Shown here piece by piece: positions 1-64,000 of a stretch of 64,000 nucleotides of DNA. The DNA lies in the NCBI RefSeq assembly GCF_017743995.1, contig NZ_JAGHRB010000002.1, positions 248,001 through 312,000 on the forward strand. The letters are read 5' to 3'. The translations under genes were made by a program, and so were the position numbers. The stretch is from Ruegeria sp. R13_0. GTDB taxonomy: Bacteria > Pseudomonadota > Alphaproteobacteria > Rhodobacterales > Rhodobacteraceae. The notes under the pieces are model-generated. The model was given only the letters and a program-made list of their open reading frames with translations, searched no databases and was not told where the DNA came from. Numbering within the stretch: the stretch's first letter is position 1; every line of letters begins with the position of its first letter.

Positions 1-164
1 AGATGCGCAACCGGGGCGAGGCCTGCGACATCCACCAAAGGCGTCTCTTTCGCCGCCGGACACATGGACAACAAGGCCGCAACGCGGGCCGCATCTGTCG
101 ACGGATAAGGGGCCGAGGGCGCAAGTTTGGGACCTGCCCTGTGTGTATTCGCAACGATCTTCAT
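1..164 (-). CDS. PLP-dependent lyase, N-terminal fragment (diaminopropionate ammonia-lyase-like), partial
   Basis: The frame runs off the left edge of the window, so only about 54 residues are visible. The chosen start is the ATG at 164, which has GGAGAG 5-6 nt upstream; an in-frame ATG at 179 has no such site. The visible end contains a TPLVDVAGLA stretch. This resembles the 'TPL..L..LA' segment that opens the PLP fold of threonine dehydratase/diaminopropionate ammonia-lyase proteins. No catalytic lysine can be seen because the rest lies outside. The gene follows the LysR gene on the same strand with a gap of about 65 nt and may be its target or share its transcript. The product name is inferred from a short similarity and is uncertain. 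Confidence 0.4.
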   Translation of the reverse strand, partial: MKIVANTHRAGPKLAPSAPYPSTDAARVAALLSMCPAAKETPLVDVAGLAPVAH

Positions 165-228
165 GTGTCTCTCCGCCATTTTGCCTGACGTGATCTGATC
201 GCTCCTGATCTGTCAACTCTTCTGATCG

Positions 229-1068
229 TCAGCCGACCTGATCCAACAGCCAGTCATGAAACAACCCCGCCGCCGGGTTCGAGGTATTCGCGGATAGAAA
301 ATACCCCTCATTGCTGTCGATTGAGCCGTCATGCGCACGCTCGACCAAGCCCTTATCAAGCGCGTGTTTCGCTAAAAGCTCACTCACCAAGGCCACGCCA
401 CCCCCATGCGCCGCCAATTGAAGCGCCATGCCAAAAGTGTCCACAAAAACGGTGGGCTGGCTTTGCAACCCCTGACTCTCCAACCACCGGCCCCAGCCAC
501 CAGATGTCCCCACAGCTTCGATCAGAGGCAGGTCCGATATGTCACCGGACAAGGCCGGAGATTTAAATGGCACAAGCCGGTCCGGCATCAGGCGAACAGC
601 GCCCTGCCCTACCTGTTTCTTCGATCCGAACCGTACCTGCACATCCGCTTGAGAGGCATTGAAATCGTCCGGCCAAATTGCGCTGAGCAGCCGCACGCGG
701 ATATCCGGGTGCTGACGGGCAAACGCGGGCAGATGTGGGGCGATGACCCATTGCGCGATACTGACCGAAGTCGCGACTGTCAGAACGTCTCCGGATGCGT
801 TCGTGTCGACCTGTCCGGCGGCAACAGCCAGCGCCTCAAGCGCCTTGCCGACCTCGGGCAGCAGCTTTCGCCCTGCATCCGTCAGCGCCAGACTGCGCGG
901 ATGGCGCACGAAAAGGGACGCGCCCAATCGCAATTCAAGTGATTTCACCTGCTGGCTTACCGCCGATTGGGTCAGACCGATTTCCTCGGCCGCAGAAGTG
1001 AAGCTTAGCGTGCGGGCGGCGGCCTCGAAGGATCGAAACCAGGTCAGAGGGGGAAGTGATTTCGCCAT
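229..1068 (-). CDS. LysR-family transcriptional regulator, GcvA-like
   Basis: The 279-residue protein has the standard LysR layout. A winged helix-turn-helix covers residues about 6-65 (LPPLTWFRSFEAAART, then the recognition helix around TQSAVSQQVKSLE). A periplasmic-binding-like effector domain follows from about residue 95. The 'PPLTWFRSFEAAA' opening is typical of the GcvA subgroup. It is divergent to the catabolic operon starting at 1175. The gap between them holds a CATTA-N7-TAATG dyad that could be its operator. The simplest role is a substrate-responsive activator of that operon. The effector cannot be read from the sequence. Confidence 0.88.
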   Translation of the reverse strand: MAKSLPPLTWFRSFEAAARTLSFTSAAEEIGLTQSAVSQQVKSLELRLGASLFVRHPRSLALTDAGRKLLPEVGKALEALAVAAGQVDTNASGDVLTVATSVSIAQWVIAPHLPAFARQHPDIRVRLLSAIWPDDFNASQADVQVRFGSKKQVGQGAVRLMPDRLVPFKSPALSGDISDLPLIEAVGTSGGWGRWLESQGLQSQPTVFVDTFGMALQLAAHGGGVALVSELLAKHALDKGLVERAHDGSIDSNEGYFLSANTSNPAAGLFHDWLLDQVG

Positions 1069-1081
1069 AGGCCAAGCTGAT

Positions 1082-1098
1082 CATTAGTCTTATTAATG
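1082..1098. promoter_or_regulatory. Candidate LysR operator, CATTA-N7-TAATG
   Basis: A perfect 5-bp inverted repeat (CATTA / TAATG) with a 7-nt spacer lies between the divergent LysR gene (start 1068) and the operon start at 1175. Its AT-rich dyad and T-N11-A form match the general shape of LysR-type sites. Binding is inferred from position and symmetry only. Confidence 0.4.
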
Positions 1099-1174
1099 TC
1101 AAAGCACATAATTCTATCATTTGTCAAAAACCAGCCCCGTTTCTAACGTCGGCCCGCGCGACAGGAGAGGTTTT

Positions 1175-1774
1175 ATGCAGCCGGAAATACGCAAAATCGT
1201 AACCTATGACGAAGAGGTTCTAGTCGAAGGGTTTCGCCCCGCAAAGACCCCATGGCGCATGTTTGCGGTGGCCGCCGTGGTCACCAACCCGTGGGCCGGG
1301 CGATATGTCGAAGACCTGAAACCCGAGATTCAGGCCTATGGCCCCGTTCTGGGTGAGATGATGACCAAGCGCATGATTGCGCTGGCCGGCAGCGGCGATG
1401 CGATCGAGGCCTATGGCAAGGCCGCAGTGGTTGGTCTGAATGGCGAGGTCGAGCATGCCTCGGGCCTCATTCACACTCTGCGCTTTGGCAACCACTACCG
1501 GCAGGCCGTTGACGCAAAGTCTTATCTGGCCTTTACCAACACCCGAGGGCCCGCGAACGCTCCGATCATGGTGCCGCTGATGGACAAGAACGACACCGGG
1601 CGGCGCTCGCACTATCTGACCATCCAGTTTGCGATTCCCGACGCGCCACGAGACGACGAGATCGTTGTGGTGCTTGGCGCGGCAACCTCAGGCAGGCCGC
1701 ATCACCGCATTGGCGACCGCTATCAGGACCTCAAGGATTTGGGCCATGACGTGGACAACCCGGCCGCGGTCTGA
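1175..1774 (+). CDS. Amino acid synthesis family protein (AA_synth / DUF1185)
   Basis: The 199-residue soluble protein opens with MQPEIRKIVTYDEEVLVEGF and resembles the PF06684 family, whose biochemical role is not established. The ATG at 1175 was chosen because AGGAGAGG lies 4 nt upstream; the frame continues upstream only to a TTG at 1121 with no ribosome site. Conserved-looking blocks include NPWAGRYVEDL near the N-terminus and GLNGEVEHASGLIHTLRFG in the middle. It is the first gene of a plus-strand operon with a hydrolase, a flavin reductase, a luciferase-like monooxygenase and an aldehyde dehydrogenase. This suggests a catabolic rather than a biosynthetic role. Its 3' end overlaps the next gene by 29 nt. 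Confidence 0.75.
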   Translation: MQPEIRKIVTYDEEVLVEGFRPAKTPWRMFAVAAVVTNPWAGRYVEDLKPEIQAYGPVLGEMMTKRMIALAGSGDAIEAYGKAAVVGLNGEVEHASGLIHTLRFGNHYRQAVDAKSYLAFTNTRGPANAPIMVPLMDKNDTGRRSHYLTIQFAIPDAPRDDEIVVVLGAATSGRPHHRIGDRYQDLKDLGHDVDNPAAV

Positions 1775-2534
1775 GATCGGCGGGCTCGCAGCGATCCAAA
1801 CTGGCGCGGGACCCAATGTCCTGTTGCTACACGGCGTCGGATTGCGCGCGGAGGCCTGGGGCGCCCAATTAGACGCGCTGGCATCGGTGGCGCGTCTGAC
1901 CGCACCGGACATGCCCGGTCATGGCGAAAGCCCAATAGGCAACACGCGTGCAGAGCTTTCGGGATACACCGAAGCCACATTGCGCGTTCTGGATCAACTG
2001 AGCGAACCAACGGTAGTTGTTGGTCATTCCATGGGCGCAATGATCGCGCTCGATCTTGCGGCTAGGGCGCCGCAACAGGTTGCCGGTGTCGTCGCACTTA
2101 ACGCCATTTTCGAACGCAGTGCCGAGGCCACACAGGCCATCACAACCCGAGCCGCAGCGCTTGACGGTCAAACACCAAGTGATCCGACGGGCACTCTGCA
2201 GCGTTGGTTTGGTGATACTGATCCGCCCGAATGCGCTGCCTGCCGAAACTGGCTGACGGCGACAGATCCTGCGGCCTACAAGCAAGCCTATACAGTGTTT
2301 GCCAACAGCCCGATCCCGCGTTGGGACGATTTGAAGACGCTCACCTGCCCTGCCTTGTTTATAACGGGTGATCTTGAGCCCAACTCGACCCCCGCCATGT
2401 CACGCGCCATGGCGGAGCTTGTTCCAAACGGGCGGGCGCAGATCGTCAAGGGTGCCGCTCATATGATGCCGATGACCCACGCCGCAGAGGTTAACACCGC
2501 CCTGTCAACCTTTCTGAACGAGGTGCAGCAATGA
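1746..2534 (+). CDS. Alpha/beta-fold hydrolase
   Basis: This 262-residue hydrolase has the oxyanion strand LLLHGVG near residue 26, MPGHGES near 57, and the nucleophile elbow GHSMG with Ser95. The likely triad partners are Asp209 (FITGDLEP) and His239 (GAAHMMP). The frame is open further upstream, but the ATG at 1746 gives a natural N-terminus and sits after a weak AAGGA inside the preceding gene, so the two genes overlap. The stop overlaps the next start (ATGA). It probably cleaves an ester, lactone or C-N/C-C bond in the operon's pathway. The family is too broad to name a substrate. Confidence 0.85.
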   Translation: MTWTTRPRSEIGGLAAIQTGAGPNVLLLHGVGLRAEAWGAQLDALASVARLTAPDMPGHGESPIGNTRAELSGYTEATLRVLDQLSEPTVVVGHSMGAMIALDLAARAPQQVAGVVALNAIFERSAEATQAITTRAAALDGQTPSDPTGTLQRWFGDTDPPECAACRNWLTATDPAAYKQAYTVFANSPIPRWDDLKTLTCPALFITGDLEPNSTPAMSRAMAELVPNGRAQIVKGAAHMMPMTHAAEVNTALSTFLNEVQQ

Positions 2535-3451
2535 CCAGTCTCGACCCTCGCGACCTGCGGCGCGTCTTTGGCAGCTTTATGACCGGTGTCACTGTTGTGA
2601 CGACGCGGGATGCTTCTGGCACGCCGTTGGGGTTTACTGCCAACTCCTTCTCATCCGTGTCTCTGGACCCGCCTCTCTTGCTGGTTTGCCCGGGCAAGAA
2701 CCTGTCCTCCTACGATGCCTTCGCGAGCTGCGTGCATTTCGCGGTGAACATTTTGGCTGAGGGGCAAGAGGATGTCTCAAACACATTCGCCGGGTTCGAA
2801 GGCGATCGGTTTGCCAAAACCGCGCATCAGCTGGACGCCCATGGTGTCCCTCTTCTGGACGGCGCGGTTGCGACGTTTTCCTGCCGGGCGCATCAGGCCA
2901 TCGACGCCGGAGATCACTGTATTCTGATCGGAGAGGTTGAGGCGTATACCTATACCGAAACCCGAGGGCTCGGATATGCCAATGGGCAGTATTTCAGCCT
3001 CGGCCTTGAACGCGGCGCATTCGAGGCCGCAGACCGAACTGTTGTCTGCGGCGCGATCATCGAATGCGACGAAAAAGTGCTGTTGGAGAAAACCGCGTCC
3101 GGATACCGCCCGCCGCAGATCAGCTTGTCGGATCATCAAGCCCTGCGCGAAAGCCTGCAGCAAGACTTGGCAGCGCGAGGGATCACAGCGCAGTTAGGTG
3201 CGGTCTATTCTGTCTACGACGATGCCACGACGCATCATGTCTACACGCTCGCGTCGGCACCGGCTTTGCCGCTCAACAGCACCCTTGAAGCGGTTGCCAT
3301 CGAAAACCTTGCAAACCTGACTTTCGCAACCCCGGCCATCTCCACCATGATGTCCCGCTTTGCGTTCGAAAGCCTTACCCGCGATTTTTCCCTCTATCTC
3401 GGCGACGCACAGCGGGGCGATGTACATACTCTCTCAGAAAGGACTGAATGA
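2531..3451 (+). CDS. Flavin reductase family protein with a C-terminal extension
   Basis: The first ~165 residues are a flavin reductase-like FMN-binding domain (FGSFMTGVTVVTT, then GFTANSFSSVSLDPPLLLVC). Such proteins supply reduced flavin to two-component monooxygenases. The partner is evidently the luciferase-like oxidoreductase encoded next, which overlaps it by 4 nt. The protein is 306 residues, whereas the usual length is 160-190. The extra ~140 residues start around a CGAIIECDEKVLLEKTASGY segment that looks somewhat Nudix- or sensor-like. The function of the extension is unknown. Confidence 0.85.
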   Translation: MTSLDPRDLRRVFGSFMTGVTVVTTRDASGTPLGFTANSFSSVSLDPPLLLVCPGKNLSSYDAFASCVHFAVNILAEGQEDVSNTFAGFEGDRFAKTAHQLDAHGVPLLDGAVATFSCRAHQAIDAGDHCILIGEVEAYTYTETRGLGYANGQYFSLGLERGAFEAADRTVVCGAIIECDEKVLLEKTASGYRPPQISLSDHQALRESLQQDLAARGITAQLGAVYSVYDDATTHHVYTLASAPALPLNSTLEAVAIENLANLTFATPAISTMMSRFAFESLTRDFSLYLGDAQRGDVHTLSERTE

Positions 3452-4485
3452 TGGAGTTTTCCCTCTTTGCTCATATGGAGCGGCTCAACCCTGAACAGTC
3501 TCACGAGAAACTGTATGAAGAGTTTATCGAGCTGTGCAAAGTGGCCGATGACGCCGGTATGCGCGCGGTGTGGACGGGCGAGCATCACGGGATGGACTTC
3601 ACCATCGCGCCCAATCCATTGATGTCCCTGGTCGATATCGCGCATCACACCAAAAACATCCGCCTTGGCACGGGCACCGTCATCGCGCCTTTCTGGCACC
3701 CGATCAAATTGGCCGGTGAAACCGCCGCAGCCGACCTGATGACCGGGGGACGCATCGAGTTGGGTATCGCGCGCGGGGCCTATTCCTATGAATATGAGCG
3801 ATTGATCCCCGGCATGGATGCCTGGGACGCGGGCCAGCGCATGCGGGAAATCGCCCCCTTGTTGCCCAAATTGTGGGAAGGCGATTGCGCCCATGAGGGA
3901 GAGTATTTCCAATTCCCCGCCACCACCTCTGCCCCGAAACCCGTTCAGGACGGAGGGCCGCCGATCTGGATCGCCGCCCGCGACCCGAACAGCCATGAAT
4001 TCGGCGTCCAGAACGGCTTTAACATTCAGGTCACACCGCTCTGGCAAGGCAACGCAGAAATTGAGAGCTTGATGGGCCGCTTCAACGATGCCTGCGCCAA
4101 CTATGACGGACCGCGCCCGAAGATCATGCTGCTTCACCACACCTATGTCGGGCAGGACGCCGCTGATGTGGATCAGGCCACGCAAGAGCTTTCGCGTTTT
4201 TACAATTATTTCGGTGCGTGGTTTCAGAACAAGCGACCCGTACATCAGGGGCTGATCCAAACTCTGACGGATGAGGAAATGGCCGCCAACACCATGATGG
4301 CCCCCGAAAACATCGGCCGTGATCTGACAGTTGGCACGGCTGAGCAGGTCACGGATCGCCTGAAGCACTATGAAGACCTCGGCTATGATGAATACTCGTT
4401 CTGGATCGACAGCGGAATGAGCTTTGAGCGCAAGCGCGCTTCGCTGGCCCGGTTCATCGACGACGTGATGCCTAAGTTTCAATAA
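3448..4485 (+). CDS. LLM-class flavin-dependent oxidoreductase (luciferase-like monooxygenase)
   Basis: The 345-residue TIM-barrel protein has luciferase-family features: WTGEHHGMDF near residue 41, LGTGTVIAPFWHP and GRIELGIARGAYSYEYERLIP. It uses reduced FMN, presumably supplied by the preceding reductase, and O2 to hydroxylate or cleave its substrate. Two ATGs (3448 and 3451) are possible. AAGGA at 3439-3443 is 4 nt from the first and 7 nt from the second. The neighbouring aldehyde dehydrogenase suggests that its product becomes an aldehyde. Substrate unknown. Confidence 0.88.
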   Translation: MMEFSLFAHMERLNPEQSHEKLYEEFIELCKVADDAGMRAVWTGEHHGMDFTIAPNPLMSLVDIAHHTKNIRLGTGTVIAPFWHPIKLAGETAAADLMTGGRIELGIARGAYSYEYERLIPGMDAWDAGQRMREIAPLLPKLWEGDCAHEGEYFQFPATTSAPKPVQDGGPPIWIAARDPNSHEFGVQNGFNIQVTPLWQGNAEIESLMGRFNDACANYDGPRPKIMLLHHTYVGQDAADVDQATQELSRFYNYFGAWFQNKRPVHQGLIQTLTDEEMAANTMMAPENIGRDLTVGTAEQVTDRLKHYEDLGYDEYSFWIDSGMSFERKRASLARFIDDVMPKFQ

Positions 4486-4494
4486 GGACCCGTG

Positions 4495-5973
4495 ATGCAA
4501 CAGAACCCACACTATCAGCTTTTCATCGACGGAACCTGGACCGAGGGCGCCGACGGGCAGGTCATGACCTCGCAAAACCCTGCTACAGGCGAGGCGTGGG
4601 CCAGTTTCGCCTGCGCCGCGCCCGCGGATGTGGATCGCGCCATCTCGGCGGCGCGTCGGTCCTTGAATGACCCGGCGTGGCGGGATCTGACGCAGACCGC
4701 GCGTGGCAAACTGTTGTTCAGGCTTGCAGAGCTGATTGAACAAAATGCCGAACGCCTTGGCGAGATTGAAACGACAGACAGCGGAAAGCTTCTGGCCGAA
4801 ACCGCAAGCCAGACAGGCTATGTCGGCGACTATTATCGCTACTATGCCGGGTTGGCCGACAAGATCGAAGGTGCGGTGCTTCCGATCGACAAGCCCAACC
4901 TGCATGTCTTTACCCGCCGCGAACCGATCGGCGTCGTCGTCGCGATTGTCCCCTGGAACGCGCAGATGTTCCTGACGGCAACCAAGCTGGGGCCCGCCCT
5001 TGCCGCCGGGTGTTCGGTGGTGCTGAAGGCCTCTGAGATTGCGCCCGCGCCGATGCTGGAATTCGCGCGTCTGGTTGAGGAGGCCGGTTTCCCGCCCGGC
5101 GTCGTCTCGGTTATCACGGGCGACGCAGAAAACTGCGCAATCCCCCTGACCCGGCACCCCGACGTGGATCGCATCGCCTTTACCGGCGGCCCGGAAACCG
5201 CGCGCCACGTGGTTCGCAACTCGGCCGAAAACTTCGCCGTAACCACGCTGGAGCTTGGGGGAAAATCCCCGATTTTGGTGTTTGACGACGCCAATCTGGA
5301 CGGCGCCGCCAATGGCCTGATCGCAGGTAATTTCGGAGCCTCCGGCCAAAGCTGCGTCGCCGGATCTCGCGGTTTGATACATCGTCCAATTCTGGACGCC
5401 TTGGCAGCCAGGATCGAAGAGAAGATGAAAGACGTCATCGTGGGTGACCCGTTGAACGCCTCGACCCATATCGGGCCGCTTTGCACCAATGCGCAGATCG
5501 CCAATATCAAGACGGTATTGGCAAAATCATCCGATCAAGGCGCGCACATCCGGTTTGGCGGCGCCCCCCTCGACCGGCCCGGCAACTTCATGGCGCCCAC
5601 TCTGGTCGAATGTGCATCGCCCGAGACCGAGACCCTGAAGGTCGAGATGTTCGGGCCCGTTATGTCCCTGTTGCCCTTCGACACCGAAGAAGAAGCAATC
5701 GCTCTGGCCAACGATACCCCATTCGGATTGGGATCGGGCGTGTTCACCGAAAATGTCGCCCGCGCGCATCGTGTGTCGTCGCGATTGAAGGCCGGTATTT
5801 GCTGGATCAACACCTATCGTGCGGTGTCGCCCATCGCGCCGTTTGGCGGCTACAACCAGTCCGGCTATGGCCGCGAAGCCGGGATCGAGGCCATTCAGGA
5901 CTTCACGCGCACCAAGACCGTGTGGCTGAACACCTCTGATCAACCCATGTCGAACCCGTTTGTGATGCGCTGA
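4495..5973 (+). CDS. NAD(P)-dependent aldehyde dehydrogenase
   Basis: This 492-residue member of the aldehyde dehydrogenase superfamily has the nucleotide-binding VVAIVPWNAQMF region. The general base is Glu253 (LELGGKSP) and the catalytic thiol Cys287 (GQSCVAG). It oxidises an aldehyde to a carboxylate. The ATG at 4495 was preferred over GTG at 4492 because AAGGA ends 6 nt upstream. It lies 9 nt after the monooxygenase gene, so it probably removes an aldehyde formed by that enzyme. It cannot be assigned to a particular aldehyde. Confidence 0.92.
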   Translation: MQQNPHYQLFIDGTWTEGADGQVMTSQNPATGEAWASFACAAPADVDRAISAARRSLNDPAWRDLTQTARGKLLFRLAELIEQNAERLGEIETTDSGKLLAETASQTGYVGDYYRYYAGLADKIEGAVLPIDKPNLHVFTRREPIGVVVAIVPWNAQMFLTATKLGPALAAGCSVVLKASEIAPAPMLEFARLVEEAGFPPGVVSVITGDAENCAIPLTRHPDVDRIAFTGGPETARHVVRNSAENFAVTTLELGGKSPILVFDDANLDGAANGLIAGNFGASGQSCVAGSRGLIHRPILDALAARIEEKMKDVIVGDPLNASTHIGPLCTNAQIANIKTVLAKSSDQGAHIRFGGAPLDRPGNFMAPTLVECASPETETLKVEMFGPVMSLLPFDTEEEAIALANDTPFGLGSGVFTENVARAHRVSSRLKAGICWINTYRAVSPIAPFGGYNQSGYGREAGIEAIQDFTRTKTVWLNTSDQPMSNPFVMR

Positions 5974-6070
5974 GGGGGGCGACAGATTTCGCCTCCTTCA
6001 TCACAACCCTATGGCCCTTCGGAAAAATATCCCACACTATGGCGCAAGTATAGTGGTTGGAGGCTGTAGA

Positions 6071-7054
6071 ATGAGCGCACATGGATATGAAGGCGGTCGG
6101 TTAAATTTGCCATTTGTCGGGATTTCGACCTTTGGCAAATATCCCTATGTCAGCGACTGGGATGCGATCGACGCTGATGTCGCGATCCTGGGCGCCCCGT
6201 TCGATTTTGGCACACAGTTTCGGCCCGGCGCGCGGTTCGGCCCACGGGCCATTCGCGAAGCCTCGACCCTGTTTTCCTTTGGGCATGGCGGCGCATACGA
6301 CCACGAAGATGACATCACCTACCTTCCGTCGGAAACCACCCGGATCGTGGATCTGGGCGATGCGGATATCGTGCATACTAGTACCGAAAAAAGCCACCAG
6401 AACATAAAATTCGGCGTCGAAAAATGCCTTGAGGCCGGGGCCCTGCCCGTGGTTCTGGGCGGAGATCACTCGGTTAACATCCCCTGCATTGATGGCTTTG
6501 CTGCCGATTGCGAAAAGAACGGCCCCATTCACATTGTTCAGATCGACGCGCATCTGGATTTTGTGGATGAACGGCACGGGGTTCGGTTCGGCCACGGAAA
6601 CCCGATGCGGCGCGCAGCGGAAAAACCCTATGTCTCGGGCCTGACACAGGTCGGCATCCGCAACGTCTCATCGACCGCAAAAGAAGGCTATGAGGACGCC
6701 CGTCGTATGGGTTCAGACATCCTGTCCGTCCGGCAATTGCGCAAACTTGGGACCGAGGCTGTTCTGGACCGGATCCCGGAGGGCGCCAGATACTACGTCA
6801 CGATAGACATTGACGGGTTCGACCCCTCCATCGCGCCCGGTACCGGCACACCCAGCCACGGTGGTTTCCTGTACTATGAAGTGCTGGAACTGCTCGACGG
6901 TCTGACCCAGCGCGGGGATGTGATGGGGTTGGATCTGGTCGAAGTGGCCCCGGATTATGATCACACGGGCAGCACCGCCATTCTGGCGGCACAGATCCTC
7001 ATGAACACAATTGGGCGTATTCTGCACCACAAAGGTTCGCCCAACGCGCGGTAA
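6071..7054 (+). CDS. Arginase/agmatinase-family amidinohydrolase
   Basis: This 327-residue ureohydrolase has the full set of manganese motifs: GGDHS at 130-134, DAHLD at 159-163 and DIDGFDPS at 246-253. The family splits guanidino compounds (agmatine, guanidinobutyrate, guanidinopropionate) or formiminoglutamate into an amine and urea or formamide. The ATG at 6071 has GGAGG about 8 nt upstream and is preferred to an earlier in-frame ATG at 6011. It follows the aldehyde dehydrogenase by 97 nt. An aldehyde dehydrogenase followed by a guanidinobutyrase-type enzyme would fit a guanidino-aldehyde pathway, but that is inference. Confidence 0.88.
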   Translation: MSAHGYEGGRLNLPFVGISTFGKYPYVSDWDAIDADVAILGAPFDFGTQFRPGARFGPRAIREASTLFSFGHGGAYDHEDDITYLPSETTRIVDLGDADIVHTSTEKSHQNIKFGVEKCLEAGALPVVLGGDHSVNIPCIDGFAADCEKNGPIHIVQIDAHLDFVDERHGVRFGHGNPMRRAAEKPYVSGLTQVGIRNVSSTAKEGYEDARRMGSDILSVRQLRKLGTEAVLDRIPEGARYYVTIDIDGFDPSIAPGTGTPSHGGFLYYEVLELLDGLTQRGDVMGLDLVEVAPDYDHTGSTAILAAQILMNTIGRILHHKGSPNAR

Positions 7055-7084
7055 GAGCAGGTTTTCGGACTAAAGCTCGGTCTT

Positions 7085-8074
7085 TCAGACCGACTTCTGC
7101 TGCATATGCGGAGAGGTTCCGAAATACCTGCGGAAGCATTTGGAGAAATAGCTGGCTGAGCCAAATCCGCAGGCGATGGCCACATCCAGCACCCGCATAT
7201 CGGTTTGCTGCAACAGGGTGCGCGCACGCTCGAGCCTCAGACGCGTCATATAGTTCTTTGGGCTTGTGCCGACGTAGCGCTGAAACAGGCGCTCAAGCTG
7301 CCGGGTCGAGAGGCCCGCGCTTTCGGCCACGACACTGGGCGACAATGGGTTTTCAAGGTTTTCGCGCATGATCATGATGGCGGTTGCCAGTTTCTCATGA
7401 CGGCGGCCAAAGCGGAACAGATCCGTCTGCGTCTGCCTGCCGTCCTTCGGACGCACCGACGCATAAAGCAATTGATCCGCCACGCGGGAGGCAACAGTCT
7501 GACCACAGGCCTGACCGATCAGCGATGAGAACAGATCGAGCGTGGTGACACCACCGCCGCAGGTCGCAATCGGGCCTTCATCCACAAAGACCGAGCAGTT
7601 GGATTCCACCGTCGGAAACAGCTCAACCATAACGGGTTGCTGTTTCCAATGCGCGCTCAGGCTCTGGCCGCTGGCCACTCCGGCCATGGCCAGAATGCCG
7701 GACCCTCCCCCGATGCCGCACAGCTGAACGCCGAACCGACGCGCCTGCCTCAACCAGGATTTCAACTCGGTCGAGATCGTCCGATCCACGGTCATCGGCC
7801 CGCAAATGACGATGCAATCGCCCCGGCGGGTTTTGAGCAAACCTCCATCAACAGCAACCGTCATCCCTGAGGATGAGGTCACCGCCTTGCCGGTTTCGCT
7901 GACGATACTCCATTCGAAAACAGCCTGCTCGGAGGCGGCATTCGCCGCCCCCAATGAATCGATCCCGGCCCCAAGGTCCAAAGCAGAGAACCCTGGCGTC
8001 AGCAGGAAAATGAAGCGGTTCAGCTCATTCACCCGTGTGCTTGTATCTGCAAAATTGATCTCGGGACGACCCAT
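7085..8074 (-). CDS. GlxA/GbdR-like AraC-family transcriptional regulator
   Basis: The 329-residue protein has an N-terminal DJ-1/PfpI-type domain (FIFLLTPGFSALDLG at the start, LCGIGGGSGILA in the middle) and a C-terminal double helix-turn-helix of AraC type (AESAGLSTRQLERLFQRYVG and VAIACGFGSASYFSKCF). This layout is shared by GbdR and CdhR, which activate glycine betaine/dimethylglycine and carnitine genes in pseudomonads. It is the last gene after the dimethylglycine dehydrogenase (gap 15 nt, AAGGA before the start). Control of betaine or dimethylglycine catabolism is therefore likely. Confidence 0.85.
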   Translation of the reverse strand: MGRPEINFADTSTRVNELNRFIFLLTPGFSALDLGAGIDSLGAANAASEQAVFEWSIVSETGKAVTSSSGMTVAVDGGLLKTRRGDCIVICGPMTVDRTISTELKSWLRQARRFGVQLCGIGGGSGILAMAGVASGQSLSAHWKQQPVMVELFPTVESNCSVFVDEGPIATCGGGVTTLDLFSSLIGQACGQTVASRVADQLLYASVRPKDGRQTQTDLFRFGRRHEKLATAIMIMRENLENPLSPSVVAESAGLSTRQLERLFQRYVGTSPKNYMTRLRLERARTLLQQTDMRVLDVAIACGFGSASYFSKCFRRYFGTSPHMQQKSV

Positions 8075-8089
8075 TCCGGCTTTCCTTTT

Positions 8090-10558
8090 TTACGTCCGCA
8101 TATTGGCGCCATTGGCGTCATAGGCGGGCGCACCCAGAACTTCGGCGTCGTAGAACTCACCCAGGATTTCCACCTGCAGCTTGGTTCCCGGTGCGGCACT
8201 CTCGGTTGCGACATAGCCCATCGCCATCGACTTGCCGACGCGGTGGCCGTAGCCGCCGGACGAGACATAGCCGACCGCTTCGCCGTCTTTCAGGATCGCT
8301 TCGTCATTCGAGACATCGATGCCGTCCACGTCGATGGTCATGGTGACCAGCTTGCGGGCAACACCATCTTCCTTGAACTTCAGCGTCGCATCCTTGCCGA
8401 CAAAGTTCTTCTTCCAGTTGATGAAGACATCCATGCCGGATTCGACCGCGTTGAAGTCGGGACGGAAATCGGTGGTCCAGACGCCCCAGCCTTTTTCAAG
8501 GCGCAGCGACATCAGCGCGCGTGCGCCGTACCAGCGATACCCCAGATCGGCCCCGGCCTCTTCGATCGCCTCGGCCAGACGCAGCAGGTACATCGGCTTG
8601 CAGTAGATCTCAAAGCCCAGCTCGCCCGAGAACGAGATGCGGTTCAGGATCACCGGCACGCCGCCCACGAAGGTCTGGCGCAGATCGCGGAACTTCAGCG
8701 CCTCGGCGCTGACGTCGTCGCGGGTGATACGGGCCAGCAGCTCGCGCGATTTGGGGCCCGACAGAGCGATCCCGTGCCAGTCATCCGAGACATTGGCATA
8801 GCTCACATCCGCAGGCAGGTCCTTTTGGAACCAACGGCTGTGTGCGTCCTGCATCGCGCCCGAGCCGAACAGCATGAAGTGATCGTCGCCCAGACAGGCC
8901 ACGGTCAGGTCTCCATACAGGCGGCCTTTTTCGGTCAGCATCGGGGTCAGCGCCAGACGGCCCGGTTTCGGCACGTAACCTGCCAGAGTGCGGTTCAGGT
9001 AGTCACGCGCACCGGCGCCCTTGAACTCGTGCTTGGCAAAGTTCGCGATCTCGATACCACCGACGGCCTCTTGCACGGCTTTGACTTCGCGCGCGACATA
9101 ATCGTGGCTGCGGTTCCGCTCGAAAGTCGGCGTTTCATGCGCGTCTTCGGCGTTGTCGGCAAACCACAGAGCGTTTTCCAGACCAAAGCCTTGCCCCATC
9201 ACGGCGCCCTTTTCGACCAGACGGTCATAGAGCGCGGTGGTTTTCTGCATCCGGCCTTTGGGCAGCGTTTCGTTCGGGAAGGTCATCACGAAGCGGCGCT
9301 CGTAGTTTTCCGAGGACTTGATGGTGCCCCAGTCTGGCGTTGCGAACTCGCCAAAGCGGGCCACGTCCATTGCCCAGACGTCGATCGAGGGCTCGCCGTC
9401 GATCATCCATTCGGCCATCGTCAAGCCAACGCCGCCACCCTGACAGAAGCCCGCCATGACACCCACAGCGACCCAGTAATTCTTCATGCCCGGAACCGGG
9501 CCGATCATCGGGTTGCCATCGGGGCCAAAGGTGAACGGGCCGTTTATGGTGTCCTTGATACCGGATTCGCCGATGGCGGGGATACGCTCGAACGACATTT
9601 CCAGGCGGTCGGCAATCCGGTCCAGATCGGGTTGCAGAAGCTCGTGGCCGAAATCCCATGGCGTGCCGTCGACCTTCCACGGGGTCGATTTGGGTTCGTA
9701 GGTGCCCAGAAGCATGCCGTGGCGTTCCTGACGGAAATAGATGTTGGCCTCATAGTCGATGCCCGCGGGCAGACGACCGGCTTCGCCCATGCTCTCCATC
9801 CTGTCCTTGATCATCGGGATCGCGTCAGTGATCAGGTAGTGGTGCTCCATCGGCTGTACGGGCAGGTGGATGCCTGACATGTGGCCCACTTCGCGCGCCC
9901 AGAGGCCGCCGCAGTTCACAACCTGCTCAGCGTTGATGACACCTTTGGGTGTGGTCAGATCCCAGCTGCCATCGGGGCGCTGGCTCATCGAGGTTACACC
10001 GCAATGGGTGAAATACTGCGCACCGTGGTGACGGGCGGATTTCGCGAAAGCGTAGGTTGCGCCCGAGGGATCGACGTCGCCGTCTTGTTCGTCCCAGAGC
10101 GCGGCGTGATAGTGTTTGGGGTCGATCAGCGGGTGACGCTCGGCCAGTTCCTGCGGGCTAATGAATTCCTGATGCAGGCCCATGTAGCGCGCTTTCGAGC
10201 GTTCACGCTTGAGGTAGTCGTACCATTCCTTGGTCGACGCCGCGTAAAAACCGCCGGTGATGTGCATGCCGACCGAATGGCCCGAGGTTTCCTCGATCTC
10301 TTTATAGAGATCAATGGTATAGCTCTGCAGGCGCGAGATGTTGGGGTCCGAGCTGATCGTGTGGATCTGACCCGCCGCGTGCCAGCTGGAGCCGGATGTC
10401 AGCTCGTCACGCTCCAGCAGGACAACGTCTTTCCAGCCGAACTTGGCCAGGTGAAAGAGGATCGAACAGCCGACGACGCCGCCGCCAATGACAACGACCT
10501 TGGCGTGGGAAGGTAGCTTTTTACCAGACGTGGTTTCGTCTTTTTGAATCTCAGGCAT
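8090..10558 (-). CDS. Dimethylglycine/sarcosine dehydrogenase-type FAD enzyme with GcvT domain
   Basis: This 822-residue enzyme has an N-terminal DAO fold with the FAD motif GGGVVG at 25-30 and the SSWHAAG block. His60 in that block matches the histidine that binds FAD covalently in dimethylglycine dehydrogenases. The C-terminal ~400 residues form a GcvT-like tetrahydrofolate domain, so formaldehyde released by oxidative demethylation can be captured as methylene-THF. The ATG at 10558 follows ACAGGAAATTCTC; an upstream extension in the same frame is untranslated leader with hairpins. It lies downstream of an MttB-family gene and upstream of a GbdR-like regulator, pointing to dimethylglycine from betaine as substrate. 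Sarcosine dehydrogenase is the main alternative. Confidence 0.88.
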   Translation of the reverse strand: MPEIQKDETTSGKKLPSHAKVVVIGGGVVGCSILFHLAKFGWKDVVLLERDELTSGSSWHAAGQIHTISSDPNISRLQSYTIDLYKEIEETSGHSVGMHITGGFYAASTKEWYDYLKRERSKARYMGLHQEFISPQELAERHPLIDPKHYHAALWDEQDGDVDPSGATYAFAKSARHHGAQYFTHCGVTSMSQRPDGSWDLTTPKGVINAEQVVNCGGLWAREVGHMSGIHLPVQPMEHHYLITDAIPMIKDRMESMGEAGRLPAGIDYEANIYFRQERHGMLLGTYEPKSTPWKVDGTPWDFGHELLQPDLDRIADRLEMSFERIPAIGESGIKDTINGPFTFGPDGNPMIGPVPGMKNYWVAVGVMAGFCQGGGVGLTMAEWMIDGEPSIDVWAMDVARFGEFATPDWGTIKSSENYERRFVMTFPNETLPKGRMQKTTALYDRLVEKGAVMGQGFGLENALWFADNAEDAHETPTFERNRSHDYVAREVKAVQEAVGGIEIANFAKHEFKGAGARDYLNRTLAGYVPKPGRLALTPMLTEKGRLYGDLTVACLGDDHFMLFGSGAMQDAHSRWFQKDLPADVSYANVSDDWHGIALSGPKSRELLARITRDDVSAEALKFRDLRQTFVGGVPVILNRISFSGELGFEIYCKPMYLLRLAEAIEEAGADLGYRWYGARALMSLRLEKGWGVWTTDFRPDFNAVESGMDVFINWKKNFVGKDATLKFKEDGVARKLVTMTIDVDGIDVSNDEAILKDGEAVGYVSSGGYGHRVGKSMAMGYVATESAAPGTKLQVEILGEFYDAEVLGAPAYDANGANMRT

Positions 10559-10597
10559 GAGAATTTCCTGTGTCGTTTTCTTGTGGTGATGGGGGAA

Positions 10598-10633
10598 GGG
10601 GGCTGTCTGCCCCCTCTTGAGCCTGTGGCTCAA
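10598..10633 (-). repeat. Tandem hairpins in the mttB-like / dimethylglycine dehydrogenase gap
   Basis: Two adjacent inverted repeats occupy the 119-nt gap. One is TTGAGCC-TGT-GGCTCAA at 10617-10633 and the other GGGGGC-TGTCT-GCCCCC at 10598-10614. Neither is followed by a T-tract on the minus strand. They are more likely an attenuator, an mRNA-processing stem or a dispersed intergenic element than a full terminator. The preceding stretch (CTGGCCAGAAATATCCTCGG, read on the minus strand) resembles a filler that I recall from other roseobacter intergenic regions; this is unverified. Confidence 0.55.
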
Positions 10634-10677
10634 TTCACCCCCGAGGATATTTCTGGCCAGATGAAGGGATCCCGGTT

Positions 10678-12198
10678 TTAGTACCAGGCGTCCGGAATCT
10701 CTTCTTTGCGTTTGGCCACATAGGCGGCCAGTTCTTCTTTTTTGGCTTCGTCCATCGCGGGGGGCTGGTATTCGTTCAGCATCTGGTTCCAGCGCTCATA
10801 GGCGCGGCAGCGCATGTCCTTGGAACCGCCCTCTTCCCAGCTTTCGACGTTTTCGCTGTCGCTGAGCTTGGGTTCGTAGAATGCGGTTTGGTAGTTGCGC
10901 ATAGTGTGCGCGCAGCCCAGGAAGTGACCGCCTGCGTCGACCTCTTCATAGGCGTCACGAGCGAAGGCGTCGTCGCTGGTGTCCAGCCCCTGGCTGAGGA
11001 CTTTTTGGTACGAGCCAAGACGGTCAGCGTCCATGATCAGTTTCTCGAACCCGGTACACAGGCCACCTTCGAGCCAACCGGCCGAGTGAAGAACAAAGTT
11101 TGCACCGGCCAGCATGGTCGAGTGCATCGAATCCGCCGATTCATAGGCGGCCTGCGCGTCCTCGATCTTGGAGGCGGTCAGAGAGCCTCCGCAGCGCAGC
11201 GGCAGACCAGCGCGGCGGGCCAATTGGCCGATGGCGTAGTTCGAGATCACCGGTTCGGGCATACCAAAGGTCGGTGCCCCGGATTTCAGCGACATGGACG
11301 AAAGGAAGTTGCCCAGAACAAAGGGCGCGCCGGGGCGCAGCAGTTGGACGTAGGCGCAGACCATCATCGCCTCGGCCATGGCCTGTGCGACACTGGCGGC
11401 GGTGCTGACCGGACCCATTGCGCCCGACAGGATGAACGGAACCACGATCAGGCCCTGACCGCGCGACGAATAGACCCGCGCTGCTTCGGTCACCACGCGG
11501 TCCACCAGCAGCGGCGAGTTGGTGTTCACGTTGCCCATGATGACGCAGTTGTCTTCCACGAAATCCGCGCCAAAGACGATCTCGGCCATGTCGACGCTGT
11601 CTTGCGCGCGGCTCATCTCGGTGATGGCGCCCAGATGCGGTTTGTCGCTGAGGGTCATATGGGCGAACATCATGTCGAGGTGACGCTTGCTGACCGGCAC
11701 GTCGCAAGGTTCGCAGGTCACGAAACCGCCATGGTGCATGTTCGGATGCAGGTAGGTCAGTTTCACCAGCTTTTCGAACGACTCGATATCGCCGTAGCGT
11801 CGACCGCCTTCCAGATCACGCACGAAAGGTGCACCGTAGACAGGCGCGAAAACCTGATTGCCGTCACCGATGACCACCGAACGGTCGGGGTTGCGCGCCA
11901 CCTGAGTGAAGCTTTTGGGTGCCCGGGCACACAGGCTACGAATCCACTGCGCGTCCGCCCGTACGATATCGCCTTCAACCCGCGCCCCTTCACGGCGCCA
12001 CAGCTCCAGCGCTTCGGGGTCGTCGCGGAAGGCGATGCCCACGTCCTGGAAAATCCAGTCGACCTGAGCCTCAAGGCGGACCAGATCTTCCTCGTTCAGA
12101 GGGTCAAAGAACGCCAACTTTCGTTGGATATAAGGGGAGGCCGGGACAGAACCGGCCTCGGAACCGCGGTAACGGGATTGACGTACGCGCCGAGCCAT
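10678..12198 (-). CDS. MttB-family (trimethylamine/betaine-type) corrinoid methyltransferase, non-pyrrolysine
   Basis: The 506-residue protein resembles the MttB superfamily: MARRVRQSRYRG start, FQDVGIAFRDDPEALELWR, and the barrel segments GAMGPVSTAASVAQAMAEAM and GLPLRCGGSLTASKIEDAQ. The reading frame has no internal amber codon, so it belongs to the pyrrolysine-free branch, whose characterised member MtgB demethylates glycine betaine to dimethylglycine. The ATG at 12198 follows GGAG by 8 nt and replaces a longer in-frame start at 12237. The next gene consumes dimethylglycine, which supports betaine as substrate. No corrinoid protein or corrinoid:THF methyltransferase is encoded in this window. 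Confidence 0.85.
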   Translation of the reverse strand: MARRVRQSRYRGSEAGSVPASPYIQRKLAFFDPLNEEDLVRLEAQVDWIFQDVGIAFRDDPEALELWRREGARVEGDIVRADAQWIRSLCARAPKSFTQVARNPDRSVVIGDGNQVFAPVYGAPFVRDLEGGRRYGDIESFEKLVKLTYLHPNMHHGGFVTCEPCDVPVSKRHLDMMFAHMTLSDKPHLGAITEMSRAQDSVDMAEIVFGADFVEDNCVIMGNVNTNSPLLVDRVVTEAARVYSSRGQGLIVVPFILSGAMGPVSTAASVAQAMAEAMMVCAYVQLLRPGAPFVLGNFLSSMSLKSGAPTFGMPEPVISNYAIGQLARRAGLPLRCGGSLTASKIEDAQAAYESADSMHSTMLAGANFVLHSAGWLEGGLCTGFEKLIMDADRLGSYQKVLSQGLDTSDDAFARDAYEEVDAGGHFLGCAHTMRNYQTAFYEPKLSDSENVESWEEGGSKDMRCRAYERWNQMLNEYQPPAMDEAKKEELAAYVAKRKEEIPDAWY

Positions 12199-12266
12199 TA
12201 AAAGCACTCCATTTTTTGGATGCATATTAATCACCAAGAAAACGCATGTGACGCTTGAAAATTTGA

Positions 12267-12277
12267 ATGCTTAGCAT
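12267..12277. promoter_or_regulatory. Candidate operator palindrome ATGC-TTA-GCAT
   Basis: An 11-bp perfect dyad lies in the 90-bp gap between the divergent mttB-like and LysR genes, 11 nt before the LysR start. Its position suits autoregulation and control of the methyltransferase gene. It is short, so chance is possible. Confidence 0.3.
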
Positions 12278-12288
12278 AAAAACAGATT

Positions 12289-13200
12289 ATGCAAGAACTC
12301 TGGAAACAGCTTGGCTCCCCCCGCAATCTGGTCGTATTCGAGGCTGCTGCACGTCTTCAGTCCTTTACCCGCGCGGCGCAGGAGTTGAATGTGCAGCAAC
12401 CCGCCGTCAGCGTCGCCATTCGCAGACTGGAAGAAGGCTTGGGAACGCCTCTGTTCACCCGCGGTCACCGTCAGGTCGTCCTGACCGGAGCAGGCGAGCG
12501 GCTGCTGGCTGATGTCTCACGGGCATTCGAGCAATTGGCCCTATCGGTTGAGTCCATCAGACAGACCAAACAGGCGGGCTACGTTACCCTCAGCGCATCG
12601 ACGGCCTTCAACAACTATTGGATCATGCCGAGACTGGCCGATCTGCAAAGCCAACACCCAAAGATCGACTTGCGCCTGCAATCCAGTGACCGCGAACCGG
12701 ATATCGACGCGGAAAACATCAGCCTTGCGGTGCGTCTGGGGGATGGAAACTGGGCGGATTGCGAAAGCGCCCTGATCGCGCCCGAGGCGATCTATCCCGT
12801 CGCCTCGCCCCGCGTCATGGCCGCCGCAGTTGATCTGCGAAGCCTGCCCAATCTCCTGTCCCAACGCCTTATTCATCTGGAAGAACCCATTCGTCAGCGT
12901 CCAAGTTGGAGCGATTGGTTCGCCAATTTCTCGATCAGGACAGCAGTTCCGAACACGGGGCTGCGTCTGAATGACTATGCGCTTGTCCTGCAGGCGGCGA
13001 TGGCCGGTGAGGGGTTTGCCTTCGGCTGGAAACACCTGACTGACCGTCTTGTCGATCAGGGTCTTCTGGCCGCCCGATCCGATTGGCAATGGACGACGGG
13101 CAAAGGGTTCTATCTGGTCTGGTCCAAGAAAACCCCTCTGTCCGATGATGCGCGAAAGGTAAGAGATTGGATTTTACGCACTCTGGACGAGGCCAACTGA
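12289..13200 (+). CDS. LysR-family transcriptional regulator, GcvA-like
   Basis: The 303-residue protein has a helix-turn-helix at residues about 10-65 (FEAAARLQSFTRAAQELNVQ, then QPAVSVAIRRLE) and a typical LysR effector domain after residue 90. It is divergent from the MttB-like gene with a 90-bp shared promoter region, so it most likely regulates that gene and possibly the linked dimethylglycine dehydrogenase. The presence of both this LysR protein and the GbdR-like AraC protein suggests two inputs to one pathway. Confidence 0.87.
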   Translation: MQELWKQLGSPRNLVVFEAAARLQSFTRAAQELNVQQPAVSVAIRRLEEGLGTPLFTRGHRQVVLTGAGERLLADVSRAFEQLALSVESIRQTKQAGYVTLSASTAFNNYWIMPRLADLQSQHPKIDLRLQSSDREPDIDAENISLAVRLGDGNWADCESALIAPEAIYPVASPRVMAAAVDLRSLPNLLSQRLIHLEEPIRQRPSWSDWFANFSIRTAVPNTGLRLNDYALVLQAAMAGEGFAFGWKHLTDRLVDQGLLAARSDWQWTTGKGFYLVWSKKTPLSDDARKVRDWILRTLDEAN

Positions 13201-13413
13201 GAGCAGCAAGCCATGACAAACGCGTGCCCGCCGAGCTTATGCGACGGGATTCGCCACATGCAGTTTCCCACATCAGCAAAAGATGATACCAAACCCAAAG
13301 GACCTGACGTCAGGGGCGAATTTTTCACAAAATGAACGAATTTCTGTCTTGAAGAGACAAGGTTTTGCGCCTCTACCTAAGGAATACAGCTTACAGGTTG
13401 AAACGAGACTTGA

Positions 13414-14541
13414 ATGCCAGATTTCAGTATCAACGGCGGTGCCTCCACCACGTTTGTCGACACAACTCCCGGCGGGGGGTTTGTCATCGACTTCCGGCTG
13501 CTCGACAACAGTTTCAGCGTGCAGATCAACGGTGTGGATCTCTTTGTCGGCGGCCCCGCCGGAGCACCCAATGAACTGCAGTTTCAGGCACCCTCAACCG
13601 CTGGCCAAACCGTACGATTTGCCGATGGCGACCGGTATGAGGTGAACACGCCCGCCGTCTGGCAGCTTCAAAACTCGGACACAGATCCAATCGTCCGGCT
13701 GGAAGTGAACCCGGACGGGACAATCGCTCTGTTCGGCGTGAAGTCCAACGATGGCGCCCTTGTCCCGCTGGAATTGTTCAACGGCATGACGGTCAACACC
13801 GCCGCAATCGCGTCCGCGTGGAACGATGACGGTGACAACACCATCGAAATCGATCAGATCGTAACTGGCCCGACCAATGCGAGCGGTGAATTCGAGGATG
13901 TGCCCTGTTTTGCATCAGGAACACTGATCGAAACGTCAGAAGGGCTTGTTCGGGTTGAGGACCTGAAAGTCGGCGATCAGGTTCTGACATATGACAACGG
14001 GATGCGGCCGGTTTGCTGGATTGGCGCTCGTGACCTGAGCGAAGCCCAGCTTGATGCCAAACCGCACCTCAAGCCCATTGTGATCCGAGCAGACGCGTTG
14101 GGGCCGGGCTATCCTCGGCGCGATCTGATCGTGTCGCCTCAGCACCGAATTCTGGTTTCTTCAGCCATTGCTAAGCGCATGTTCAACTGTCAGGATGTCC
14201 TGCTGCCCGCGAAGAAACTGCTGCCGTTGAGCGGGGTCGATGTTCTGGACGACCTGTCTGATGGAATTCGGTATCATCACATCCTGTTCGATCAGCATGA
14301 GATCATCTGGTCGAACGGTACGCCCACGGAAAGCCTCTTTCTGGGGCCACTGACCATGCAGGCCATCTCGCCCGAAGCGCGGCAAGAGATCAAAGAGCTG
14401 TTCCCGGAATGTGCAGCGATTGATTTTCAGCCGCTGACCGCGAGATTGGTGCCTGAAAAGGGCAAGTGGATGGCGAAACTTGTTGAACGTCACCAGGGAA
14501 ACCGAAAGCCCCTGTTCGACGGCCAACATTGCCATAGCTGA
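13414..14541 (+). CDS. Hint_2 domain-containing protein
   Basis: The 375-residue protein has two parts. Residues 1-160 form an acidic, glycine-rich beta-type domain of unknown function without a clear signal peptide. From Cys165 (CFASGTLIETSEG) a Hedgehog/intein-type Hint domain follows, with VEDLKVGDQVLTYDNG, an internal SPQHRILV block and HHILFDQHEIIWSNG. This matches the Hint_2 family common in Rhodobacteraceae, where such proteins are usually considered secreted or self-processing. The leading Cys is the expected nucleophile for autoproteolysis. A remnant of polysaccharide-type genes lies directly downstream. No strong ribosome site was seen before the ATG. Confidence 0.75.
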   Translation: MPDFSINGGASTTFVDTTPGGGFVIDFRLLDNSFSVQINGVDLFVGGPAGAPNELQFQAPSTAGQTVRFADGDRYEVNTPAVWQLQNSDTDPIVRLEVNPDGTIALFGVKSNDGALVPLELFNGMTVNTAAIASAWNDDGDNTIEIDQIVTGPTNASGEFEDVPCFASGTLIETSEGLVRVEDLKVGDQVLTYDNGMRPVCWIGARDLSEAQLDAKPHLKPIVIRADALGPGYPRRDLIVSPQHRILVSSAIAKRMFNCQDVLLPAKKLLPLSGVDVLDDLSDGIRYHHILFDQHEIIWSNGTPTESLFLGPLTMQAISPEARQEIKELFPECAAIDFQPLTARLVPEKGKWMAKLVERHQGNRKPLFDGQHCHS

Positions 14542-14563
14542 ATACGACCTCCCCTGCGCTTGA

Positions 14564-15199
14564 CAGTCTGCTCGGATACCGTACATTCCGACTGCCGGAG
14601 GAAACCTCTATCAGCGCAATCTGATGTATCGATGCATGCGTGGCGGTCGGTTGGTCTGGACCATTCACAACGCCCGACCGCACGATGTGATCAACCTTGA
14701 CGGATTTCGCGAGGCCCGCCAATCGCTGGTCAAACGAACCGACGCCATCCACGTTCACGCCCCCCATGCCCGCGATCACATGATCTCGGAATACGGGGCT
14801 GACCCGAGCCGCATTCATGTGATTTCCCATCCAAGTTTTCTCGTGTCGAACGAACCGCATGAGATCACACTGGCGCGCCCCATGCCGGATCGCAGCCCAA
14901 CCACGATTATGTTCTTCGGAGTGATTCGAGGGGAAAAAGGGGCGGAGCGCATCCGGGACGCCGCCGCCAGCCTGACAAAGCGGGCTGAGGGTCGTTCTTC
15001 CGCTAAACGAACCGAATTTGTCTTGGCCGAAGCGAACGTGAAACGGCGCTATTTGGGTGGATACGGGTTCTCAGAGCTGGTCTCTTTCATGGGTCAGAAC
15101 GGGTTTGAAATTCTGGATTTCACTAGACCCATTCGACCGGAGTCTGATGACTGTGACGTTCTATTCGCCCGCTATGACAGCGCGCGTTTTGACTTTTGA
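14564..15199 (+). pseudogene. Chimeric remnant: glycosyltransferase N-part joined to FkbM methyltransferase C-part
   Basis: The open frame begins abruptly after a stop at 14561-14563, reads YIPTAGGNLYQRNL with no start codon in place, and continues to 15199. Up to about 14970 it resembles a GT4-type glycosyltransferase (WTIHNARPHD, HAPHARDHMISEYGADPSRI, MFFGVIRGEKG) with no nucleotide-sugar-binding C-terminal half. From about 15000 it switches to a segment resembling the C-terminal end of FkbM methyltransferases (GYGFSELVSFMGQNGFEILD, DVLFARYDSARFDF). Both parts are incomplete, so it probably arose by deletion within a former polysaccharide locus. The ATG at 14624 could be used, but a functional product is unlikely. 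Confidence 0.6.
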
Positions 15200-15412
15200 T
15201 GCTCTTGAGAACCCCATTGATCCAACACTGCCGATGGCATGGCAGGGAAATGGTGTGTCAGGACAAGCCTAAGGCTTGAATCCGGCGCGACGCACTGCAT
15301 GATCGGTGCGGTCTCTGTGGAAGACTGGAAAATATATACAAGTCTGATTTCATGATTGTATGGTTCAACGAACCGTCCAACGCGACCAGAGGTTAACACT
15401 CGGAGGGACCCC

Positions 15413-16375
15413 GTGCTGAATTTGTCGATCCCCGTACCTTTGATATTGGCGGCAATGCTGCCTGCGGTTCTGGACCGATGCTCTGCCTCGGATACGAGCG
15501 TGGCCCTTGGTGTTCTGGCCCGCGACCGCGTCGCATTGACCGCGACGGCCAGCGAAATCATCGTCGATCTGCCCATTGCCGAAGGCTCGCTTGTAGTGGC
15601 CGGAGACACGCTGGTTCAACTTGATCCCACGTTGCAGACCGCAAAGCTGAACCTGGCTCAGGCGGAACTGGAAAAAGCAAAAGCCACCCTTTTGAAGCTG
15701 CAGGTCGGACCGCGCGACGAAGAGATAGCGATTGCCGAAGCCAAGGTCGCCGGAGCTACCGCGCGATTGGCAGATGCCGAAGCAATCTATGAACGCAATG
15801 CCCGTTTGGTGGAAAATTCGGTCGTGACCGAGGCGCAGGTTGCAAATGATCTGGCCTTGCGGGACTCGGCGCGGGCTGAATTGGTCGGTGCTCAGGAAAC
15901 GTTAAAAGAGCTTCAAAACGGCACTCGCCCCGAAGATCTTGCGGTTGCCGAAGCCAACGTCCGCGCAGCCGAAGCGTCGGTTGACGCGGAACAGACCGTA
16001 TTGGAGGATCTGACCGTTGTCGCGACGCGCGATGGCGTCCTGGACTCACTGCCCTGGAACCTTGGTGAACGGGTGACGACCGGCAGCCCCGTGGCCGTTC
16101 TGGTCACGGGGCAGACACCCTATGCCCGCGTCTATGTACCCGAACCGCATCGCGTGAAACTGAAACCCGGCGATACGCTGGAGGTGAATGTTGATGGGCT
16201 GGATGCCCCGCTGGACGGCGTGGTCCGGTGGATCAGTGACGACGCGTCCTTCACCCCTTACTATGGGTTGAACCAAGATGACCGGACACGGCTTGTCTAT
16301 CTGGCCGAGATTGACCTGCCCACCGCGTCGCCGGACCTGCCTGCCGGCGTTCCAGTGCAGGTTCCCATGCCATGA
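15413..16375 (+). CDS. HlyD-family membrane fusion (periplasmic adaptor) protein
   Basis: The 320-residue protein has an N-terminal hydrophobic signal or anchor (LNLSIPVPLILAAMLPAVL), a biotinyl-lipoyl-like segment (VDLPIAEGSLVVAGDTLVQL), a long alpha-hairpin rich in A, E and K (about residues 75-190), and a beta-barrel return (LTVVATRDGVLDSLPWNLGE). The GTG at 15413 was chosen because GGAGGGA lies 5 nt upstream; the frame is open to a TTG at 15356. It links an inner-membrane ABC pump to an outer-membrane channel. It overlaps the ATPase gene by 4 nt. A cysteine follows the signal, but the sequence before it (LDRC) is not a good lipobox. Confidence 0.85.
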   Translation: MLNLSIPVPLILAAMLPAVLDRCSASDTSVALGVLARDRVALTATASEIIVDLPIAEGSLVVAGDTLVQLDPTLQTAKLNLAQAELEKAKATLLKLQVGPRDEEIAIAEAKVAGATARLADAEAIYERNARLVENSVVTEAQVANDLALRDSARAELVGAQETLKELQNGTRPEDLAVAEANVRAAEASVDAEQTVLEDLTVVATRDGVLDSLPWNLGERVTTGSPVAVLVTGQTPYARVYVPEPHRVKLKPGDTLEVNVDGLDAPLDGVVRWISDDASFTPYYGLNQDDRTRLVYLAEIDLPTASPDLPAGVPVQVPMP

Positions 16376-17298
16376 CAGATGTCGTTGTGTCGACACGCGG
16401 CCTGACCCGGCAATTCGGAACAAACACCGCCGTCAACGATCTGGATCTTGAGATCAGAACAGGCCAGATCTACGGGTTTCTTGGCCCTAACGGCTGCGGC
16501 AAGACAACGACCCTGCGTATGCTGACCGGGCTACTGACGCCGACCAGCGGATCCATCTCGGTTCTGGGTCGATCCATGCCCGAAGCGGCAGAACCGCTCA
16601 AGAATGAGATCGGGTACATGACCCAGATCTTCTCCTACTACCGCGACCTGACCGTGCTGGAAAACCTCAGGTTCGCGGCGGAAATCTACGGTATCCCGGC
16701 AAAAGCAGCGAAAGATCGGATCGACGAGCTGCTACACACCTACGACCTGATAACAAACGTAAATCAACTCAGCGGCAGCATGAGCGGAGGGCAGCGGCAA
16801 AAGCTGGCCCTTGCGGCCACGATCTTGCACCGACCCAAACTGCTATTTCTGGATGAGCCGACCTCGGCCGTCGATCCCGAAACACGCCGCACGTTCTGGG
16901 AGCAATTGTTCGATCTGGTCGATCAGGGTGCCACCATGATCGTTTCCACCCATTTCATGGATGAGGCCGAGCGCTGCCACCGTCTGGCCATCCTTCAGCA
17001 TGGTGTCAAGAAAGCGGACGGATCACCGCGCCAGCTTATGAATGATCTTCAAGCTGACGTTGTCGAGGTCGAAGGCCCGGATCTGCGCAAGGTTAAACAT
17101 GAGCTGGACGGCAGGCCAAAGATATTGTCGACCGCTCAGGTCGGCTCTCGCTTGCGGGTTCTGGTGGACAAAGCCGAGCCTCAGCCGGTGGACATGCTGC
17201 GCGCCCGGCTTGAGGGGTTCTCTGATCTGTCCCTGACACCTCAGAGGCCAAATCTAGAAGACGTCTTTGTCAGCGCCACGCGGGGGGAAGACCAATGA
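16372..17298 (+). CDS. ABC transporter ATP-binding protein (drug/lipid efflux type)
   Basis: The 308-residue ATPase has Walker A GPNGCGKTT, the signature SGGQRQKLALA and Walker B LLFLDEPTSAVDPE, followed by the STHFMDEAERC switch histidine region. The C-terminal ~80 residues form the extra domain seen in CcmA/YbhF-type exporters. It overlaps both the adaptor and permease genes by 4 nt, so the three form one MFP-ABC-permease exporter like YbhGFSR. The cargo is unknown. Confidence 0.92.
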   Translation: MTDVVVSTRGLTRQFGTNTAVNDLDLEIRTGQIYGFLGPNGCGKTTTLRMLTGLLTPTSGSISVLGRSMPEAAEPLKNEIGYMTQIFSYYRDLTVLENLRFAAEIYGIPAKAAKDRIDELLHTYDLITNVNQLSGSMSGGQRQKLALAATILHRPKLLFLDEPTSAVDPETRRTFWEQLFDLVDQGATMIVSTHFMDEAERCHRLAILQHGVKKADGSPRQLMNDLQADVVEVEGPDLRKVKHELDGRPKILSTAQVGSRLRVLVDKAEPQPVDMLRARLEGFSDLSLTPQRPNLEDVFVSATRGEDQ

Positions 17299-18440
17299 TC
17301 TCGGCCCGCCGTATCGCAGCCGTCCTTAGGAAAGAGCTGTTGCAGCTGCGGCGGGACCGGATGACCTTCGCCATGGTCATCATGATCCCGCTGATCCAGC
17401 TTTTATTGTTCGGATATGCGATCAACACCAACCTGCGCCACGTGCCTGTGGCTGTTGTCGATCAATCCCAAACCGAGCTGTCCCGCATGTTGACGCAGAT
17501 GGTTCAGGCCACACAGGTCGTGACGGTCACCGAGCACCTGACAACCCCACAAGAGGCCGAGCGCGCGATCACGCAATCCCGCGTGCGGGCCGCGCTGATC
17601 ATCCCCAGGGACGTCAGCCAGCGCCTTGCTCGCAGCCCGTCTGTCGGGCTGGGCTTGCCCAATTCAACAGATCAAACCAGCAGTCGACCCGTTGCGCATT
17701 GGATCGTAGATGGCTCGGACACGATGGTTGCAAGCGCGATCAAATCCCTTCGAACGATGCCCTTGACCGAATTGCTGAGGCTACCTGCCAACCGGCAGGT
17801 TCCGACATTTGAAGTGACACTGTACTTCAACCCTGAACAGCGATCCGCGGTCAATATCGTGCCAGGTCTTGTGGGGGTGATCCTTACGATGACGATGATC
17901 CTGTTCACCTCCGCCGCGATCGTTCGGGAACGCGAACGCGGGAACATGGAGATGCTGATCAACACACCGATCAAGTCGATCGAGTTGATGCTGGGCAAGA
18001 TCATCCCCTACATCTTTCTGGGCCTGATCCAGGTCGCGATCATTCTGGGGCTCGGGCATCTTCTGTTTGACGTCCCCATTAACGGAGGGCTGGGCACACT
18101 GCTGGTGGTGACGCTGCTGTTCATCATCGCCAGCCTCTCGCTGGGGCTGGTGATTTCCACGCTGGCCCAGAACCAGCTTCAATCGATGCAGATGACCCTC
18201 TTTATCCTGCTGCCGTCCATCCTGATGTCCGGGTTCATGTTTCCGTTCGACGGCATGCCTCAACCGGTTCAGATCATCGCACAGGTGTTGCCGGCCACGC
18301 ATTTCATGGAAATGATCCGGGGCGTGGTTCTGCGCGATGCCTCTCTCTATGATCTGCGCGCGGAGATCCTGTGGATGATCGGCTTTGCCATTTTTGGATT
18401 GCTGGCAGCAACGCTGAGGTTCAAAAAGCGCCTGGGCTAG
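17295..18440 (+). CDS. ABC-2 type permease
   Basis: The 381-residue membrane protein has one N-terminal helix (MTFAMVIMIPLIQLLLFGYA), a periplasmic domain of about 150 residues, and five C-terminal helices including the GLVGVILTMTMILFTSAAI and LFILLPSILMSGFMFPFDG segments. This is the ABC2_membrane_3 layout of YhhJ/YbhR-type efflux permeases. It is the last gene of the exporter operon. Only one permease is present, so it probably works as a homodimer. Confidence 0.9.
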   Translation: MISARRIAAVLRKELLQLRRDRMTFAMVIMIPLIQLLLFGYAINTNLRHVPVAVVDQSQTELSRMLTQMVQATQVVTVTEHLTTPQEAERAITQSRVRAALIIPRDVSQRLARSPSVGLGLPNSTDQTSSRPVAHWIVDGSDTMVASAIKSLRTMPLTELLRLPANRQVPTFEVTLYFNPEQRSAVNIVPGLVGVILTMTMILFTSAAIVRERERGNMEMLINTPIKSIELMLGKIIPYIFLGLIQVAIILGLGHLLFDVPINGGLGTLLVVTLLFIIASLSLGLVISTLAQNQLQSMQMTLFILLPSILMSGFMFPFDGMPQPVQIIAQVLPATHFMEMIRGVVLRDASLYDLRAEILWMIGFAIFGLLAATLRFKKRLG

Positions 18441-18453
18441 CGAACCATCTGGC

Positions 18454-18473
18454 GCTTGAACGGCATTTCAAGC
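18454..18473. terminator. Possible hairpin terminator between convergent genes
   Basis: GCTTGAA-CGGCAT-TTCAAGC forms a 7-bp stem 13 nt after the permease stop, in the 104-bp gap between convergent genes. There is no T-tract, so the call is weak. Confidence 0.35.
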
Positions 18474-18544
18474 AAATCGCCGCCCTATCTCGGTTTGCAT
18501 TGAAAGCGTTCAGCCGGTAGGCCTCGAAATCGCAGGCGTTTTGT

Positions 18545-19417
18545 TCAATCCAAGGCCCGAAGTCTCTTTAGCAAAGACGAGGTATCCCAGCGGCCGCCGC
18601 CGAGTTTCTGAACATCCTTGTAAAACTGATCGACCAGCGCCGCCACCGGGAGGCTTGCCCCGGTTTCATTTGCAGTATCAAGACAAATTCCCAGATCTTT
18701 GCGCATCCAATCCACCGCAAAACCGTGGTCAAAATGGTCTTCCAGCATCGTCTCGTACCTGTTGGCCATCTGCCAGCTTCCGGCTGCGCCCTGGCTGATA
18801 ACCTCGACGACCGCGCGCCCGTCCAGACCGGCTTTCTCGGCGAAATGCAAGGCCTCGCTCAAGCCCTGAACCAGACCGGCGATCGCAATCTGGTTGCTCA
18901 TTTTCGTCATCTGACCCGCACCGCTTTCGCCAATCCGACGACAGATCTTCGAATAGACCTGCATGATCGGCTCGGCCGCGTCGTATACAGCTTGATCCCC
19001 ACCGCACATGATCGAAAGGACACCGTTCTCGGCCCCGGCCTGACCGCCCGAAATCGGCGCGTCCACAAAGCCCAAACCCAGATCCTTCGCCGCCGCATAC
19101 AACTCGCGTGTGACTTTCGCTGAAACGGTCGTGTGATCCACGAGCGTGGTGCTTTGCGACATCCCGGAGAACGCTCCGTCCGCACCCGTGCAAACGCTGC
19201 GCAGGTCATCATCATTCCCCACACAGGTCATGACAAATTCTGCCCCCTCGGCCGCCTCGCGCGGGGTTGCGGCCATCGAGCCACCATGTTCGGCAACCCA
19301 GGCTTCGGCTTTGGCAGCCGTCCGGTTGAAAACCGTCACGTCGTGGCCTGCGGCCTGCAAGTGGCCAGCCATCGGATAGCCCATCACGCCCAGGCCGAGA
19401 AAAGCAAGTTTAGCCAT
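18545..19417 (-). CDS. 3-hydroxyisobutyrate dehydrogenase-family NAD(P)-dependent oxidoreductase
   Basis: The 290-residue beta-hydroxyacid dehydrogenase has the Rossmann start FLGLGVMGYPMAGHL, the substrate-binding block DAPISGGQAGAENG, and the catalytic lysine region GAGQMTKMSNQIAIAGL. The family includes 3-hydroxyisobutyrate dehydrogenase and tartronate semialdehyde reductase. It is the last gene of the TRAP transporter operon, 15 nt after the 2-hydroxyacid dehydrogenase. Together the two suggest processing of a small hydroxy acid or semialdehyde, such as a glyoxylate- or tartronate-level intermediate. Exact substrate not determined. Confidence 0.87.
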   Translation of the reverse strand: MAKLAFLGLGVMGYPMAGHLQAAGHDVTVFNRTAAKAEAWVAEHGGSMAATPREAAEGAEFVMTCVGNDDDLRSVCTGADGAFSGMSQSTTLVDHTTVSAKVTRELYAAAKDLGLGFVDAPISGGQAGAENGVLSIMCGGDQAVYDAAEPIMQVYSKICRRIGESGAGQMTKMSNQIAIAGLVQGLSEALHFAEKAGLDGRAVVEVISQGAAGSWQMANRYETMLEDHFDHGFAVDWMRKDLGICLDTANETGASLPVAALVDQFYKDVQKLGGGRWDTSSLLKRLRALD

Positions 19418-19432
19418 TGGTTAAATCCTCTA

Positions 19433-20395
19433 CTACAAAAGGTCTCGCGGTGTTTGACCCGCAAAAAAGGCGTCCAGATTGTCCAAAGCACGAAAGCCCA
19501 TCGCGTCTCGGGTTTTGGTTGTGGCGCTGCCGATATGCGGCAACATGAAGATGTTTTCATGCGCTGCAAATTTTGGGTTTCCACCCGGTTCGGTCTTGAA
19601 ACAATCAAGCCCGGCAGCAGCCAGCTTGCCGCTTTCGATTGCGCCCAGCAAAGCGTCTTCGTCAACAAGCGCGCCCCTCGCCGAGTTCACCAGAACCGCT
19701 CCGTCAGGCAGTTTTGCCAGATTTTCGGCATCCATCAGGTTCACGGTTTCCGGTGTTGCAGGACAATGCAGTGACAAGAAATCCGCCACCGTCAACAACG
19801 TGTCGATGCTGTCGTGATATGTCGCGCCTTGCTCTTGTTCAGGCGACAGGCGGCTGCGGTTGAAATAGTGAACCTCCATATCAAAACCGCGCGCCTTTTC
19901 TGCGAACGCGCGGCCCACGCGGCCCATACCGACAATCCCAAGCCGAGCGCCGGTGAGCTGTTTACCGACCATGAAGGACGGGCTCCAACTGTCCCAGGCA
20001 CCGGTGCGCATAAGGCGGTCCCCTCGAACCGCGTGCCGCGCGGCACCCAGCATCAGCAACATAGCAAGCTCGGCCGTGGCGTCCGACAGGACGTCGGGCG
20101 TGTTTGTCACGACAATCCCCTTCGCCGCTAGGGCTGGAAGGTCACAATGATCTACGCCCACTGAATGGTTCGCCACAATCTTCAGCCGTGGATCGAGCTT
20201 TGAGACGACCTCGGCCGAGAAATGTTCCGAGTGACAGGGCATCATCGCGTCGACCTTCGCGCTCATGGCGATGATCTCGTCTGCCGTGCCCGGCGTGTCG
20301 GCCTCGTTCAGGATCACGTCATAGCCTTGCCGCGCGCGCGCAATCGTGGCATCGGACACCCGACGCGGTAGCCAGAGTACGGGTCTATCGCTCAT
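19433..20395 (-). CDS. D-isomer-specific 2-hydroxyacid dehydrogenase (glyoxylate/hydroxypyruvate reductase type)
   Basis: The 320-residue enzyme has the NAD-binding motif LGIVGMGRVGRAFAEKARGF, the catalytic arginine region VLVNSARGALVDEDAL, and a C-terminal LPHIGSATTKTR histidine. These features place it with D-glycerate dehydrogenase/glyoxylate reductase (GyaR/GhrB-like). The ATG at 20395 has AAGGA 8 nt upstream and is preferred to an in-frame start at 20443 inside the neighbouring small gene. It lies between a small membrane protein and an HIBADH-family gene in the TRAP operon. Confidence 0.88.
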   Translation of the reverse strand: MSDRPVLWLPRRVSDATIARARQGYDVILNEADTPGTADEIIAMSAKVDAMMPCHSEHFSAEVVSKLDPRLKIVANHSVGVDHCDLPALAAKGIVVTNTPDVLSDATAELAMLLMLGAARHAVRGDRLMRTGAWDSWSPSFMVGKQLTGARLGIVGMGRVGRAFAEKARGFDMEVHYFNRSRLSPEQEQGATYHDSIDTLLTVADFLSLHCPATPETVNLMDAENLAKLPDGAVLVNSARGALVDEDALLGAIESGKLAAAGLDCFKTEPGGNPKFAAHENIFMLPHIGSATTKTRDAMGFRALDNLDAFFAGQTPRDLL

Positions 20396-20399
20396 GGGG

Positions 20400-20594
20400 T
20401 CAGTCCTTTTTGATCGCGTCTTCCCAGAAATTGTACAGCGCAAGGGCTATGACGAAGACCGCAATACACAAGAATGGAAACCCGCCCCAGAACCCGGCAA
20501 AACCGGTCGAGATACTGTGGGCAAGGCCGAGAACGAACACCATCATCAGGCCGGTGCCAATGAGGCCCATGAGAATATTTGTCAGTCGTGACAT
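20400..20594 (-). CDS. Small two-helix membrane protein, function unknown
   Basis: The 64-residue protein has two hydrophobic segments (LMGLIGTGLMMVFVLGLAHS and FPFLCIAVFVIALALYNFW) and a charged tail ending in KKD. It fits exactly between the amidase stop and the next gene, 4 nt before the latter, so it is probably a translated member of the operon. I do not recognise a family. A role as an accessory to the TRAP transporter is only a guess. Confidence 0.65.
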   Translation of the reverse strand: MSRLTNILMGLIGTGLMMVFVLGLAHSISTGFAGFWGGFPFLCIAVFVIALALYNFWEDAIKKD

Positions 20595-20610
20595 AGGATT
20601 GCTCTCCCTT

Positions 20611-21954
20611 CTATTCTTGCGTTCTGAGGGTTCTTTGAACCCATAAAGCTGTCCGAAGAAGCCGATCGTCTTCTTCGACCGCGCCGATTAGTTGGACACC
20701 AATGGGCAGGTCATTCTGCCCCACCAACAAAGGCAGCGTGAGGCAGGGCAATCCCGCCAGCGTCCAGGTGAGGCAGAAAACGGAATCTCCGGTATGGCCC
20801 GCACTCAGCGGAACGGCTTCGCCGGTTGCTGCCGGGGCCAGGATTGCGTCGAATTCATTGAAATACTCGGCAAAGAAGCCCTGAGCGGACGCCATGACGG
20901 CCAAGGCGTCTTGATATTGCGCTTCGCTGATATCTCCGCCGCGGGTGATTGCGGATTGCATCTCAGGGCTGAGCTCCGGCCAATGCGCGTTCGAGATTTC
21001 GGCCATGTTTTGGCGAATCTCAAAGTCATAGATCGTTTTGTGAACGGTGATCAGATCGGCCAGTTGCGGCGATACCGAAAAACGCTCGACCCTTCCACCA
21101 AGCCCCTCGATAACGGCGTTCAGCCCCTCAAGCGCATCTGCATCAAGGCGGCCGTTGAACGGAAAATCGAGCCAGGCAATGTTCGGTTCGACCGGAACCT
21201 CCGCCTGCGCACCTGCTAGCATATCTGCTCGCGGCCGGGCAAAGCTGGCGGGGTCGCGCTGGTCATATCCGGCGACCACGTCTGTCAGCAAAGCGATATC
21301 TTCCAGCGTGTTGGCGAACCCCCCAACGTGGTCCAAAGAGACCGACGTCCTGAAAACCCCATGTCGCGAGATCATTCCACGCGTGGGTTTGAAACCATAG
21401 ACGCCGCAGTATGAGGCCGGACGGATGACCGAGCCACCAGTCTGAGTGCCGATGGCCAGAGGCACGTGTCTGGCCGCAACGGCCGCGGCCGATCCGCTGG
21501 ACGAGCCGCCCGGTGTTCTGCTCGCATCAAAAGGGTTGGTGGTATCGGTCGGATGCATGAAGGCAAGCTCGGTCGTCTTGGTCTTGCCCATGATGACGGC
21601 GCCAGCCTCGCGCAGGCATTCAATCAGCCTTGCATCTGCCTCCGGCTGTCGGCCCGAAAAGATCGGTGTGCCCCGCTGCGTGGGCATGTCTTTTGTGTCA
21701 ACAATGTCCTTCAGCCCCACGGGCACGCCGTGCAAGGGGCCTGTCGCCCGTCCGGCCTTGCGAATGCGATCCAGCTCACGCGCCTGATCCAGCGCTACGC
21801 CTGCATCCAGATAAGCCCAAGCGCCGATGGTGCTGTCGGTCTCTTCGATGCGTTTGAGACAGTCCTCAACCAGTGCTTCGGACAAGATACGCCCGTCCCG
21901 AATGCCCTCGGCGGATTGAACCGCCGAGAACAATGACAGATCGTGTTTGGTCAT
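20611..21954 (-). CDS. Amidase signature-family hydrolase
   Basis: The 447-residue amidase carries the complete signature. The catalytic lysine lies in GVPVGLKDIVDT, and the TPGGSSSGSAAAVAARHVPL block and GTQTGGSVIRPAS follow. The last contains the cis-serine and the nucleophilic serine of the Ser-Ser-Lys triad. It hydrolyses a C-N amide bond. It is not a GatA: it lacks partner genes and sits in a catabolic operon, overlapping the TRAP large permease gene by ATGA. The imported compound is therefore probably an amide, or becomes one. Confidence 0.9.
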   Translation of the reverse strand: MTKHDLSLFSAVQSAEGIRDGRILSEALVEDCLKRIEETDSTIGAWAYLDAGVALDQARELDRIRKAGRATGPLHGVPVGLKDIVDTKDMPTQRGTPIFSGRQPEADARLIECLREAGAVIMGKTKTTELAFMHPTDTTNPFDASRTPGGSSSGSAAAVAARHVPLAIGTQTGGSVIRPASYCGVYGFKPTRGMISRHGVFRTSVSLDHVGGFANTLEDIALLTDVVAGYDQRDPASFARPRADMLAGAQAEVPVEPNIAWLDFPFNGRLDADALEGLNAVIEGLGGRVERFSVSPQLADLITVHKTIYDFEIRQNMAEISNAHWPELSPEMQSAITRGGDISEAQYQDALAVMASAQGFFAEYFNEFDAILAPAATGEAVPLSAGHTGDSVFCLTWTLAGLPCLTLPLLVGQNDLPIGVQLIGAVEEDDRLLRTALWVQRTLRTQE

Positions 21955-23315
21955 GGCACCCAGACCCCGAACAGGTAGTCAGGCAGCCACAGCGCGATGC
22001 CCGGGAACTGATACATCAGCACCATGCACAGGATCACGATGGCCAGATAGGGCATCAGACCTCGGAAGATCTCCATCAGCTGGATCTGGTTCTTGAGGAC
22101 CCCTTTCAAATAGTAGGCCGACATGGCCATCGGTGGTGTCAGGAATGAGGTCTGCAAGTTCAAGGCAACCAGCATCGCGAAGAAATACGGGTTGACGCCA
22201 AACGTCTCGAGCATGGGCAGGAAGATCGGCACGAAGATGATCAGAATCTCGGACCATTCAAGCGGCCAGCCCAGCAGGAAAATAATCAGCTGCGCGAGCA
22301 CCAGGAACTGCCAGGGCTGAAGGTTCATACCAACAACCCAATGCTCGATCACGTCATGCCCGCCGAGATATGAAAAGATCGACGCAAAGGTCCACGAGCC
22401 CACGAATAACCAGCACACCATGGCGGTGGCCTTGGCCGTGAGGAAGACGCTTTGCTTGACCTTGTCCCAGGTGAGCGACCGGTAGAGCATTGCCAGCACA
22501 AGCCCGCCCAATGCGCCCATCGCGGCTGCTTCGGCCGGTGTTGCTAGACCGCCGAGGATTGAGCCAAGCACCAGCAGGATCAAAACCGTCAACGGCACGA
22601 ACGAAATCAGCAGGTCCATGTAGATCTGCCGCTTTGGCGGAATGTCATCCTCCTGTGGTTTGGGGGCAAGCGACGGGTTCAGCCAGACGCGCACCATGAC
22701 GTAGACGATGTAGAGACCCGCCAGCATGAGGCCCGGAAAGACCGCCGCTGCATAGAGGCGCAGCGGAGAAAGTTCGGCAATGGCGGCGTAGACGATCAAC
22801 ATGATCGACGGCGGGATCAGGATGCCCAACGTGCCACCAGCACAGATCACGCCCGAGGCAAAACTGCGCTGATATCCCGCGTTGGCCATTGCCGGATAGG
22901 CCAACAATCCCATCAGGGTGACAACTGCACCAACAATCCCCGACGCCGTCGAGAACACCGCACAGGTCAGCAGCGCCGCAATCGCCAGAGACCCAGGCAG
23001 GTTGCGGGCTGCCATATAGAGCGAAAAGAACAGCCGGTCGACGATATTCGCCCTTTCGACAACGTAGCCCATGAACAGGAACAAGGGGATGGCAACAAGC
23101 GTGTCATTCTCCATCACCGAATAGGTGTTTTGGTTCAGCAGGTAGAAGATGTTGTTGTTGAAGATGTCCGTAATGCTCTCGGGCGCGGACTGGTAATAGG
23201 CGTAGTACCCGAACGCGACGCCCATGGCGAGCAGTGTGAACGCAATCGGAAAGCCCAACAGCACCAGCACAATAAAGAGGCTGAGCATCAGGATGGCGAC
23301 TTGTGGGTCAGTCAT
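21951..23315 (-). CDS. TRAP transporter large permease (DctM-like)
   Basis: The 454-residue protein has about 12 hydrophobic segments and typical DctM blocks (LLGFPIAFTLLAMGVAFGYY near the start, GTLGILIPPSIMLIVYAAI in the middle, LQTSFLTPPMAMSAYYLKG near the end). It forms the ion-coupled channel together with the DctQ protein, which it overlaps by 8 nt. The cargo is set by the DctP protein. Confidence 0.93.
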   Translation of the reverse strand: MTDPQVAILMLSLFIVLVLLGFPIAFTLLAMGVAFGYYAYYQSAPESITDIFNNNIFYLLNQNTYSVMENDTLVAIPLFLFMGYVVERANIVDRLFFSLYMAARNLPGSLAIAALLTCAVFSTASGIVGAVVTLMGLLAYPAMANAGYQRSFASGVICAGGTLGILIPPSIMLIVYAAIAELSPLRLYAAAVFPGLMLAGLYIVYVMVRVWLNPSLAPKPQEDDIPPKRQIYMDLLISFVPLTVLILLVLGSILGGLATPAEAAAMGALGGLVLAMLYRSLTWDKVKQSVFLTAKATAMVCWLFVGSWTFASIFSYLGGHDVIEHWVVGMNLQPWQFLVLAQLIIFLLGWPLEWSEILIIFVPIFLPMLETFGVNPYFFAMLVALNLQTSFLTPPMAMSAYYLKGVLKNQIQLMEIFRGLMPYLAIVILCMVLMYQFPGIALWLPDYLFGVWVP

Positions 23316-23916
23316 CGCTGCGACCTCCTTGCTTGGTGCCTGTTGTCTGAATTCGATCGACGGTTGATTCCATCAGCATGTCTTCGGTCTCGCGCACGTC
23401 ATCCAGACGGTCGAGCCAGACGCCATTTCTCATCGCCAGCCAGCATCTTGCCATCTCGGCAAGCCCTTGCAGCATTAGCAACACACCAGCGACCGGGATC
23501 AGGGTTTTGAAGAAATAGATCTGAATTCTGGCGGGGCTGTTCCAGCTGACTTCTTCATAGCGCCAACTGTCCTTGGCGATTTCCCAGCCGTACCAGAACA
23601 GGGCAAACATGCCGGGGAAGAAAAAGATGATATACAGAACGAAATCGACCCGCGCCTGCCAGCGGACCGAGAAAAGGCGGTACAGCACGTCGCCGCGCAC
23701 ATGCGCGTCTTGCGCCAGCGCATAGGCCCCGGCCATCAGGAACAGGGCGCCATACATCTGAACCATCATATCGAACGCCCAGACGGTCGGCTTGTTCAGC
23801 ACGTACCGGACGAACACTTCGTAGGACACCGAAAGTGTCAGAATTAGGATGCACCAACCGAAGGCTTTGCCGACCCATTGGCTTAGCCCTTCGATGGCGT
23901 GGATTGTCTTGATCAA
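23308..23916 (-). CDS. TRAP transporter small permease (DctQ-like)
   Basis: The 202-residue protein has four hydrophobic segments and a DctQ pattern (WCILILTLSVSYEVFVRYVL, FMAGAYALAQDAHVRGDVLY). It is the small membrane partner of the DctM protein. It is somewhat longer than minimal DctQ proteins, with a hydrophilic tail rich in D, E and R. Confidence 0.9.
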   Translation of the reverse strand: MIKTIHAIEGLSQWVGKAFGWCILILTLSVSYEVFVRYVLNKPTVWAFDMMVQMYGALFLMAGAYALAQDAHVRGDVLYRLFSVRWQARVDFVLYIIFFFPGMFALFWYGWEIAKDSWRYEEVSWNSPARIQIYFFKTLIPVAGVLLMLQGLAEMARCWLAMRNGVWLDRLDDVRETEDMLMESTVDRIQTTGTKQGGRSDD

Positions 23917-23998
23917 GGTCAGTTCCTCGCCTGTTCCGCCCGCAGTTCAGAAAGCCGCGCACCGGCGCGACCTTCCGTTTTCAATGAGGTGTCAGGCC

Positions 23999-25093
23999 TC
24001 AGCCGAAGTAGTGCTTATACGCCAGCTTGTAGTCAGGCTGGTTGAGGTTGAGGTAGTTCATGACAGTCTTCGCATAGGCCTTCTGGCTGTCGACGACCTT
24101 GGCAAAGAACGGATCTTCGTTCGAGATCCTTTCGACCACAACATCCCAAGCCTCGAGCTGAGCCTGCATCACGCTGTCAGGCGTGCGATACACGTTGACA
24201 CCCTGCTCTTCGGCCAGCGTTACCAGATCGTCGGCGTAGCGCTTGGTGTTGTTCCAGTAGAAGTTCGAGTTCTCGGCCTCGGACGCGTATTTCAGGATCG
24301 CCTGAAGCTCGGGCGCAAGCGCGTTGAACTTGTCCTTGTTGAACGTGACCTCGAAGAACTCCTGGCTCTGGTGGAACGAGGCCAGGTGATAGTGCTTGGA
24401 CACGTCCTGCATACCAAAGTCGCGGTCGGATGTGGGGTTGTTGAACTCGGCCGCATCAATCAGGCCGGACTTCATCGCGGGCTGGATCTCGCCCCCGGGC
24501 AGCTGCACAACGGACATGCCCATCTCAAGCAGAACATCTGCCGCAAGACCAACTGTACGGTACTTCAGACCGTTCATCTGATCCGAGCTTGTGATTTCCT
24601 CTTTGAACCAACCCAATGGCTGTGCGGGCATGGGCGAGTTGAAGAATGAAACAACGTTCAGGCCAAGGATGCCCATCAGCTCGTCAAACAGTTCCTGACC
24701 GCCGCCATAGTTCACCCAGCCCAGAACCTCTTGGCTAGACCACCCAAAGCACGGACCCGTACCAAATAGCGATGCTGTTTTGGATTTCGAGTACCAGTAG
24801 GCCGGAACGTAATGCGCCGCGTCCAGAACGCCGCGGTGGACCGCGTCCTGCATCTGGCTGGTTTTCACAACCGAATTCACAGGCAGAAGTTCGATCGTCA
24901 GTTTGCCACCGGACATTTCGTTGACTCGGTTGACGTAGGATTGCGCGTTCTCAAGAAAGATGCCGCCGCCCCAGGCTGCCTGCATCTTCATTGTCGTTCC
25001 TTCCTGCGCATGGACAGCCGGAGCAGCAAGCGCACCAGCACCTACAACAGCGGAGCCGCGCAGAAAGTTTCTGCGGTTCAAAGATTTTGTCAT
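23999..25093 (-). CDS. TRAP transporter solute-binding protein (DctP-like), Tat-exported
   Basis: The 364-residue binding protein begins with a twin-arginine signal (RRNFLRG at residues 7-13, then a hydrophobic run ending in AVHAQ). It has DctP-family features: LLPVNSVVKTSQMQDAVHRG, KYRTVGLAADVLLEMGMSVV with the conserved arginine that usually binds a carboxylate, and LPGGEIQPAMKSGLIDAAE. This suggests a carboxylate-bearing cargo. It is the first gene of a seven-gene operon and is divergent from the IclR regulator. Confidence 0.92.
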   Translation of the reverse strand: MTKSLNRRNFLRGSAVVGAGALAAPAVHAQEGTTMKMQAAWGGGIFLENAQSYVNRVNEMSGGKLTIELLPVNSVVKTSQMQDAVHRGVLDAAHYVPAYWYSKSKTASLFGTGPCFGWSSQEVLGWVNYGGGQELFDELMGILGLNVVSFFNSPMPAQPLGWFKEEITSSDQMNGLKYRTVGLAADVLLEMGMSVVQLPGGEIQPAMKSGLIDAAEFNNPTSDRDFGMQDVSKHYHLASFHQSQEFFEVTFNKDKFNALAPELQAILKYASEAENSNFYWNNTKRYADDLVTLAEEQGVNVYRTPDSVMQAQLEAWDVVVERISNEDPFFAKVVDSQKAYAKTVMNYLNLNQPDYKLAYKHYFG

Positions 25094-25195
25094 GTTTCCT
25101 CCCTAGACTGGGCCGTCGCCGATATCCCTTCGGCATTGGCACCAAACCCGCCCTCCAGCGGATAGAATCTACGATAAGCCAGATTCGCGATTTTT

Positions 25196-25207
25196 CAAAA
25201 TATTTTG
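25196..25207. promoter_or_regulatory. Candidate IclR operator 1, palindrome CAAAATATTTTG
   Basis: A perfect 12-bp palindrome within a longer imperfect dyad (25192-25211) lies in the divergent region between the TRAP operon and the IclR gene. Its centre is about 25 bp from a second palindrome at 25219-25235. Regulator binding is inferred. Confidence 0.45.
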
Positions 25208-25218
25208 GAAACTCTTTC

Positions 25219-25235
25219 ATTTTGAGCGTCAAAAT
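25219..25235. promoter_or_regulatory. Candidate IclR operator 2, ATTTTGA-GCG-TCAAAAT
   Basis: A 17-bp inverted repeat with perfect 7-bp arms and a 3-nt spacer. Together with the palindrome at 25196-25207 it fits binding by a tetrameric IclR protein, which commonly uses two dyads. The surrounding 120 bp is markedly AT-rich. Confidence 0.5.
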
Positions 25236-25321
25236 AGGCGCAATTTATTGTTTTTAATCCATTTATTATTTTCATTTTTTTGCACTTGCGAACAAGCTAG
25301 ACTCTTTTCACAACAAGCCAG

Positions 25322-26173
25322 ATGACAAACGCGCCAAAAATGAACGAACCAAAAACAGTTGCAAGACGCGGGCGCCCACGCCTGAAAGCGAATGAAGAAA
25401 AGCCCGCAGGTTCTCTGGTCGGGGCGCTGGATCGTGGGATTCGTGTCCTGATTGCCATTGCAGATGCCCGGGGCGCGACGCTTGTCGACATCGCAAGAAC
25501 GACAGGCATTCCAACGGCGACGGCGCACCGGCTTCTGACCACGCTTCAACAGCGAGGAATGGTGGTTAACGATGCCGAACATGGTAAGTGGCGCGTCGGA
25601 CCGCAGGCCTATCGGATCGGCAACACGTTTGAGGAAGCCTCGAATTTGCTGGAGGTCGCACCAGCGGCGATGCGCAAGCTGTCCAAGGAAACCGGAGAGA
25701 CCGTAAATCTCGCCATCGAGGAAGGTGGGCAGCTGCTTTACCTGATCCAAGTCGAATCCGAAAACCCGATCCGCGCTTCGATCAAGAATGGAACTGCAGC
25801 CTACTTTCACACATCCGGTGTCGGCAAAGCCATTATGGCGTATATGGACGAGGCAGCGCTGGAAAAGCTATTGGCCCCTCTGACACTGGTTCAGCAGACG
25901 CCCAATTCGATCACGGACAAACAACAGCTCAAAGACGAGCTGCAGACATCCAGGCAAAGAGGATGGGCGATCGACGATGAAGAGCGTTTTCCGGGCCTGC
26001 GCTGTATTGCAGCGCCTGTCTTCGACTCGTTGGAGAATGTCGTTGCTGGCGTTTCAGTGTCTGGGCCCATCACCAGATTCCCCGACAACAAGCTTGAAAC
26101 CTTGGCCGCGTCAGTTGTTGAGACTGCGGCAAGCATCTCTGAAAAGCTTCGGAATTCCCCACCTCAGAGTTAA
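25322..26173 (+). CDS. IclR-family transcriptional regulator
   Basis: The 283-residue protein has a basic N-terminal tail (RRGRPRLKANEE), an IclR winged helix (LVDIARTTGIPTATAHRLLT) and the C-terminal IclR effector domain (KAIMAYMDEAALEKLLAP, WAIDDEERFPGLRCIAAPVF). It is divergent to the TRAP/amidase operon and probably represses it until the imported compound or a metabolite binds. An in-frame ATG at 25340 is an alternative start; neither has a strong ribosome site. Confidence 0.9.
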   Translation: MTNAPKMNEPKTVARRGRPRLKANEEKPAGSLVGALDRGIRVLIAIADARGATLVDIARTTGIPTATAHRLLTTLQQRGMVVNDAEHGKWRVGPQAYRIGNTFEEASNLLEVAPAAMRKLSKETGETVNLAIEEGGQLLYLIQVESENPIRASIKNGTAAYFHTSGVGKAIMAYMDEAALEKLLAPLTLVQQTPNSITDKQQLKDELQTSRQRGWAIDDEERFPGLRCIAAPVFDSLENVVAGVSVSGPITRFPDNKLETLAASVVETAASISEKLRNSPPQS

Positions 26174-26227
26174 TTTCTTCGCTTTTCCAACCGTTTTGAG
26201 CTTTGGGTGTCTAGACCCGAGGTCACC

Positions 26228-27664
26228 TCAGACCGAGCCTTTTCTCATTCTGTGTGACAGCGCCTCAGCCCGAAGGTGATGCAGTCGGGGCAGATCTTCC
26301 CGCGCGAGGTTCCGGGTGCAATCGGGATCATTTTCGACATCAAAAAGCATCGGCTCAATATCCGTCGCGAAATGCGCAAGCCGGTATCCGTCTTTCTCAA
26401 ACGCAAGAGCGCGGCAATGATCGGGTGGGCACTGCCATGCGGTTTCAAAGCGCCCCTGGCCGTTTTCTGATCCAAGCTCAAGCTCGACCATGGCCTCTTG
26501 CCCGTAGGCTCGGTCTGGCGCCAAAAGGTTACAGCCCTGCATCTCGGAGGGCGAAGCAGCCCCAAGCACCGACAGAACCGTTGGGGCCACGTCAATCGAC
26601 TGGGTCAATGCGTCGATATCCTCGGGCTCAATATCCGGATGCCCGATCATTAGGGGCACGTGGGACGCGGCGCGGAACGGGGTCTGTTTTCCCCAAAGGC
26701 CAAGATCGCCCAGCATCTCTCCATGATCGGCGGTCAACACGATCAGCGTGTCGTCCAACTGACCCACATTTCGCAACCACTCAAAAAGTCGACCGATATG
26801 GTGATCGACCTCGGCGGCCAGCCCCAGATATGTGGACCGGCACAGCGCGATCTGCTCGGGCGCCATGGCATTTTGCTGCCCGTCAAAACCCCAGAACATA
26901 TCCGTGCCGCTTGGGCGGGAATGATAGGCTTCAAAGAACGGATGCTCAAAAGCGGCCTCAACCGGAGGCGGGATGTCCTGCGGGTTGATCAAATCGTTAT
27001 ACGGCGCGGGGGCAACAAACGGAGGATGCGGCCGGATATAGGTGACCATGGCAGACCATGGCTGTGATTTGCGAACGTCAAGATGAGCCAAAACCCGGTC
27101 GGTCAGATACGCGGTATCACTGTCTCGCGCATCATAAAGCGCCGGCCCTCCGAGAGTGTCGTTCTGAGGTCTGTAAAGCGCCGTCAGGTCGCCCGCATCC
27201 GGCACGTCATAGCCACGCGATCTGAGATGGGCGAGCCACTCCCAAGCTTCCTCGCGCATCTCGGTGACCTCGGTGATGCCCAGGATCGGCCCTGTGTAGG
27301 ACAGATGCGCCGGGTCATTCGGGTGTAGGTTCCTGGGATCGGGCTGCGTGTCCGTATAGCCGAACAGCAACAGCTCTCGCCCGATGGTCCGCAGCGCCGT
27401 TGCAAGGTTGGGGATATCGCGCCGCAGCGGAACGCCGTTCTGAACCGATCCGTGGTTCATGGCGTATTGGCCCGTCAGCAGGCTTGCACGGGCCGGACCG
27501 CAAGGCACCACAACCGTATGATGATTGCGAAAATGCACCGACCGCGCGGCCAGAGCGCGAATGTTGGGCAGCGGCACATGTCGCCCCAAAGCGCCCGTCA
27601 GAAGGTCCGCGCGGAACTGATCGATGACGATGAACAGAAAATTGCGCGGAGCCTTCTTCAGCAT
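26228..27664 (-). CDS. Sulfatase-superfamily phosphonate monoester hydrolase
   Basis: The 478-residue alkaline-phosphatase-fold enzyme has the formylglycine signature C-x-P-x-R as CGPAR at residues 55-59. The metal ligands are IDQFRAD near the start and TADHGEML further on. The context around the active cysteine (VPCGPARASLLTG, then MNHGSVQNGVPL), GYTDTQPDPR and YIRPHPPFVAPAPY closely recall the phosphonate monoester hydrolases of Rhizobium and Burkholderia. It lies 4 nt after phnX in a phosphonate operon. It probably frees 2-aminoethylphosphonate from an ester. A sulfatase or phosphodiesterase side activity is likely in this promiscuous family. Activation requires a formylglycine-generating enzyme encoded elsewhere. 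Confidence 0.8.
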   Translation of the reverse strand: MLKKAPRNFLFIVIDQFRADLLTGALGRHVPLPNIRALAARSVHFRNHHTVVVPCGPARASLLTGQYAMNHGSVQNGVPLRRDIPNLATALRTIGRELLLFGYTDTQPDPRNLHPNDPAHLSYTGPILGITEVTEMREEAWEWLAHLRSRGYDVPDAGDLTALYRPQNDTLGGPALYDARDSDTAYLTDRVLAHLDVRKSQPWSAMVTYIRPHPPFVAPAPYNDLINPQDIPPPVEAAFEHPFFEAYHSRPSGTDMFWGFDGQQNAMAPEQIALCRSTYLGLAAEVDHHIGRLFEWLRNVGQLDDTLIVLTADHGEMLGDLGLWGKQTPFRAASHVPLMIGHPDIEPEDIDALTQSIDVAPTVLSVLGAASPSEMQGCNLLAPDRAYGQEAMVELELGSENGQGRFETAWQCPPDHCRALAFEKDGYRLAHFATDIEPMLFDVENDPDCTRNLAREDLPRLHHLRAEALSHRMRKGSV

Positions 27665-27668
27665 GTGG

Positions 27669-28457
27669 TCAGGCCTCTGCGCTGTCCAGCTTACGGATCA
27701 GCGCGGGCAGATCGGCAACCGTGTCGATCACATAGTCCGCACCGGCGTCCTTCAGAATCTTGGTCGCGTGCTGGCGCAGCACGTCAACCTCTTCCGCGGA
27801 TAGCGCCTCCAGTTCCTCCGGTGTCTTGCCCACCGCATTGCCGGACAGGGATACGCCAACTGTCAGACAGCCAGCGGCGACACCCTCTTTGATGCCCGGT
27901 TCGGTGTCATCGACCTTGATGATCGCCGCAGGCGGGTAGGCCACCAGATCGACCATGCATTTATACATCCCCAGCGGCCCGGGTCGGCCTTCGGGCAGGT
28001 CGTCGGAACAGACCAGATTGTCCGGCTCATAGCCTTGAGCAGCGGCAACCGGCAGGACGTTCTCCATGATTGAGCGGGTGTAGCCCGTGGTCGACCCGAT
28101 CTTGAGACCCATGGACCGCAGATCATCAATCGCAGCTTTGCCACCCGGAACCAGATCCGCGTAGTCGGCGGCGACTTTTTCGTTCATCGGCACAAAGATC
28201 TCATAAACCTTGTCAACATCCTGATCGGAGGGCGCGTTGCCGTATTTTGCCTCCCACTGGGCGGCGATTTCGGGCATATCCATCATGGAGCGGATGTGAT
28301 CCCATTTGGGCGCGCCCATCGGTGCGCGGGCCTGTTCGATCGTGGCTTCGATGTCGAACTTGGCGAAGGCCTTCACAAACACGCCCATCGGCGCGAATGA
28401 CCCGAAATCGACCATTGTCCCCGCCCAATCAAACACGGCGGCTTTGAATTTGCTCAT
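27669..28457 (-). CDS. phnX: Phosphonoacetaldehyde hydrolase
   Basis: The 262-residue HAD-family enzyme splits phosphonoacetaldehyde into acetaldehyde and phosphate. The nucleophile is Asp10 in FDWAGT. The Schiff-base lysine that is unique to PhnX is visible as Lys51 in MGAPKWDHI. Further HAD blocks are GLKIGSTTGYTR and VDDTEPGIKEGVAAGC. It follows phnW by 14 nt with GAAAGGAAAG before its ATG, and takes the product of PhnW. Confidence 0.95.
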   Translation of the reverse strand: MSKFKAAVFDWAGTMVDFGSFAPMGVFVKAFAKFDIEATIEQARAPMGAPKWDHIRSMMDMPEIAAQWEAKYGNAPSDQDVDKVYEIFVPMNEKVAADYADLVPGGKAAIDDLRSMGLKIGSTTGYTRSIMENVLPVAAAQGYEPDNLVCSDDLPEGRPGPLGMYKCMVDLVAYPPAAIIKVDDTEPGIKEGVAAGCLTVGVSLSGNAVGKTPEELEALSAEEVDVLRQHATKILKDAGADYVIDTVADLPALIRKLDSAEA

Positions 28458-28471
28458 TGTCTTTCCTTTCG

Positions 28472-29668
28472 TCAGGCAGGTTCAACCTGTTTCTGTTTGA
28501 GTGTTTCGTCCGAGGGGCTGGCACTGTCGACCCCCATGTCACGCAGCACCTCGGCTGAGGTATCAACGACCGCTTGCATCACATGCGCATCGACCTGTCC
28601 GATGTGGCCGATCCGAAAGCTATCGGCTGCGGTCAGTTTGCCGGGATACAGGATAAATCCGCGCGCTTTCATGCGGTTGTAGAAGTCCGGGAAGGCAAAA
28701 CGCGGGTGATCCGGGCAGAAGAAGGTGGTGATGATCGGCGACAGCCACTCATCGTCCAGCAACGTGACAAAGCCCAGTTCACGCATCCCTTTGACCAGCG
28801 TCTTGCGGTTCTCAAGATACCGCGCGCCCCGTGCAGCGACGCCGCCTTCGGCCTCATGTGCGCGTAGCGCTTCGATGAAGGACGCGACCACATGTGTGGG
28901 CGGGGTAAAGCGCCACTGGCCTGTCTTCTCCATCGCGGCCCATTGGGCGTAAACATCCAGGCTGAGCGAATGGCTGTTGCCTTCCGCCGCCTTGATCGCA
29001 TCTGTTTCGGCAATCACGAACCCAAAGCCCGGCACGCCTTCGATGCATTTGTTGGCCGAGCTGACCATGGCCTGAAACGGGATCACATGCGGCTCGAGCG
29101 GGACAGCACCGAAGGCCGACATGGAATCGATCAGAAGCTTGCGGCCCGCCGCCTGCGTGGCGTCCGAGATCTCTTGCAGCGGGTTGAGGATGCCCGAGCT
29201 TGTCTCGCAATGGATGGCCAGCACATGCGTGATCGCGGGGTCGGCCTGCAAAGCCGCGGCCACCTGATTCCCGCGCGGCGGCAGATAGTCCCCCATGTCG
29301 ATCACGGCACAGTCGCGGCCAAGATAGCCCAACGTCTGCACCGCCCGTTTGCCATAGGCGCCGTTGCACAACACCAGAACCTTGCCGTCCTTGGGCACAA
29401 AGCTACCCAGCATCGCCTCGACCACGTAAGAGCCGCTGCCCTGCAAAGGCACACAGTCATAGCGGTCTTTGTCCTGCCCCAGAATATCCAACAGGCGACG
29501 ACGCAATTCGGCCGTCATGGCGCGGAAATCGGCGTCCCAGCTGCCCCAGTCGCGCAGCATCGCCTCTTTCACTGACAGAGACGTGGTCAATGGCCCCGGA
29601 GTCAACAGATACGGTTCGCCGAAATGCGGCGAGGGCAGTTTTTGGGTGTGATCAATCATGTCATTCAT
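28472..29668 (-). CDS. phnW: 2-aminoethylphosphonate-pyruvate transaminase
   Basis: The 398-residue class-V PLP aminotransferase transfers the amino group of 2-aminoethylphosphonate to pyruvate, giving phosphonoacetaldehyde and alanine. It opens with LLTPGPLTTSLSVKEAML and contains VPLQGSGSYVVEAMLGS and the cofactor lysine Lys207 in SSANKCIEGVPGFGFV. These are hallmark PhnW segments. The N-terminus is slightly longer than usual, with ATGs at 29668 and 29659. It sits between the ABC importer genes (87-nt gap) and phnX. Confidence 0.95.
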   Translation of the reverse strand: MNDMIDHTQKLPSPHFGEPYLLTPGPLTTSLSVKEAMLRDWGSWDADFRAMTAELRRRLLDILGQDKDRYDCVPLQGSGSYVVEAMLGSFVPKDGKVLVLCNGAYGKRAVQTLGYLGRDCAVIDMGDYLPPRGNQVAAALQADPAITHVLAIHCETSSGILNPLQEISDATQAAGRKLLIDSMSAFGAVPLEPHVIPFQAMVSSANKCIEGVPGFGFVIAETDAIKAAEGNSHSLSLDVYAQWAAMEKTGQWRFTPPTHVVASFIEALRAHEAEGGVAARGARYLENRKTLVKGMRELGFVTLLDDEWLSPIITTFFCPDHPRFAFPDFYNRMKARGFILYPGKLTAADSFRIGHIGQVDAHVMQAVVDTSAEVLRDMGVDSASPSDETLKQKQVEPA

Positions 29669-29755
29669 CTTCTATATGAAGGAATCCATAACATAGGTTT
29701 GAGCTATGGCTTGGCTACAGTTTTCCAGTGACCCCCGCAAGGGCATTTCGACCGG

Positions 29756-31690
29756 CTACGCGGGTTCCAGCGTCTTGATCCTTTCTGCGGTCACGTGCTG
29801 ATCCAGATGACAGGCCACGAAATGCCCCTCATCCACTTCCACCAGTTGGATCGGCTCATCCGAAGGCTGATCCGGGATGCGCAGCGACACCCCGTCCGGG
29901 CCATTCGAGGCAACGGGATGAATCATGTCGCCCTCAAAGCGGATCGGCTTGAATTCGGCGTCGGGGTCGGGATGCGGTACGGCGGACAGCAACGCCTTGG
30001 TGTAAGGGTGCTGCGGGTTGAAAAAGATCTTGTCGGTCGGGCCATATTCCATGAACCGCCCCCGATACATCACCGCCACCCGGTGCGAGATCTGTGCAAC
30101 CACGGCCAGATCATGCGCGATGAACAGGAAGCTGACACCCAGTTCGGCTTGCACGTCCTTCAAAAGCGCGACGATCTCGGCCTGAATCGACACATCCAGC
30201 GCCGAGACGCATTCGTCACAGACAACAAATTTGGGCTTGGACACCAGAGCGCGCGCAATGCAGATCCGCTGCCGCTGACCACCGGAGAACGCATGCGGGA
30301 AGCGGCGCAGATGCTCTAGGTCGATCTTGCAACGCGCCGCGATCTCGCGCACCCGTTCATCAATCTGGTCCCGGTCCGTCATCAAACCCGAAGCCACCAG
30401 CGGTTCGGCGATGATATCGCGCACCGTCATGCGCGGGTTCAGTGAGGAATACGGGTCCTGAAAAACAAGGCTCATTTCCGGGCGGAAGCTGCGTAGCAAG
30501 TTGCCACCAAGGGTGTGCAACTGAACCGGGCCTTCATGGAACGCCATGTTGATCTTGCTGCGCACCGCGCGCAGCTCGGCCTCGGAGGCGTGGGCAAGGT
30601 CGATATCGCCCTTTTTCTTGCGGTGAAAGATCACCTCGCCTTCGCTGGGATCAATGGCGCGCAGCATCGCGCGGCCAACGGTGGTTTTGCCCGATCCGCT
30701 TTCGCCAACGAGACCCACGGTTTCACCCTTGAGGATGTCGAAAGTGATGTCACTGACCGCGCGGACCGTTTCAACCTCGGTTCGGAAAAGTTTCTTCTTT
30801 CGCACCTCGAACGCGACGCCCAGATTGTGAACGTCAATCAGCTTGCGGACCTTCTTCAGTGGCGCGGGCGGGACGACCTTGTCCAACCTCGGAACCGCGT
30901 CCAGCAAGCGCTGAGTATAGGCCTGTTGCGGGTTGTTGATGACCTCGCGTACGGTGCCGCGCTCGACAATCTCGCCCTTATACATCACCGCGATGTCATC
31001 CGCGACTTGGGCCACCACACCCAGATCGTGGGTGATGAAAACCATGCTCATGCCCAGCTCGGCCTGCAGGTCACGCATCAGTTGCAGAACCTGCGCCTGA
31101 ATGGTCACATCCAGAGCGGTCGTCGGCTCATCCGCGATCAGCAACTGCGGACCAGCCGAGAGGGCCAGCGCGATCATGGCCCGCTGGCGCATGCCACCCG
31201 ACATCTCATGCGGGAATTGATCCACGCGGGCGGAGGGGTTGGTGATGCCGACCTTGTCAAGCATCTCAATCGCCAACTCGCGCGCCTGCCGTTTGTTCAG
31301 CCCGCGATGCAGCTGGATCGCCTCCATGATCTGGTTGCCGATGGTGTAGATCGGCGAAAAGCTGGCCATCGGCTCCTGAAAGATCATCCCGATCTCACCG
31401 CCGCGGATCACGCCCATACGTGGATCATGGGGGCGCACCTTGGCCAGATCGACGGATTTGCCGTCCTTCATGACGTAGTTGATCTCGGACCCCTGATCGA
31501 TGCTGGCAATGCCGGGCAGCAGCTGCATCACCGCCTTGGTCGACACGGATTTGCCCGAGCCACTTTCACCCACGATGCCAAGCGTCTTACCCTTCTCCAG
31601 CGAGAACGAAGCATCGCGAACCGGCTGAATCAGCCCTTCATCGGTGCGGAAAGACAGGGTCAGGTTTTTGACCTCGAGGATGTTTGCCAT
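29756..31690 (-). CDS. Dipeptide/oligopeptide-type ABC transporter ATPase, fused DppD-DppF
   Basis: The ~644-residue protein carries two complete ATPase modules. The first has [22 protein letters not shown] and ADEPTTALD. The second has [23 protein letters not shown] and a Walker B region CDECVSALD. In most Dpp/Opp systems these are separate proteins; here they are fused, so one polypeptide can power the importer. The second Walker B reads DEC where DEP is usual, a mild change. The ATG at 31690 overlaps the permease stop (TGATG). Its operon links transport to phosphonate breakdown. Confidence 0.92.
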
Positions 31691-32853
31691 CACTTTGCCT
31701 CCGCATAGGGGTCAGCCGCGTCGCGCAGCCCGTCGCCGATCACGGTGAAGGCCAGGACTGCCACCACCACGAACACGGCGGGAATGAACAGCCATGGGGT
31801 TTGCTCGATCGCGCGCACCGATTGCGCCTGTTGCAGCAGAACACCCCACGAGACCGACGGCGGGCGCAGGCCCAGTCCAACGAAAGACAGCGCGGTTTCC
31901 GACAGGATCATGTAGGGGAATGAGATCACAAGATCGACGATGATGAAGCTAGTGAAGCTGGGCAGCATGTGCTGACCGATGATGCGCTTGGGGCGTGCGC
32001 CGGCCAGTCGGGCCGCGACCACGTAGTCCTCATTCCGAATCGATAAAAGCTGAGACCGGATGCGCCGTGCCAGTGTCGGCCAGCCAAAGAGGCCAAGGAT
32101 CAATGTCATCGCAAAATAGACCTGCGTGGTCGACCACTCCTTGGGCATGGCGGCCGCCAGTCCCATGTAAAGCGGGATGATGGGCACCACCCGGATTACC
32201 TCGGTCACACGTTGGATGACGTTGTCGATGAGGCCGCTGAAATACCCGGCAATCCCGCCGATGAACAGCGCCAGCACGAAGGAGATCAGCACCCCGATCA
32301 CACCAATCGAAAGAGAGGTGCGCGTGGCATAGATGGTGCGTGAGAACACATCCCGCCCCAGATCATCCGTGCCCCAGAAATGGATTTTGGCGTCGGGGTT
32401 CTGCAAGCCGATCAGGTGGCGGTCGGTTGGAATAAATCCCAGAGCTTTAACCGGTTCTCCTTTGACGAACAGCCCCAAATAGTTGCGCACCTCAGGGTCG
32501 GGCACCGAGACGGCCCGCAGGGTCACCGGATCACGCTCGGTCTTGGTGCCGTTGATAAAGGGCACGACAGAGCATCCGTTATCGTCGCAAAAGCGCGGGA
32601 TTTGCGGCGGTCCTTCGATATAGGAGGTATCGCGCGTGACTGGGCCATAGGGGGCGACAAATTCGGCAAACAATCCGGCCAGCGCCATCAGCCCCAACAC
32701 GATCGAGGCATACATCGCGGCGCGGTGCTTTTTGAAGCGCCACCAGATCAGGGTCCATTGCGAGGCTGAATAGTATTTCAGCAGCTGCTGACGTTCTTTT
32801 TCCGCAGCCCGACGCTGGGCCGGGGTCATTTCGGGATCTGTCATATCGGTCAT
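31690..32853 (-). CDS. ABC transporter permease, DppC-like
   Basis: The 387-residue inner-membrane protein has the DppC N-terminal cytoplasmic leader and first helix (YASIVLGLMALAGLFAEF), a periplasmic loop with three cysteines (FCDDNGCSVV), and the EAA-type loop (RLAGARPKRIIGQHMLPSF). The periplasmic loop is long for the family. It pairs with the DppB-like permease encoded 1 nt upstream. Confidence 0.92.
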   Translation of the reverse strand: MTDMTDPEMTPAQRRAAEKERQQLLKYYSASQWTLIWWRFKKHRAAMYASIVLGLMALAGLFAEFVAPYGPVTRDTSYIEGPPQIPRFCDDNGCSVVPFINGTKTERDPVTLRAVSVPDPEVRNYLGLFVKGEPVKALGFIPTDRHLIGLQNPDAKIHFWGTDDLGRDVFSRTIYATRTSLSIGVIGVLISFVLALFIGGIAGYFSGLIDNVIQRVTEVIRVVPIIPLYMGLAAAMPKEWSTTQVYFAMTLILGLFGWPTLARRIRSQLLSIRNEDYVVAARLAGARPKRIIGQHMLPSFTSFIIVDLVISFPYMILSETALSFVGLGLRPPSVSWGVLLQQAQSVRAIEQTPWLFIPAVFVVVAVLAFTVIGDGLRDAADPYAEAK

Positions 32854-32854
32854 G

Positions 32855-33847
32855 TCACGCCCCCAGCTTGATGCGCGGGTCCAGCCACGCCAACAGCAGA
32901 TCGGAAAGGAAATTCATGAACACGATGGCAAAGGTCAGCATCAGCAGGATCGCACCCGCCACGTTCATGTCGAGGTCGAGATACGCTTTCAGCAGCAGCT
33001 CACCCAGTTCGGTCAGGCCCAGAACCACGGCCACGATCGGCAGCTCGGAAAAGATCCGGTTCACGTCAAACCCGATGGTCGAGACGACCGGGTTGATCGC
33101 CAGCCGGGCCGGGTATTTGATCAGCAGCTTCCGCTCGGGCACACCGCGCGCGCGGGCTGCGGTGACAGACAGTTTGTTCAGCTCATCCGACATGGTCGCG
33201 CGCACGGTCTGGATTTGGTAGGCCACTGCCGACCAAGCTAGAACCACCGCGGGCAACCACAGGTGTTTCAGCATGTCCCAGACCTTGGCCGCGCTCCACG
33301 GGGCGTCTTGATATTGGGCCGAGAACAAGCCGCCGATATCCGCCCCGAACCAGCGGTTGGCGAAATACAGCATAACCAGCGCCAGCAGAAAGTTCGGCAG
33401 CGCGAGCCCCAGATACGAGAAAATCGTCAGACCATAGTCAATGGCCGAACCGCGCCGCACGGCCGCATAGATCCCAACGGGGATTGAGATCAGATAGGTC
33501 AGGATCAGCGTTGCAAACAGGATGCCCGCGGTCAGCCAAACCTTGTCACCGATCACCTTGGTGACCGAGGTTTCAAAGGCGAAGGCCTGCCCAAAATCCC
33601 AGCGCAGAACGATACCGCCAATCCAGTCGAAATACCGAAGCAACATGGGCTTGTCCAAACCCAGCTCCTGACGGATGGCTTGCACATCGGCCTCGGTTAC
33701 GTTGACCCCGGTGCCCGAGTATTTCCGAAACGCGTAGCGGTCGGCGTAGTCTCCGGGCGGGATTTCCATGATCAGGAATACCATCATCGACACCAGAAGC
33801 ATCGTGATGGCCATTCCTACTAGTCGTTCGGCGGTGAATCTGAGCAT
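32855..33847 (-). CDS. ABC transporter permease, DppB-like
   Basis: The 330-residue protein starts MLRFTAERLVGMAITMLLVS, with a helix followed by the periplasmic PPGDYADRYAFRKYSG segment typical of DppB. Near the C-terminus it has the EAA loop (ARARGVPERKLLIKYPAR). The start at 33847 matches the family; the frame is open upstream to 33901. No strong ribosome site was seen, so coupling to the preceding binding-protein gene is possible. Confidence 0.9.
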   Translation of the reverse strand: MLRFTAERLVGMAITMLLVSMMVFLIMEIPPGDYADRYAFRKYSGTGVNVTEADVQAIRQELGLDKPMLLRYFDWIGGIVLRWDFGQAFAFETSVTKVIGDKVWLTAGILFATLILTYLISIPVGIYAAVRRGSAIDYGLTIFSYLGLALPNFLLALVMLYFANRWFGADIGGLFSAQYQDAPWSAAKVWDMLKHLWLPAVVLAWSAVAYQIQTVRATMSDELNKLSVTAARARGVPERKLLIKYPARLAINPVVSTIGFDVNRIFSELPIVAVVLGLTELGELLLKAYLDLDMNVAGAILLMLTFAIVFMNFLSDLLLAWLDPRIKLGA

Positions 33848-33936
33848 GCGTCTGTCCCGAAATTGCAGCTTGGACTGCAAACTCCGGGGCGTCTGCTGCA
33901 AACGCCCCGGAGGAAAGTGTCAAACCCGTATGGGGG

Positions 33937-35988
33937 TTACTGTTCCAGCCACCACTGCGAGGGGCGGTAGGGGTAGGTCCAGTAGAAGTCGTAGGTTTTC
34001 GACTTGATGGGTTTGACGTTCTGCAGGTCGTTGCGCCACAGGAAGGGGGCAACGATGTCACCGACAGTGCCGATCTTCAGCATGTTGTCCGTGTGGATCT
34101 TGACGATTTCCGCACCGATTTCGTTGCTGGTGTCCGAGCCGAACTCAGCCTGGATGAAGCGCTCGCTCAGCTCCCACAGCTTCTGGATATCGGCTGGGGG
34201 TTCGACGCCTTCGGCCCCATCGGTCTGTTTCCAAGTGGCCCATTTGGCACCGGTGCCCGGGTTGAAGAAGTCACCAAAGGGCGGCACGAAAACGGTGGTA
34301 TCCTGCGAGATGGTCGGGCCGGCATTACCGTCATACTTCCAGGTCGTCAGGTCCAGATCGTTGTTGTTGCCCGATGCGCGGTATTCGTCCGAGGTAACCT
34401 CTTTCAGATCGACGCGCACGCCCACGGCGGTCCAGTAGTCCCGCACCAGCTCCATCATTTTCACCGGCACACCCTGCGAGGAATAGACCAGGCGAATGAC
34501 CAGAGGCTTGCCGTCCGGGCGCTCCAACGTGCCGTCGCCGTCGCTGTCGCTCAGGCCCATTTCGGCCAGAAGGGCCTTGGCGCCCTCGACATCATAGGCA
34601 ATGTCCTTGGTCAGCACGTCGTCCGAGATGAACGATACGGTCTTGGGCTCGGCCGGAACACCCTGCATCGGAGTGCCCTGACCCAGATAGACGATCTCAT
34701 TGATCTCGTCGCGGTTCATCGCCAGCGACATGGCGCGGTTGAAGCGCACATCGTTGAAGATTTCGCGCAGTACTTCGTCGTTGTGGGTGCGGTTGAACGA
34801 GAAGAACACGTTTTCACCCAGGGTCGGCGCGAACTGGATTGTGTAGCCGCCCTTGGCTTCGTTCTCTTTCAGCAGCGGGAAGTCCTCCAGGAAGATCGCC
34901 TGCTGTTTCCAGACAACCTCTCCATTCATGACCTTGAGGTTCTGAACTTCCTTGTCGCTGACATAGCTCTCAACGATTTCGTTGATATAGGGCAGCTGAT
35001 TACCTGCAGTGTCGACCTGGTGGAAATACGGGTTCGCCACCAGCTTGCGGCCTTCCGAGGTCTCTTCGACAACGATGTGGCTTTCGAGGGTCGGCACAAC
35101 CGCACGGCCGATGGCAGCGGCTTTGTCGGCGTCTTTCAGCAGCGGCGATGGAACGTCTTTCCAGTCCGAACCGCCATAGTAGAAATCAACCGCTTCGGCA
35201 CCGTTGGCGAAACCGTATTCCTGCGCCAGCGCATCGGCGTTTTCGTTGTACTTGGGCATGAACTGGCCCAGGAAATGCTTGGGCTGGAACGGTTGGCCAT
35301 AGTCGACGGCAAAACGGTTCAGGATGCCCGGCGTCGGCACCGGGAAAGTCATGCGGACGGTCACGTCGTCAACCGCCTCAACCTTGATCGGCTCGCCTGC
35401 AAACAGCCAGCGATCCGGAGTTTTTTCCAGAATGTCGGTGTTCAGCAGCAGGTCATTGTACCAGAAGGCAACATCTTCGGCGGTGAAGGGTTCGCCGTCA
35501 GACCATTTGTGACCTTCACGCAGCGTGATCGTCAGAACGGTTTTGTCTTCGTTCCAGTCCCACGCCTTGGCGACGTTGGGAACAACCGTCTGCAAGTCAT
35601 CCGCATAGCGCACAAAGTTCACATGGCGCACAGACAGAAGGTCCGACGTGCCCGACTCCGTCGCTTTCGAGATGCCGGTGATCGCGCCGCCATATTGGCC
35701 GATGCTCTCATAGGGCATCACAACCAGAGGCTCGGCGGGCAAGCGGTCTGCAACAACGGCCAGGTCGGCGTTGCCAAGGATTTTGCCGTTCAGTTCCGCA
35801 ATCGCCGGGTTTTCCGAGAATTCCAGGGTGCAGGATGCGGTCGATTGCAGCTCGGCCAGTTCCAGCTGCTGCGGGAACGCGGGCTCTACCCCCATTGGAT
35901 CAGCGACGGTGGCGACCGGGCAATTTGCCAGCGCGGGAACCGCAATCATTGTTGCGGCAGTGGACATCAGGATATGACGGATCGTCAT
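33937..35988 (-). CDS. Family-5 extracellular solute-binding protein of a Dpp-type ABC importer
   Basis: The 683-residue periplasmic protein begins with a Sec signal (MTIRHILMSTAATMIAVPALA). It contains SBP_bac_5 blocks: LREGHKWSDGEPFTAEDVAFW, FNDVRFNRAMSLAMNRDEIN and a DSDGDGTLERPDGKP loop. It is clearly longer than classical DppA/OppA (about 510-540 residues) because of an N-terminal extension and internal insertions. It is the first gene of the transport-phosphonate operon. A large ligand such as an aminoethylphosphonate ester or conjugate would fit, but this is inference; peptides remain possible. Confidence 0.9.
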   Translation of the reverse strand: MTIRHILMSTAATMIAVPALANCPVATVADPMGVEPAFPQQLELAELQSTASCTLEFSENPAIAELNGKILGNADLAVVADRLPAEPLVVMPYESIGQYGGAITGISKATESGTSDLLSVRHVNFVRYADDLQTVVPNVAKAWDWNEDKTVLTITLREGHKWSDGEPFTAEDVAFWYNDLLLNTDILEKTPDRWLFAGEPIKVEAVDDVTVRMTFPVPTPGILNRFAVDYGQPFQPKHFLGQFMPKYNENADALAQEYGFANGAEAVDFYYGGSDWKDVPSPLLKDADKAAAIGRAVVPTLESHIVVEETSEGRKLVANPYFHQVDTAGNQLPYINEIVESYVSDKEVQNLKVMNGEVVWKQQAIFLEDFPLLKENEAKGGYTIQFAPTLGENVFFSFNRTHNDEVLREIFNDVRFNRAMSLAMNRDEINEIVYLGQGTPMQGVPAEPKTVSFISDDVLTKDIAYDVEGAKALLAEMGLSDSDGDGTLERPDGKPLVIRLVYSSQGVPVKMMELVRDYWTAVGVRVDLKEVTSDEYRASGNNNDLDLTTWKYDGNAGPTISQDTTVFVPPFGDFFNPGTGAKWATWKQTDGAEGVEPPADIQKLWELSERFIQAEFGSDTSNEIGAEIVKIHTDNMLKIGTVGDIVAPFLWRNDLQNVKPIKSKTYDFYWTYPYRPSQWWLEQ

Positions 35989-36059
35989 GACAACCTCCAG
36001 GTTTGTTCGACGATCCGCTTAAGGGGCTATTGTAACAGTTTAATAATAAATGCGAGATT

Positions 36060-36074
36060 ATAGCTTTAAACTAT
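36060..36074. promoter_or_regulatory. Candidate LysR operator ATAG-N7-CTAT
   Basis: An ATAG-CTTTAAA-CTAT dyad with the T-N11-A form lies 72-86 bp before the binding-protein start and just after the LysR stop. The region between it and the gene is AT-rich and can hold a promoter. It is the natural place for an activator site for the phosphonate operon. Confidence 0.45.
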
Positions 36075-36081
36075 GGTACGG

Positions 36082-36981
36082 CTATTCGCTAACGCTCGCC
36101 AAAGTTTCTTGGGTAATTTCATAGAATTGCCGGACGGTGGCCGACGCAGCCATTGCGGGCATCGAAACCAAAAACTGATGAGCGCTTAGTTTTTGATCGT
36201 TAATCGGGATGAATTTCAGGTCCTTGTCGGCCGTCACCAACTCCGATTCGAAGCCTACCCCCTCGCCGACGCCAGCCCGAACCAGCGAGGTGATCGACCC
36301 CCAGGAGCCGAGGCCCAAAATGGTATCCGGCGCGATACCAGCCTCGGAAGCTGCGCGTTCAAACACCTGACGCGTACCGGCATTCGGCTCGCGCTGTATC
36401 AGCCTCAGTTTCGCGACATCGGCCCAACTGAGGCTTTCGACGTCCCGCAACGCGCCTTCGCTTTGGGCGACGATGCCGATCCGGAACGAGGAGACCTTTT
36501 GGCAATGCATCGTCTCCAGCGGTTCGCGCGCGGTGACAAAGGCGACATCCAGATCACCGGTGCGCAGCAAAGGCAGCAGGTCGAGGCTGGCCATGGCACG
36601 CGCATTCAGGGTGACGCCTGGATAGGTCTGGATAAATCGGGCAATAGGCGGCATGGCGATCTGATAGGTTGAATAACCCACCCAAAAGCTGCCCGACTTC
36701 AGGTCTTTCCGCGCGCCAATCGCCAGATCGACCTCAGACTTCAACGCCAGCAGAGCCTTGATCTGCGGACGCAGTGTTTCAAACATTTCGGTGGTTTCAA
36801 TACCCTTGTTGCCCCGCCGCAAAAAGCGACACTCGGTTTGCCGCTCCAAGGCGACGATCAGGTTGGAAACCGTGGGTTGAGAGACGCCCAACTCTTCTGC
36901 CGCAGCCGTGAAACTGCCGGTGCGGGCAACCGCCTCAAGCGCTTTCAGCTGGCGAATGCTCGGTTCTACGTTGCTGGGCAT
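36082..36981 (-). CDS. LysR-family regulator of aminoethylphosphonate-type operon
   Basis: The 299-residue LysR protein has a helix-turn-helix at residues about 10-65 (LKALEAVARTGSFTAAAEEL, then SQPTVSNLIVALERQ) and an effector domain with LGSWGSITSLVRAGVGEGVG. It resembles the LysR proteins often found with phnW/phnX. The ATG at 36981 has AAGGA 8 nt upstream, which excludes a longer in-frame start at 37077. It lies on the same strand immediately before the importer and phosphonate genes and probably activates them. Confidence 0.85.
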   Translation of the reverse strand: MPSNVEPSIRQLKALEAVARTGSFTAAAEELGVSQPTVSNLIVALERQTECRFLRRGNKGIETTEMFETLRPQIKALLALKSEVDLAIGARKDLKSGSFWVGYSTYQIAMPPIARFIQTYPGVTLNARAMASLDLLPLLRTGDLDVAFVTAREPLETMHCQKVSSFRIGIVAQSEGALRDVESLSWADVAKLRLIQREPNAGTRQVFERAASEAGIAPDTILGLGSWGSITSLVRAGVGEGVGFESELVTADKDLKFIPINDQKLSAHQFLVSMPAMAASATVRQFYEITQETLASVSE

Positions 36982-37244
36982 GGTTGGCTTCCTTCGCTCG
37001 CGCTTTTGTGCAGGTGATCCGGAACGGGCACAAAGCTCGATGCCCGGATACACTTTCCTAGCTTTATCCGTTTTCATTTCCCGCGCGTCCAGTGCGCTCG
37101 GGAGCGGGCTAAGTCAGGTTTTACCGGTCTAATTTGCCTAATTCTTAATCGTTCTCGCATGTATGCTGATTTTTTAAACAAAAAACTCGCATCTTCTTGT
37201 GATTTGAGATGTAGCCGCACAGTCTCGGATGTTAGTCAGAAGCC

Positions 37245-38021
37245 ATGCTCCAACGCCTGCCACTTCTGGTTTTCTCCGATCTCGATGGTACTCTGCTGAA
37301 CCATCACGACTATAGCTGGGACGCGGCGCAACCCGCGCTAAAACGGCTTCGGGACATTGGCGCGGGGCTTGTGCTGGCCAGCAGCAAAACCGCTGCCGAG
37401 ATTGTTGGGTTTCGCCAAGCCATAGGCTTTTCGAACATGCCGTCGATCGTTGAAAATGGTGCTGGCATTCTGGCACCCGGCCACCCAGAAACCGACGGAC
37501 CCTCTGAATATCTGAACATTCTGAATATCCTCCGACACCTCCCACCCGGCTTTCGTGGCTTCGCAGATATGAGCGTGCAGGAGGTGAGCGACAGGACCGG
37601 GCTTGATCTTGTTGCGGCAGAGAAAGCCCAAGATCGGCATTTCAGCGAACCGGGCGTGTGGGATGGCGCGCCAGAGGATCTAGGTACGTTTATCTCCGAA
37701 GCCGGGCGGTACGGTCTAAAGGCCAGGCAAGGCGGTCGATTTCTTACTTTGTCGTTCGGAAAGACCAAAGCGGACGCCATGTCCGACGTGATCCGACAGT
37801 TGCAACCGGAAAGAACCATCGCGCTTGGCGACGCACCGAACGATCTGGAAATGATCCTTGCCGCCGACACTGGTGTCGTTGTCGCAAACCGGTATGGTGC
37901 ACCCATTCCACTCCAGGCACCCGAAGCCGAGCGGCGGATATTCAGAACCACACGCGAAGGCTCCGAAGGCTGGGCCGAGGCCATTCTGACCCTCACTGCA
38001 CCCGATCACAAAGACAGTTAA
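37245..38021 (+). CDS. HAD phosphatase: glucosyl-/mannosyl-3-phosphoglycerate phosphatase
   Basis: The 258-residue Cof/MPGP-type HAD phosphatase has motif I FSDLDGTLLNH, motif II LVLASSKTAAEI, the IVENGAGIL block typical of this subfamily, and motif IV LGDAPNDLEM. It removes the phosphate from the sugar-3-phosphoglycerate made by the synthase encoded 18 nt downstream. Given that partner, glucosyl-3-phosphoglycerate is the likely substrate and glucosylglycerate the product. Mannosyl-3-phosphoglycerate phosphatase is the usual automatic name for this fold. Confidence 0.85.
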   Translation: MLQRLPLLVFSDLDGTLLNHHDYSWDAAQPALKRLRDIGAGLVLASSKTAAEIVGFRQAIGFSNMPSIVENGAGILAPGHPETDGPSEYLNILNILRHLPPGFRGFADMSVQEVSDRTGLDLVAAEKAQDRHFSEPGVWDGAPEDLGTFISEAGRYGLKARQGGRFLTLSFGKTKADAMSDVIRQLQPERTIALGDAPNDLEMILAADTGVVVANRYGAPIPLQAPEAERRIFRTTREGSEGWAEAILTLTAPDHKDS

Positions 38022-38039
38022 CCAAGACAGGCAGCCCAA

Positions 38040-39275
38040 ATGGCAGACTTCCATCAGAACGGAAACATCACCACGCTTCACAACCTGCGAAGCCGCCCGG
38101 CCGAGCATCTGGTGCACGAAATCTCTGTCTTTGCCGAAACGCGCAAGGTGACGTTGATCCTGCCCTGTCTCTACTCAGAACTGGAAGGTCCGGCCCTTGC
38201 GGGAATTATCGACGAGCTGTCCAAGGTCAGCTACCTGCATCGCATTATCATCGGGCTCGATCAGGCCGACGCGGAACAATACCAACGCGCCAGAGCGTTT
38301 TTCGACCGTTTGCCCCAGAAGCATGTTGTGATCTGGAACAGCAGCCCCCGGATGTTGCAGCTGGAAGAACGGCTGCGCGACCTTGGCCTTGCACCACAGG
38401 AACCCGGCAAGGGCAAAAACGTCTGGTCCTGTATCGGCTACCTACTGGCCTGCGCCGACAGCTCGGTCATGGCGATCCATGACTGCGATATCGTGACCTA
38501 CAAACGGGATATGCTCGATCGGCTGGTCTACCCCGTAGTCAACCCAACCTTCCCGTTCCAGATGGCTAAAGGCTTTTATCCGCGCATCGGCAATGGCAAC
38601 CTGAACGGCCGTGTCACGCGGCTTCTGGTCAGCCCTCTGCTAATCGCGCTGAAAAAGGTGATCGGAGATCGGGACTACATCGACTACCTGCGCAGCTTCC
38701 GCTATCCACTGTCAGGCGAGTTTGCTATTCGCACACCGACCCTGCCCGATCTGCGCATCCCGTCGGACTGGGGGCTGGAAATCGGCGTTCTATCTGAGGC
38801 CTGGAGGAACCTCGCACCCAAATCCGTCTGCCAGGTCGAGATTGCCGACAATTACGATCACAAGCATCAGAAGCTGTCGCCCGAGGATGCCAACACCGGG
38901 CTAAGCCGAATGTCCACCGACATCTGCAAAGCCATCTTCCGCAAACTGGCGGCAGATGGCACAGTGTTCACCACCAACACATTCCGGACCCTCAAGGCGA
39001 CCTATTATCGCTCGGCTCTGGATTTGCTCGAGGGGTATTATACCGATGCAAAGATGAACGGCCTGGCGCTTGATCGCCATACCGAGGAAAAGTCGATCGA
39101 GCTCTTTGCCGAAAACATCATCCGCGCCGGGCGGGTCTTTTTGGAGAACCCCCATGAGACGCCGTTTATCCCGACATGGAACCGGGTCCATGCCGCAGAT
39201 GCCGAGTTCCTGCACCACCTGAGCGAAGCCGTCGCGCTGGATCTGGAAGAGTTCACACAGCAGGGGCGTTCGTGA
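38040..39275 (+). CDS. gpgS: Glucosyl-3-phosphoglycerate synthase (GT81-type glycosyltransferase)
   Basis: The 411-residue GT-A glycosyltransferase has an N-terminal VTLILPCLYSELEGPALAGI nucleotide-sugar segment, the GKGKNVWSCIGYLLA block, and the metal-binding DxD at Asp148-Asp150 (HDCDIVTY). Later blocks are LSGEFAIRTPTLPDLRIP and SDWGLEIGVLSE. This matches GpgS proteins that join a nucleotide-activated glucose to 3-phosphoglycerate. With the phosphatase it makes glucosylglycerate, a compatible solute used under salt stress or nitrogen limitation. Its 3' end overlaps the convergent phosphorylase gene by 23 bp. Confidence 0.85.
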   Translation: MADFHQNGNITTLHNLRSRPAEHLVHEISVFAETRKVTLILPCLYSELEGPALAGIIDELSKVSYLHRIIIGLDQADAEQYQRARAFFDRLPQKHVVIWNSSPRMLQLEERLRDLGLAPQEPGKGKNVWSCIGYLLACADSSVMAIHDCDIVTYKRDMLDRLVYPVVNPTFPFQMAKGFYPRIGNGNLNGRVTRLLVSPLLIALKKVIGDRDYIDYLRSFRYPLSGEFAIRTPTLPDLRIPSDWGLEIGVLSEAWRNLAPKSVCQVEIADNYDHKHQKLSPEDANTGLSRMSTDICKAIFRKLAADGTVFTTNTFRTLKATYYRSALDLLEGYYTDAKMNGLALDRHTEEKSIELFAENIIRAGRVFLENPHETPFIPTWNRVHAADAEFLHHLSEAVALDLEEFTQQGRS

Positions 39276-40995
39276 TCCAGCGACACTGGTAAGGTGCCAG
39301 TGAGAATTCGGACATGTTGGCACCAAAAACCTCGCCGGTCAGGGCGTCCATCCATGTTTCTTCGGCAATCAGGTTCACTTCTGTCGGATTAATCTGAACG
39401 TGATCGGAAGACACGTTGTGAAGGGCGAAAATGGATTGGCTTCGATCCAGACTCTGCCGCCAGATGCCAAACACCCTTTCGTCGAGCCGCAAGGTAAACT
39501 GCGTCGCATTCGGGTGGAATGCCGACTGCTGCGCGCGAATGCGCAACCGGCGAGACATCTCCGACAAAACTCGGGATTGATCCGATCCGGGGTCGGCGAG
39601 CTTTGACAACAAATCCGGATAGTGCCAGCGATGCCGGTTGATCGCCCTGTTCATCCCGCGACGTTCCACCGCCTCATGGTCGTTCGGGGTGGCCAGGAGG
39701 GAATGGATGTAGAACGCGGGAATACCCTCAAGGGACATGACGATGGTCTGCGAACAGATGAAGCGGGCCAGGTGAAACTGATCTTCGCCGTCAAAGGTCG
39801 CGCGCATGGCCTCGAAGAAAGCGCAGTTCAATTCATAAGGTTCTTCGCGACCATCCGGCAAAGCGCGCATGGAAACCAGCCCGCCCAGCCTTCGCACGGT
39901 GTCGATCATCCGCGTCTTTTCTTCGGGTGGCAGCAGCCCTTCTGCGGGCCGCATCCCGATACCATCATGGCTGGCGGTGAAGTTCAGATAGGCACACCCC
40001 AATTGCGCCGGAGGCATGGCCGCCTGCCAATCGCGCAAGTACCGGGCCGTGCCGGACTGCATGGCGTGCAGGATCAACGGAGGCAGCGGAAAGTTGTAAA
40101 CCGCATGCGCCTCGTTCCGATTGCCGAAATAGCTTAAATTCTCGGTGCGCGGAACGTTGGTTTCGGTCAGCAATACGACAGTCTCTGTCGTGAAATCGCA
40201 AAGCAGCCGAAGCAGCTGCACGATGGCATGCGTCTGAGGAAGGTGGATCGAAGTCGTGCCCACCTCTTTCCAGATGAAGGCCACGGCATCCAGCCGCAGT
40301 ATGCGCACGCCCTTGTCGATATGCAGTCGGATGATCCGAAGCATTTCGATCAGCACCTCGGGATTTCGGAAATCCAGATCAATCTGATCGTGGCTGAAGG
40401 TACACCAAACGTGACGGTCGCCACGGCTCGTTTCAACCTGACGCAAAAGCGGCGTGGTTCTGGGTCGTACCACCGGCTGCAGATCATCTTCGGGCGTGGC
40501 CTCGAAGAAGAACCTGTCATGCGGCGGTTTTCCTTGCAGGTAGTTGTTGAACCATAGCCCCTGACTGGACACGTGGTTGAGCACAAGATCCGACATCAGA
40601 TGGAAATCATCCGCGATGCGCGTGATGTCCGGCCAATCCCCCAATTGCGCACTGACGCTGTAGTAGTCCGAAACAGCAAATCCATCGTCGGATGTGAAAG
40701 GAAAGAAAGGCAGGATATGCACGCCGTTCACGACCCCTTGCAGATGACGCACAAGAAAATCGTGCAACAGGTCCAGCGGTTTATGAACCTGATCTTCGAT
40801 GGAATTGCCGTAAGTGATCAGAACACTGTCCCGCTCCGACCACAGACCATTGCCGGGCTTTCGCCCCTGCTTTCTTTGGTGGTGGCCGGACGGCCAGAAC
40901 GCTTGCACAATCTGCTCGGATAATTCTGTATGGTCATGGTCCGGGTAGATACGGATCAGAAGATCCGTCAGTCGCCGGGAGAAATTCTGGCTCAT
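39253..40995 (-). CDS. GH13_18 sucrose-phosphorylase-like enzyme, probable glucosylglycerate phosphorylase
   Basis: The 580-residue GH13 enzyme has the fold blocks GVHILPFFPFTSDDGFAVSD and LMSDLVLNHVSSQG. The nucleophile is Asp236 in RILRLDAVAFIWKE, and the acid/base Glu278 is in LLTETNVP. It is close to the sucrose phosphorylase family, but the adjacent gpgS and phosphatase genes favour glucosylglycerate phosphorylase, which returns glucose-1-phosphate and glycerate. The ATG at 40995 was chosen; an earlier TTG at 41031 is less likely. The convergent layout separates its control from that of the synthesis genes. Confidence 0.8.
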   Translation of the reverse strand: MSQNFSRRLTDLLIRIYPDHDHTELSEQIVQAFWPSGHHQRKQGRKPGNGLWSERDSVLITYGNSIEDQVHKPLDLLHDFLVRHLQGVVNGVHILPFFPFTSDDGFAVSDYYSVSAQLGDWPDITRIADDFHLMSDLVLNHVSSQGLWFNNYLQGKPPHDRFFFEATPEDDLQPVVRPRTTPLLRQVETSRGDRHVWCTFSHDQIDLDFRNPEVLIEMLRIIRLHIDKGVRILRLDAVAFIWKEVGTTSIHLPQTHAIVQLLRLLCDFTTETVVLLTETNVPRTENLSYFGNRNEAHAVYNFPLPPLILHAMQSGTARYLRDWQAAMPPAQLGCAYLNFTASHDGIGMRPAEGLLPPEEKTRMIDTVRRLGGLVSMRALPDGREEPYELNCAFFEAMRATFDGEDQFHLARFICSQTIVMSLEGIPAFYIHSLLATPNDHEAVERRGMNRAINRHRWHYPDLLSKLADPGSDQSRVLSEMSRRLRIRAQQSAFHPNATQFTLRLDERVFGIWRQSLDRSQSIFALHNVSSDHVQINPTEVNLIAEETWMDALTGEVFGANMSEFSLAPYQCRWITNAPAV

Positions 40996-41565
40996 GGTCG
41001 TTGTGCTTGGCTCGGCTTCGTCAAATGCCAATTGTTCGCCAGAGCAGTAGATCTGTCAAACTAGTCCAATTTCAGCGGCGCGCCTTCCTTATGTTTATCG
41101 ATCCATCTGCCTGTAAATTGGTCGATACCAAAGAAAATGGGACGCGGCTGTGACTTAACTGACCTTGCTGCAAAACTCTGTGCAGACCAAATCGTCTTCG
41201 CACCTTCAACCAGCCGAGCGCGCATTGCTTTTGAGCAGCTGTTTCAGTGCCGCGCCGGTTTCGCGTCCTTAGGATATTGAACGCCTTAGACGGACATCAT
41301 CGATGGGCCTTGGATGCATTGCCATCGAAAACCATGCTATCTCGCCAAGGCACTTTCAGCTGGCGAAATTGCACAACAGCCCCGGAAACGATGCTTTTGC
41401 AGACCGGAAAACTCTCGGACATTGTCCTCACAAGTCGGCTTTTCGTCCTCAACAATCATTGAGCCGCCGCAAGTGTAAATGAGAAAAACGGGCAAGTCAG
41501 CGACTGGGAGATCCGGTTGAGCTTCGCGCTCGCGTCGCTGGATTACATTCGTGGAGGAGCAAATC
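40996..41565. other. 570-bp gene-free stretch between phosphorylase and acyl-CoA ligase
   Basis: It must hold the divergent promoters of both neighbours. I see no convincing coding frame or RNA gene. An inverted repeat GCCTTGG (41307-41313) / CCAAGGC (41345-41351) is present, with no known function. Short open frames here have no recognisable protein features. Confidence 0.5.
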
Positions 41566-43116
41566 TTGAATAAAATTAAGTCCGAAATCATTTGGCCTGA
41601 CATGCAGGTCGAGATTGATCCCGATAGCTATTCGTCTGTCGTTGAGATGTTTGAACAGGCCTTTCTGACCTATCCTGAAAACACAGCCTATGTGGGTCTC
41701 GGTGGTAGCTTGACCTACACCGAGGTTGATCGCCTGTCTCGTGACTTTGCCGCAGTCCTGCAGTCGCGACTGGGCGTCCAGAAAGGGGATCGCATTGCCC
41801 TGATGGCGCCGAATATCCTGGCTTTCCCGGTCGCAATGCTGGGCATCATTCGGGCTGGTGGCGTGCAAGTGAACGTCAACCCGATGTACACCCCGCACGA
41901 GCTGGAACATCAGCTGAACGATGCCGGGGCAGAGATCATCGTCATCTTCGGCGGGTCGACCCCGACACTGGCGGAGGTCGTGGAAAACACGCCGATCAAA
42001 ACAGTGATAACGGTTGATCTTGGCGACGCCACACCAACAGATATTCCAAGCCCCGCAGTAGACGAACGCCTGAAAGATACCCTGCGTTTTGCGACACTGC
42101 TTGATGAGGGGGAAGAACTGGACTTCACCCCGCCGGCAATCACCGGTGACGACCTGTTGTTCCTGCAATACACCGGCGGAACGACCGGCCTGTCAAAAGC
42201 CGCGGTCCTCAGTCACCGGAACCTGGTGGCGAACGCCGAACAGACCAAGGCGGCACTGCCCGAAGCGATGCGACACGGTGAAGAAGTCGTCGTGACGCCG
42301 CTGCCGCTCTACCATATCTTCGCCCTTATGGTGAACTTGATCACCTATAGCTCGATCGGCGCCAAAAACTACCTTGTGGCCAATCCGCGCGACCCGCAGC
42401 AGTTGATTGCAGCTTACCGCGACAGTGGCTTTACCGTTTCAACCGCTGTGAACACATTGATCTCGGGCCTGATCTCGCATCCAGAGTTCAAGGACGTCGA
42501 TTTCTCGAACTATCGCGCGATGATTGGCGGCGGCGCTCCGGTGCAAGAGGCGGTCTCGAACCGCTGGAAGGACGTCACCGGCCACCATGTGCTGGAAGGC
42601 TACGGCATGTCCGAGACCTCTCCGGTTCTCACTCTGAATCCGATGGGTCAGGATACGTTCTCGGCGGCTGTCGGCTATGCGCTTCCCTCCACCGACATCA
42701 TCTTGCTGGATGAAGATGACAATCGCGTGGCCGAGGGTGAAGCGGGTGAAATCTGCGCCAAGGGCCCTCAGGTCATGAGCGGCTACTGGAACCGTCCCGA
42801 AGAGACAGCATCGAACTTTACCAAAGACGGCTATTTCCGCACCGGCGATATTGGTGTGCGCGACGAAAACGGCCTCATCAAGATCGTTGACCGCAAGAAA
42901 GACATGGTTCTGGTCTCAGGTTTCAACGTCTACCCGAACGAGATCGAAGCCCATGTTGCCATTTTGGACGAAGTCGCCGAAGTCGCAGCGGTTGGCGTGC
43001 CAGATGAGAAAACCGGTGAGGCGATCCGTTTGTTCCTTAGCGTCACGGAGGGCTCTGACCTTACGTCCGAGCAGGTTATCGAACTTAAACGAAACGCTCT
43101 TTCTCAGTGGACTTAA
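41566..43116 (+). CDS. Long-chain fatty acid-CoA ligase, C-terminally truncated
   Basis: The ~516-residue AMP-forming ligase has the ATP motif YTGGTTGLSKAAVLSH, YGMSETSPVLTLNP, and the GYFRTGDIGVRDENG / DRKKDMVLVSGFNVYPNEIE hinge. The protein ends at VIELKRNALSQWT. About 35-40 residues of the C-terminal domain are missing, including the conserved PKSNVGK-type lysine needed for adenylate formation. No frame downstream restores it. The TTG at 41566 was chosen because GGAGGAG lies 7 nt upstream; a GTG at 41551 has no such site. It may be inactive in the first half-reaction, or a recent truncation. Confidence 0.8.
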   Translation: MNKIKSEIIWPDMQVEIDPDSYSSVVEMFEQAFLTYPENTAYVGLGGSLTYTEVDRLSRDFAAVLQSRLGVQKGDRIALMAPNILAFPVAMLGIIRAGGVQVNVNPMYTPHELEHQLNDAGAEIIVIFGGSTPTLAEVVENTPIKTVITVDLGDATPTDIPSPAVDERLKDTLRFATLLDEGEELDFTPPAITGDDLLFLQYTGGTTGLSKAAVLSHRNLVANAEQTKAALPEAMRHGEEVVVTPLPLYHIFALMVNLITYSSIGAKNYLVANPRDPQQLIAAYRDSGFTVSTAVNTLISGLISHPEFKDVDFSNYRAMIGGGAPVQEAVSNRWKDVTGHHVLEGYGMSETSPVLTLNPMGQDTFSAAVGYALPSTDIILLDEDDNRVAEGEAGEICAKGPQVMSGYWNRPEETASNFTKDGYFRTGDIGVRDENGLIKIVDRKKDMVLVSGFNVYPNEIEAHVAILDEVAEVAAVGVPDEKTGEAIRLFLSVTEGSDLTSEQVIELKRNALSQWT

Positions 43117-43134
43117 GTCCTTTTCGTATTTGAG

Positions 43135-43156
43135 CTGAGCCGGATAACCGGCTCAG
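43135..43156. terminator. Bidirectional hairpin between acyl-CoA ligase and porin
   Basis: CTGAGCCGG-ATAA-CCGGCTCAG forms a perfect 9-bp stem with a tetraloop in the 56-bp gap between convergent genes. It lacks a clear T-tract, but its position and strength fit a shared terminator. Confidence 0.6.
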
Positions 43157-43172
43157 CGACATAATGCCCGGA

Positions 43173-44324
43173 TCAGAATCGCCAGCGCGCGCCCAGAACA
43201 ACGGTTGAAAGGTCGTCAAACTCGTCCGAGGAATCGTCATACGCGTAGTCCTGGTACGAGAAATAGGCTTCCATGTTGTACTGGTCGATGTTTTGCACAA
43301 TACCAATACCCCAGACGTCCGAATCCGAGCCATCCGCGTTAAAGTCGGACCCGTCCCAATAGTGGAGACCGATGCCTGTTTTGCCAAAGCTGAACCAATC
43401 GGCTTCGTAGCCAACCTTCACATAGTAAAAGCTGGGATCGGTGGATGCGTCATCGTCCACGTCGCGTTCACCGGCGGCAACGGTAAAACTCAGCCCGTTT
43501 TCCAGCAGGATAGATGCCGACCCGACCAAGTCTTCGCGTTTTTCGCTTTCGGCACCGCCAGACCCGCTGTTGCCCTCGCCGCGGACCTGATAGGCAAGCC
43601 CGGCTGCAACCTCCATCCCATTGGCAAAGGTGTTGCCGTAGTAGACGGCAAAGTCGTAGTAATCGCGGTCGTCATCAAAGTCCTCTTCCAGCACGTTTTG
43701 ACCGTATGCGGCGCTGAACGAAAAGCCATTGAAGGACGGGGTGTCATACCGAATGCGGGTTCTGCGCGAACCATCGAAGTTGTCGGTCGTATCTACAACA
43801 ACCGGGCCGCTTAGAATGCCAGCATTGTCGCGGAACAAGAACGACGCGTTGGAGTCTGCAGTAAACGAATAAAGCACCAAGCCGACGAGCGACAGGTCTT
43901 GCTCGGCTACGCCATCGGCCGCCATGCTACCCTGACCCGCCGAGAACGTGCCCCAGTCTCCTTCCAGCGAGAAATCCACATGGCGGATATCCTCGCGGGT
44001 CCATCCGCTGAAATCGTTGCCGTTCTGGTCTGTTTCAGTCGAGTTGGGCAGGCCCAAGGCTGATTCAAATCGGAACCGGAACGTGTTTTCGCCATAAGGT
44101 TGTTCCAAGTTCAACCCTACGCGACTGTTTGAAGCATCGAAATCGCGGACATTTGTCTCCGTCTCCTGTCCGTCGTCCACCGAAATGATCGCCGGGTTCA
44201 ACTGGCCGTAAAGCACAACAAATCCGCCGGAGTTGTTTTCATACTTCAGTTCAGCAGCCGCCGGTAAGGCGAGAACCAAAGTCAGCCCGGCCACCGAGGA
44301 TAGCAATCCGTTTTTGTGTTTCAT
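43173..44324 (-). CDS. Outer-membrane porin
   Basis: The 383-residue porin has a Sec signal (GLLSSVAGLTLVLALPAAA). It is followed by LKYENNSGGFVVLYGQLNPA, alternating amphipathic beta-strands and many acidic loops, and it ends in a terminal phenylalanine (LGARWRF), as expected for BAM-dependent insertion. It belongs to the Gram-negative general porin type. The loops are very rich in Asp and Glu, suggesting a cation-preferring pore. It stands alone, ahead of the arc operon's 3' end on the same strand. Confidence 0.88.
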   Translation of the reverse strand: MKHKNGLLSSVAGLTLVLALPAAAELKYENNSGGFVVLYGQLNPAIISVDDGQETETNVRDFDASNSRVGLNLEQPYGENTFRFRFESALGLPNSTETDQNGNDFSGWTREDIRHVDFSLEGDWGTFSAGQGSMAADGVAEQDLSLVGLVLYSFTADSNASFLFRDNAGILSGPVVVDTTDNFDGSRRTRIRYDTPSFNGFSFSAAYGQNVLEEDFDDDRDYYDFAVYYGNTFANGMEVAAGLAYQVRGEGNSGSGGAESEKREDLVGSASILLENGLSFTVAAGERDVDDDASTDPSFYYVKVGYEADWFSFGKTGIGLHYWDGSDFNADGSDSDVWGIGIVQNIDQYNMEAYFSYQDYAYDDSSDEFDDLSTVVLGARWRF

Positions 44325-44448
44325 CTGTCATTCCCTCTCAATCAATCTCCCGTCGCACCATTGAAATATTGGGCCGTATGTTGCGGCTGTTGATTGGGTA
44401 CGACTTTGTCTTCTACTTCGAGCCTCAGTTTATTCGATACCCTCCTTC

Positions 44449-45378
44449 TTAGTGGAACTCCGCCTCTCTTGCATCGGCGCGTATGGTTGTGCCCTTGGTT
44501 CCTGCCACGATCCCAGCAAGATCGGCGAGTGCGCCGATGGCGGCAGCCTTACCAGTCAATCGGGCAAATTGGGTGGCGGCGTCAACCTTTGGACCCATCG
44601 AGCCTGCGGCGAAATCGTATTCGGAAATCGCATCGGGCGTGATGGATTTGATCCCGCGCTCACTCTTGGTACCCCAATCCAGATAGACACTGTCGGCATC
44701 GGTGGCAGCGATGAACAGGTCGGCCCCCACTTCGCGCGCCAGCAGTTCCGAGGCCAGATCCTTGTCGATCACGGCCTCGATCCCTTCCAGCGTGCCCGCG
44801 TCGTTGTAGACGGTCGGAATACCGCCGCCACCTGCGCAGATCACCACGGTCTGCTTCTCTAGCAGCCACTTGATCGGCCTTATCTGAAAAATCCGTTTCG
44901 GCAGAGGTGAGGCAACGACGCGCCGCCATTTGTCCCCGTCCGCGCGGATTTCCCAACCTTTGTCGGCGGCCAGCCGTTCGGCCTCGGGTTTTTCATAGAC
45001 CGGACCAATGAACTTGGTCGGGTTGTCAAAGGCCGGGTCCTTGGCGTCGACCTCGATCATAGTCAACAGCGTAGCCAGCGGCGTTTCCTGTGGCAGCCGG
45101 TTGCCCAGCTCCTGTTCGACCATATAGCCGATCATGCCTTCGGTCTCGGCCCCCAGCACGTCCAGCGGGTAGGCTTCATCCGGTTTATAGGCGTTGCCCT
45201 GCAGCGCCAGCAGACCAACCTGCGGGCCGTTTCCATGGGTGACGATCAACTCGTTCCCTTCGGCGATGGTGGCCAGCGCCTCGGCAGCGATGGCTGTGTT
45301 TTCGCGCTGGTTTTCCGCAGTCAGGGCCTGACCGCGGCGCAGCAGCGCATTGCCCCCAAGGGCGACGACAATGCGCAT
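44449..45378 (-). CDS. arcC: Carbamate kinase
   Basis: The 309-residue amino-acid-kinase-fold enzyme has [15 protein letters not shown] at the start, [19 protein letters not shown] and [12 protein letters not shown]. It makes ATP and carbamate from carbamoyl phosphate and ADP, the energy-yielding step of the arginine deiminase pathway. It lies 3 nt after arcB as the last gene of the arc operon. Confidence 0.95.
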
Positions 45379-45381
45379 GGC

Positions 45382-46383
45382 TTAACTCCCCAGCGTGGCG
45401 ACCAAGACCGCCTTGATGGTGTGCATCCGGTTTTCGGCCTGTTCGAACTGGATACCGGCGGGGCTTTCGAACACCTCTTCGGTCACTTCCATTTCGGTGA
45501 TGCCAAACTTTTGATGGATGTCCTCACCCACTTTGGTTTCGGTGTTATGGAAGGCGGGCAGGCAGTGCATGAACTTAACGTTCGGATTGTTCGCCGCTGC
45601 CATCAGATCGCTGTTCACCTGATAGGGGGTCAGCTCCTTTATCCGGCTTTCCCAGACCTCGGCGGCCTCACCCATCGAAACCCAGACATCGGTGTGGATA
45701 AAGTCCACGCCATCCACCGCCTCTTTCGGATCGTCAGTGATGGTCAGTTTGGCCCCATAGCGCTTGGCGGCTTCTTCGGCCGGACCGCGGAACTCGTCCG
45801 AGGGCCACAGATGTTTGGGTGCCGCGATGCGCACGTCCATGCCCATCATGCAACCCGCGATCATCAGCGAGTGGCCCATGTTCGAGCGCCCGTCACCGAC
45901 ATAGGCATATTTGATGTCATGCAGGGGTTTCTCGCCATATTCCTGCATGGTCAACAAGTCGGCCAGCATCTGGGTCGGGTGGAATTCATCGGTCAGACCG
46001 TTGTAAACTGGAACGCCGGCATAGTCGGCCAGAGTTTCGGCCAAATCCTGACCGAAGCCGCGATATTCGATCCCGTCAAACATGCGGCCCAGAACCCGGG
46101 CGGTGTCTTTCATGCTTTCTTTGTGACCGATCTGCGACCCCGAGGGGCCGAGGTAGGTGACGCCCGCGCCCTGATCCATCGCTGCCACTTCAAAGGCGCA
46201 CATGGTCCGGGTCGAGGTTTTCTCAAAAATCAGGCAGATATTCTTGCCCTTCAGGTGCTGGATTTCCGATCCAGCATATTTGGCGCGCTTCAGATCGCGC
46301 GACAGGTCCAGCAGATAGCGCAACTCGCGCTGGTTGAAGTCGAGCAGTTTCAGGAAACTGCGGCCCTTGAGATTAAATGCCAT
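45382..46383 (-). CDS. arcB: Ornithine carbamoyltransferase, catabolic
   Basis: The 333-residue enzyme turns citrulline and phosphate into ornithine and carbamoyl phosphate in this context. The carbamoyl-phosphate motif reads STRTM at residues 57-61, where STRTR is usual, so the second arginine is replaced by methionine. The other motifs are intact: HPTQMLADL and [12 protein letters not shown]. Placement between arcA and arcC supports the catabolic role. It lies 20 nt after arcA. Confidence 0.93.
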
Positions 46384-46403
46384 CGGTTTTGTCTCCTATC
46401 TTA

Positions 46404-47630
46404 TTAATCCACAGGGTCGCGCCAGATCGGGCAGGTCATGCAGTGCCCGCCGCCGCGTCCGCGCCCAAGTTCTGAACCGGAAATCGTGATCACCTCGACA
46501 CCCGCCTTGCGCAGCAACGTGTTGGTATAGGTGTTGCGATCATAGGCCACGACCACGCCGGGTTCCAAAGCGACCACGTTGTTGCCATCGTCCCATTGCT
46601 CGCGCTCCTGGTTGAACGCATCGCCGCCGGTCTGAACGATGTTCAGCGATTTGATGCCAAGGCATTCGGCGGCCACATCGAACAGGTGTTTTTCTTCGTG
46701 ACGGAATTCGATCGCACCTTCTTTGTTGCCAGGACGCAGGCTGATGCACTGGATGTCGTTGCAAACGTCGACAAAGGCCGTTGCTGTTTCACGGTCGCAG
46801 TGGCTGAAGACCGTATCCAGGTGCATAGCTGCCCGGCTGCGCGGCATCTGGCACGCAACAACGCGTTCCGCAGCGCCTTTGGCGAACAGAGCGCGGGCAA
46901 CTTGCCCCACCGCCTGTGGGCTAGTGCGTTCGCCCATACCGATCAGTACGCTACCATTGCCCCAAGGCATGACGTCCCCGCCTTCCACAGTGGCTGCACC
47001 GTGATCCTTGTCGGGATCGCCCCACCAGATTTCGAAATCGCCATCCTTGAACTCGGGATGGAATTTGTAGATCGCCGTGACCAGCAGAGTCTCGGGCCGG
47101 CGTGCAGGCCAATACATCGGGTTGACCGTGACGCCACCATAAATCCAACAGCTGTTGTCGCGGGTGAATTGCGTGTTGGGGATCGGCGGGATGACAAAGC
47201 CCAGCGGCCCCAGATAGCTGCCGAACATCCCCGACGGCTTGAAGGGCATATCCTCGACCGCAATGCCACCGATCAAGTACATCGCCAAATCCTTGGCGGC
47301 CATCTCGTTTAGCCAGCCGCGCAGCTCGTTCATCATACCGATGCCGACCTGATTTTCGGTGATGCGACGATCCAACACCCATTTGCGGGCCTCTTTGTCC
47401 TTTAGCGTCGTCTCAAGCAGCGCGTGGAATTCCAGCACTTCGACGCCGCGCTCCTCCATCTTCATGCGGAAATCGGCGTGATCGGCACGGGCTTTGTGTA
47501 CCCATAGAACGTCGTCATACAAAAGCTCGGCTGCGTTGCCTGGCGTCAAGCGGGAATGGGCCAGGCCCGGTTCACACACCATCACCTTTCGAAGTTTTCC
47601 AATCTCGGAATGGGCTCCAAATCCAGTCAT
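46404..47630 (-). CDS. arcA: Arginine deiminase
   Basis: The 408-residue enzyme hydrolyses arginine to citrulline and ammonia. The C-terminal nucleophile is Cys397 in [10 protein letters not shown]. The earlier [12 protein letters not shown] and [20 protein letters not shown] blocks belong to the guanidino-modifying fold. The ATG at 47630 has GGAGGA directly upstream and overlaps the permease stop (ATGA). The frame is open upstream, but that extension lies inside the permease gene. Confidence 0.96.
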
Positions 47631-48958
47631 GTTTCCTCCCTTGCATGAGCATTGCCAGACTGCCAGCGCAGCCAGACATGAATGGGCAAACCTGCTAGCA
47701 GCAGCAGAACGCCCCAGAAAACCACGTCTTTCCCCGCGCCGAGGATTGCCCATAGCGAATAGGCAAAGCCAAGCGCGGCAAGGATAAGCGTGTTTGGTGA
47801 CAAGCGTGTATAGTCGCCTCGGCGCGCGCGGATCATAATCTCGACCAACGCGCACAGCAGATAGGGGATCAGCGTCGACAGGGTGGCCAGCAAAATGATG
47901 AACTCAAACTGCTCGGCCAGTGACCGTGTATAGTTCATCGCGACCAGCGCGCTGGCCAGAAGGCTGGACACGATCAACCCAAAAACAGGCGTGCCGGTGC
48001 GCGACAGCCGCGCGAACTGCGCCGGGAATAACCCATCGCGCGCCGCCCCGAGCGGCACCTGCCCGGTCAACAGCACGAACCCGTTCAACGTGCCGAAGGT
48101 TGAGATACAGGCCCCAACCGCAATGAAAACGGCCCCGCCAAAACCCCACATCACTGCCGCCACATCCGCCAGCGGCGCATTGGTCCCCGCCAAAAGTGAC
48201 GAGGGCACGACGCCAAGCGCCACATAGGTCGTCGCAATATAGACCAGGGCCGCCACGCAGGTACCGACAATCGTGGCGCGTGGGATGGTGCGTTTGGGGT
48301 CCTTTGCCTCACCTGCAGGAACGGTCGCGGATTCCAGCCCGACAAAGGCCCACAGCGTCAGTGCCGCGCAGGTCGAAATGGCTGAAATATTTGACATCCC
48401 GCTGACATTCACCGGCCGGAAATTGGCGCTGTCCACATAGGCAAAGCCCAGCACGATCAGCACCAGCAACGGAGCCAGTTTCATCACGGTGGTCACAACC
48501 TGAATGATCCCTGCCTCGCGCACGCCGCGTACATTGATCCAGGTCAGCAGCCACATCGACCCCAGCGCCGCCACCAGCCCAGCCAGCGCGCTTTCGCCGA
48601 CCGCCGGGATCATCACACTCAGATATCCCGCAAACGCCACCGCCACGGCAGCATTGCCCGACCACAGCGCAATCCAATAGCCCCAAGCGATCATGAAACC
48701 GGCGAAATCCCCGAACCCTTCGCGCGCATAGGCATAAGGCCCACCGGTATCCGAGGACAGCCGCGCCAGCCGCCCGAAGATCAGCGCCAGTACGATGGCC
48801 CCTCCGGCGGTCAGCACCCAGCCCGCCATCGAGATCGGCCCGAACGCCGCCAGTGACGACGGCAGCAGGAATATCCCCGAGCCAATCATGTTGCCTACCA
48901 CCAAGGCGGTACACATCCAGAACCCGAGCGCGCGTGGGGTGTCAGCGGAAGTCGTCAT
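47627..48958 (-). CDS. APC-family amino acid permease, probable arginine/ornithine antiporter
   Basis: The 443-residue protein has about 12 hydrophobic segments and APC-superfamily signatures ([20 protein letters not shown] near the start, [38 protein letters not shown]). It resembles basic amino acid/polyamine antiporters of the AdiC/PotE/ArcD type. It overlaps arcA by ATGA. An exchange of arginine for ornithine would feed the pathway without energy cost. A second, unrelated transporter precedes it in the operon. Confidence 0.85.
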
Positions 48959-48964
48959 CGCGTC

Positions 48965-50371
48965 TTACGCGATCGCCGACAGGCTGAGCCCGGCCATGAT
49001 GATCACGATCAGTACACCCAGCAGAGGCAGAGTGAATTTCAACCACCGCTCATACGGCACACGCCCCAGTGCCAGCCCGCCCATTACCACCGCCGAGGTC
49101 GGCGTGATCAGGTTCACCAGACCGCTGGCCGACTGATAGGCCGTGACAACCAAAGACCGATCCACATTCGAGAAATCCGCCAGCGGAGCCATGATCGGCA
49201 TGGTCAGAACCGCAAGACCGGATGAGGACGGCACCAGGAACGACAGCAAACCCTGCAACCCGAACATGGTGTTGATGAAAGCCACCTGCCCCAACCCGTT
49301 CACTGCGCCCTCGGCCCAATACAGGATCGTGTCGGTGATGTTGCCCGCATCCATTACGATGACGATGCCCCGAGCGATCCCGATTACAAGCGCTACGCCC
49401 AGCAAGTCGCGTGCACCATCCACGAAGGTCGAGGTGAACTCTTCCTCACCCATCCGCGCGATCAGCCCGACGACAATTGCAGCCACTAGGAACAGGCCCG
49501 ACATCTCGGCCATCCACCAGCCTCCGACGGAGACGCCCCAGATCATCACGCCAAAGCTGGCCGCAAAGATCACAAGGATCACCCCATGTGTGCCGGTAAA
49601 GGCGACAGGCGCGTCGTTCTCGCGTTTGCCCTTGAGGAAATGCGCTTCGTTGCTTTCGCGTTTGTCGGCAACGATCGACAGATCGGGGTTGGCTTTGACC
49701 CGCGCAGCATAACGCATGACAAAGGCGACACAGGCCAGCCAGCAGGCCCCCAAAAGCGCAAAGCGCAGCATGATCCCGTTGGTGAACGGCACCCCCGCCG
49801 CATCCGAGGCGATGACCGTGGCAAAGGGATTGATCGTCGAGCCCAGCGTGCCCACGCCCGCGCCCAGCATGATGATTGCCACCCCCACTGCAGCGTCATA
49901 GCCTGCGGCAATCATCACCGGAATGATCAGCGTGTAAAAGGCCAACGATTCCTCGGCCATGCCATAGATGGTTCCGCCAGCGGCGAACAGCGCCATCAGA
50001 ATGGGGATCATCCACTTTTCGTGCCCCTCCATCCGCGCCATAGCCTTGGCGATCCCTGCGTCGATGGCCCCGGTATGGGCGACGATCCCGAGAAAACCGC
50101 CGATCACGAGGACGAACAGTGCCACGTCGATCGCTTGTGCCTCATAGGTTGCGGGATCATAGAACCCCGCGATCGGAGCCAGAACCACGTCGAAAAAGCC
50201 CTGGGGCTGCGGATCAACGACCTGATAGCTGCCCGGAACCGGGACCGCTTTGCCTAAAAGCTCATTCTCAACCCGGTCATACTGACCGGCCGGTACGAAC
50301 CAAGTGGCAATCGCAACCACCGCGATCAATACGAACAGGATGGTATAGGCAGTAGGGAACTTGAACTTCAT
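48965..50371 (-). CDS. YfcC-family transporter, probable arginine/ornithine carrier
   Basis: The 468-residue membrane protein has about 12 hydrophobic segments and YfcC/ArcD-type blocks (WFVPAGQYDRVENELLG, then GFLGIVAHTGAIDAGIAKAM and SSSGLAVLTMPIMAPLADFS). The family includes the arcD-type carriers found with arginine deiminase genes in other bacteria. It is the first gene of the arc operon, 6 nt before the APC permease gene. It may import arginine while the APC protein exchanges ornithine, but roles cannot be told apart by sequence. Confidence 0.82.
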   Translation of the reverse strand: MKFKFPTAYTILFVLIAVVAIATWFVPAGQYDRVENELLGKAVPVPGSYQVVDPQPQGFFDVVLAPIAGFYDPATYEAQAIDVALFVLVIGGFLGIVAHTGAIDAGIAKAMARMEGHEKWMIPILMALFAAGGTIYGMAEESLAFYTLIIPVMIAAGYDAAVGVAIIMLGAGVGTLGSTINPFATVIASDAAGVPFTNGIMLRFALLGACWLACVAFVMRYAARVKANPDLSIVADKRESNEAHFLKGKRENDAPVAFTGTHGVILVIFAASFGVMIWGVSVGGWWMAEMSGLFLVAAIVVGLIARMGEEEFTSTFVDGARDLLGVALVIGIARGIVIVMDAGNITDTILYWAEGAVNGLGQVAFINTMFGLQGLLSFLVPSSSGLAVLTMPIMAPLADFSNVDRSLVVTAYQSASGLVNLITPTSAVVMGGLALGRVPYERWLKFTLPLLGVLIVIIMAGLSLSAIA

Positions 50372-51086
50372 TTTACAGTCCTCTGAAAGCTCCGAAAATA
50401 TGCGTCACGCTGTCAGCGCGTCCGATGGTCGTCCCGCAAGAGGCTCGCCTTGTCACCGTGCGAGCCGCAGGCCTGATCAAACGGACTATGCAGAACCGAC
50501 GGGATCCGCAGTTTGATCTGAGTCGGCGAAAATCCAAAAAGATGTAACAAAAATGTGAAATTTAACCCTCACGATTTCGGATGGTACAATGGTTCAGACA
50601 AGTAAATTATTTGCGGGCGACGCGAAGATGTTCCGGTTGAAATCGTCCGACGGTATACCTCGGGCGAACACTACCAGGCCGCGCCTGTATTGCGGCATTG
50701 ACCTCCTCGGTCAGACAGGACAGCGCTGGCTGGAGTATGCGTCCACCCACAATCCTAGCTTGGACCCGAGCGGGTTTGAACGAAGACTTCGATCCATAGG
50801 GAATTGCCACAGGAACACCGCACAGAGGGACCGCGACAGGTATTGTCACTATTTCCATGCAAGCGGCCTCCTCTCAAAACACAGGTATCAACAGGGAAGG
50901 AACCCGTTACGTCTTGAAAAAATATTAGCCAGGCTGATAGCTTAGCAAAATGCTTTCCGGCCTTTATCCGAAATGTCACGGCTTTTTTTCGAATTCTACA
51001 CAGATACGTGATCTATCTCTTGGATTGAGTCTTCCGCTCCTTAGCACTCGGATCTCCAACCTTTAGTTCAGGACCAAAGATTCCCG
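50372..51086. other. 715-bp divergent intergenic region upstream of the arc operon
   Basis: This stretch contains a GGCTCGC-N11-GCGAGCC hairpin at 50442-50466 and a GATCAAAC / GTTTGATC inverted repeat at 50475-50518, both near the arc start. An AT-rich segment follows at about 50528-50575. An open frame at 50589-50945 encodes a 118-residue product of odd composition without recognisable features and is not called. No FNR-type TTGAT-N4-ATCAA box was found. Confidence 0.5.
50442..50466. promoter_or_regulatory. Hairpin GGCTCGC-N11-GCGAGCC in the arc leader
   Basis: Perfect 7-bp arms with an 11-nt loop lie 71-95 nt before the first arc gene. It could be a leader-RNA structure or an operator. No function can be assigned from sequence. 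Confidence 0.35.
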
Positions 51087-52859
51087 ATGAGCGATCGACG
51101 CTTTACCATGACGCAGGCCCAACTTCAGGGGTTTTTGCCCCCTTCGCCTGAGTGGCACGGAGCCAGCAATGCCTTTGCCCTACCTTCCGGTCACAATTGG
51201 GCCACCCGAATCGAACAATCGGATTTTACGGAAACGGCGACCTATAGCGAGGTCTCAGCATATGTTCAGCGTCTGGCCGCGACCAGTGATCATGTCGCGC
51301 TAGTGTCACTCGCCAAACTAGCCAATGCCGAGGATATCTGGATGCTGGTCGTGTCCGATGCACCGGATAAATCCCCGGACGGCCTGCGCGCCAGCGGCAA
51401 GCCTACTGTGTTTATTGAGGCCGGAATCCATCCTGGCGAATCCATGGGCATCAATGCGGGGTTAATGCTGGTGCGGGATATGATTGTCACCGGCACACAG
51501 GCAGCGCTTCTGGACAAGGTCAACCTTTTGTTCATTCCGGTGTTGAATGTGCAGGGTCATCTACGGCAGTCGCCGACGGGCCGCATCAATCAACATGGCC
51601 CCAACACATCGGGGCGGCGGCCCAATGGGCGATGGCTGAACCTCAACTGCGATTTCAGCAAGCTCGACAGCCCCGAAGTGCGCGCATCCGTAAAGGTAGT
51701 GACCGACTACCAGCCCGATTTCTTTGTCGATGCGCATTCCACGGATGGCCAGAACTACACCTACGACGTCACTTGGAGCGACAACGGAAATGCAGGCCAA
51801 AGCCCGGCCATAAGCCAATGGCTGCGCGATGAGATGACCGACGAGTTGGCGCAATTCCTGACGGATTTGGGCCATATCCCCGGCCCTGCTATAGATGCCA
51901 ACGATCCGATGGATCCGACACAAGGTTACTACCCGTTTTTTGCCGATGGTCCGTCTTATTCAACAAACTATGCCGATCATCGCCACATTCCGGCCTACCT
52001 GCTGGAAATTCACGCGCTCAAACCCTATCGGCAGCGGGTTCTTGGGGCCTACAGCTTTTTCATCGGTGTTCTGAACATCGTTGGGAACAAGGCCGCGTCG
52101 CTTCGCAAAGCTATTGCCATGGGCAGGACCGCAAGACTTGACCCTGTTCCGATCGCCTGGGATTTCGATGATCCGGCACCGCAAGTGCAGTACGATGCGT
52201 TTACCTATGACGTTCGCCGCAACCCAGTCTTGGGCATCGACCAGATTACCTGGGGCGCGGACCCTGCCCCTATGATTGTCAGCCAATCCACACGCACGAC
52301 CCCGTGCATTACTGCACTGCGACCGGTCGCATACTACATCCCCGCCGTCTGGGTCGATGTGATCGACCGGCTACATGCCCATGAGATAGAGACCGAAACT
52401 TTGACCCATGAACGGCTGGTGCATGTTGAGCGTTATCGCATTGCCGATTTCAAGATCATCGATCCCAACCGCGAGGGCAGAGCCGTGGCCAGCGGTCAGC
52501 CGGTGCCACAAACAGACCAGATCCTCTATCGTCCCGGTGACGTGCGTGTCACCACCGATCAGCCATTGGGCACTCTGGCAGTGGCGCTTCTGGAGCCGCT
52601 GGGAGAGGGTAGTTTTTTCACCTGGGGGTTCTCTAACGCACAGATGGCAACCCACGAGTATGGTGAGAATTACATTACAACCCAGATTGCCGAAGAAATA
52701 CTAAAACATGACAGTGAAATCGCTGAGGCCTGGGCTGACCTGCAGCGGGACAAGCCTGATTTCACCAGTGATGCCGCAGCTGTGCTGAACTGGTTTTTCG
52801 AGAAGACCACATTCTACGATTCAGAAGCGTTCATGTTGCCCATCGGTATAGAACGCTAG
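51087..52859 (+). CDS. M14-family zinc carboxypeptidase
   Basis: The 590-residue enzyme has the zinc site HPGES with His115 and Glu118, the third ligand His217 in DFFVDAHSTDG, the LNLNCDF stretch and the general base Glu307 in YLLEIHAL. No signal peptide is visible, so it is probably cytoplasmic. The C-terminal ~250 residues form an accessory region, with TWGFSNAQMATHEYGENY, that I do not recognise. It stands alone, so the substrate (peptide, amide or modified amino acid) is unknown. Confidence 0.85.
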   Translation: MSDRRFTMTQAQLQGFLPPSPEWHGASNAFALPSGHNWATRIEQSDFTETATYSEVSAYVQRLAATSDHVALVSLAKLANAEDIWMLVVSDAPDKSPDGLRASGKPTVFIEAGIHPGESMGINAGLMLVRDMIVTGTQAALLDKVNLLFIPVLNVQGHLRQSPTGRINQHGPNTSGRRPNGRWLNLNCDFSKLDSPEVRASVKVVTDYQPDFFVDAHSTDGQNYTYDVTWSDNGNAGQSPAISQWLRDEMTDELAQFLTDLGHIPGPAIDANDPMDPTQGYYPFFADGPSYSTNYADHRHIPAYLLEIHALKPYRQRVLGAYSFFIGVLNIVGNKAASLRKAIAMGRTARLDPVPIAWDFDDPAPQVQYDAFTYDVRRNPVLGIDQITWGADPAPMIVSQSTRTTPCITALRPVAYYIPAVWVDVIDRLHAHEIETETLTHERLVHVERYRIADFKIIDPNREGRAVASGQPVPQTDQILYRPGDVRVTTDQPLGTLAVALLEPLGEGSFFTWGFSNAQMATHEYGENYITTQIAEEILKHDSEIAEAWADLQRDKPDFTSDAAAVLNWFFEKTTFYDSEAFMLPIGIER

Positions 52860-53283
52860 ACGTGTCTGAGTGCAGATAGTTCGGCTAAAAAATTACCTAA
52901 CCGCAGGCGATGCGGCGGGCAACCTTGTAGATGTCGTGCAGGGTCTGGGTCACGCCAACCTCTGAGCTTCCACCAGCGATTCAGGTTTAGGCCAAGACAC
53001 TTTAGGTCACGAAATCGGCAGGATGCTCCGAACGTATCAGACTGGAAGTCCTTTGACCGTCTATGTTTATTTGCACAATCTGGAATCCGTGTTCGAAACC
53101 CACGCAGCACACGCACCCAGAACCGCCGCGACCATCCTCGGCGGAAAGTCGGCCGGTTTTCGAGTTTGTCCAAACGTATTTTAATTTCACAACCGGCGTA
53201 GAAAATCCGTGACTGTAGTGTTGTTGTTGTAGATACACACCCCTGAATTCAATCGGTTCGATTCACCTTCGGGCTACGGTGTC
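52860..53283. other. 424-bp gene-free stretch before the V-type ATPase operon end
   Basis: I see no intact gene here. On the minus strand around 52895-52980 a short frame reads VTQTLHDIYKVARRIACG, which could be the tail of a lost gene, but it has no start and no full domain. A TTCGAAA stretch near 53090 is not part of a tRNA. Confidence 0.45.
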
Positions 53284-55125
53284 CTAGATTCCAAATTTAT
53301 CGTGACAGAGATCAGTGATCTGTTGCCAGATTGATTTGAATTCCGGCGTGTTCTCGGCCGCGTAATGGAAGTTTTTCATCAATCCGGTGAGTTGCGTGAA
53401 CACCTGCCGCACTTCGGCTTTGTCGGCGAAATCGGCACTCGACTGGGTGACATCGTAGACCAGTTTGAAGGTCATCTTTTGCCGCTCCAAGGGCACGGTT
53501 GCGTCCACCTGGTCAAAGGCATCCTGCTGCAGGTAGACCATATCCACAAACAGCGCTTTTTGTTGGGTGACAAAGTCCTCGATGGTGACGCCCTCTTCGC
53601 CGGTGACCTGCATCATCTGGTCGACTTGCTCACCTTTTTCGATCAGGGCCAGCAGGTCCCTAACCTTACCCGTCCATCCGGGTTCCGCGTTCTTGTCATA
53701 CCAGTCAGAAAGCTGATCCGTGTAGCGCGACCAGCTGAGCATCGGGTCAACGGCCGGATAGAACCGCTTATAGGCCCGCTCTGAGGACAGGCCGAGGAAG
53801 CATTTCACGGTAGACAGAGTGGACTGCGTCACCGGCTCATCAAAGTTGCCCCCAGCAGGTGACACCGTCCCGATCAGGGTCAAGCTGCCCAGATCGTCAT
53901 CATTGGTTTTCAACGCGCCCGCGCGTTCGTACAAACCCTTGATCGAGCTTTCCAGATAGGCCGGAAACCCCTCTTCGCCCGGAATTTCTTCTAGCTTTCC
54001 AGAGGTTTCGCGCATCGCCTGCGCCCAGCGGCTGGTGCTGTCTGCGATCAGCAGAACGTCATAGCCCATCTGTCGGTAGTACTCACCCAGCGTGATGCCG
54101 GTGAAGATCGAGGCCTCGCGCGCGGCGACTGGCATTGAAGACGTGTTACAGATGATGATCGTGCGATCCATCAGGCTGCCGCCAGTTGTCGGGTCGGTCA
54201 TCTTGGGGAATTCGTGGATCGTCTCGACCACCTCACCGGCGCGTTCGCCACAGGCCACGACGATGACGATATCTACCTTGGCGTTCCGCGCGATCAGGTT
54301 TTGCAGCACCGTCTTGCCTGCTCCGAACGGGCCGGGAATGCAGGCCGTTCCGCCGCGCGCGATCGGGAAAAACGTATCAATCAGGCGCTGCGAGGTCAGA
54401 ACAGGCTCGGTCGGATAGAGGCGTTCGGACAGGGCGCGCTTGAGGATGCTCTCTGGCAAGGGGCGTCGTACTGGCCATTTCTGCGAAAGGGTGAGTGTGT
54501 GTTCGCCACCCTGCTCATCTTCCAGCCGGGCAACGATGTCGTGGATCGTGGCCGCGCCCTTCTGGACCCAAACGACCTTGTAGTCGCCTGTCCAATTGAA
54601 AGGCAGCATGATCTTGTGGCTGAAATGACCCTCAGGCACCGTGCCGATGCTGTCGCCTGCTGTGACCGTATCCCCAACCTTAACGGACGGCGTGAATGAC
54701 CATTTTGCCTGATCGTCGAGCGGGGCAACGTCTGCCCCGCGCGGCAGGAATGTTCCAAACTCGCTGGCCACCTTGGGCAGCGGCGATTGCAGGCCATCAA
54801 ACACCTGCCCCAGCAAGCCCGGCCCAAGTTCGACCGACAGCAACTGGCCCGATTGTTCTACCGGATCGCCGACCGCGACGCCGTCGGTGCTTTCATAGAC
54901 CTGAACATCCGCTGTATCACCGCGTACGCGCAACACTTCGGCCTTTAGACGCTCTTGCCTGCCGCCTGGGCCGGGGCGCGTGGGCAGGATGAAAACCACC
55001 TCGTTCTTGACCAGCTGTCCGGGCTGGCCCGAGGCATCGGCGTTGGCTTGGATCTGCACCAGCCCCTCCTGCACCGAAACGACGCGGGCGGTGGCGGTCT
55101 GCGTGGCGGGGGTTGGGGCGGTCAT
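53284..55125 (-). CDS. atpA: V/A-type ATP synthase subunit A (catalytic)
   Basis: The 613-residue catalytic subunit has the P-loop GPFGAGKT at 265-272, the non-homologous bulge region around residues 110-200, and the [20 protein letters not shown] and [16 protein letters not shown] blocks. It is the last gene of the operon and overlaps the DUF2764 gene by ATGA. It is far closer to vacuolar/archaeal A subunits than to the F-type beta subunit, which is the usual ATPase of this bacterial group. Confidence 0.95.
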
Positions 55126-55814
55126 GCGTATGCTCCCTCAAAATCGATATCAGCTGCATCGGCCATGGCCTGTTGCGCCAGATGTTCAAACCTCTTGGCC
55201 GCATCCTGCGCGTTGCTTTGCGCCCAGCGGTCGAAAATGTTCCATTTCAGCACGTAAATCGCCACCGCTTCGAAATCGAAGTAGTGACGAGATGCGTGCC
55301 GTTTCAGTTGCTTGTGACTGACCGACAAGAGCAACCGTTCCAGGCCTAGTGGATCTTCGGCCTCCAATAGCTGTTTCGCGTCCTTGATCCATGACATCGC
55401 GCCTTCAAGACGGAAATGCGGATCACCCCAATTTTCGGGGATGTGTCGGCTCCAGCGTCCCATTCCGAACACCCCTGACGGGGGGCTGCCGCCTTGCTTT
55501 CGCAGGCGCAGTGCGGCAACGGCGGTGCGCAGATCCATGCGTTCCACAAGGATCTTCCGCAGAGTTGGTTGCGGCGTGGACTGCAAAGCCTCTTTGCATC
55601 GCTCGATGGCCTGAGCATCTGTCACGTCCATGTCATAGCCGCCCCAGTTCAGAGCATGCTCCAATGCCTTCAAAACGCGCGCGTCCTCGGCTGTCAGCGC
55701 CGTCAAGCGCCGCTCAAGGCGCAGGCGCGACAAGGGCGGCTGTTTGGCTACAAACAACCGTTCCGAGCCCGGCAGGCTGCTGATCAAAGCGATATAGGCG
55801 TCGGGGTCCGACAT
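55122..55814 (-). CDS. DUF2764 family protein of V-type ATPase operon
   Basis: The 230-residue soluble protein (MSDPDAYIALISSLPGSERL, later MGRWSRHIPENWGDPHFRLE) matches the position and general character of the DUF2764 protein found between the E and A genes in chlamydial and spirochaete V-ATPase operons. In those compact operons, which lack genes named C, it is a candidate for the C-type central-stalk cap. This is inference from position and length. It starts 1 nt after the E gene. Confidence 0.75.
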   Translation of the reverse strand: MSDPDAYIALISSLPGSERLFVAKQPPLSRLRLERRLTALTAEDARVLKALEHALNWGGYDMDVTDAQAIERCKEALQSTPQPTLRKILVERMDLRTAVAALRLRKQGGSPPSGVFGMGRWSRHIPENWGDPHFRLEGAMSWIKDAKQLLEAEDPLGLERLLLSVSHKQLKRHASRHYFDFEAVAIYVLKWNIFDRWAQSNAQDAAKRFEHLAQQAMADAADIDFEGAYA

Positions 55815-55815
55815 G

Positions 55816-56493
55816 TTACCGGATCACCCCTTCCAGCACGGCGCGGAAGCGAGGTTGTAGATGCTGCATCAGCAGCGAGGCCACGGCCTTGTCGGTCAAA
55901 TCCAGAACCACGCCCTGATCTTCGGCCCGCACTCGGATGCCGTCCTGCGCATCGTCCGCAGCATGCAATTCCACCTGCTCGCGCAGCATCTCGGCAGTCA
56001 GGCCAAGCACGTATTTCGTCAGCTTACCGGACTGGATGTCATCAGCGTTTTGCTTGATGTCCTCCTGCGTGGCGACCTTTGCGGGCAGGATGACTTGAAC
56101 CTTGCCCTCAAGATTGGCGCCCTCAGCCGCGCGCCCGACAACCTCCAAGATCATCTGTTTCAACAGATCCGGGTCTGCCATTTCCTTGGTGACGAGGCGC
56201 GCCACGTCCTCTCGAAACCGATCCGTCAGGCCCGCTTTCATGGTCAGAACCGCGTCCCGCATGGCGGTGTTCAATGCTTCTTCGCCTGCCGCGCGATAGC
56301 TGTCGGAGTCGCTGCGGGCCTTTTTCTGGTACGCGTCCGCCTCACGCTTAGCGTCCGCCAAAATCTTTGCTGCCTCGGCCTTGGCATCCGCCCTCAGCTT
56401 CTCGGCATCCGCCTGCCCCACAGCCACCCCGTCACTGCGCAGTTTGTCGATCAGCGCGTCGACGCCGTGCGAGATCATGCCATCCTGTGCCAT
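55816..56493 (-). CDS. atpE: V/A-type ATP synthase subunit E (peripheral stalk)
   Basis: The 225-residue protein has a long Ala/Lys/Glu-rich coiled coil (about residues 25-80, with EKLRADAKAEAAKILADAK) and a compact C-terminal domain, as in subunit E. The ATG at 56493 overlaps the K stop as TGATG; a TTG at 56496 is less likely. No gene for the usual partner subunit G or H is seen. Confidence 0.82.
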   Translation of the reverse strand: MAQDGMISHGVDALIDKLRSDGVAVGQADAEKLRADAKAEAAKILADAKREADAYQKKARSDSDSYRAAGEEALNTAMRDAVLTMKAGLTDRFREDVARLVTKEMADPDLLKQMILEVVGRAAEGANLEGKVQVILPAKVATQEDIKQNADDIQSGKLTKYVLGLTAEMLREQVELHAADDAQDGIRVRAEDQGVVLDLTDKAVASLLMQHLQPRFRAVLEGVIR

Positions 56494-56936
56494 CAACTGA
56501 TCCCCGCGCTGATCACAAGGGCGAAGACGAAGGCGAAGACGCCAAAGCCTTCGATGATGGCGGCCGGAGCCAAGGACAGACCGAATACCTCTGGCTTTTC
56601 CTTGGTCGCATTAATTGCGGCGGCGCAGGCGCGACCCTGCCAGATACCGCAATACATCAACGCGATGCCGGACAGGATACCAATCCCGAACAGCCCGCCC
56701 GCGTTTTCCGGCGTCACATCGCGGTTGAGCGTGAACATTATAACGATCCCGTAGATCACCATCGTTGACGGAAAGGCCGAAACACCGACGAACCGACCAT
56801 AGCCGCCCTCGGTCTCGGTCATCGCACCAATACTGGCCATGCCCGCAATCGAACAGCCAATCGCACTGGCCGCCGCGCCCAGCGCCATGGGGGCATAGAT
56901 GCCCAGCCAACCCAATGTCAGAACAAGCTCATTCAT
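56493..56936 (-). CDS. atpK: V/A-type ATP synthase subunit K (proteolipid ring)
   Basis: The 147-residue protein has four hydrophobic helices in two hairpins. By eye it aligns with the Enterococcus NtpK rotor subunit. The ion-binding carboxylate is Glu129 (IIEGFGVFAF), Gln100 matches the helix-3 ligand (GIWQGRACAAA) and Thr58 the helix-2 ligand (FPSTMVIYG). The residue after Thr58 is Met59, where NtpK has a sodium-binding Gln. Only one carboxylate per four helices is present, as in V-type rings. The ATG at 56936 has AAGGAGG 7 nt upstream. Confidence 0.88.
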   Translation of the reverse strand: MNELVLTLGWLGIYAPMALGAAASAIGCSIAGMASIGAMTETEGGYGRFVGVSAFPSTMVIYGIVIMFTLNRDVTPENAGGLFGIGILSGIALMYCGIWQGRACAAAINATKEKPEVFGLSLAPAAIIEGFGVFAFVFALVISAGIS

Positions 56937-58729
56937 TCCTGAACCTCCTTGCGGGCGAACGGACGAAAAACGATGCCTTCGTCCGGCAGGCCCCATTTAA
57001 AGAATTCGATGTAATTGAGACGTAACCCGTGGACGACGCCGCTCATCATGGCGAGGGCGAAGTTTAGTATGTGGCCAATGATCAGGATCAGCAGGCCGAA
57101 CAAAATGCCCGGCCCTTTCAGCGCGTGGATCACCGAGACGGCCAGATCGTTGAAAGTGATCGCAAGCGAGGCCGAGGCCAATCCGAGTGCAAAGAGACGC
57201 ATATAGCTGAGGACATCTCCGAATGCGCCCATGGCCCCGGCAAGACCCTGCACACCGTCAATAAGACGCCAGAGCCAGTCGATTGGTTTTTTGATCTGCC
57301 TCTCGCTTGTAAACAGCAGGATCGCCAAAAGACCCGCGCCCAATATCACCGCGCCCGGCGTTGCCGATTGGCCTTTCATGTAGCTGAGCCAAAGGACAAA
57401 CCCGCCGATCAGCGCCGCGATCCAACCTAGGTTGGCAACCGCTTTACGCTGCCCCCATGCCGCACGTGCGGCCAGAGCGTTGGCCAGCACAAGATGCAAG
57501 ACACCGACAACAATCGAGATCATCATCATCGCGCCGAAGTTATTCAGATCAAGCAGTTTTGCTTTTGCCAGAAGGGACCCATCAGGCGGCGCGACCCCAA
57601 AATAGCTCCCGACCAACACGCCATAGAGGATGGTCGCCACCGAGACGATCACACCGTAGCGCCTCCAGGATTGTTGGCTGACCGTCCCGCCCATACGCTT
57701 CCAGAACAACAACAGGCCCAGCAGAATGACGGCCCCATATCCTGCATCTGCCACGATCATCGCAAAGAAGAGCGCGAAAGAGGCAGCGACGATCACGCTC
57801 GGGTCCCAGTCCTTGTAGCCCGGCACTTGGTAAAACAGCGCCAAGTCCACAGCAGCGCTGCGCTGTTCCGGCTGCTCCAGCAATGTGGGCGGGGTGTCAT
57901 CGGCGCCCGGGTCTTCGATCAAAACGGCGGCATCTTTCGCCCCTGCCATCTCCAGAACCGCAGCAATCCGATCTTCTGGAACCCAGCCCTGCAGGGCAAA
58001 CATCGCCTCTTCGTCGCGGACCTTCTGGGTGGCGTGGGCTAGCTCTGCCGCGCTTTCTGCAACGGACAGGTTACGCCGCATCAGCGTCAGGTAGCGGGTT
58101 TGCGCAACCCGTTCCGCCTCAAGCGATTCGATCGCGATCTCTGCCTCTTCCAGCTGTGCTTCCAACTCGTGAATCGGCAAAGACCCGGTATGCGTGCGCG
58201 GGACCGGCAGGATATCGTCGGCCGGTTCGTCCGGCGCAATCAGGACGGCATAGATGAAGCGGTGATCCTGTTCGAGTATGGCCCAAGGAAGCGCCAGATT
58301 CTCCAATGTATCCCGGTGCTTTAGGGGCAGTTGGTAAAACCACAACCGGTTGCCCGCCAGCACATCGTCGGGCGGGAAATCCAAATCCCCCCAAGGCTGC
58401 ACCTGAGCAATCCGATGGGCCAGAAAATCCCTTCGGTCTGACATGTCACGCGTACGCTGCATCAGGTCCAGCACGTCTTTGACGAACTGATCCATCTGGA
58501 ACTCAGGATCGCGTTGTATCTGCCTGCGAGGCTCGGGAACATCGGTGAGGAAACGCAGCGCCTTATATGCTTCATGCGCGCCCCGTTCGTTGACCTTTTC
58601 CGGCTCAGCCGGCGGAGGGGCCAGGGGCAGAACATGCATACAGCCCAGCGCCTGCAGCGCCTCAAGCGTTTCGACCTTCTGCGCCGCCCGTCCCACCAAA
58701 GACAGCTTCTTAAGCCGTGCAACACTCAT
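56933..58729 (-). CDS. atpI: V/A-type ATP synthase subunit I (membrane stator, a-subunit)
   Basis: The 598-residue protein has a soluble N-terminal half with coiled-coil arms (about residues 195-270) and a C-terminal half of about seven hydrophobic segments, including FALFFAMIVADAGYGAVILL and FGDVLSYMRLFALGLASASL. The arginine in the latter (YMRLFALG) is the expected rotor-facing residue. It overlaps the D gene by 4 nt. Confidence 0.92.
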   Translation of the reverse strand: MSVARLKKLSLVGRAAQKVETLEALQALGCMHVLPLAPPPAEPEKVNERGAHEAYKALRFLTDVPEPRRQIQRDPEFQMDQFVKDVLDLMQRTRDMSDRRDFLAHRIAQVQPWGDLDFPPDDVLAGNRLWFYQLPLKHRDTLENLALPWAILEQDHRFIYAVLIAPDEPADDILPVPRTHTGSLPIHELEAQLEEAEIAIESLEAERVAQTRYLTLMRRNLSVAESAAELAHATQKVRDEEAMFALQGWVPEDRIAAVLEMAGAKDAAVLIEDPGADDTPPTLLEQPEQRSAAVDLALFYQVPGYKDWDPSVIVAASFALFFAMIVADAGYGAVILLGLLLFWKRMGGTVSQQSWRRYGVIVSVATILYGVLVGSYFGVAPPDGSLLAKAKLLDLNNFGAMMMISIVVGVLHLVLANALAARAAWGQRKAVANLGWIAALIGGFVLWLSYMKGQSATPGAVILGAGLLAILLFTSERQIKKPIDWLWRLIDGVQGLAGAMGAFGDVLSYMRLFALGLASASLAITFNDLAVSVIHALKGPGILFGLLILIIGHILNFALAMMSGVVHGLRLNYIEFFKWGLPDEGIVFRPFARKEVQE

Positions 58730-59331
58730 GACACGGCCTCCTGCGCATGTTTGCGCTTGGAGATTTTCGAGCGCACGACGGCCTGCATCTGCTCATCACT
58801 CAGATAGATGCGGATCTTCTTGATATTGGCCTTGGCGCGCGGGATCAGAACCTTTTCGAACAGATTGACCCGCTGCGTGATCGTGGCGACGGCCTTGTCG
58901 AATATCTTAACCCGCTCTTCCGCCACTTTGACCCGCAGACGCGCCTCAATCATGTCGTGCAGCAACTGCGCGGCGGCGTCGACCCAATGGGGCTTGGCCA
59001 GCCGTGAGTACGGCCGCACCGAGACCTCAATCCGGTCAAGGGCGGGCATCTTGACGCCCACGACATTCACCTCTTTGACGTTGTAGTCTGTCAGCTGGAC
59101 CAACCCGTCCAGATCAATGCCCTTCTGCGCCAGCATGGGGAGCTTCGCGCCGACCTGTTGCGCCAGATCGCTCACTTCGTCTTCGAGACGCTTTACATCT
59201 TCGCGTGCCTTGGCGCGTTCGGCCATCAATTGCTGGCGCTTCAGGTCCAGCGACGGCAGGAACCGCTCATAGCTTTTCAGCTGTGTCTGCTCGCGAGCGA
59301 GCGACGATTTATTCAGCTGCAACCGCGCCAT
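58726..59331 (-). CDS. atpD: V/A-type ATP synthase subunit D (central shaft)
   Basis: The 201-residue, largely helical coiled-coil protein begins MARLQLNKSSLAREQTQLKS, typical of subunit D, the central rotor shaft. The second ATG (59331) is preferred because AAGGA overlaps the first. Its start lies 23 nt inside the B gene. No separate F subunit gene was found next to it. Confidence 0.9.
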   Translation of the reverse strand: MARLQLNKSSLAREQTQLKSYERFLPSLDLKRQQLMAERAKAREDVKRLEDEVSDLAQQVGAKLPMLAQKGIDLDGLVQLTDYNVKEVNVVGVKMPALDRIEVSVRPYSRLAKPHWVDAAAQLLHDMIEARLRVKVAEERVKIFDKAVATITQRVNLFEKVLIPRAKANIKKIRIYLSDEQMQAVVRSKISKRKHAQEAVS

Positions 59332-60670
59332 CACCATCCTTTGGGAAATACTTGTCGATCAGAGCTTGCTTCATCAGCAATTGTTCAGGCGCAAAACATT
59401 CGGCCAGTGTTTTCCAGCCCAAATCCAGCGCGTCCTCCAACGGGATTGAGACATTGATATCCATGAAGCGTTTTCGGAACAGCGCACCGAATTTCAGCAG
59501 TTGATGATCGTAGTCCGACAGATCAAAAGCCATCGCCTGTTTCTGCGCGGCGTCCCGGCTTTCCGAATAGAAGCGGATCATCGTGTTCATGATCTGCCCG
59601 TGATCCTCTCGTGTGGTTTTGCCTATGACGTTCTGTTTCAAACGCGAAAGGCTGCCGAACGGATCAATCACGCCCGAATGCAGGTAGAACTGGCCCTCGG
59701 TGATGTAGCCCGTGTTGTCCGGCACAGGGTGGGTCACATCGTTGCCGGGCATTGTCGTGACGGTCAGAACAGTCACCGAGCCCCCTTTGGCATAGTCACA
59801 GGCTTTCTCGTAGCGCCGCGCGAGCTGCGAATAGAGATCACCCATGTATCCACGCTGCGAAGGGACGCGCTCTTGACTGATGCCCACCTCTTTCATCGCG
59901 TCTGCATAGGCGGTCATATCGGTTAGCAAAACGAGAACGCGCTTACCCTCTTCCACCGCGAATTTCTCGGCCACGGCCAGCACCATGTCTGGCACCAGAA
60001 GGCGTTCCACCAGAGGGTCCATGGCCTGATTGACGAACATCACGGTGCGTGAGAACACCCCTGCATTCTCGAACGAGGTGCGGAATGTGTGATAGTCATC
60101 GAAGATCAAACCCAAGCCGCCGAAGACCACGATATCCGCGTCCGCCTGTATGCCGATGCGGCTGAGGAAGGCATTGAACGGTTCGCCCGAGACCGAAAAG
60201 ATCGGGATCTTCTGGCTTTCGACCAGCGTATTGAACACGTCGATCATTGGCACGTCGGTACGGATCATCTTGTTGGGCACGGCCCGTTCGGCCGGATTCA
60301 CTGTCGGTCCGCCAATGTCGATCCGCGGCTCGGCCGATAGGTCAGGGCCGCCGTCAATCAGCTCTCCCGCGCCGTCGAAAACGCGTCCCAGAATATTGGC
60401 AGAATACGGCGTCTGCATCGGATGACCCAGGAAGGTCGCCGTCGCCTCGGTCGAGATGCCCTTGGTGCCCGAGAACACCTGCAGCGTCACCACATCCCGG
60501 TCGATAAAGATCGCTTGGGCCAGCGTTTTATGCCCATAGACCGTTTCGATTACCGCCAGATCATTGAACCGAACGGCAGGCGCGTGACCATCGCCAACCG
60601 GCACACGAACCTTGATCGTGTCGCCGACAATTTCCAAAACACGTGTATACTTCAACAGACTCTGAGACAT
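59309..60670 (-). CDS. atpB: V/A-type ATP synthase subunit B (non-catalytic)
   Basis: The 453-residue B subunit has IPIFSVSGEPFNAFLSRIGI in place of a P-loop, VLLTDMTAYADAMKEVGISQ and ERVPSQRGYMGDLYSQLARR. It lacks Walker A, as non-catalytic B subunits do. It is the first gene of the operon, whereas in the usual compact V-ATPase operons it follows A. The leader holds a good -10 box. Confidence 0.95.
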   Translation of the reverse strand: MSQSLLKYTRVLEIVGDTIKVRVPVGDGHAPAVRFNDLAVIETVYGHKTLAQAIFIDRDVVTLQVFSGTKGISTEATATFLGHPMQTPYSANILGRVFDGAGELIDGGPDLSAEPRIDIGGPTVNPAERAVPNKMIRTDVPMIDVFNTLVESQKIPIFSVSGEPFNAFLSRIGIQADADIVVFGGLGLIFDDYHTFRTSFENAGVFSRTVMFVNQAMDPLVERLLVPDMVLAVAEKFAVEEGKRVLVLLTDMTAYADAMKEVGISQERVPSQRGYMGDLYSQLARRYEKACDYAKGGSVTVLTVTTMPGNDVTHPVPDNTGYITEGQFYLHSGVIDPFGSLSRLKQNVIGKTTREDHGQIMNTMIRFYSESRDAAQKQAMAFDLSDYDHQLLKFGALFRKRFMDINVSIPLEDALDLGWKTLAECFAPEQLLMKQALIDKYFPKDGDGAVAAE

Positions 60671-60752
60671 CGCCTACCCTAAGTCGCATGTTTGAGAGTT
60701 TAAATTTCTTTCCACCTTCGTGCTGCCCACCAAAAGCATCGAAACGGGGGGT

Positions 60753-60758
60753 ATTATA
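60753..60758 (-). promoter_or_regulatory. Candidate -10 box TATAAT upstream of the V-type ATPase operon
   Basis: A perfect TATAAT on the minus strand lies 83-88 nt before the B start in the 154-nt gap after the DUF3141 gene. No good -35 hexamer is found at 17 nt, so the promoter may depend on an activator. Confidence 0.35.
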
Positions 60759-60824
60759 CTGATCTGGCAAATCTTGTTGCCGCCAAGTTAATAGACGTTT
60801 CCAGCCTAAAGCAATGAAATCGTT

Positions 60825-63248
60825 TCAATTCAGACTGGGTTTTGAGGCTACTTTTCGCTTTCTGGACCTTGCCGGTGATGACTCTGACGCTGGCTTTGCC
60901 TCAGTTCCGGCATCCCCACTGTAGTCCAAAACCCGTACAAGCAGATCGGCCATCTCTTCCAGTTCTTTAGAGGGCGTTCGGACTTCACCTATGATGTGTT
61001 TGACAAGCTCGACGGCTTCTATGCGCAGCGCTTTGTCAGGTAGCAGATAAGGCAAGGTTTCGACCGCGCCCTTCGGATCGAAAGTGGCGACCAGAGATTG
61101 CTCATGCAGAATGCGTTGCCGGTCGGTAACCGAAAGGGACTTGAACGGCGCCTCGTGGTGAAAGATATGCGCCCAACGGTGCAAAATCTCAGCACGAAAG
61201 CCTTTGTGACTGTCAGCCAATAGAACCAGTATACGAATGACCGCCTCGGGTAGACCCCCTTGCCGCATATGAGCAAGCACCGCGCTGACCTCGGGCAGAT
61301 CGCGCAAAGTCGCCGGATCCGGCAGGGTACGGCGAGCTGCATTCCTTTGCCCGAACCAAGAGGCAAACGGCCCACCCCAAATGGCGAAGAATGACGCCTC
61401 ATACCAGGCGTCGCGCAAATCTCGTGCAAGATCCATCGACTGCTCGATCCATTCTCCGGTGAGTTTTTCCCATTTCAGAAAAGGATTTTCAGCATCGGCA
61501 GGGGCGCGCTGTGCTCTGGCATTCTGCGCCAGAGTTTCGATTCCTTTCCCCAAAACTGTGCTCGAAGACATCGCAGCGCGCTGCGCACGCAATGGATGTG
61601 CATCGCGCAAAACCCGGGCCATCACCGGTGAGGACAGGGTTTGCACTGCTGGGCGACCGAAGGTTTCATAAACCCCTGCTTGCAGTTCGGACATTTGCGC
61701 CACAGCGGCAAAGCTGGTCTCATCCTGCCGACCGTCATCCAATGCCGCGACATCCGACAGCGTTCGCTCGACGAAACGAACTTCGAAGGATTTGTCGACC
61801 CCGTCTCCTTCGATGTTATCAATGACCATTTCATAGAGACCGGGCGCTATTGCCTCGACTGTCTCAAGTGTAGAGGCCAAGCCTGCGTGCTCTTTGCGCG
61901 CAACTTTGGAGGAAACAAAGATGCCCAGATGTCCCACCTCATCATGAAGCATGTAGATGATGCGTTGGCCGCGTACCCGTATCTCTTCTTCGTCCGCATA
62001 GGTTTCGGCAATCCAGTTCAACGCCTGTTGAGGCGGCGTAATATTGTCGCCATGGCTTGCAAAGACAAAAATCGGCGCCTTGATCGCCTTGAGATCAATG
62101 GGAACTCCGGGTTCCAGTTGCGCGGTATTCTTCACCAACCGGTTTCCAACGAACAGCTTTTCTACAATCCATCGAATTTCGGCCTCGTTCAGAAGAAAGA
62201 ACCCACCCCACCAGCGCTCAAAATCAATGAAGCGCTGCCTGCCGGCTTCGGGATCGCGATACAGATCGAAATATTTGCCAAAGTAGTTTCGGCTGGGGTT
62301 TAGCTGTTCGAAATTCATCACCAGATTGGCGCCGTCGAACTTGCCATTCCCCAAATCTGACCAGAACATCGGTTGCCAGGTACCGCCAAGCATACCACCA
62401 TTGTAGCGCATGGGGTTTTCACCAACCTCACCCGACCAAGGTGCAACCGGCGCTCCGTTAAGCACCAAAGGCCCGGTCAGATCAGGGTTGCAGGCGGCCA
62501 TCAGCAATGTCGCCCAACCGCCCTGGCAATTTCCTGTCAAAACCGGTTGCGGGCTTTTGGGGTGACGCACGCTGACTGTTCGAACAAATCCAGCCTCGGC
62601 ATGCATAACGTCCGCCAGTGTCTGACCTTCAACCGGATCACGGCCGAAGCTCACAAAATAGACCGGATGGCCCTTGGCCAGAGCCACGCCGACCTGGCTG
62701 TCGGACTTGAAACCACCAATACCTCCGCCATGACCGGCACGCGGGTCAATGATGATGTAGGGGCGTTTGTGATCGTCTACGTCGATCCCTTGCGGGGGGA
62801 CAATGCGCAATAGCTGATAGTTGCAAGGCCGGTCGAGCTCCGCCCCATCAACGATCACTTCGTAGTCATAAGCAAGCACTGGCGGGCAACCGGCCGCTTC
62901 ATGTTCGATGAAAACATCACCACGCTCACGCAAGGCGTCCATCGTCAAGGCGACGCGCTGACCAGCATCCTTGACGTAGTCCGCCCAAGCCGAGCCAACA
63001 GAATTCGTCTGCGTGAATTGCACCGCAAGATCGCGCAGATCGTTTGTCAGGTTCAGAACCCGATCCGAATGGTGCTCAGTTATTTTTTGTGCCTGAATGG
63101 TGGCGGCACGAGACAGAATTTCATACTGAACACCAGATTGATCGAGTACGTTGGAAATCGCGTCGAACAATTTGCTGTTCACGGCCGTACCGTTTTCATC
63201 CGTTGCAAGGTTCGATGCCTTTTCATTCGCGCCTGAATTCCGAGCCAT
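60825..63248 (-). CDS. DUF3141 family protein (PHA-synthase-like alpha/beta hydrolase)
   Basis: The 807-residue protein has an alpha/beta-hydrolase core related to polyhydroxyalkanoate synthases. The likely nucleophile is Cys241 in TGNCQGGWATLL, with IIIDPRAGHGGGIGGFKSDS and FASHGDNITPPQQALNW as further landmarks. A helical N-terminal part (about residues 25-110) and a long C-terminal region rich in charged residues flank the core. The tail ends in a basic, low-complexity stretch (ARSRKRKVASK). The reaction is unknown. It is followed 154 nt later by the V-ATPase operon and preceded by a FabI-like gene. Confidence 0.82.
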   Translation of the reverse strand: MARNSGANEKASNLATDENGTAVNSKLFDAISNVLDQSGVQYEILSRAATIQAQKITEHHSDRVLNLTNDLRDLAVQFTQTNSVGSAWADYVKDAGQRVALTMDALRERGDVFIEHEAAGCPPVLAYDYEVIVDGAELDRPCNYQLLRIVPPQGIDVDDHKRPYIIIDPRAGHGGGIGGFKSDSQVGVALAKGHPVYFVSFGRDPVEGQTLADVMHAEAGFVRTVSVRHPKSPQPVLTGNCQGGWATLLMAACNPDLTGPLVLNGAPVAPWSGEVGENPMRYNGGMLGGTWQPMFWSDLGNGKFDGANLVMNFEQLNPSRNYFGKYFDLYRDPEAGRQRFIDFERWWGGFFLLNEAEIRWIVEKLFVGNRLVKNTAQLEPGVPIDLKAIKAPIFVFASHGDNITPPQQALNWIAETYADEEEIRVRGQRIIYMLHDEVGHLGIFVSSKVARKEHAGLASTLETVEAIAPGLYEMVIDNIEGDGVDKSFEVRFVERTLSDVAALDDGRQDETSFAAVAQMSELQAGVYETFGRPAVQTLSSPVMARVLRDAHPLRAQRAAMSSSTVLGKGIETLAQNARAQRAPADAENPFLKWEKLTGEWIEQSMDLARDLRDAWYEASFFAIWGGPFASWFGQRNAARRTLPDPATLRDLPEVSAVLAHMRQGGLPEAVIRILVLLADSHKGFRAEILHRWAHIFHHEAPFKSLSVTDRQRILHEQSLVATFDPKGAVETLPYLLPDKALRIEAVELVKHIIGEVRTPSKELEEMADLLVRVLDYSGDAGTEAKPASESSPARSRKRKVASKPSLN

Positions 63249-63262
63249 TGATCTATCCTTCC

Positions 63263-64000
63263 TCAGACGATGCTGTATCCACCGTCGATGGGGTGTATGC
63301 CCCCGGTCACGTTGAACGCCTCGCGACTCGCAAGAAACGCTGCGTAGGCACCCACATCTTCGATCGTCGCCAACTGATGTGTGGGCGAACGCTCGGCGGC
63401 CGCGTTCAACAGCGCATCAAAGTCGGCGAGCCCGCTGGCCGCACGTGTTTTCAGAGGTCCCGGCGACAGAGCATGCACTGAAATGCCTTTGGGGCCCAGT
63501 TCTGCTGCGGCATAGCGCACCGACGCTTCCAAAGCGGCCTTAACCGGCCCCATTATGTTGTAGTTTTCAACAACCCGCGTCGCCCCGAGAAAGGAGACCG
63601 TCATACATGTTCCGCCACGCTCCATCAGCGGTTCGGCCATATGGATCATGCGAAGGAACGAATGGACCGAAATATCCATCGCCAAACCGAACCCTTCGGC
63701 CGATGTATCAACAACCCGTCCATGAAGATCATCACGCGGAGCAAAAGCAACAGAATGCACAAGTGTGTCGATCTTCCCCCACTTCGTTCTGATCTCGTCG
63801 AAAAGTGCTTTTGCCTGCTCGGAGTCCCTTACATCCAGCGGCATGAAGATTTCTGCGTCAATCTGATCCGCCAGCTTGCTGACATACGGTTTGGCTTTTT
63901 CATTCAAGTATGTCAGCGCCACATCCGCGCCCTGCGCATGCAGCGCGCGTGCACATCCCCACGCAATCGACTGATCGTTTGCTACTCCGATGACGACAGC
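63263..64000 (-). CDS. Enoyl-[acyl-carrier-protein] reductase, FabI-like, partial
   Basis: The frame runs off the right edge of the window; the visible part starts inside GVANDQSIAWGCARAL, the FabI nucleotide-binding region. The catalytic block YNIMGPVKAALEASVRYAA has the Tyr-x6-Lys spacing of FabI, and the C-terminal FNVTGGIHPIDGGYSIV matches the family. It would reduce a trans-2-enoyl-ACP with NADH. Its neighbour is a DUF3141 gene rather than fatty-acid synthesis genes, so it may be a second, specialised FabI. Confidence 0.88.
   Translation of the reverse strand, partial: AVVIGVANDQSIAWGCARALHAQGADVALTYLNEKAKPYVSKLADQIDAEIFMPLDVRDSEQAKALFDEIRTKWGKIDTLVHSVAFAPRDDLHGRVVDTSAEGFGLAMDISVHSFLRMIHMAEPLMERGGTCMTVSFLGATRVVENYNIMGPVKAALEASVRYAAAELGPKGISVHALSPGPLKTRAASGLADFDALLNAAAERSPTHQLATIEDVGAYAAFLASREAFNVTGGIHPIDGGYSIV

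Follow-up and report, generated by a model that had tools for sequence, protein, structure and literature searches.

A Dpp-type importer and a phosphonate monoester hydrolase in an aminoethylphosphonate operon: a candidate catabolic unit for aminoethylphosphonate esters

The catalytic promiscuity of phosphonate monoester hydrolases (PMHs) has been much studied. The locus described here, in which a PMH gene stands with a Dpp-type ABC importer and with phnW and phnX, raises the question of what such an enzyme does in the cell. An earlier sequence-only reading of this DNA regarded PMHs as lacking a role; it is right insofar as the consulted parts of the PMH literature name no natural substrate, and overstated in that Sosa et al. 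had by 2017 put forward alkaline-phosphatase-like enzymes, with a PMH named as one candidate, as what releases phosphonates from esters of marine polysaccharides (PMC5649143, consulted in part). Phosphonates form part of lipids and glycans (PMC8316502, likewise in part), and in the consulted sections of the literature the genes for 2-aminoethylphosphonate (AEP) act on free or on N- or C-modified AEP. The bacterial opening of phosphonate esters is a gap here, one that a PMH together with an importer and a phosphonate module would bridge, joining PMHs to ester use. The reading put forward, to which we give a probability of about 0.6, is that the operon would serve the breakdown of an O-ester of AEP.

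The window, i.e. the whole stretch of 64,000 nucleotides that was analysed, comes from a bacterium of marine type and contains eight open genes between positions 26228 and 36981, all on the minus strand, in the following order.

36082..36981, minus strand: LysR-type regulator heading the operon; TIGR03339 phn_lysR is its best NCBIfam match
33937..35988, minus strand: periplasmic binding protein (SBP), 683 aa, family 5 (Dpp/Opp/Nik type); PF00496, 201 bits in the family scan
32855..33901, minus strand: permease, Dpp/OppB type, start at 33901 (TTG) or 33814; PF00528, PF19300
31690..32853, minus strand: permease, Dpp/OppC type; PF00528, OppC_N
29756..31693, minus strand: fused DppD-DppF-like ATPase with two ABC domains; PF00005 twice, oligo_HPY
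28472..29668, minus strand: phnW, 2-aminoethylphosphonate:pyruvate transaminase; TIGR02326, 481 bits, cut-off 400.8
27669..28457, minus strand: phnX, phosphonoacetaldehyde hydrolase; TIGR01422, 336 bits, cut-off 220
26228..27664, minus strand: phosphonate monoester hydrolase, D-PMH group; 4upk, E 3.7e-115, plus signature residues

The gene identities and their order can be taken from the sequence, and the one-strand arrangement with small gaps that had been claimed for them is borne out. The gaps run from −4 to 122 bases: 93 between LysR (whose reading frame has two possible starts, 37077 or 36981) and the SBP, 122 from the SBP to the first permease (35 with the upstream TTG start), 1 between the permeases, −4 before the ATPase, then 87 to phnW, 14 to phnX and 4 to the hydrolase. 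phnW and phnX, adjacent and both above their curated cut-offs, make up the PhnW–PhnX route of AEP catabolism. The identical gene order is found in G020 (protein identity 61–93%), G053 (50–90%) and G046 (30–79%), in L099, whose contig begins within the SBP gene, and on plasmid pSC52_2 of Rhodobacteraceae bacterium SC52, where no LysR is annotated directly upstream. The operon is real and, with this order recurring in other genomes and on a plasmid, its arrangement is beyond chance. In four loci (L044, L074, L107, L118) the reading frames of phnX and PMH overlap by 4 to 14 bases; neighbouring genes were called by codon scoring, since calling the longest open reading frames produced shadow frames.

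The best solved relative of the hydrolase, 4upk, is entered as a ‘phosphonate monoester hydrolase’. The key residues of the window hydrolase are D15, Q16, C55-x-P-x-R59, N76, Y103, D105, H213, D313, H314 and K326. C55-G-P-A-R59, D15, Q16, D313 and H314 are invariant across 21 aligned sequences, such that the nucleophile motif and the metal ligands are present. According to the consulted part of PMC5488252, in a PMH Tyr replaces Lys at the Lys-A site and Asp (or Thr) replaces His at the His-A site. The window enzyme has Y103 and D105 at these positions, as against Lys and His in three arylsulfatase-like controls, and among 159 aligned proteins the His-A site is Asp in 145, Thr in 8, His in 3 (the controls), Ser in 1 and a gap in 2. 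A sulfatase identity was rejected on these two residues; judged by its signature positions the enzyme is a PMH, as had been proposed. It is not claimed as an equivalog of PehA, the name that a plasmid record gives to RlPMH, its match to the PehA equivalog NF045661 being 349 bits, below the cut-off of 900. The motif contains the Cys that would mature to formylglycine, and the genome has no matches to FGE (PF03781) or anSME (TIGR03942); in the family sample described below, a strong FGE match (at least 199 bits) occurs in 8 of 39 genomes with PMH vs 38 of 159 others (p 0.83). By eye, the hydrolase has no signal peptide and would be cytoplasmic and the N-terminus of the SBP reads as a Sec signal, which is consistent with import first and hydrolysis after.

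The SBP, the two BPD permeases and the ATPase with its oligo_HPY domain together form an importer of the Dpp/Opp type, the fused ATPase being two separate genes in many relatives. The nearest solved relatives of the SBP are 5ipw and then the entries for SPH1118 (7ver, 258 bits), presumably a pectin-oligosaccharide binder. Its own clade has 13 members with 47–88% identity, and its predicted model is of low confidence (pLDDT 69, pTM 0.55). As a PF00496 protein it does not belong to an AepXVW-type importer. Moreover, the best match in the window genome to TIGR03261, the AepX/phnS2-type SBP, is 50 bits, well under the cut-off of 393, which leaves the operon with no other importer for plain AEP, a point against the ester reading. 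The LysR protein matches the AEP-associated TIGR03339 best of all, at 158 bits, yet under the curated cut-off of 341; in alignments of the LysR–SBP gap and the region upstream of LysR, no convincing shared operator was seen by eye.

The coupling of importer and hydrolase was followed through 198 genomes of the family of the window bacterium, with thresholds placed at visible score gaps after the match lists had been seen (PMH 239 vs 166 bits, SBP 665 vs 284, PhnW 556 vs 349). PMH occurs in 39 genomes and the SBP in 36, and 30 have both, 7.1 being expected (Fisher p = 1e-21); in 23 of the 30 the two lie within 15 kb. PMH and PhnW are together in 30 genomes (expected 7.9, p = 3.5e-19). The SBP is within 15 kb of PhnW in 16 of its 36 genomes, all of them among the 23 with SBP near PMH. 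G184, with two listed copies each of PMH, SBP and PhnW, was counted once, and the PhnW matches of G152 and G018, which fall below the score gap, were left out of the co-occurrence and phnW-locus counts and kept in the count of SBPs near PhnW. As controls, among the other sulfatase-family matches listed (at least 110 in number), 20 are in SBP-bearing genomes and a single one of these 20 is found 15 kb or less from the SBP, and none of 21 more distant family-5 SBPs has PMH or PhnW within 20 kb. PMH is missing from six of the 36 SBP genomes, four of which (G063, G113, G127, G195) also lack PhnW. In a class sample of 289 genomes the SBP occurs in 8, all of which have PMH (50 of 289 overall, p = 5e-7), the two starts being at most 7 kb apart in 5 of the 7 SBP genomes other than the window's own; 21 of 33 PhnW genomes there have PMH (expected 5.7, p = 1.4e-10). 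The SBP is thus coupled to PMH across genera and orders.

The type of transporter at phnW loci bears directly on the cargo. Across 40 such loci, PMH is present in 13 of 14 with a Dpp-type SBP vs 1 of 11 with the known AEP importer AepXVW (p = 3.5e-5), and in 2 of the 15 with neither. Since the presence of PMH tracks the transporter in this way, the importer probably carries what PMH cleaves rather than plain AEP. The interpretation given by the sequence-only reading is partly supported overall; the points that sequence can decide fall mostly on its side, co-occurrence, the key check named for it, included.

Beyond this operon, PMH adjoins PbfD–PhnX, PhnW–PhnY–PhnA and C-P lyase genes, and altogether recurs beside four phosphonate-breaking modules. 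The PMH tree, counted after removal of nine duplicates, calls for at least 16 changes in whether PMH is linked to a phosphonate module, and for at least 6 in which module that is (X, YA, C-P lyase). In G076 a different PMH lineage (34–35% identical) is flanked by phnX and by an SBP of the window's clade (81%). Many PMHs stand apart from such genes: around 47 of 109 distinct PMHs from PMH-seeded loci, some on short contigs, the 11 kb examined contain no Dpp genes and no C-P module; 28 of 40 class-sample loci, 5 of the 40 having been picked for a nearby SBP, are without a family-5 SBP of either kind, a C-P gene or a ugp gene; and no genes of this kind occur within 12 kb of the PMH of R. pomeroyi DSS-3, which is the 4upk enzyme. 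A tree-paired test of Dpp linkage vs phosphonate linkage, for which informative pairs were few, did not reach significance (median p 0.69); three arylsulfatase-like neighbourhoods (L076–L078) were excluded from it and from the 109 PMHs.

Several other explanations need to be set against that of an AEP ester. An unlikely though serious one has the importer taking up phosphodiesters such as glycerophosphoethanolamine and glycerophosphocholine along with phosphonate esters, the PMH being a phosphodiesterase in vivo and its phosphonate neighbours a mark of mixed organophosphorus scavenging. Indeed, PMHs cleave phosphodiesters besides phosphonate monoesters (PMC5649143 and PMC5488252, in the parts consulted). 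Some glycerol-related neighbours point the same way: ugpB and ugpA lie beside PMH in G476 (L197) and G230 (L226), and glpD is near PMH in Aureimonas (L183) and L073. A ugpA-like gene in a third locus and a DeoR/GlpR-like cluster in 9 of 61 clustered loci add to this glycerol signal, which is suggestive only. An inositol-phosphatase-like gene (the HisN cluster) and a Na/Pi carrier also recur, in 5 and 19 of 80 named loci. Against this, the only downstream enzymes in the window, PhnW and PhnX, act on phosphonates, the operon contains no phosphatase, and in G476 the PMH is adjoined by a LysR gene that matches the AEP-associated TIGR03339 best (290 bits, cut-off 341), a related one (34%) lying by the PMH of G230. 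Rather less probable is that the ester is a fragment of a phosphonoglycan, i.e. an AEP-bearing oligosaccharide imported whole from which PMH frees AEP. The large SBP with the SPH1118 entries as second-best solved relatives would suit such a cargo, as would the phosphonate esters of polysaccharides in high molecular weight dissolved organic matter (HMW DOM; PMC5649143, in part), but no glycoside hydrolase was found among the family-scanned recurrent neighbour clusters.

The Dpp-type system might instead be one more transporter of free AEP, with PMH an accessory for occasional esters made or freed elsewhere; phnW and phnX in the operon, the want of an AepX above cut-off in the genome and two genomes with SBP and PhnW without PMH (G064, G133) all fit. 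We consider this doubtful, given the dependence of PMH on transporter type at phnW loci, three genomes with SBP and PMH without PhnW (G038, G069, G073) and the kind of solved relatives that the large SBP has, which by name include oligopeptide-, alpha-galactoside- and chitin-oligosaccharide-binding proteins. It is very improbable that the hydrolase serves as a sulfatase acting on a sulfated amine and stands in the operon only incidentally: the Pfam family is Sulfatase and plasmid records label a homologue sulfatase-like, but the Lys-A and His-A residues and the co-occurrence of PMH in both samples speak otherwise.

For the AEP ester, then, the following sequence of events may be envisaged; the cargo, the in vivo reaction of PMH and which step follows which are what we infer. 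The SBP would bind the ester in the periplasm and the importer carry it inside, where the D-type PMH would hydrolyse the P–O–C bond, releasing AEP and an alcohol. With pyruvate as amino-group acceptor, PhnW would then convert AEP to phosphonoacetaldehyde, alanine being the other product, and PhnX would split phosphonoacetaldehyde into acetaldehyde and phosphate; the reactions of these two enzymes are established elsewhere. The LysR protein probably senses an intermediate of the pathway. If the cargo is an AEP ester, its alcohol is most likely glycerol, at somewhat short of an even chance and with weak support from the glycerol-related neighbours of PMH, the ester being glyceryl-AEP, a deacylated phosphonolipid head group; or it could be a phosphonoglycan sugar.

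Were this so, the operon would yield both phosphorus and nitrogen from the ester, the PMH family would gain a natural job and a concrete class of substrates to assay, and surveys of phosphonate use would gain a new type of importer. The Asp flanking the nucleophile, which separates D-PMHs from T-PMHs and sulfatases and has no clear function assigned in the consulted part of PMC5488252, would also gain a possible role. A bolder proposal, which we offer as speculation, is that D-type PMHs arose as the enzymes that open esters in biological phosphonate catabolism, their Asp reading the protonated amine of AEP, and that with the Dpp-type importer they make up a widespread route for taking up whole phosphonolipid head groups (glyceryl-AEP); current marker genes such as aepX and phnD would miss this source of reduced phosphorus.

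In the open-licence literature searched, as far as its texts were consulted, no link of a PMH, a Dpp-type importer and AEP genes is described. The operon has its core of phnW and phnX in common with the PhnW–PhnX pathway and its funnel enzymes PbfA, PbfB–D and PbfF, which widen the range to hydroxy- and N-methyl-AEP (PMC8154272, PMC10590968, PMC12366243, in part). The extra enzyme of the window would likewise widen the range, though unlike these it belongs, as an ester hydrolase, to the alkaline phosphatase superfamily; neither ‘sulfatase’ nor ‘alkaline phosphatase’ appears as a term in the main texts of those three papers. AepXVW, AepP, AepSTU, PhnCDE and PhnSTUV are, like the importer here, tied to phosphonate use, and AepX, AepS and PhnS are SBPs of the pfam13343 type (PMC8316502, in part), in contrast to a PF00496 protein with Dpp-type permeases. 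The Sulfitobacter degraders of HMW DOM, in which PMH is also a candidate for freeing phosphonates from esters, offer a context of C-P lyase and polysaccharide, the consulted part of that paper reporting neither a dedicated importer nor a link to PhnWX (PMC5649143). Among known PMHs, the catalytic and signature positions of the D-PMH SpPMH (4upk) and the T-PMHs RlPMH and BcPMH are conserved in the window enzyme, which, unlike these enzymes of no natural substrate named in the sources consulted, has its gene in an AEP operon. It shares 46% identity with the enzyme of R. pomeroyi DSS-3, and where it has Asp, RlPMH has Thr. AccF, the hydrolase of the agrocinopine (acc) system, presumably has another fold than the window PMH, and AccA-type proteins are weak matches to the window SBP (24–31 bits), which falls outside the AccA clade. 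The acc cargo is a sugar phosphodiester and not a phosphonate, yet the system works alike, in that an SBP and an ABC importer take up the phosphodiester whole and cytoplasmic AccF then cuts it (PMC4526662, in part).

The operon lies in a draft genome of 4.68 Mb (the window being G000:C22:248001-312000 in our numbering), with its eight genes in the order listed:

26228-36981, minus strand: LysR regulator, family-5 binding protein (SBP), two permeases, fused ATPase, phnW, phnX, sulfatase-superfamily hydrolase

Intergenic gaps are -4 to 122 bases, with 4 bases between phnX and the hydrolase gene, and inspection by eye finds a Sec-type signal at the N-terminus of the SBP and none on the hydrolase. 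C-P lyase (PhnJ) is also present in this genome, in which no AepX, of the known 2-aminoethylphosphonate (AEP) importer AepXVW, scores over its cut-off. The operon is adjoined at 37245-41031 by mannosyl-3-phosphoglycerate-phosphatase-like, glucosyl-3-phosphoglycerate-synthase-like and sucrose-phosphorylase-like genes, all below cut-offs, which are likely a glucosylglycerate set; on its other flank (20611-26173) are an amidase, a TRAP transporter and a BhcR-like IclR regulator.

The nearest named phosphonate monoester hydrolase (PMH) to the window enzyme, from a Rhodobacteraceae MAG, is 68% identical, and the best solved relative is 4upk (E 3.7e-115), itself named a PMH and, judging by the printed alignments, a protein of R. 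pomeroyi DSS-3 with 46% identity. According to PMC5488252, the site flanking the nucleophile is His in arylsulfatases, Asp in most PMHs and Thr in the RlPMH group, and PMHs have Tyr in place of a Lys near this site. The window hydrolase has Y103 and D105 and, since these match the residue rule, is by sequence classed as a D-PMH. Across 159 aligned proteins, the flanking site is Asp in 145, Thr in 8, His in 3, Ser in 1 and a gap in 2, all three His rows being arylsulfatase-like controls, which have the Lys too. The window hydrolase misses the PehA equivalog cut-off (349 vs 900 bits). With regard to formylglycine, pattern search of the eight sulfatase-family matches in the window's own genome (L001-L008) found four motifs, all of the Cys type C-x-P/A-x-R; neither the formylglycine-generating enzyme FGE (PF03781) nor anSME (TIGR03942) has a match there, and a strong FGE match is absent from 31 of the 39 PMH genomes of the family sample. 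Related enzymes that are unmodified retain some activity (PMC6189696).

The sequence-only reading had looked to the PMH, this SBP clade and phnW occurring together in related genomes, and in pairs they do so far over expectation in a family sample of 198 genomes, evenly drawn from 197 genera. With score thresholds placed at score gaps after the lists were viewed, and a limited number of candidates scored per genome, PMH is found in 39 genomes, the SBP clade in 36 and PhnW (at ≥64% identity) in 40. PMH and SBP are together in 30 genomes against 7.1 expected (Fisher 1e-21; our Fisher tests count genomes as independent, and while nearly all are from different genera, shared ancestry remains in the p-values), PMH and PhnW in 30 (7.9 expected), and SBP and PhnW in 29 (7.3 expected). 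PMH lies within 15 kb of SBP in 23 of its 39 genomes and within 20 kb of PhnW in 18. In the controls, SBP-bearing genomes account for 20 of the 110 other sulfatase-family matches listed, and one of these 20 is within 15 kb of SBP; of 21 distant family-5 SBPs, none comes within 20 kb of either PMH or PhnW. Genes in fetched loci were called with a home-made codon-score caller. Six family genomes (L079-L084) have the Dpp SBP without PMH; at L080 and L083 it adjoins an EnvZ-like kinase and a metallo-beta-lactamase-fold protein, as at L089, where PMH is elsewhere in the genome.

If the Dpp-type system were merely an AEP importer, PMH presence would be expected to be independent of the importer serving phnW (the DISCRIMINATING test). 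At the 40 phnW loci of the family sample, taken with 12.5 kb on each side, PMH is found at 13 of the 14 loci that carry the Dpp SBP, 1 of 11 with AepXVW (p = 3.5e-5 for Dpp vs AepXVW) and 2 of 15 with neither; at the 14th Dpp locus (G184) PMH is 13 kb from SBP and 20 kb from PhnW, at two 'neither' loci (G093, G123) SBP and PMH are both just past the limit, and contig ends truncate four or more of the 'neither' loci (G007, G030, G095, G133). In every one of the 16 genomes where SBP is within 15 kb of PhnW, it is near PMH as well.

In the class sample of 289 genomes, likewise scored for a limited number of candidates per genome, SBP occurs in 8 and PMH in 50, all 8 SBP genomes having PMH (1.4 expected, p = 5e-7), and 21 of the 33 PhnW genomes have PMH (5.7 expected, p = 1.4e-10). 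Besides the window's own, 5 of 7 class SBP genomes have SBP and PMH starts within 7 kb, the remaining 2 having them on separate contigs. The family and class samples are the only ones drawn without seeding; loci collected with PMH as the seed are by design enriched in it. The 80 best PMH loci of a named-genome scan, which shares some contigs with the family sample, include several Hyphomicrobiales and a Granulosicoccus MAG, by name of the Gammaproteobacteria, whose locus holds PhnY, PbfA, the Dpp operon, PMH, AepX and AepW. Near PMH in these 80 are SBP (34), a Na/Pi carrier (19), PhnW (16) and PhnX (11), and 39 loci, several contigs being short, have none of SBP, PermB, PhnW, PhnX, PhnA, PhnY, PbfA and AepW. 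An SBP-to-PMH operon is also carried by pSC52_2, a mobilizable plasmid from an isolate of the sea-cucumber gut.

PMH accompanies four phosphonate-breaking modules, namely PhnW-PhnX; PhnW-PhnY-PhnA; a TIGR03364 (PbfD-type) oxidase with PhnX (L074, L106 and L107 by family scan, L203 and L204 by tblastn, and Pararhizobium qamdonense by annotation); and C-P lyase genes (PhnH in G194, PhnL in G008). Within 11 kb of 109 distinct PMHs, a module is found for 38, Dpp genes for 51, both for 27 and neither for 47. On a PMH tree made by a quick method, with 47 of 113 inner branches starred, the minimum changes are 16 for module linkage, 14 for Dpp linkage and 6 for module type, gain and loss being indistinguishable; a tree-paired test of Dpp linkage against phosphonate linkage on these PMHs gave no significance. 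In G076, a PMH lineage only 34-35% identical to the window's is found in an operon of this type, whose SBP belongs to the window clade. Genes clustering with a DAO/GCV_T fusion, which could demethylate N-methylated AEP, adjoin the Dpp operon or AEP clusters at L050, L079 (two copies, one assigned by family scan), L093 and L098.

Among the CHARACTERISED relatives, the gene of RlPMH, a crystallised T-PMH, is followed in R. johnstonii 3841 by a family-5 SBP, two ATPases and two permeases on one strand, and the same gene set follows PMH in R. leguminosarum 248; Pseudoroseomonas has an SBP, one annotated ATPase and two permeases by PMH, and G292 a similar set. The R. johnstonii SBP falls outside the window clade, so more than one lineage shows a tie between PMH and Dpp-type transport. 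The R. pomeroyi DSS-3 PMH, with no Dpp-type neighbours within 12 kb, counts against this tie. The class sample gave 58 PMH matches outside the window's own genome; among 40 loci fetched around them, five picked for a nearby SBP, 12 hold at least one of a family-5 SBP, a C-P gene and ugp genes, and the other 28 lack all of these. At nine Roseobacter loci (L119, L141, L142, L146, L151, L157, L159, L165, L170) a PotABCD-like ABC importer (SBP_bac_8) accompanies PMH, a second PMH-importer pairing, often with a Na/Pi carrier, EamA protein or DeoR regulator and with phn markers absent.

As to the alcohol of the proposed ester, in G476 (L197:8319-12172) PMH has an AEP-type LysR on one side and ugpB-ugpA on the other, and a LysR related to that of G476, PMH and ugpB-ugpA are together in G230 (L226), ugpB-ugpA being a glycerol-phosphate importer. 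L152 has a ugpA-like gene near PMH, and Aureimonas AU20 and L073 have glpD there. Since ugp and glpD genes occur near PMH at these few loci, glycerol is favoured; glyceryl-AEP would be the phosphonolipid head group after deacylation. The alcohol may also be a sugar, as in marine polysaccharide esters (PMC5649143).

The nearest earlier idea is that of Sosa 2017 (PMC5649143). The accessible portions of the open-licence literature gave no link of phnW/phnX to PMH or to a Dpp-type importer; PMC4744853, one of two papers with both PMH and AEP terms, carries PMH solely in its reference list, and the words monoester and sulfatase are absent from PMC3840354. Ancillary enzymes published for AEP clusters are PbfA, PbfB-D and PbfF (PMC8154272, PMC10590968 and PMC12366243).

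In the proposed mechanism, the SBP would capture the ester and the importer would carry it into the cell, where PMH would split it to AEP and the alcohol, after which PhnW and PhnX would free phosphate and acetaldehyde; only these last two reactions are established, at family level. The best precedent for such import-then-cleave logic is the agrocinopine system, in which an SBP and ABC importer take up a phosphodiester whole, with cleavage following in the cytoplasm (PMC4526662).
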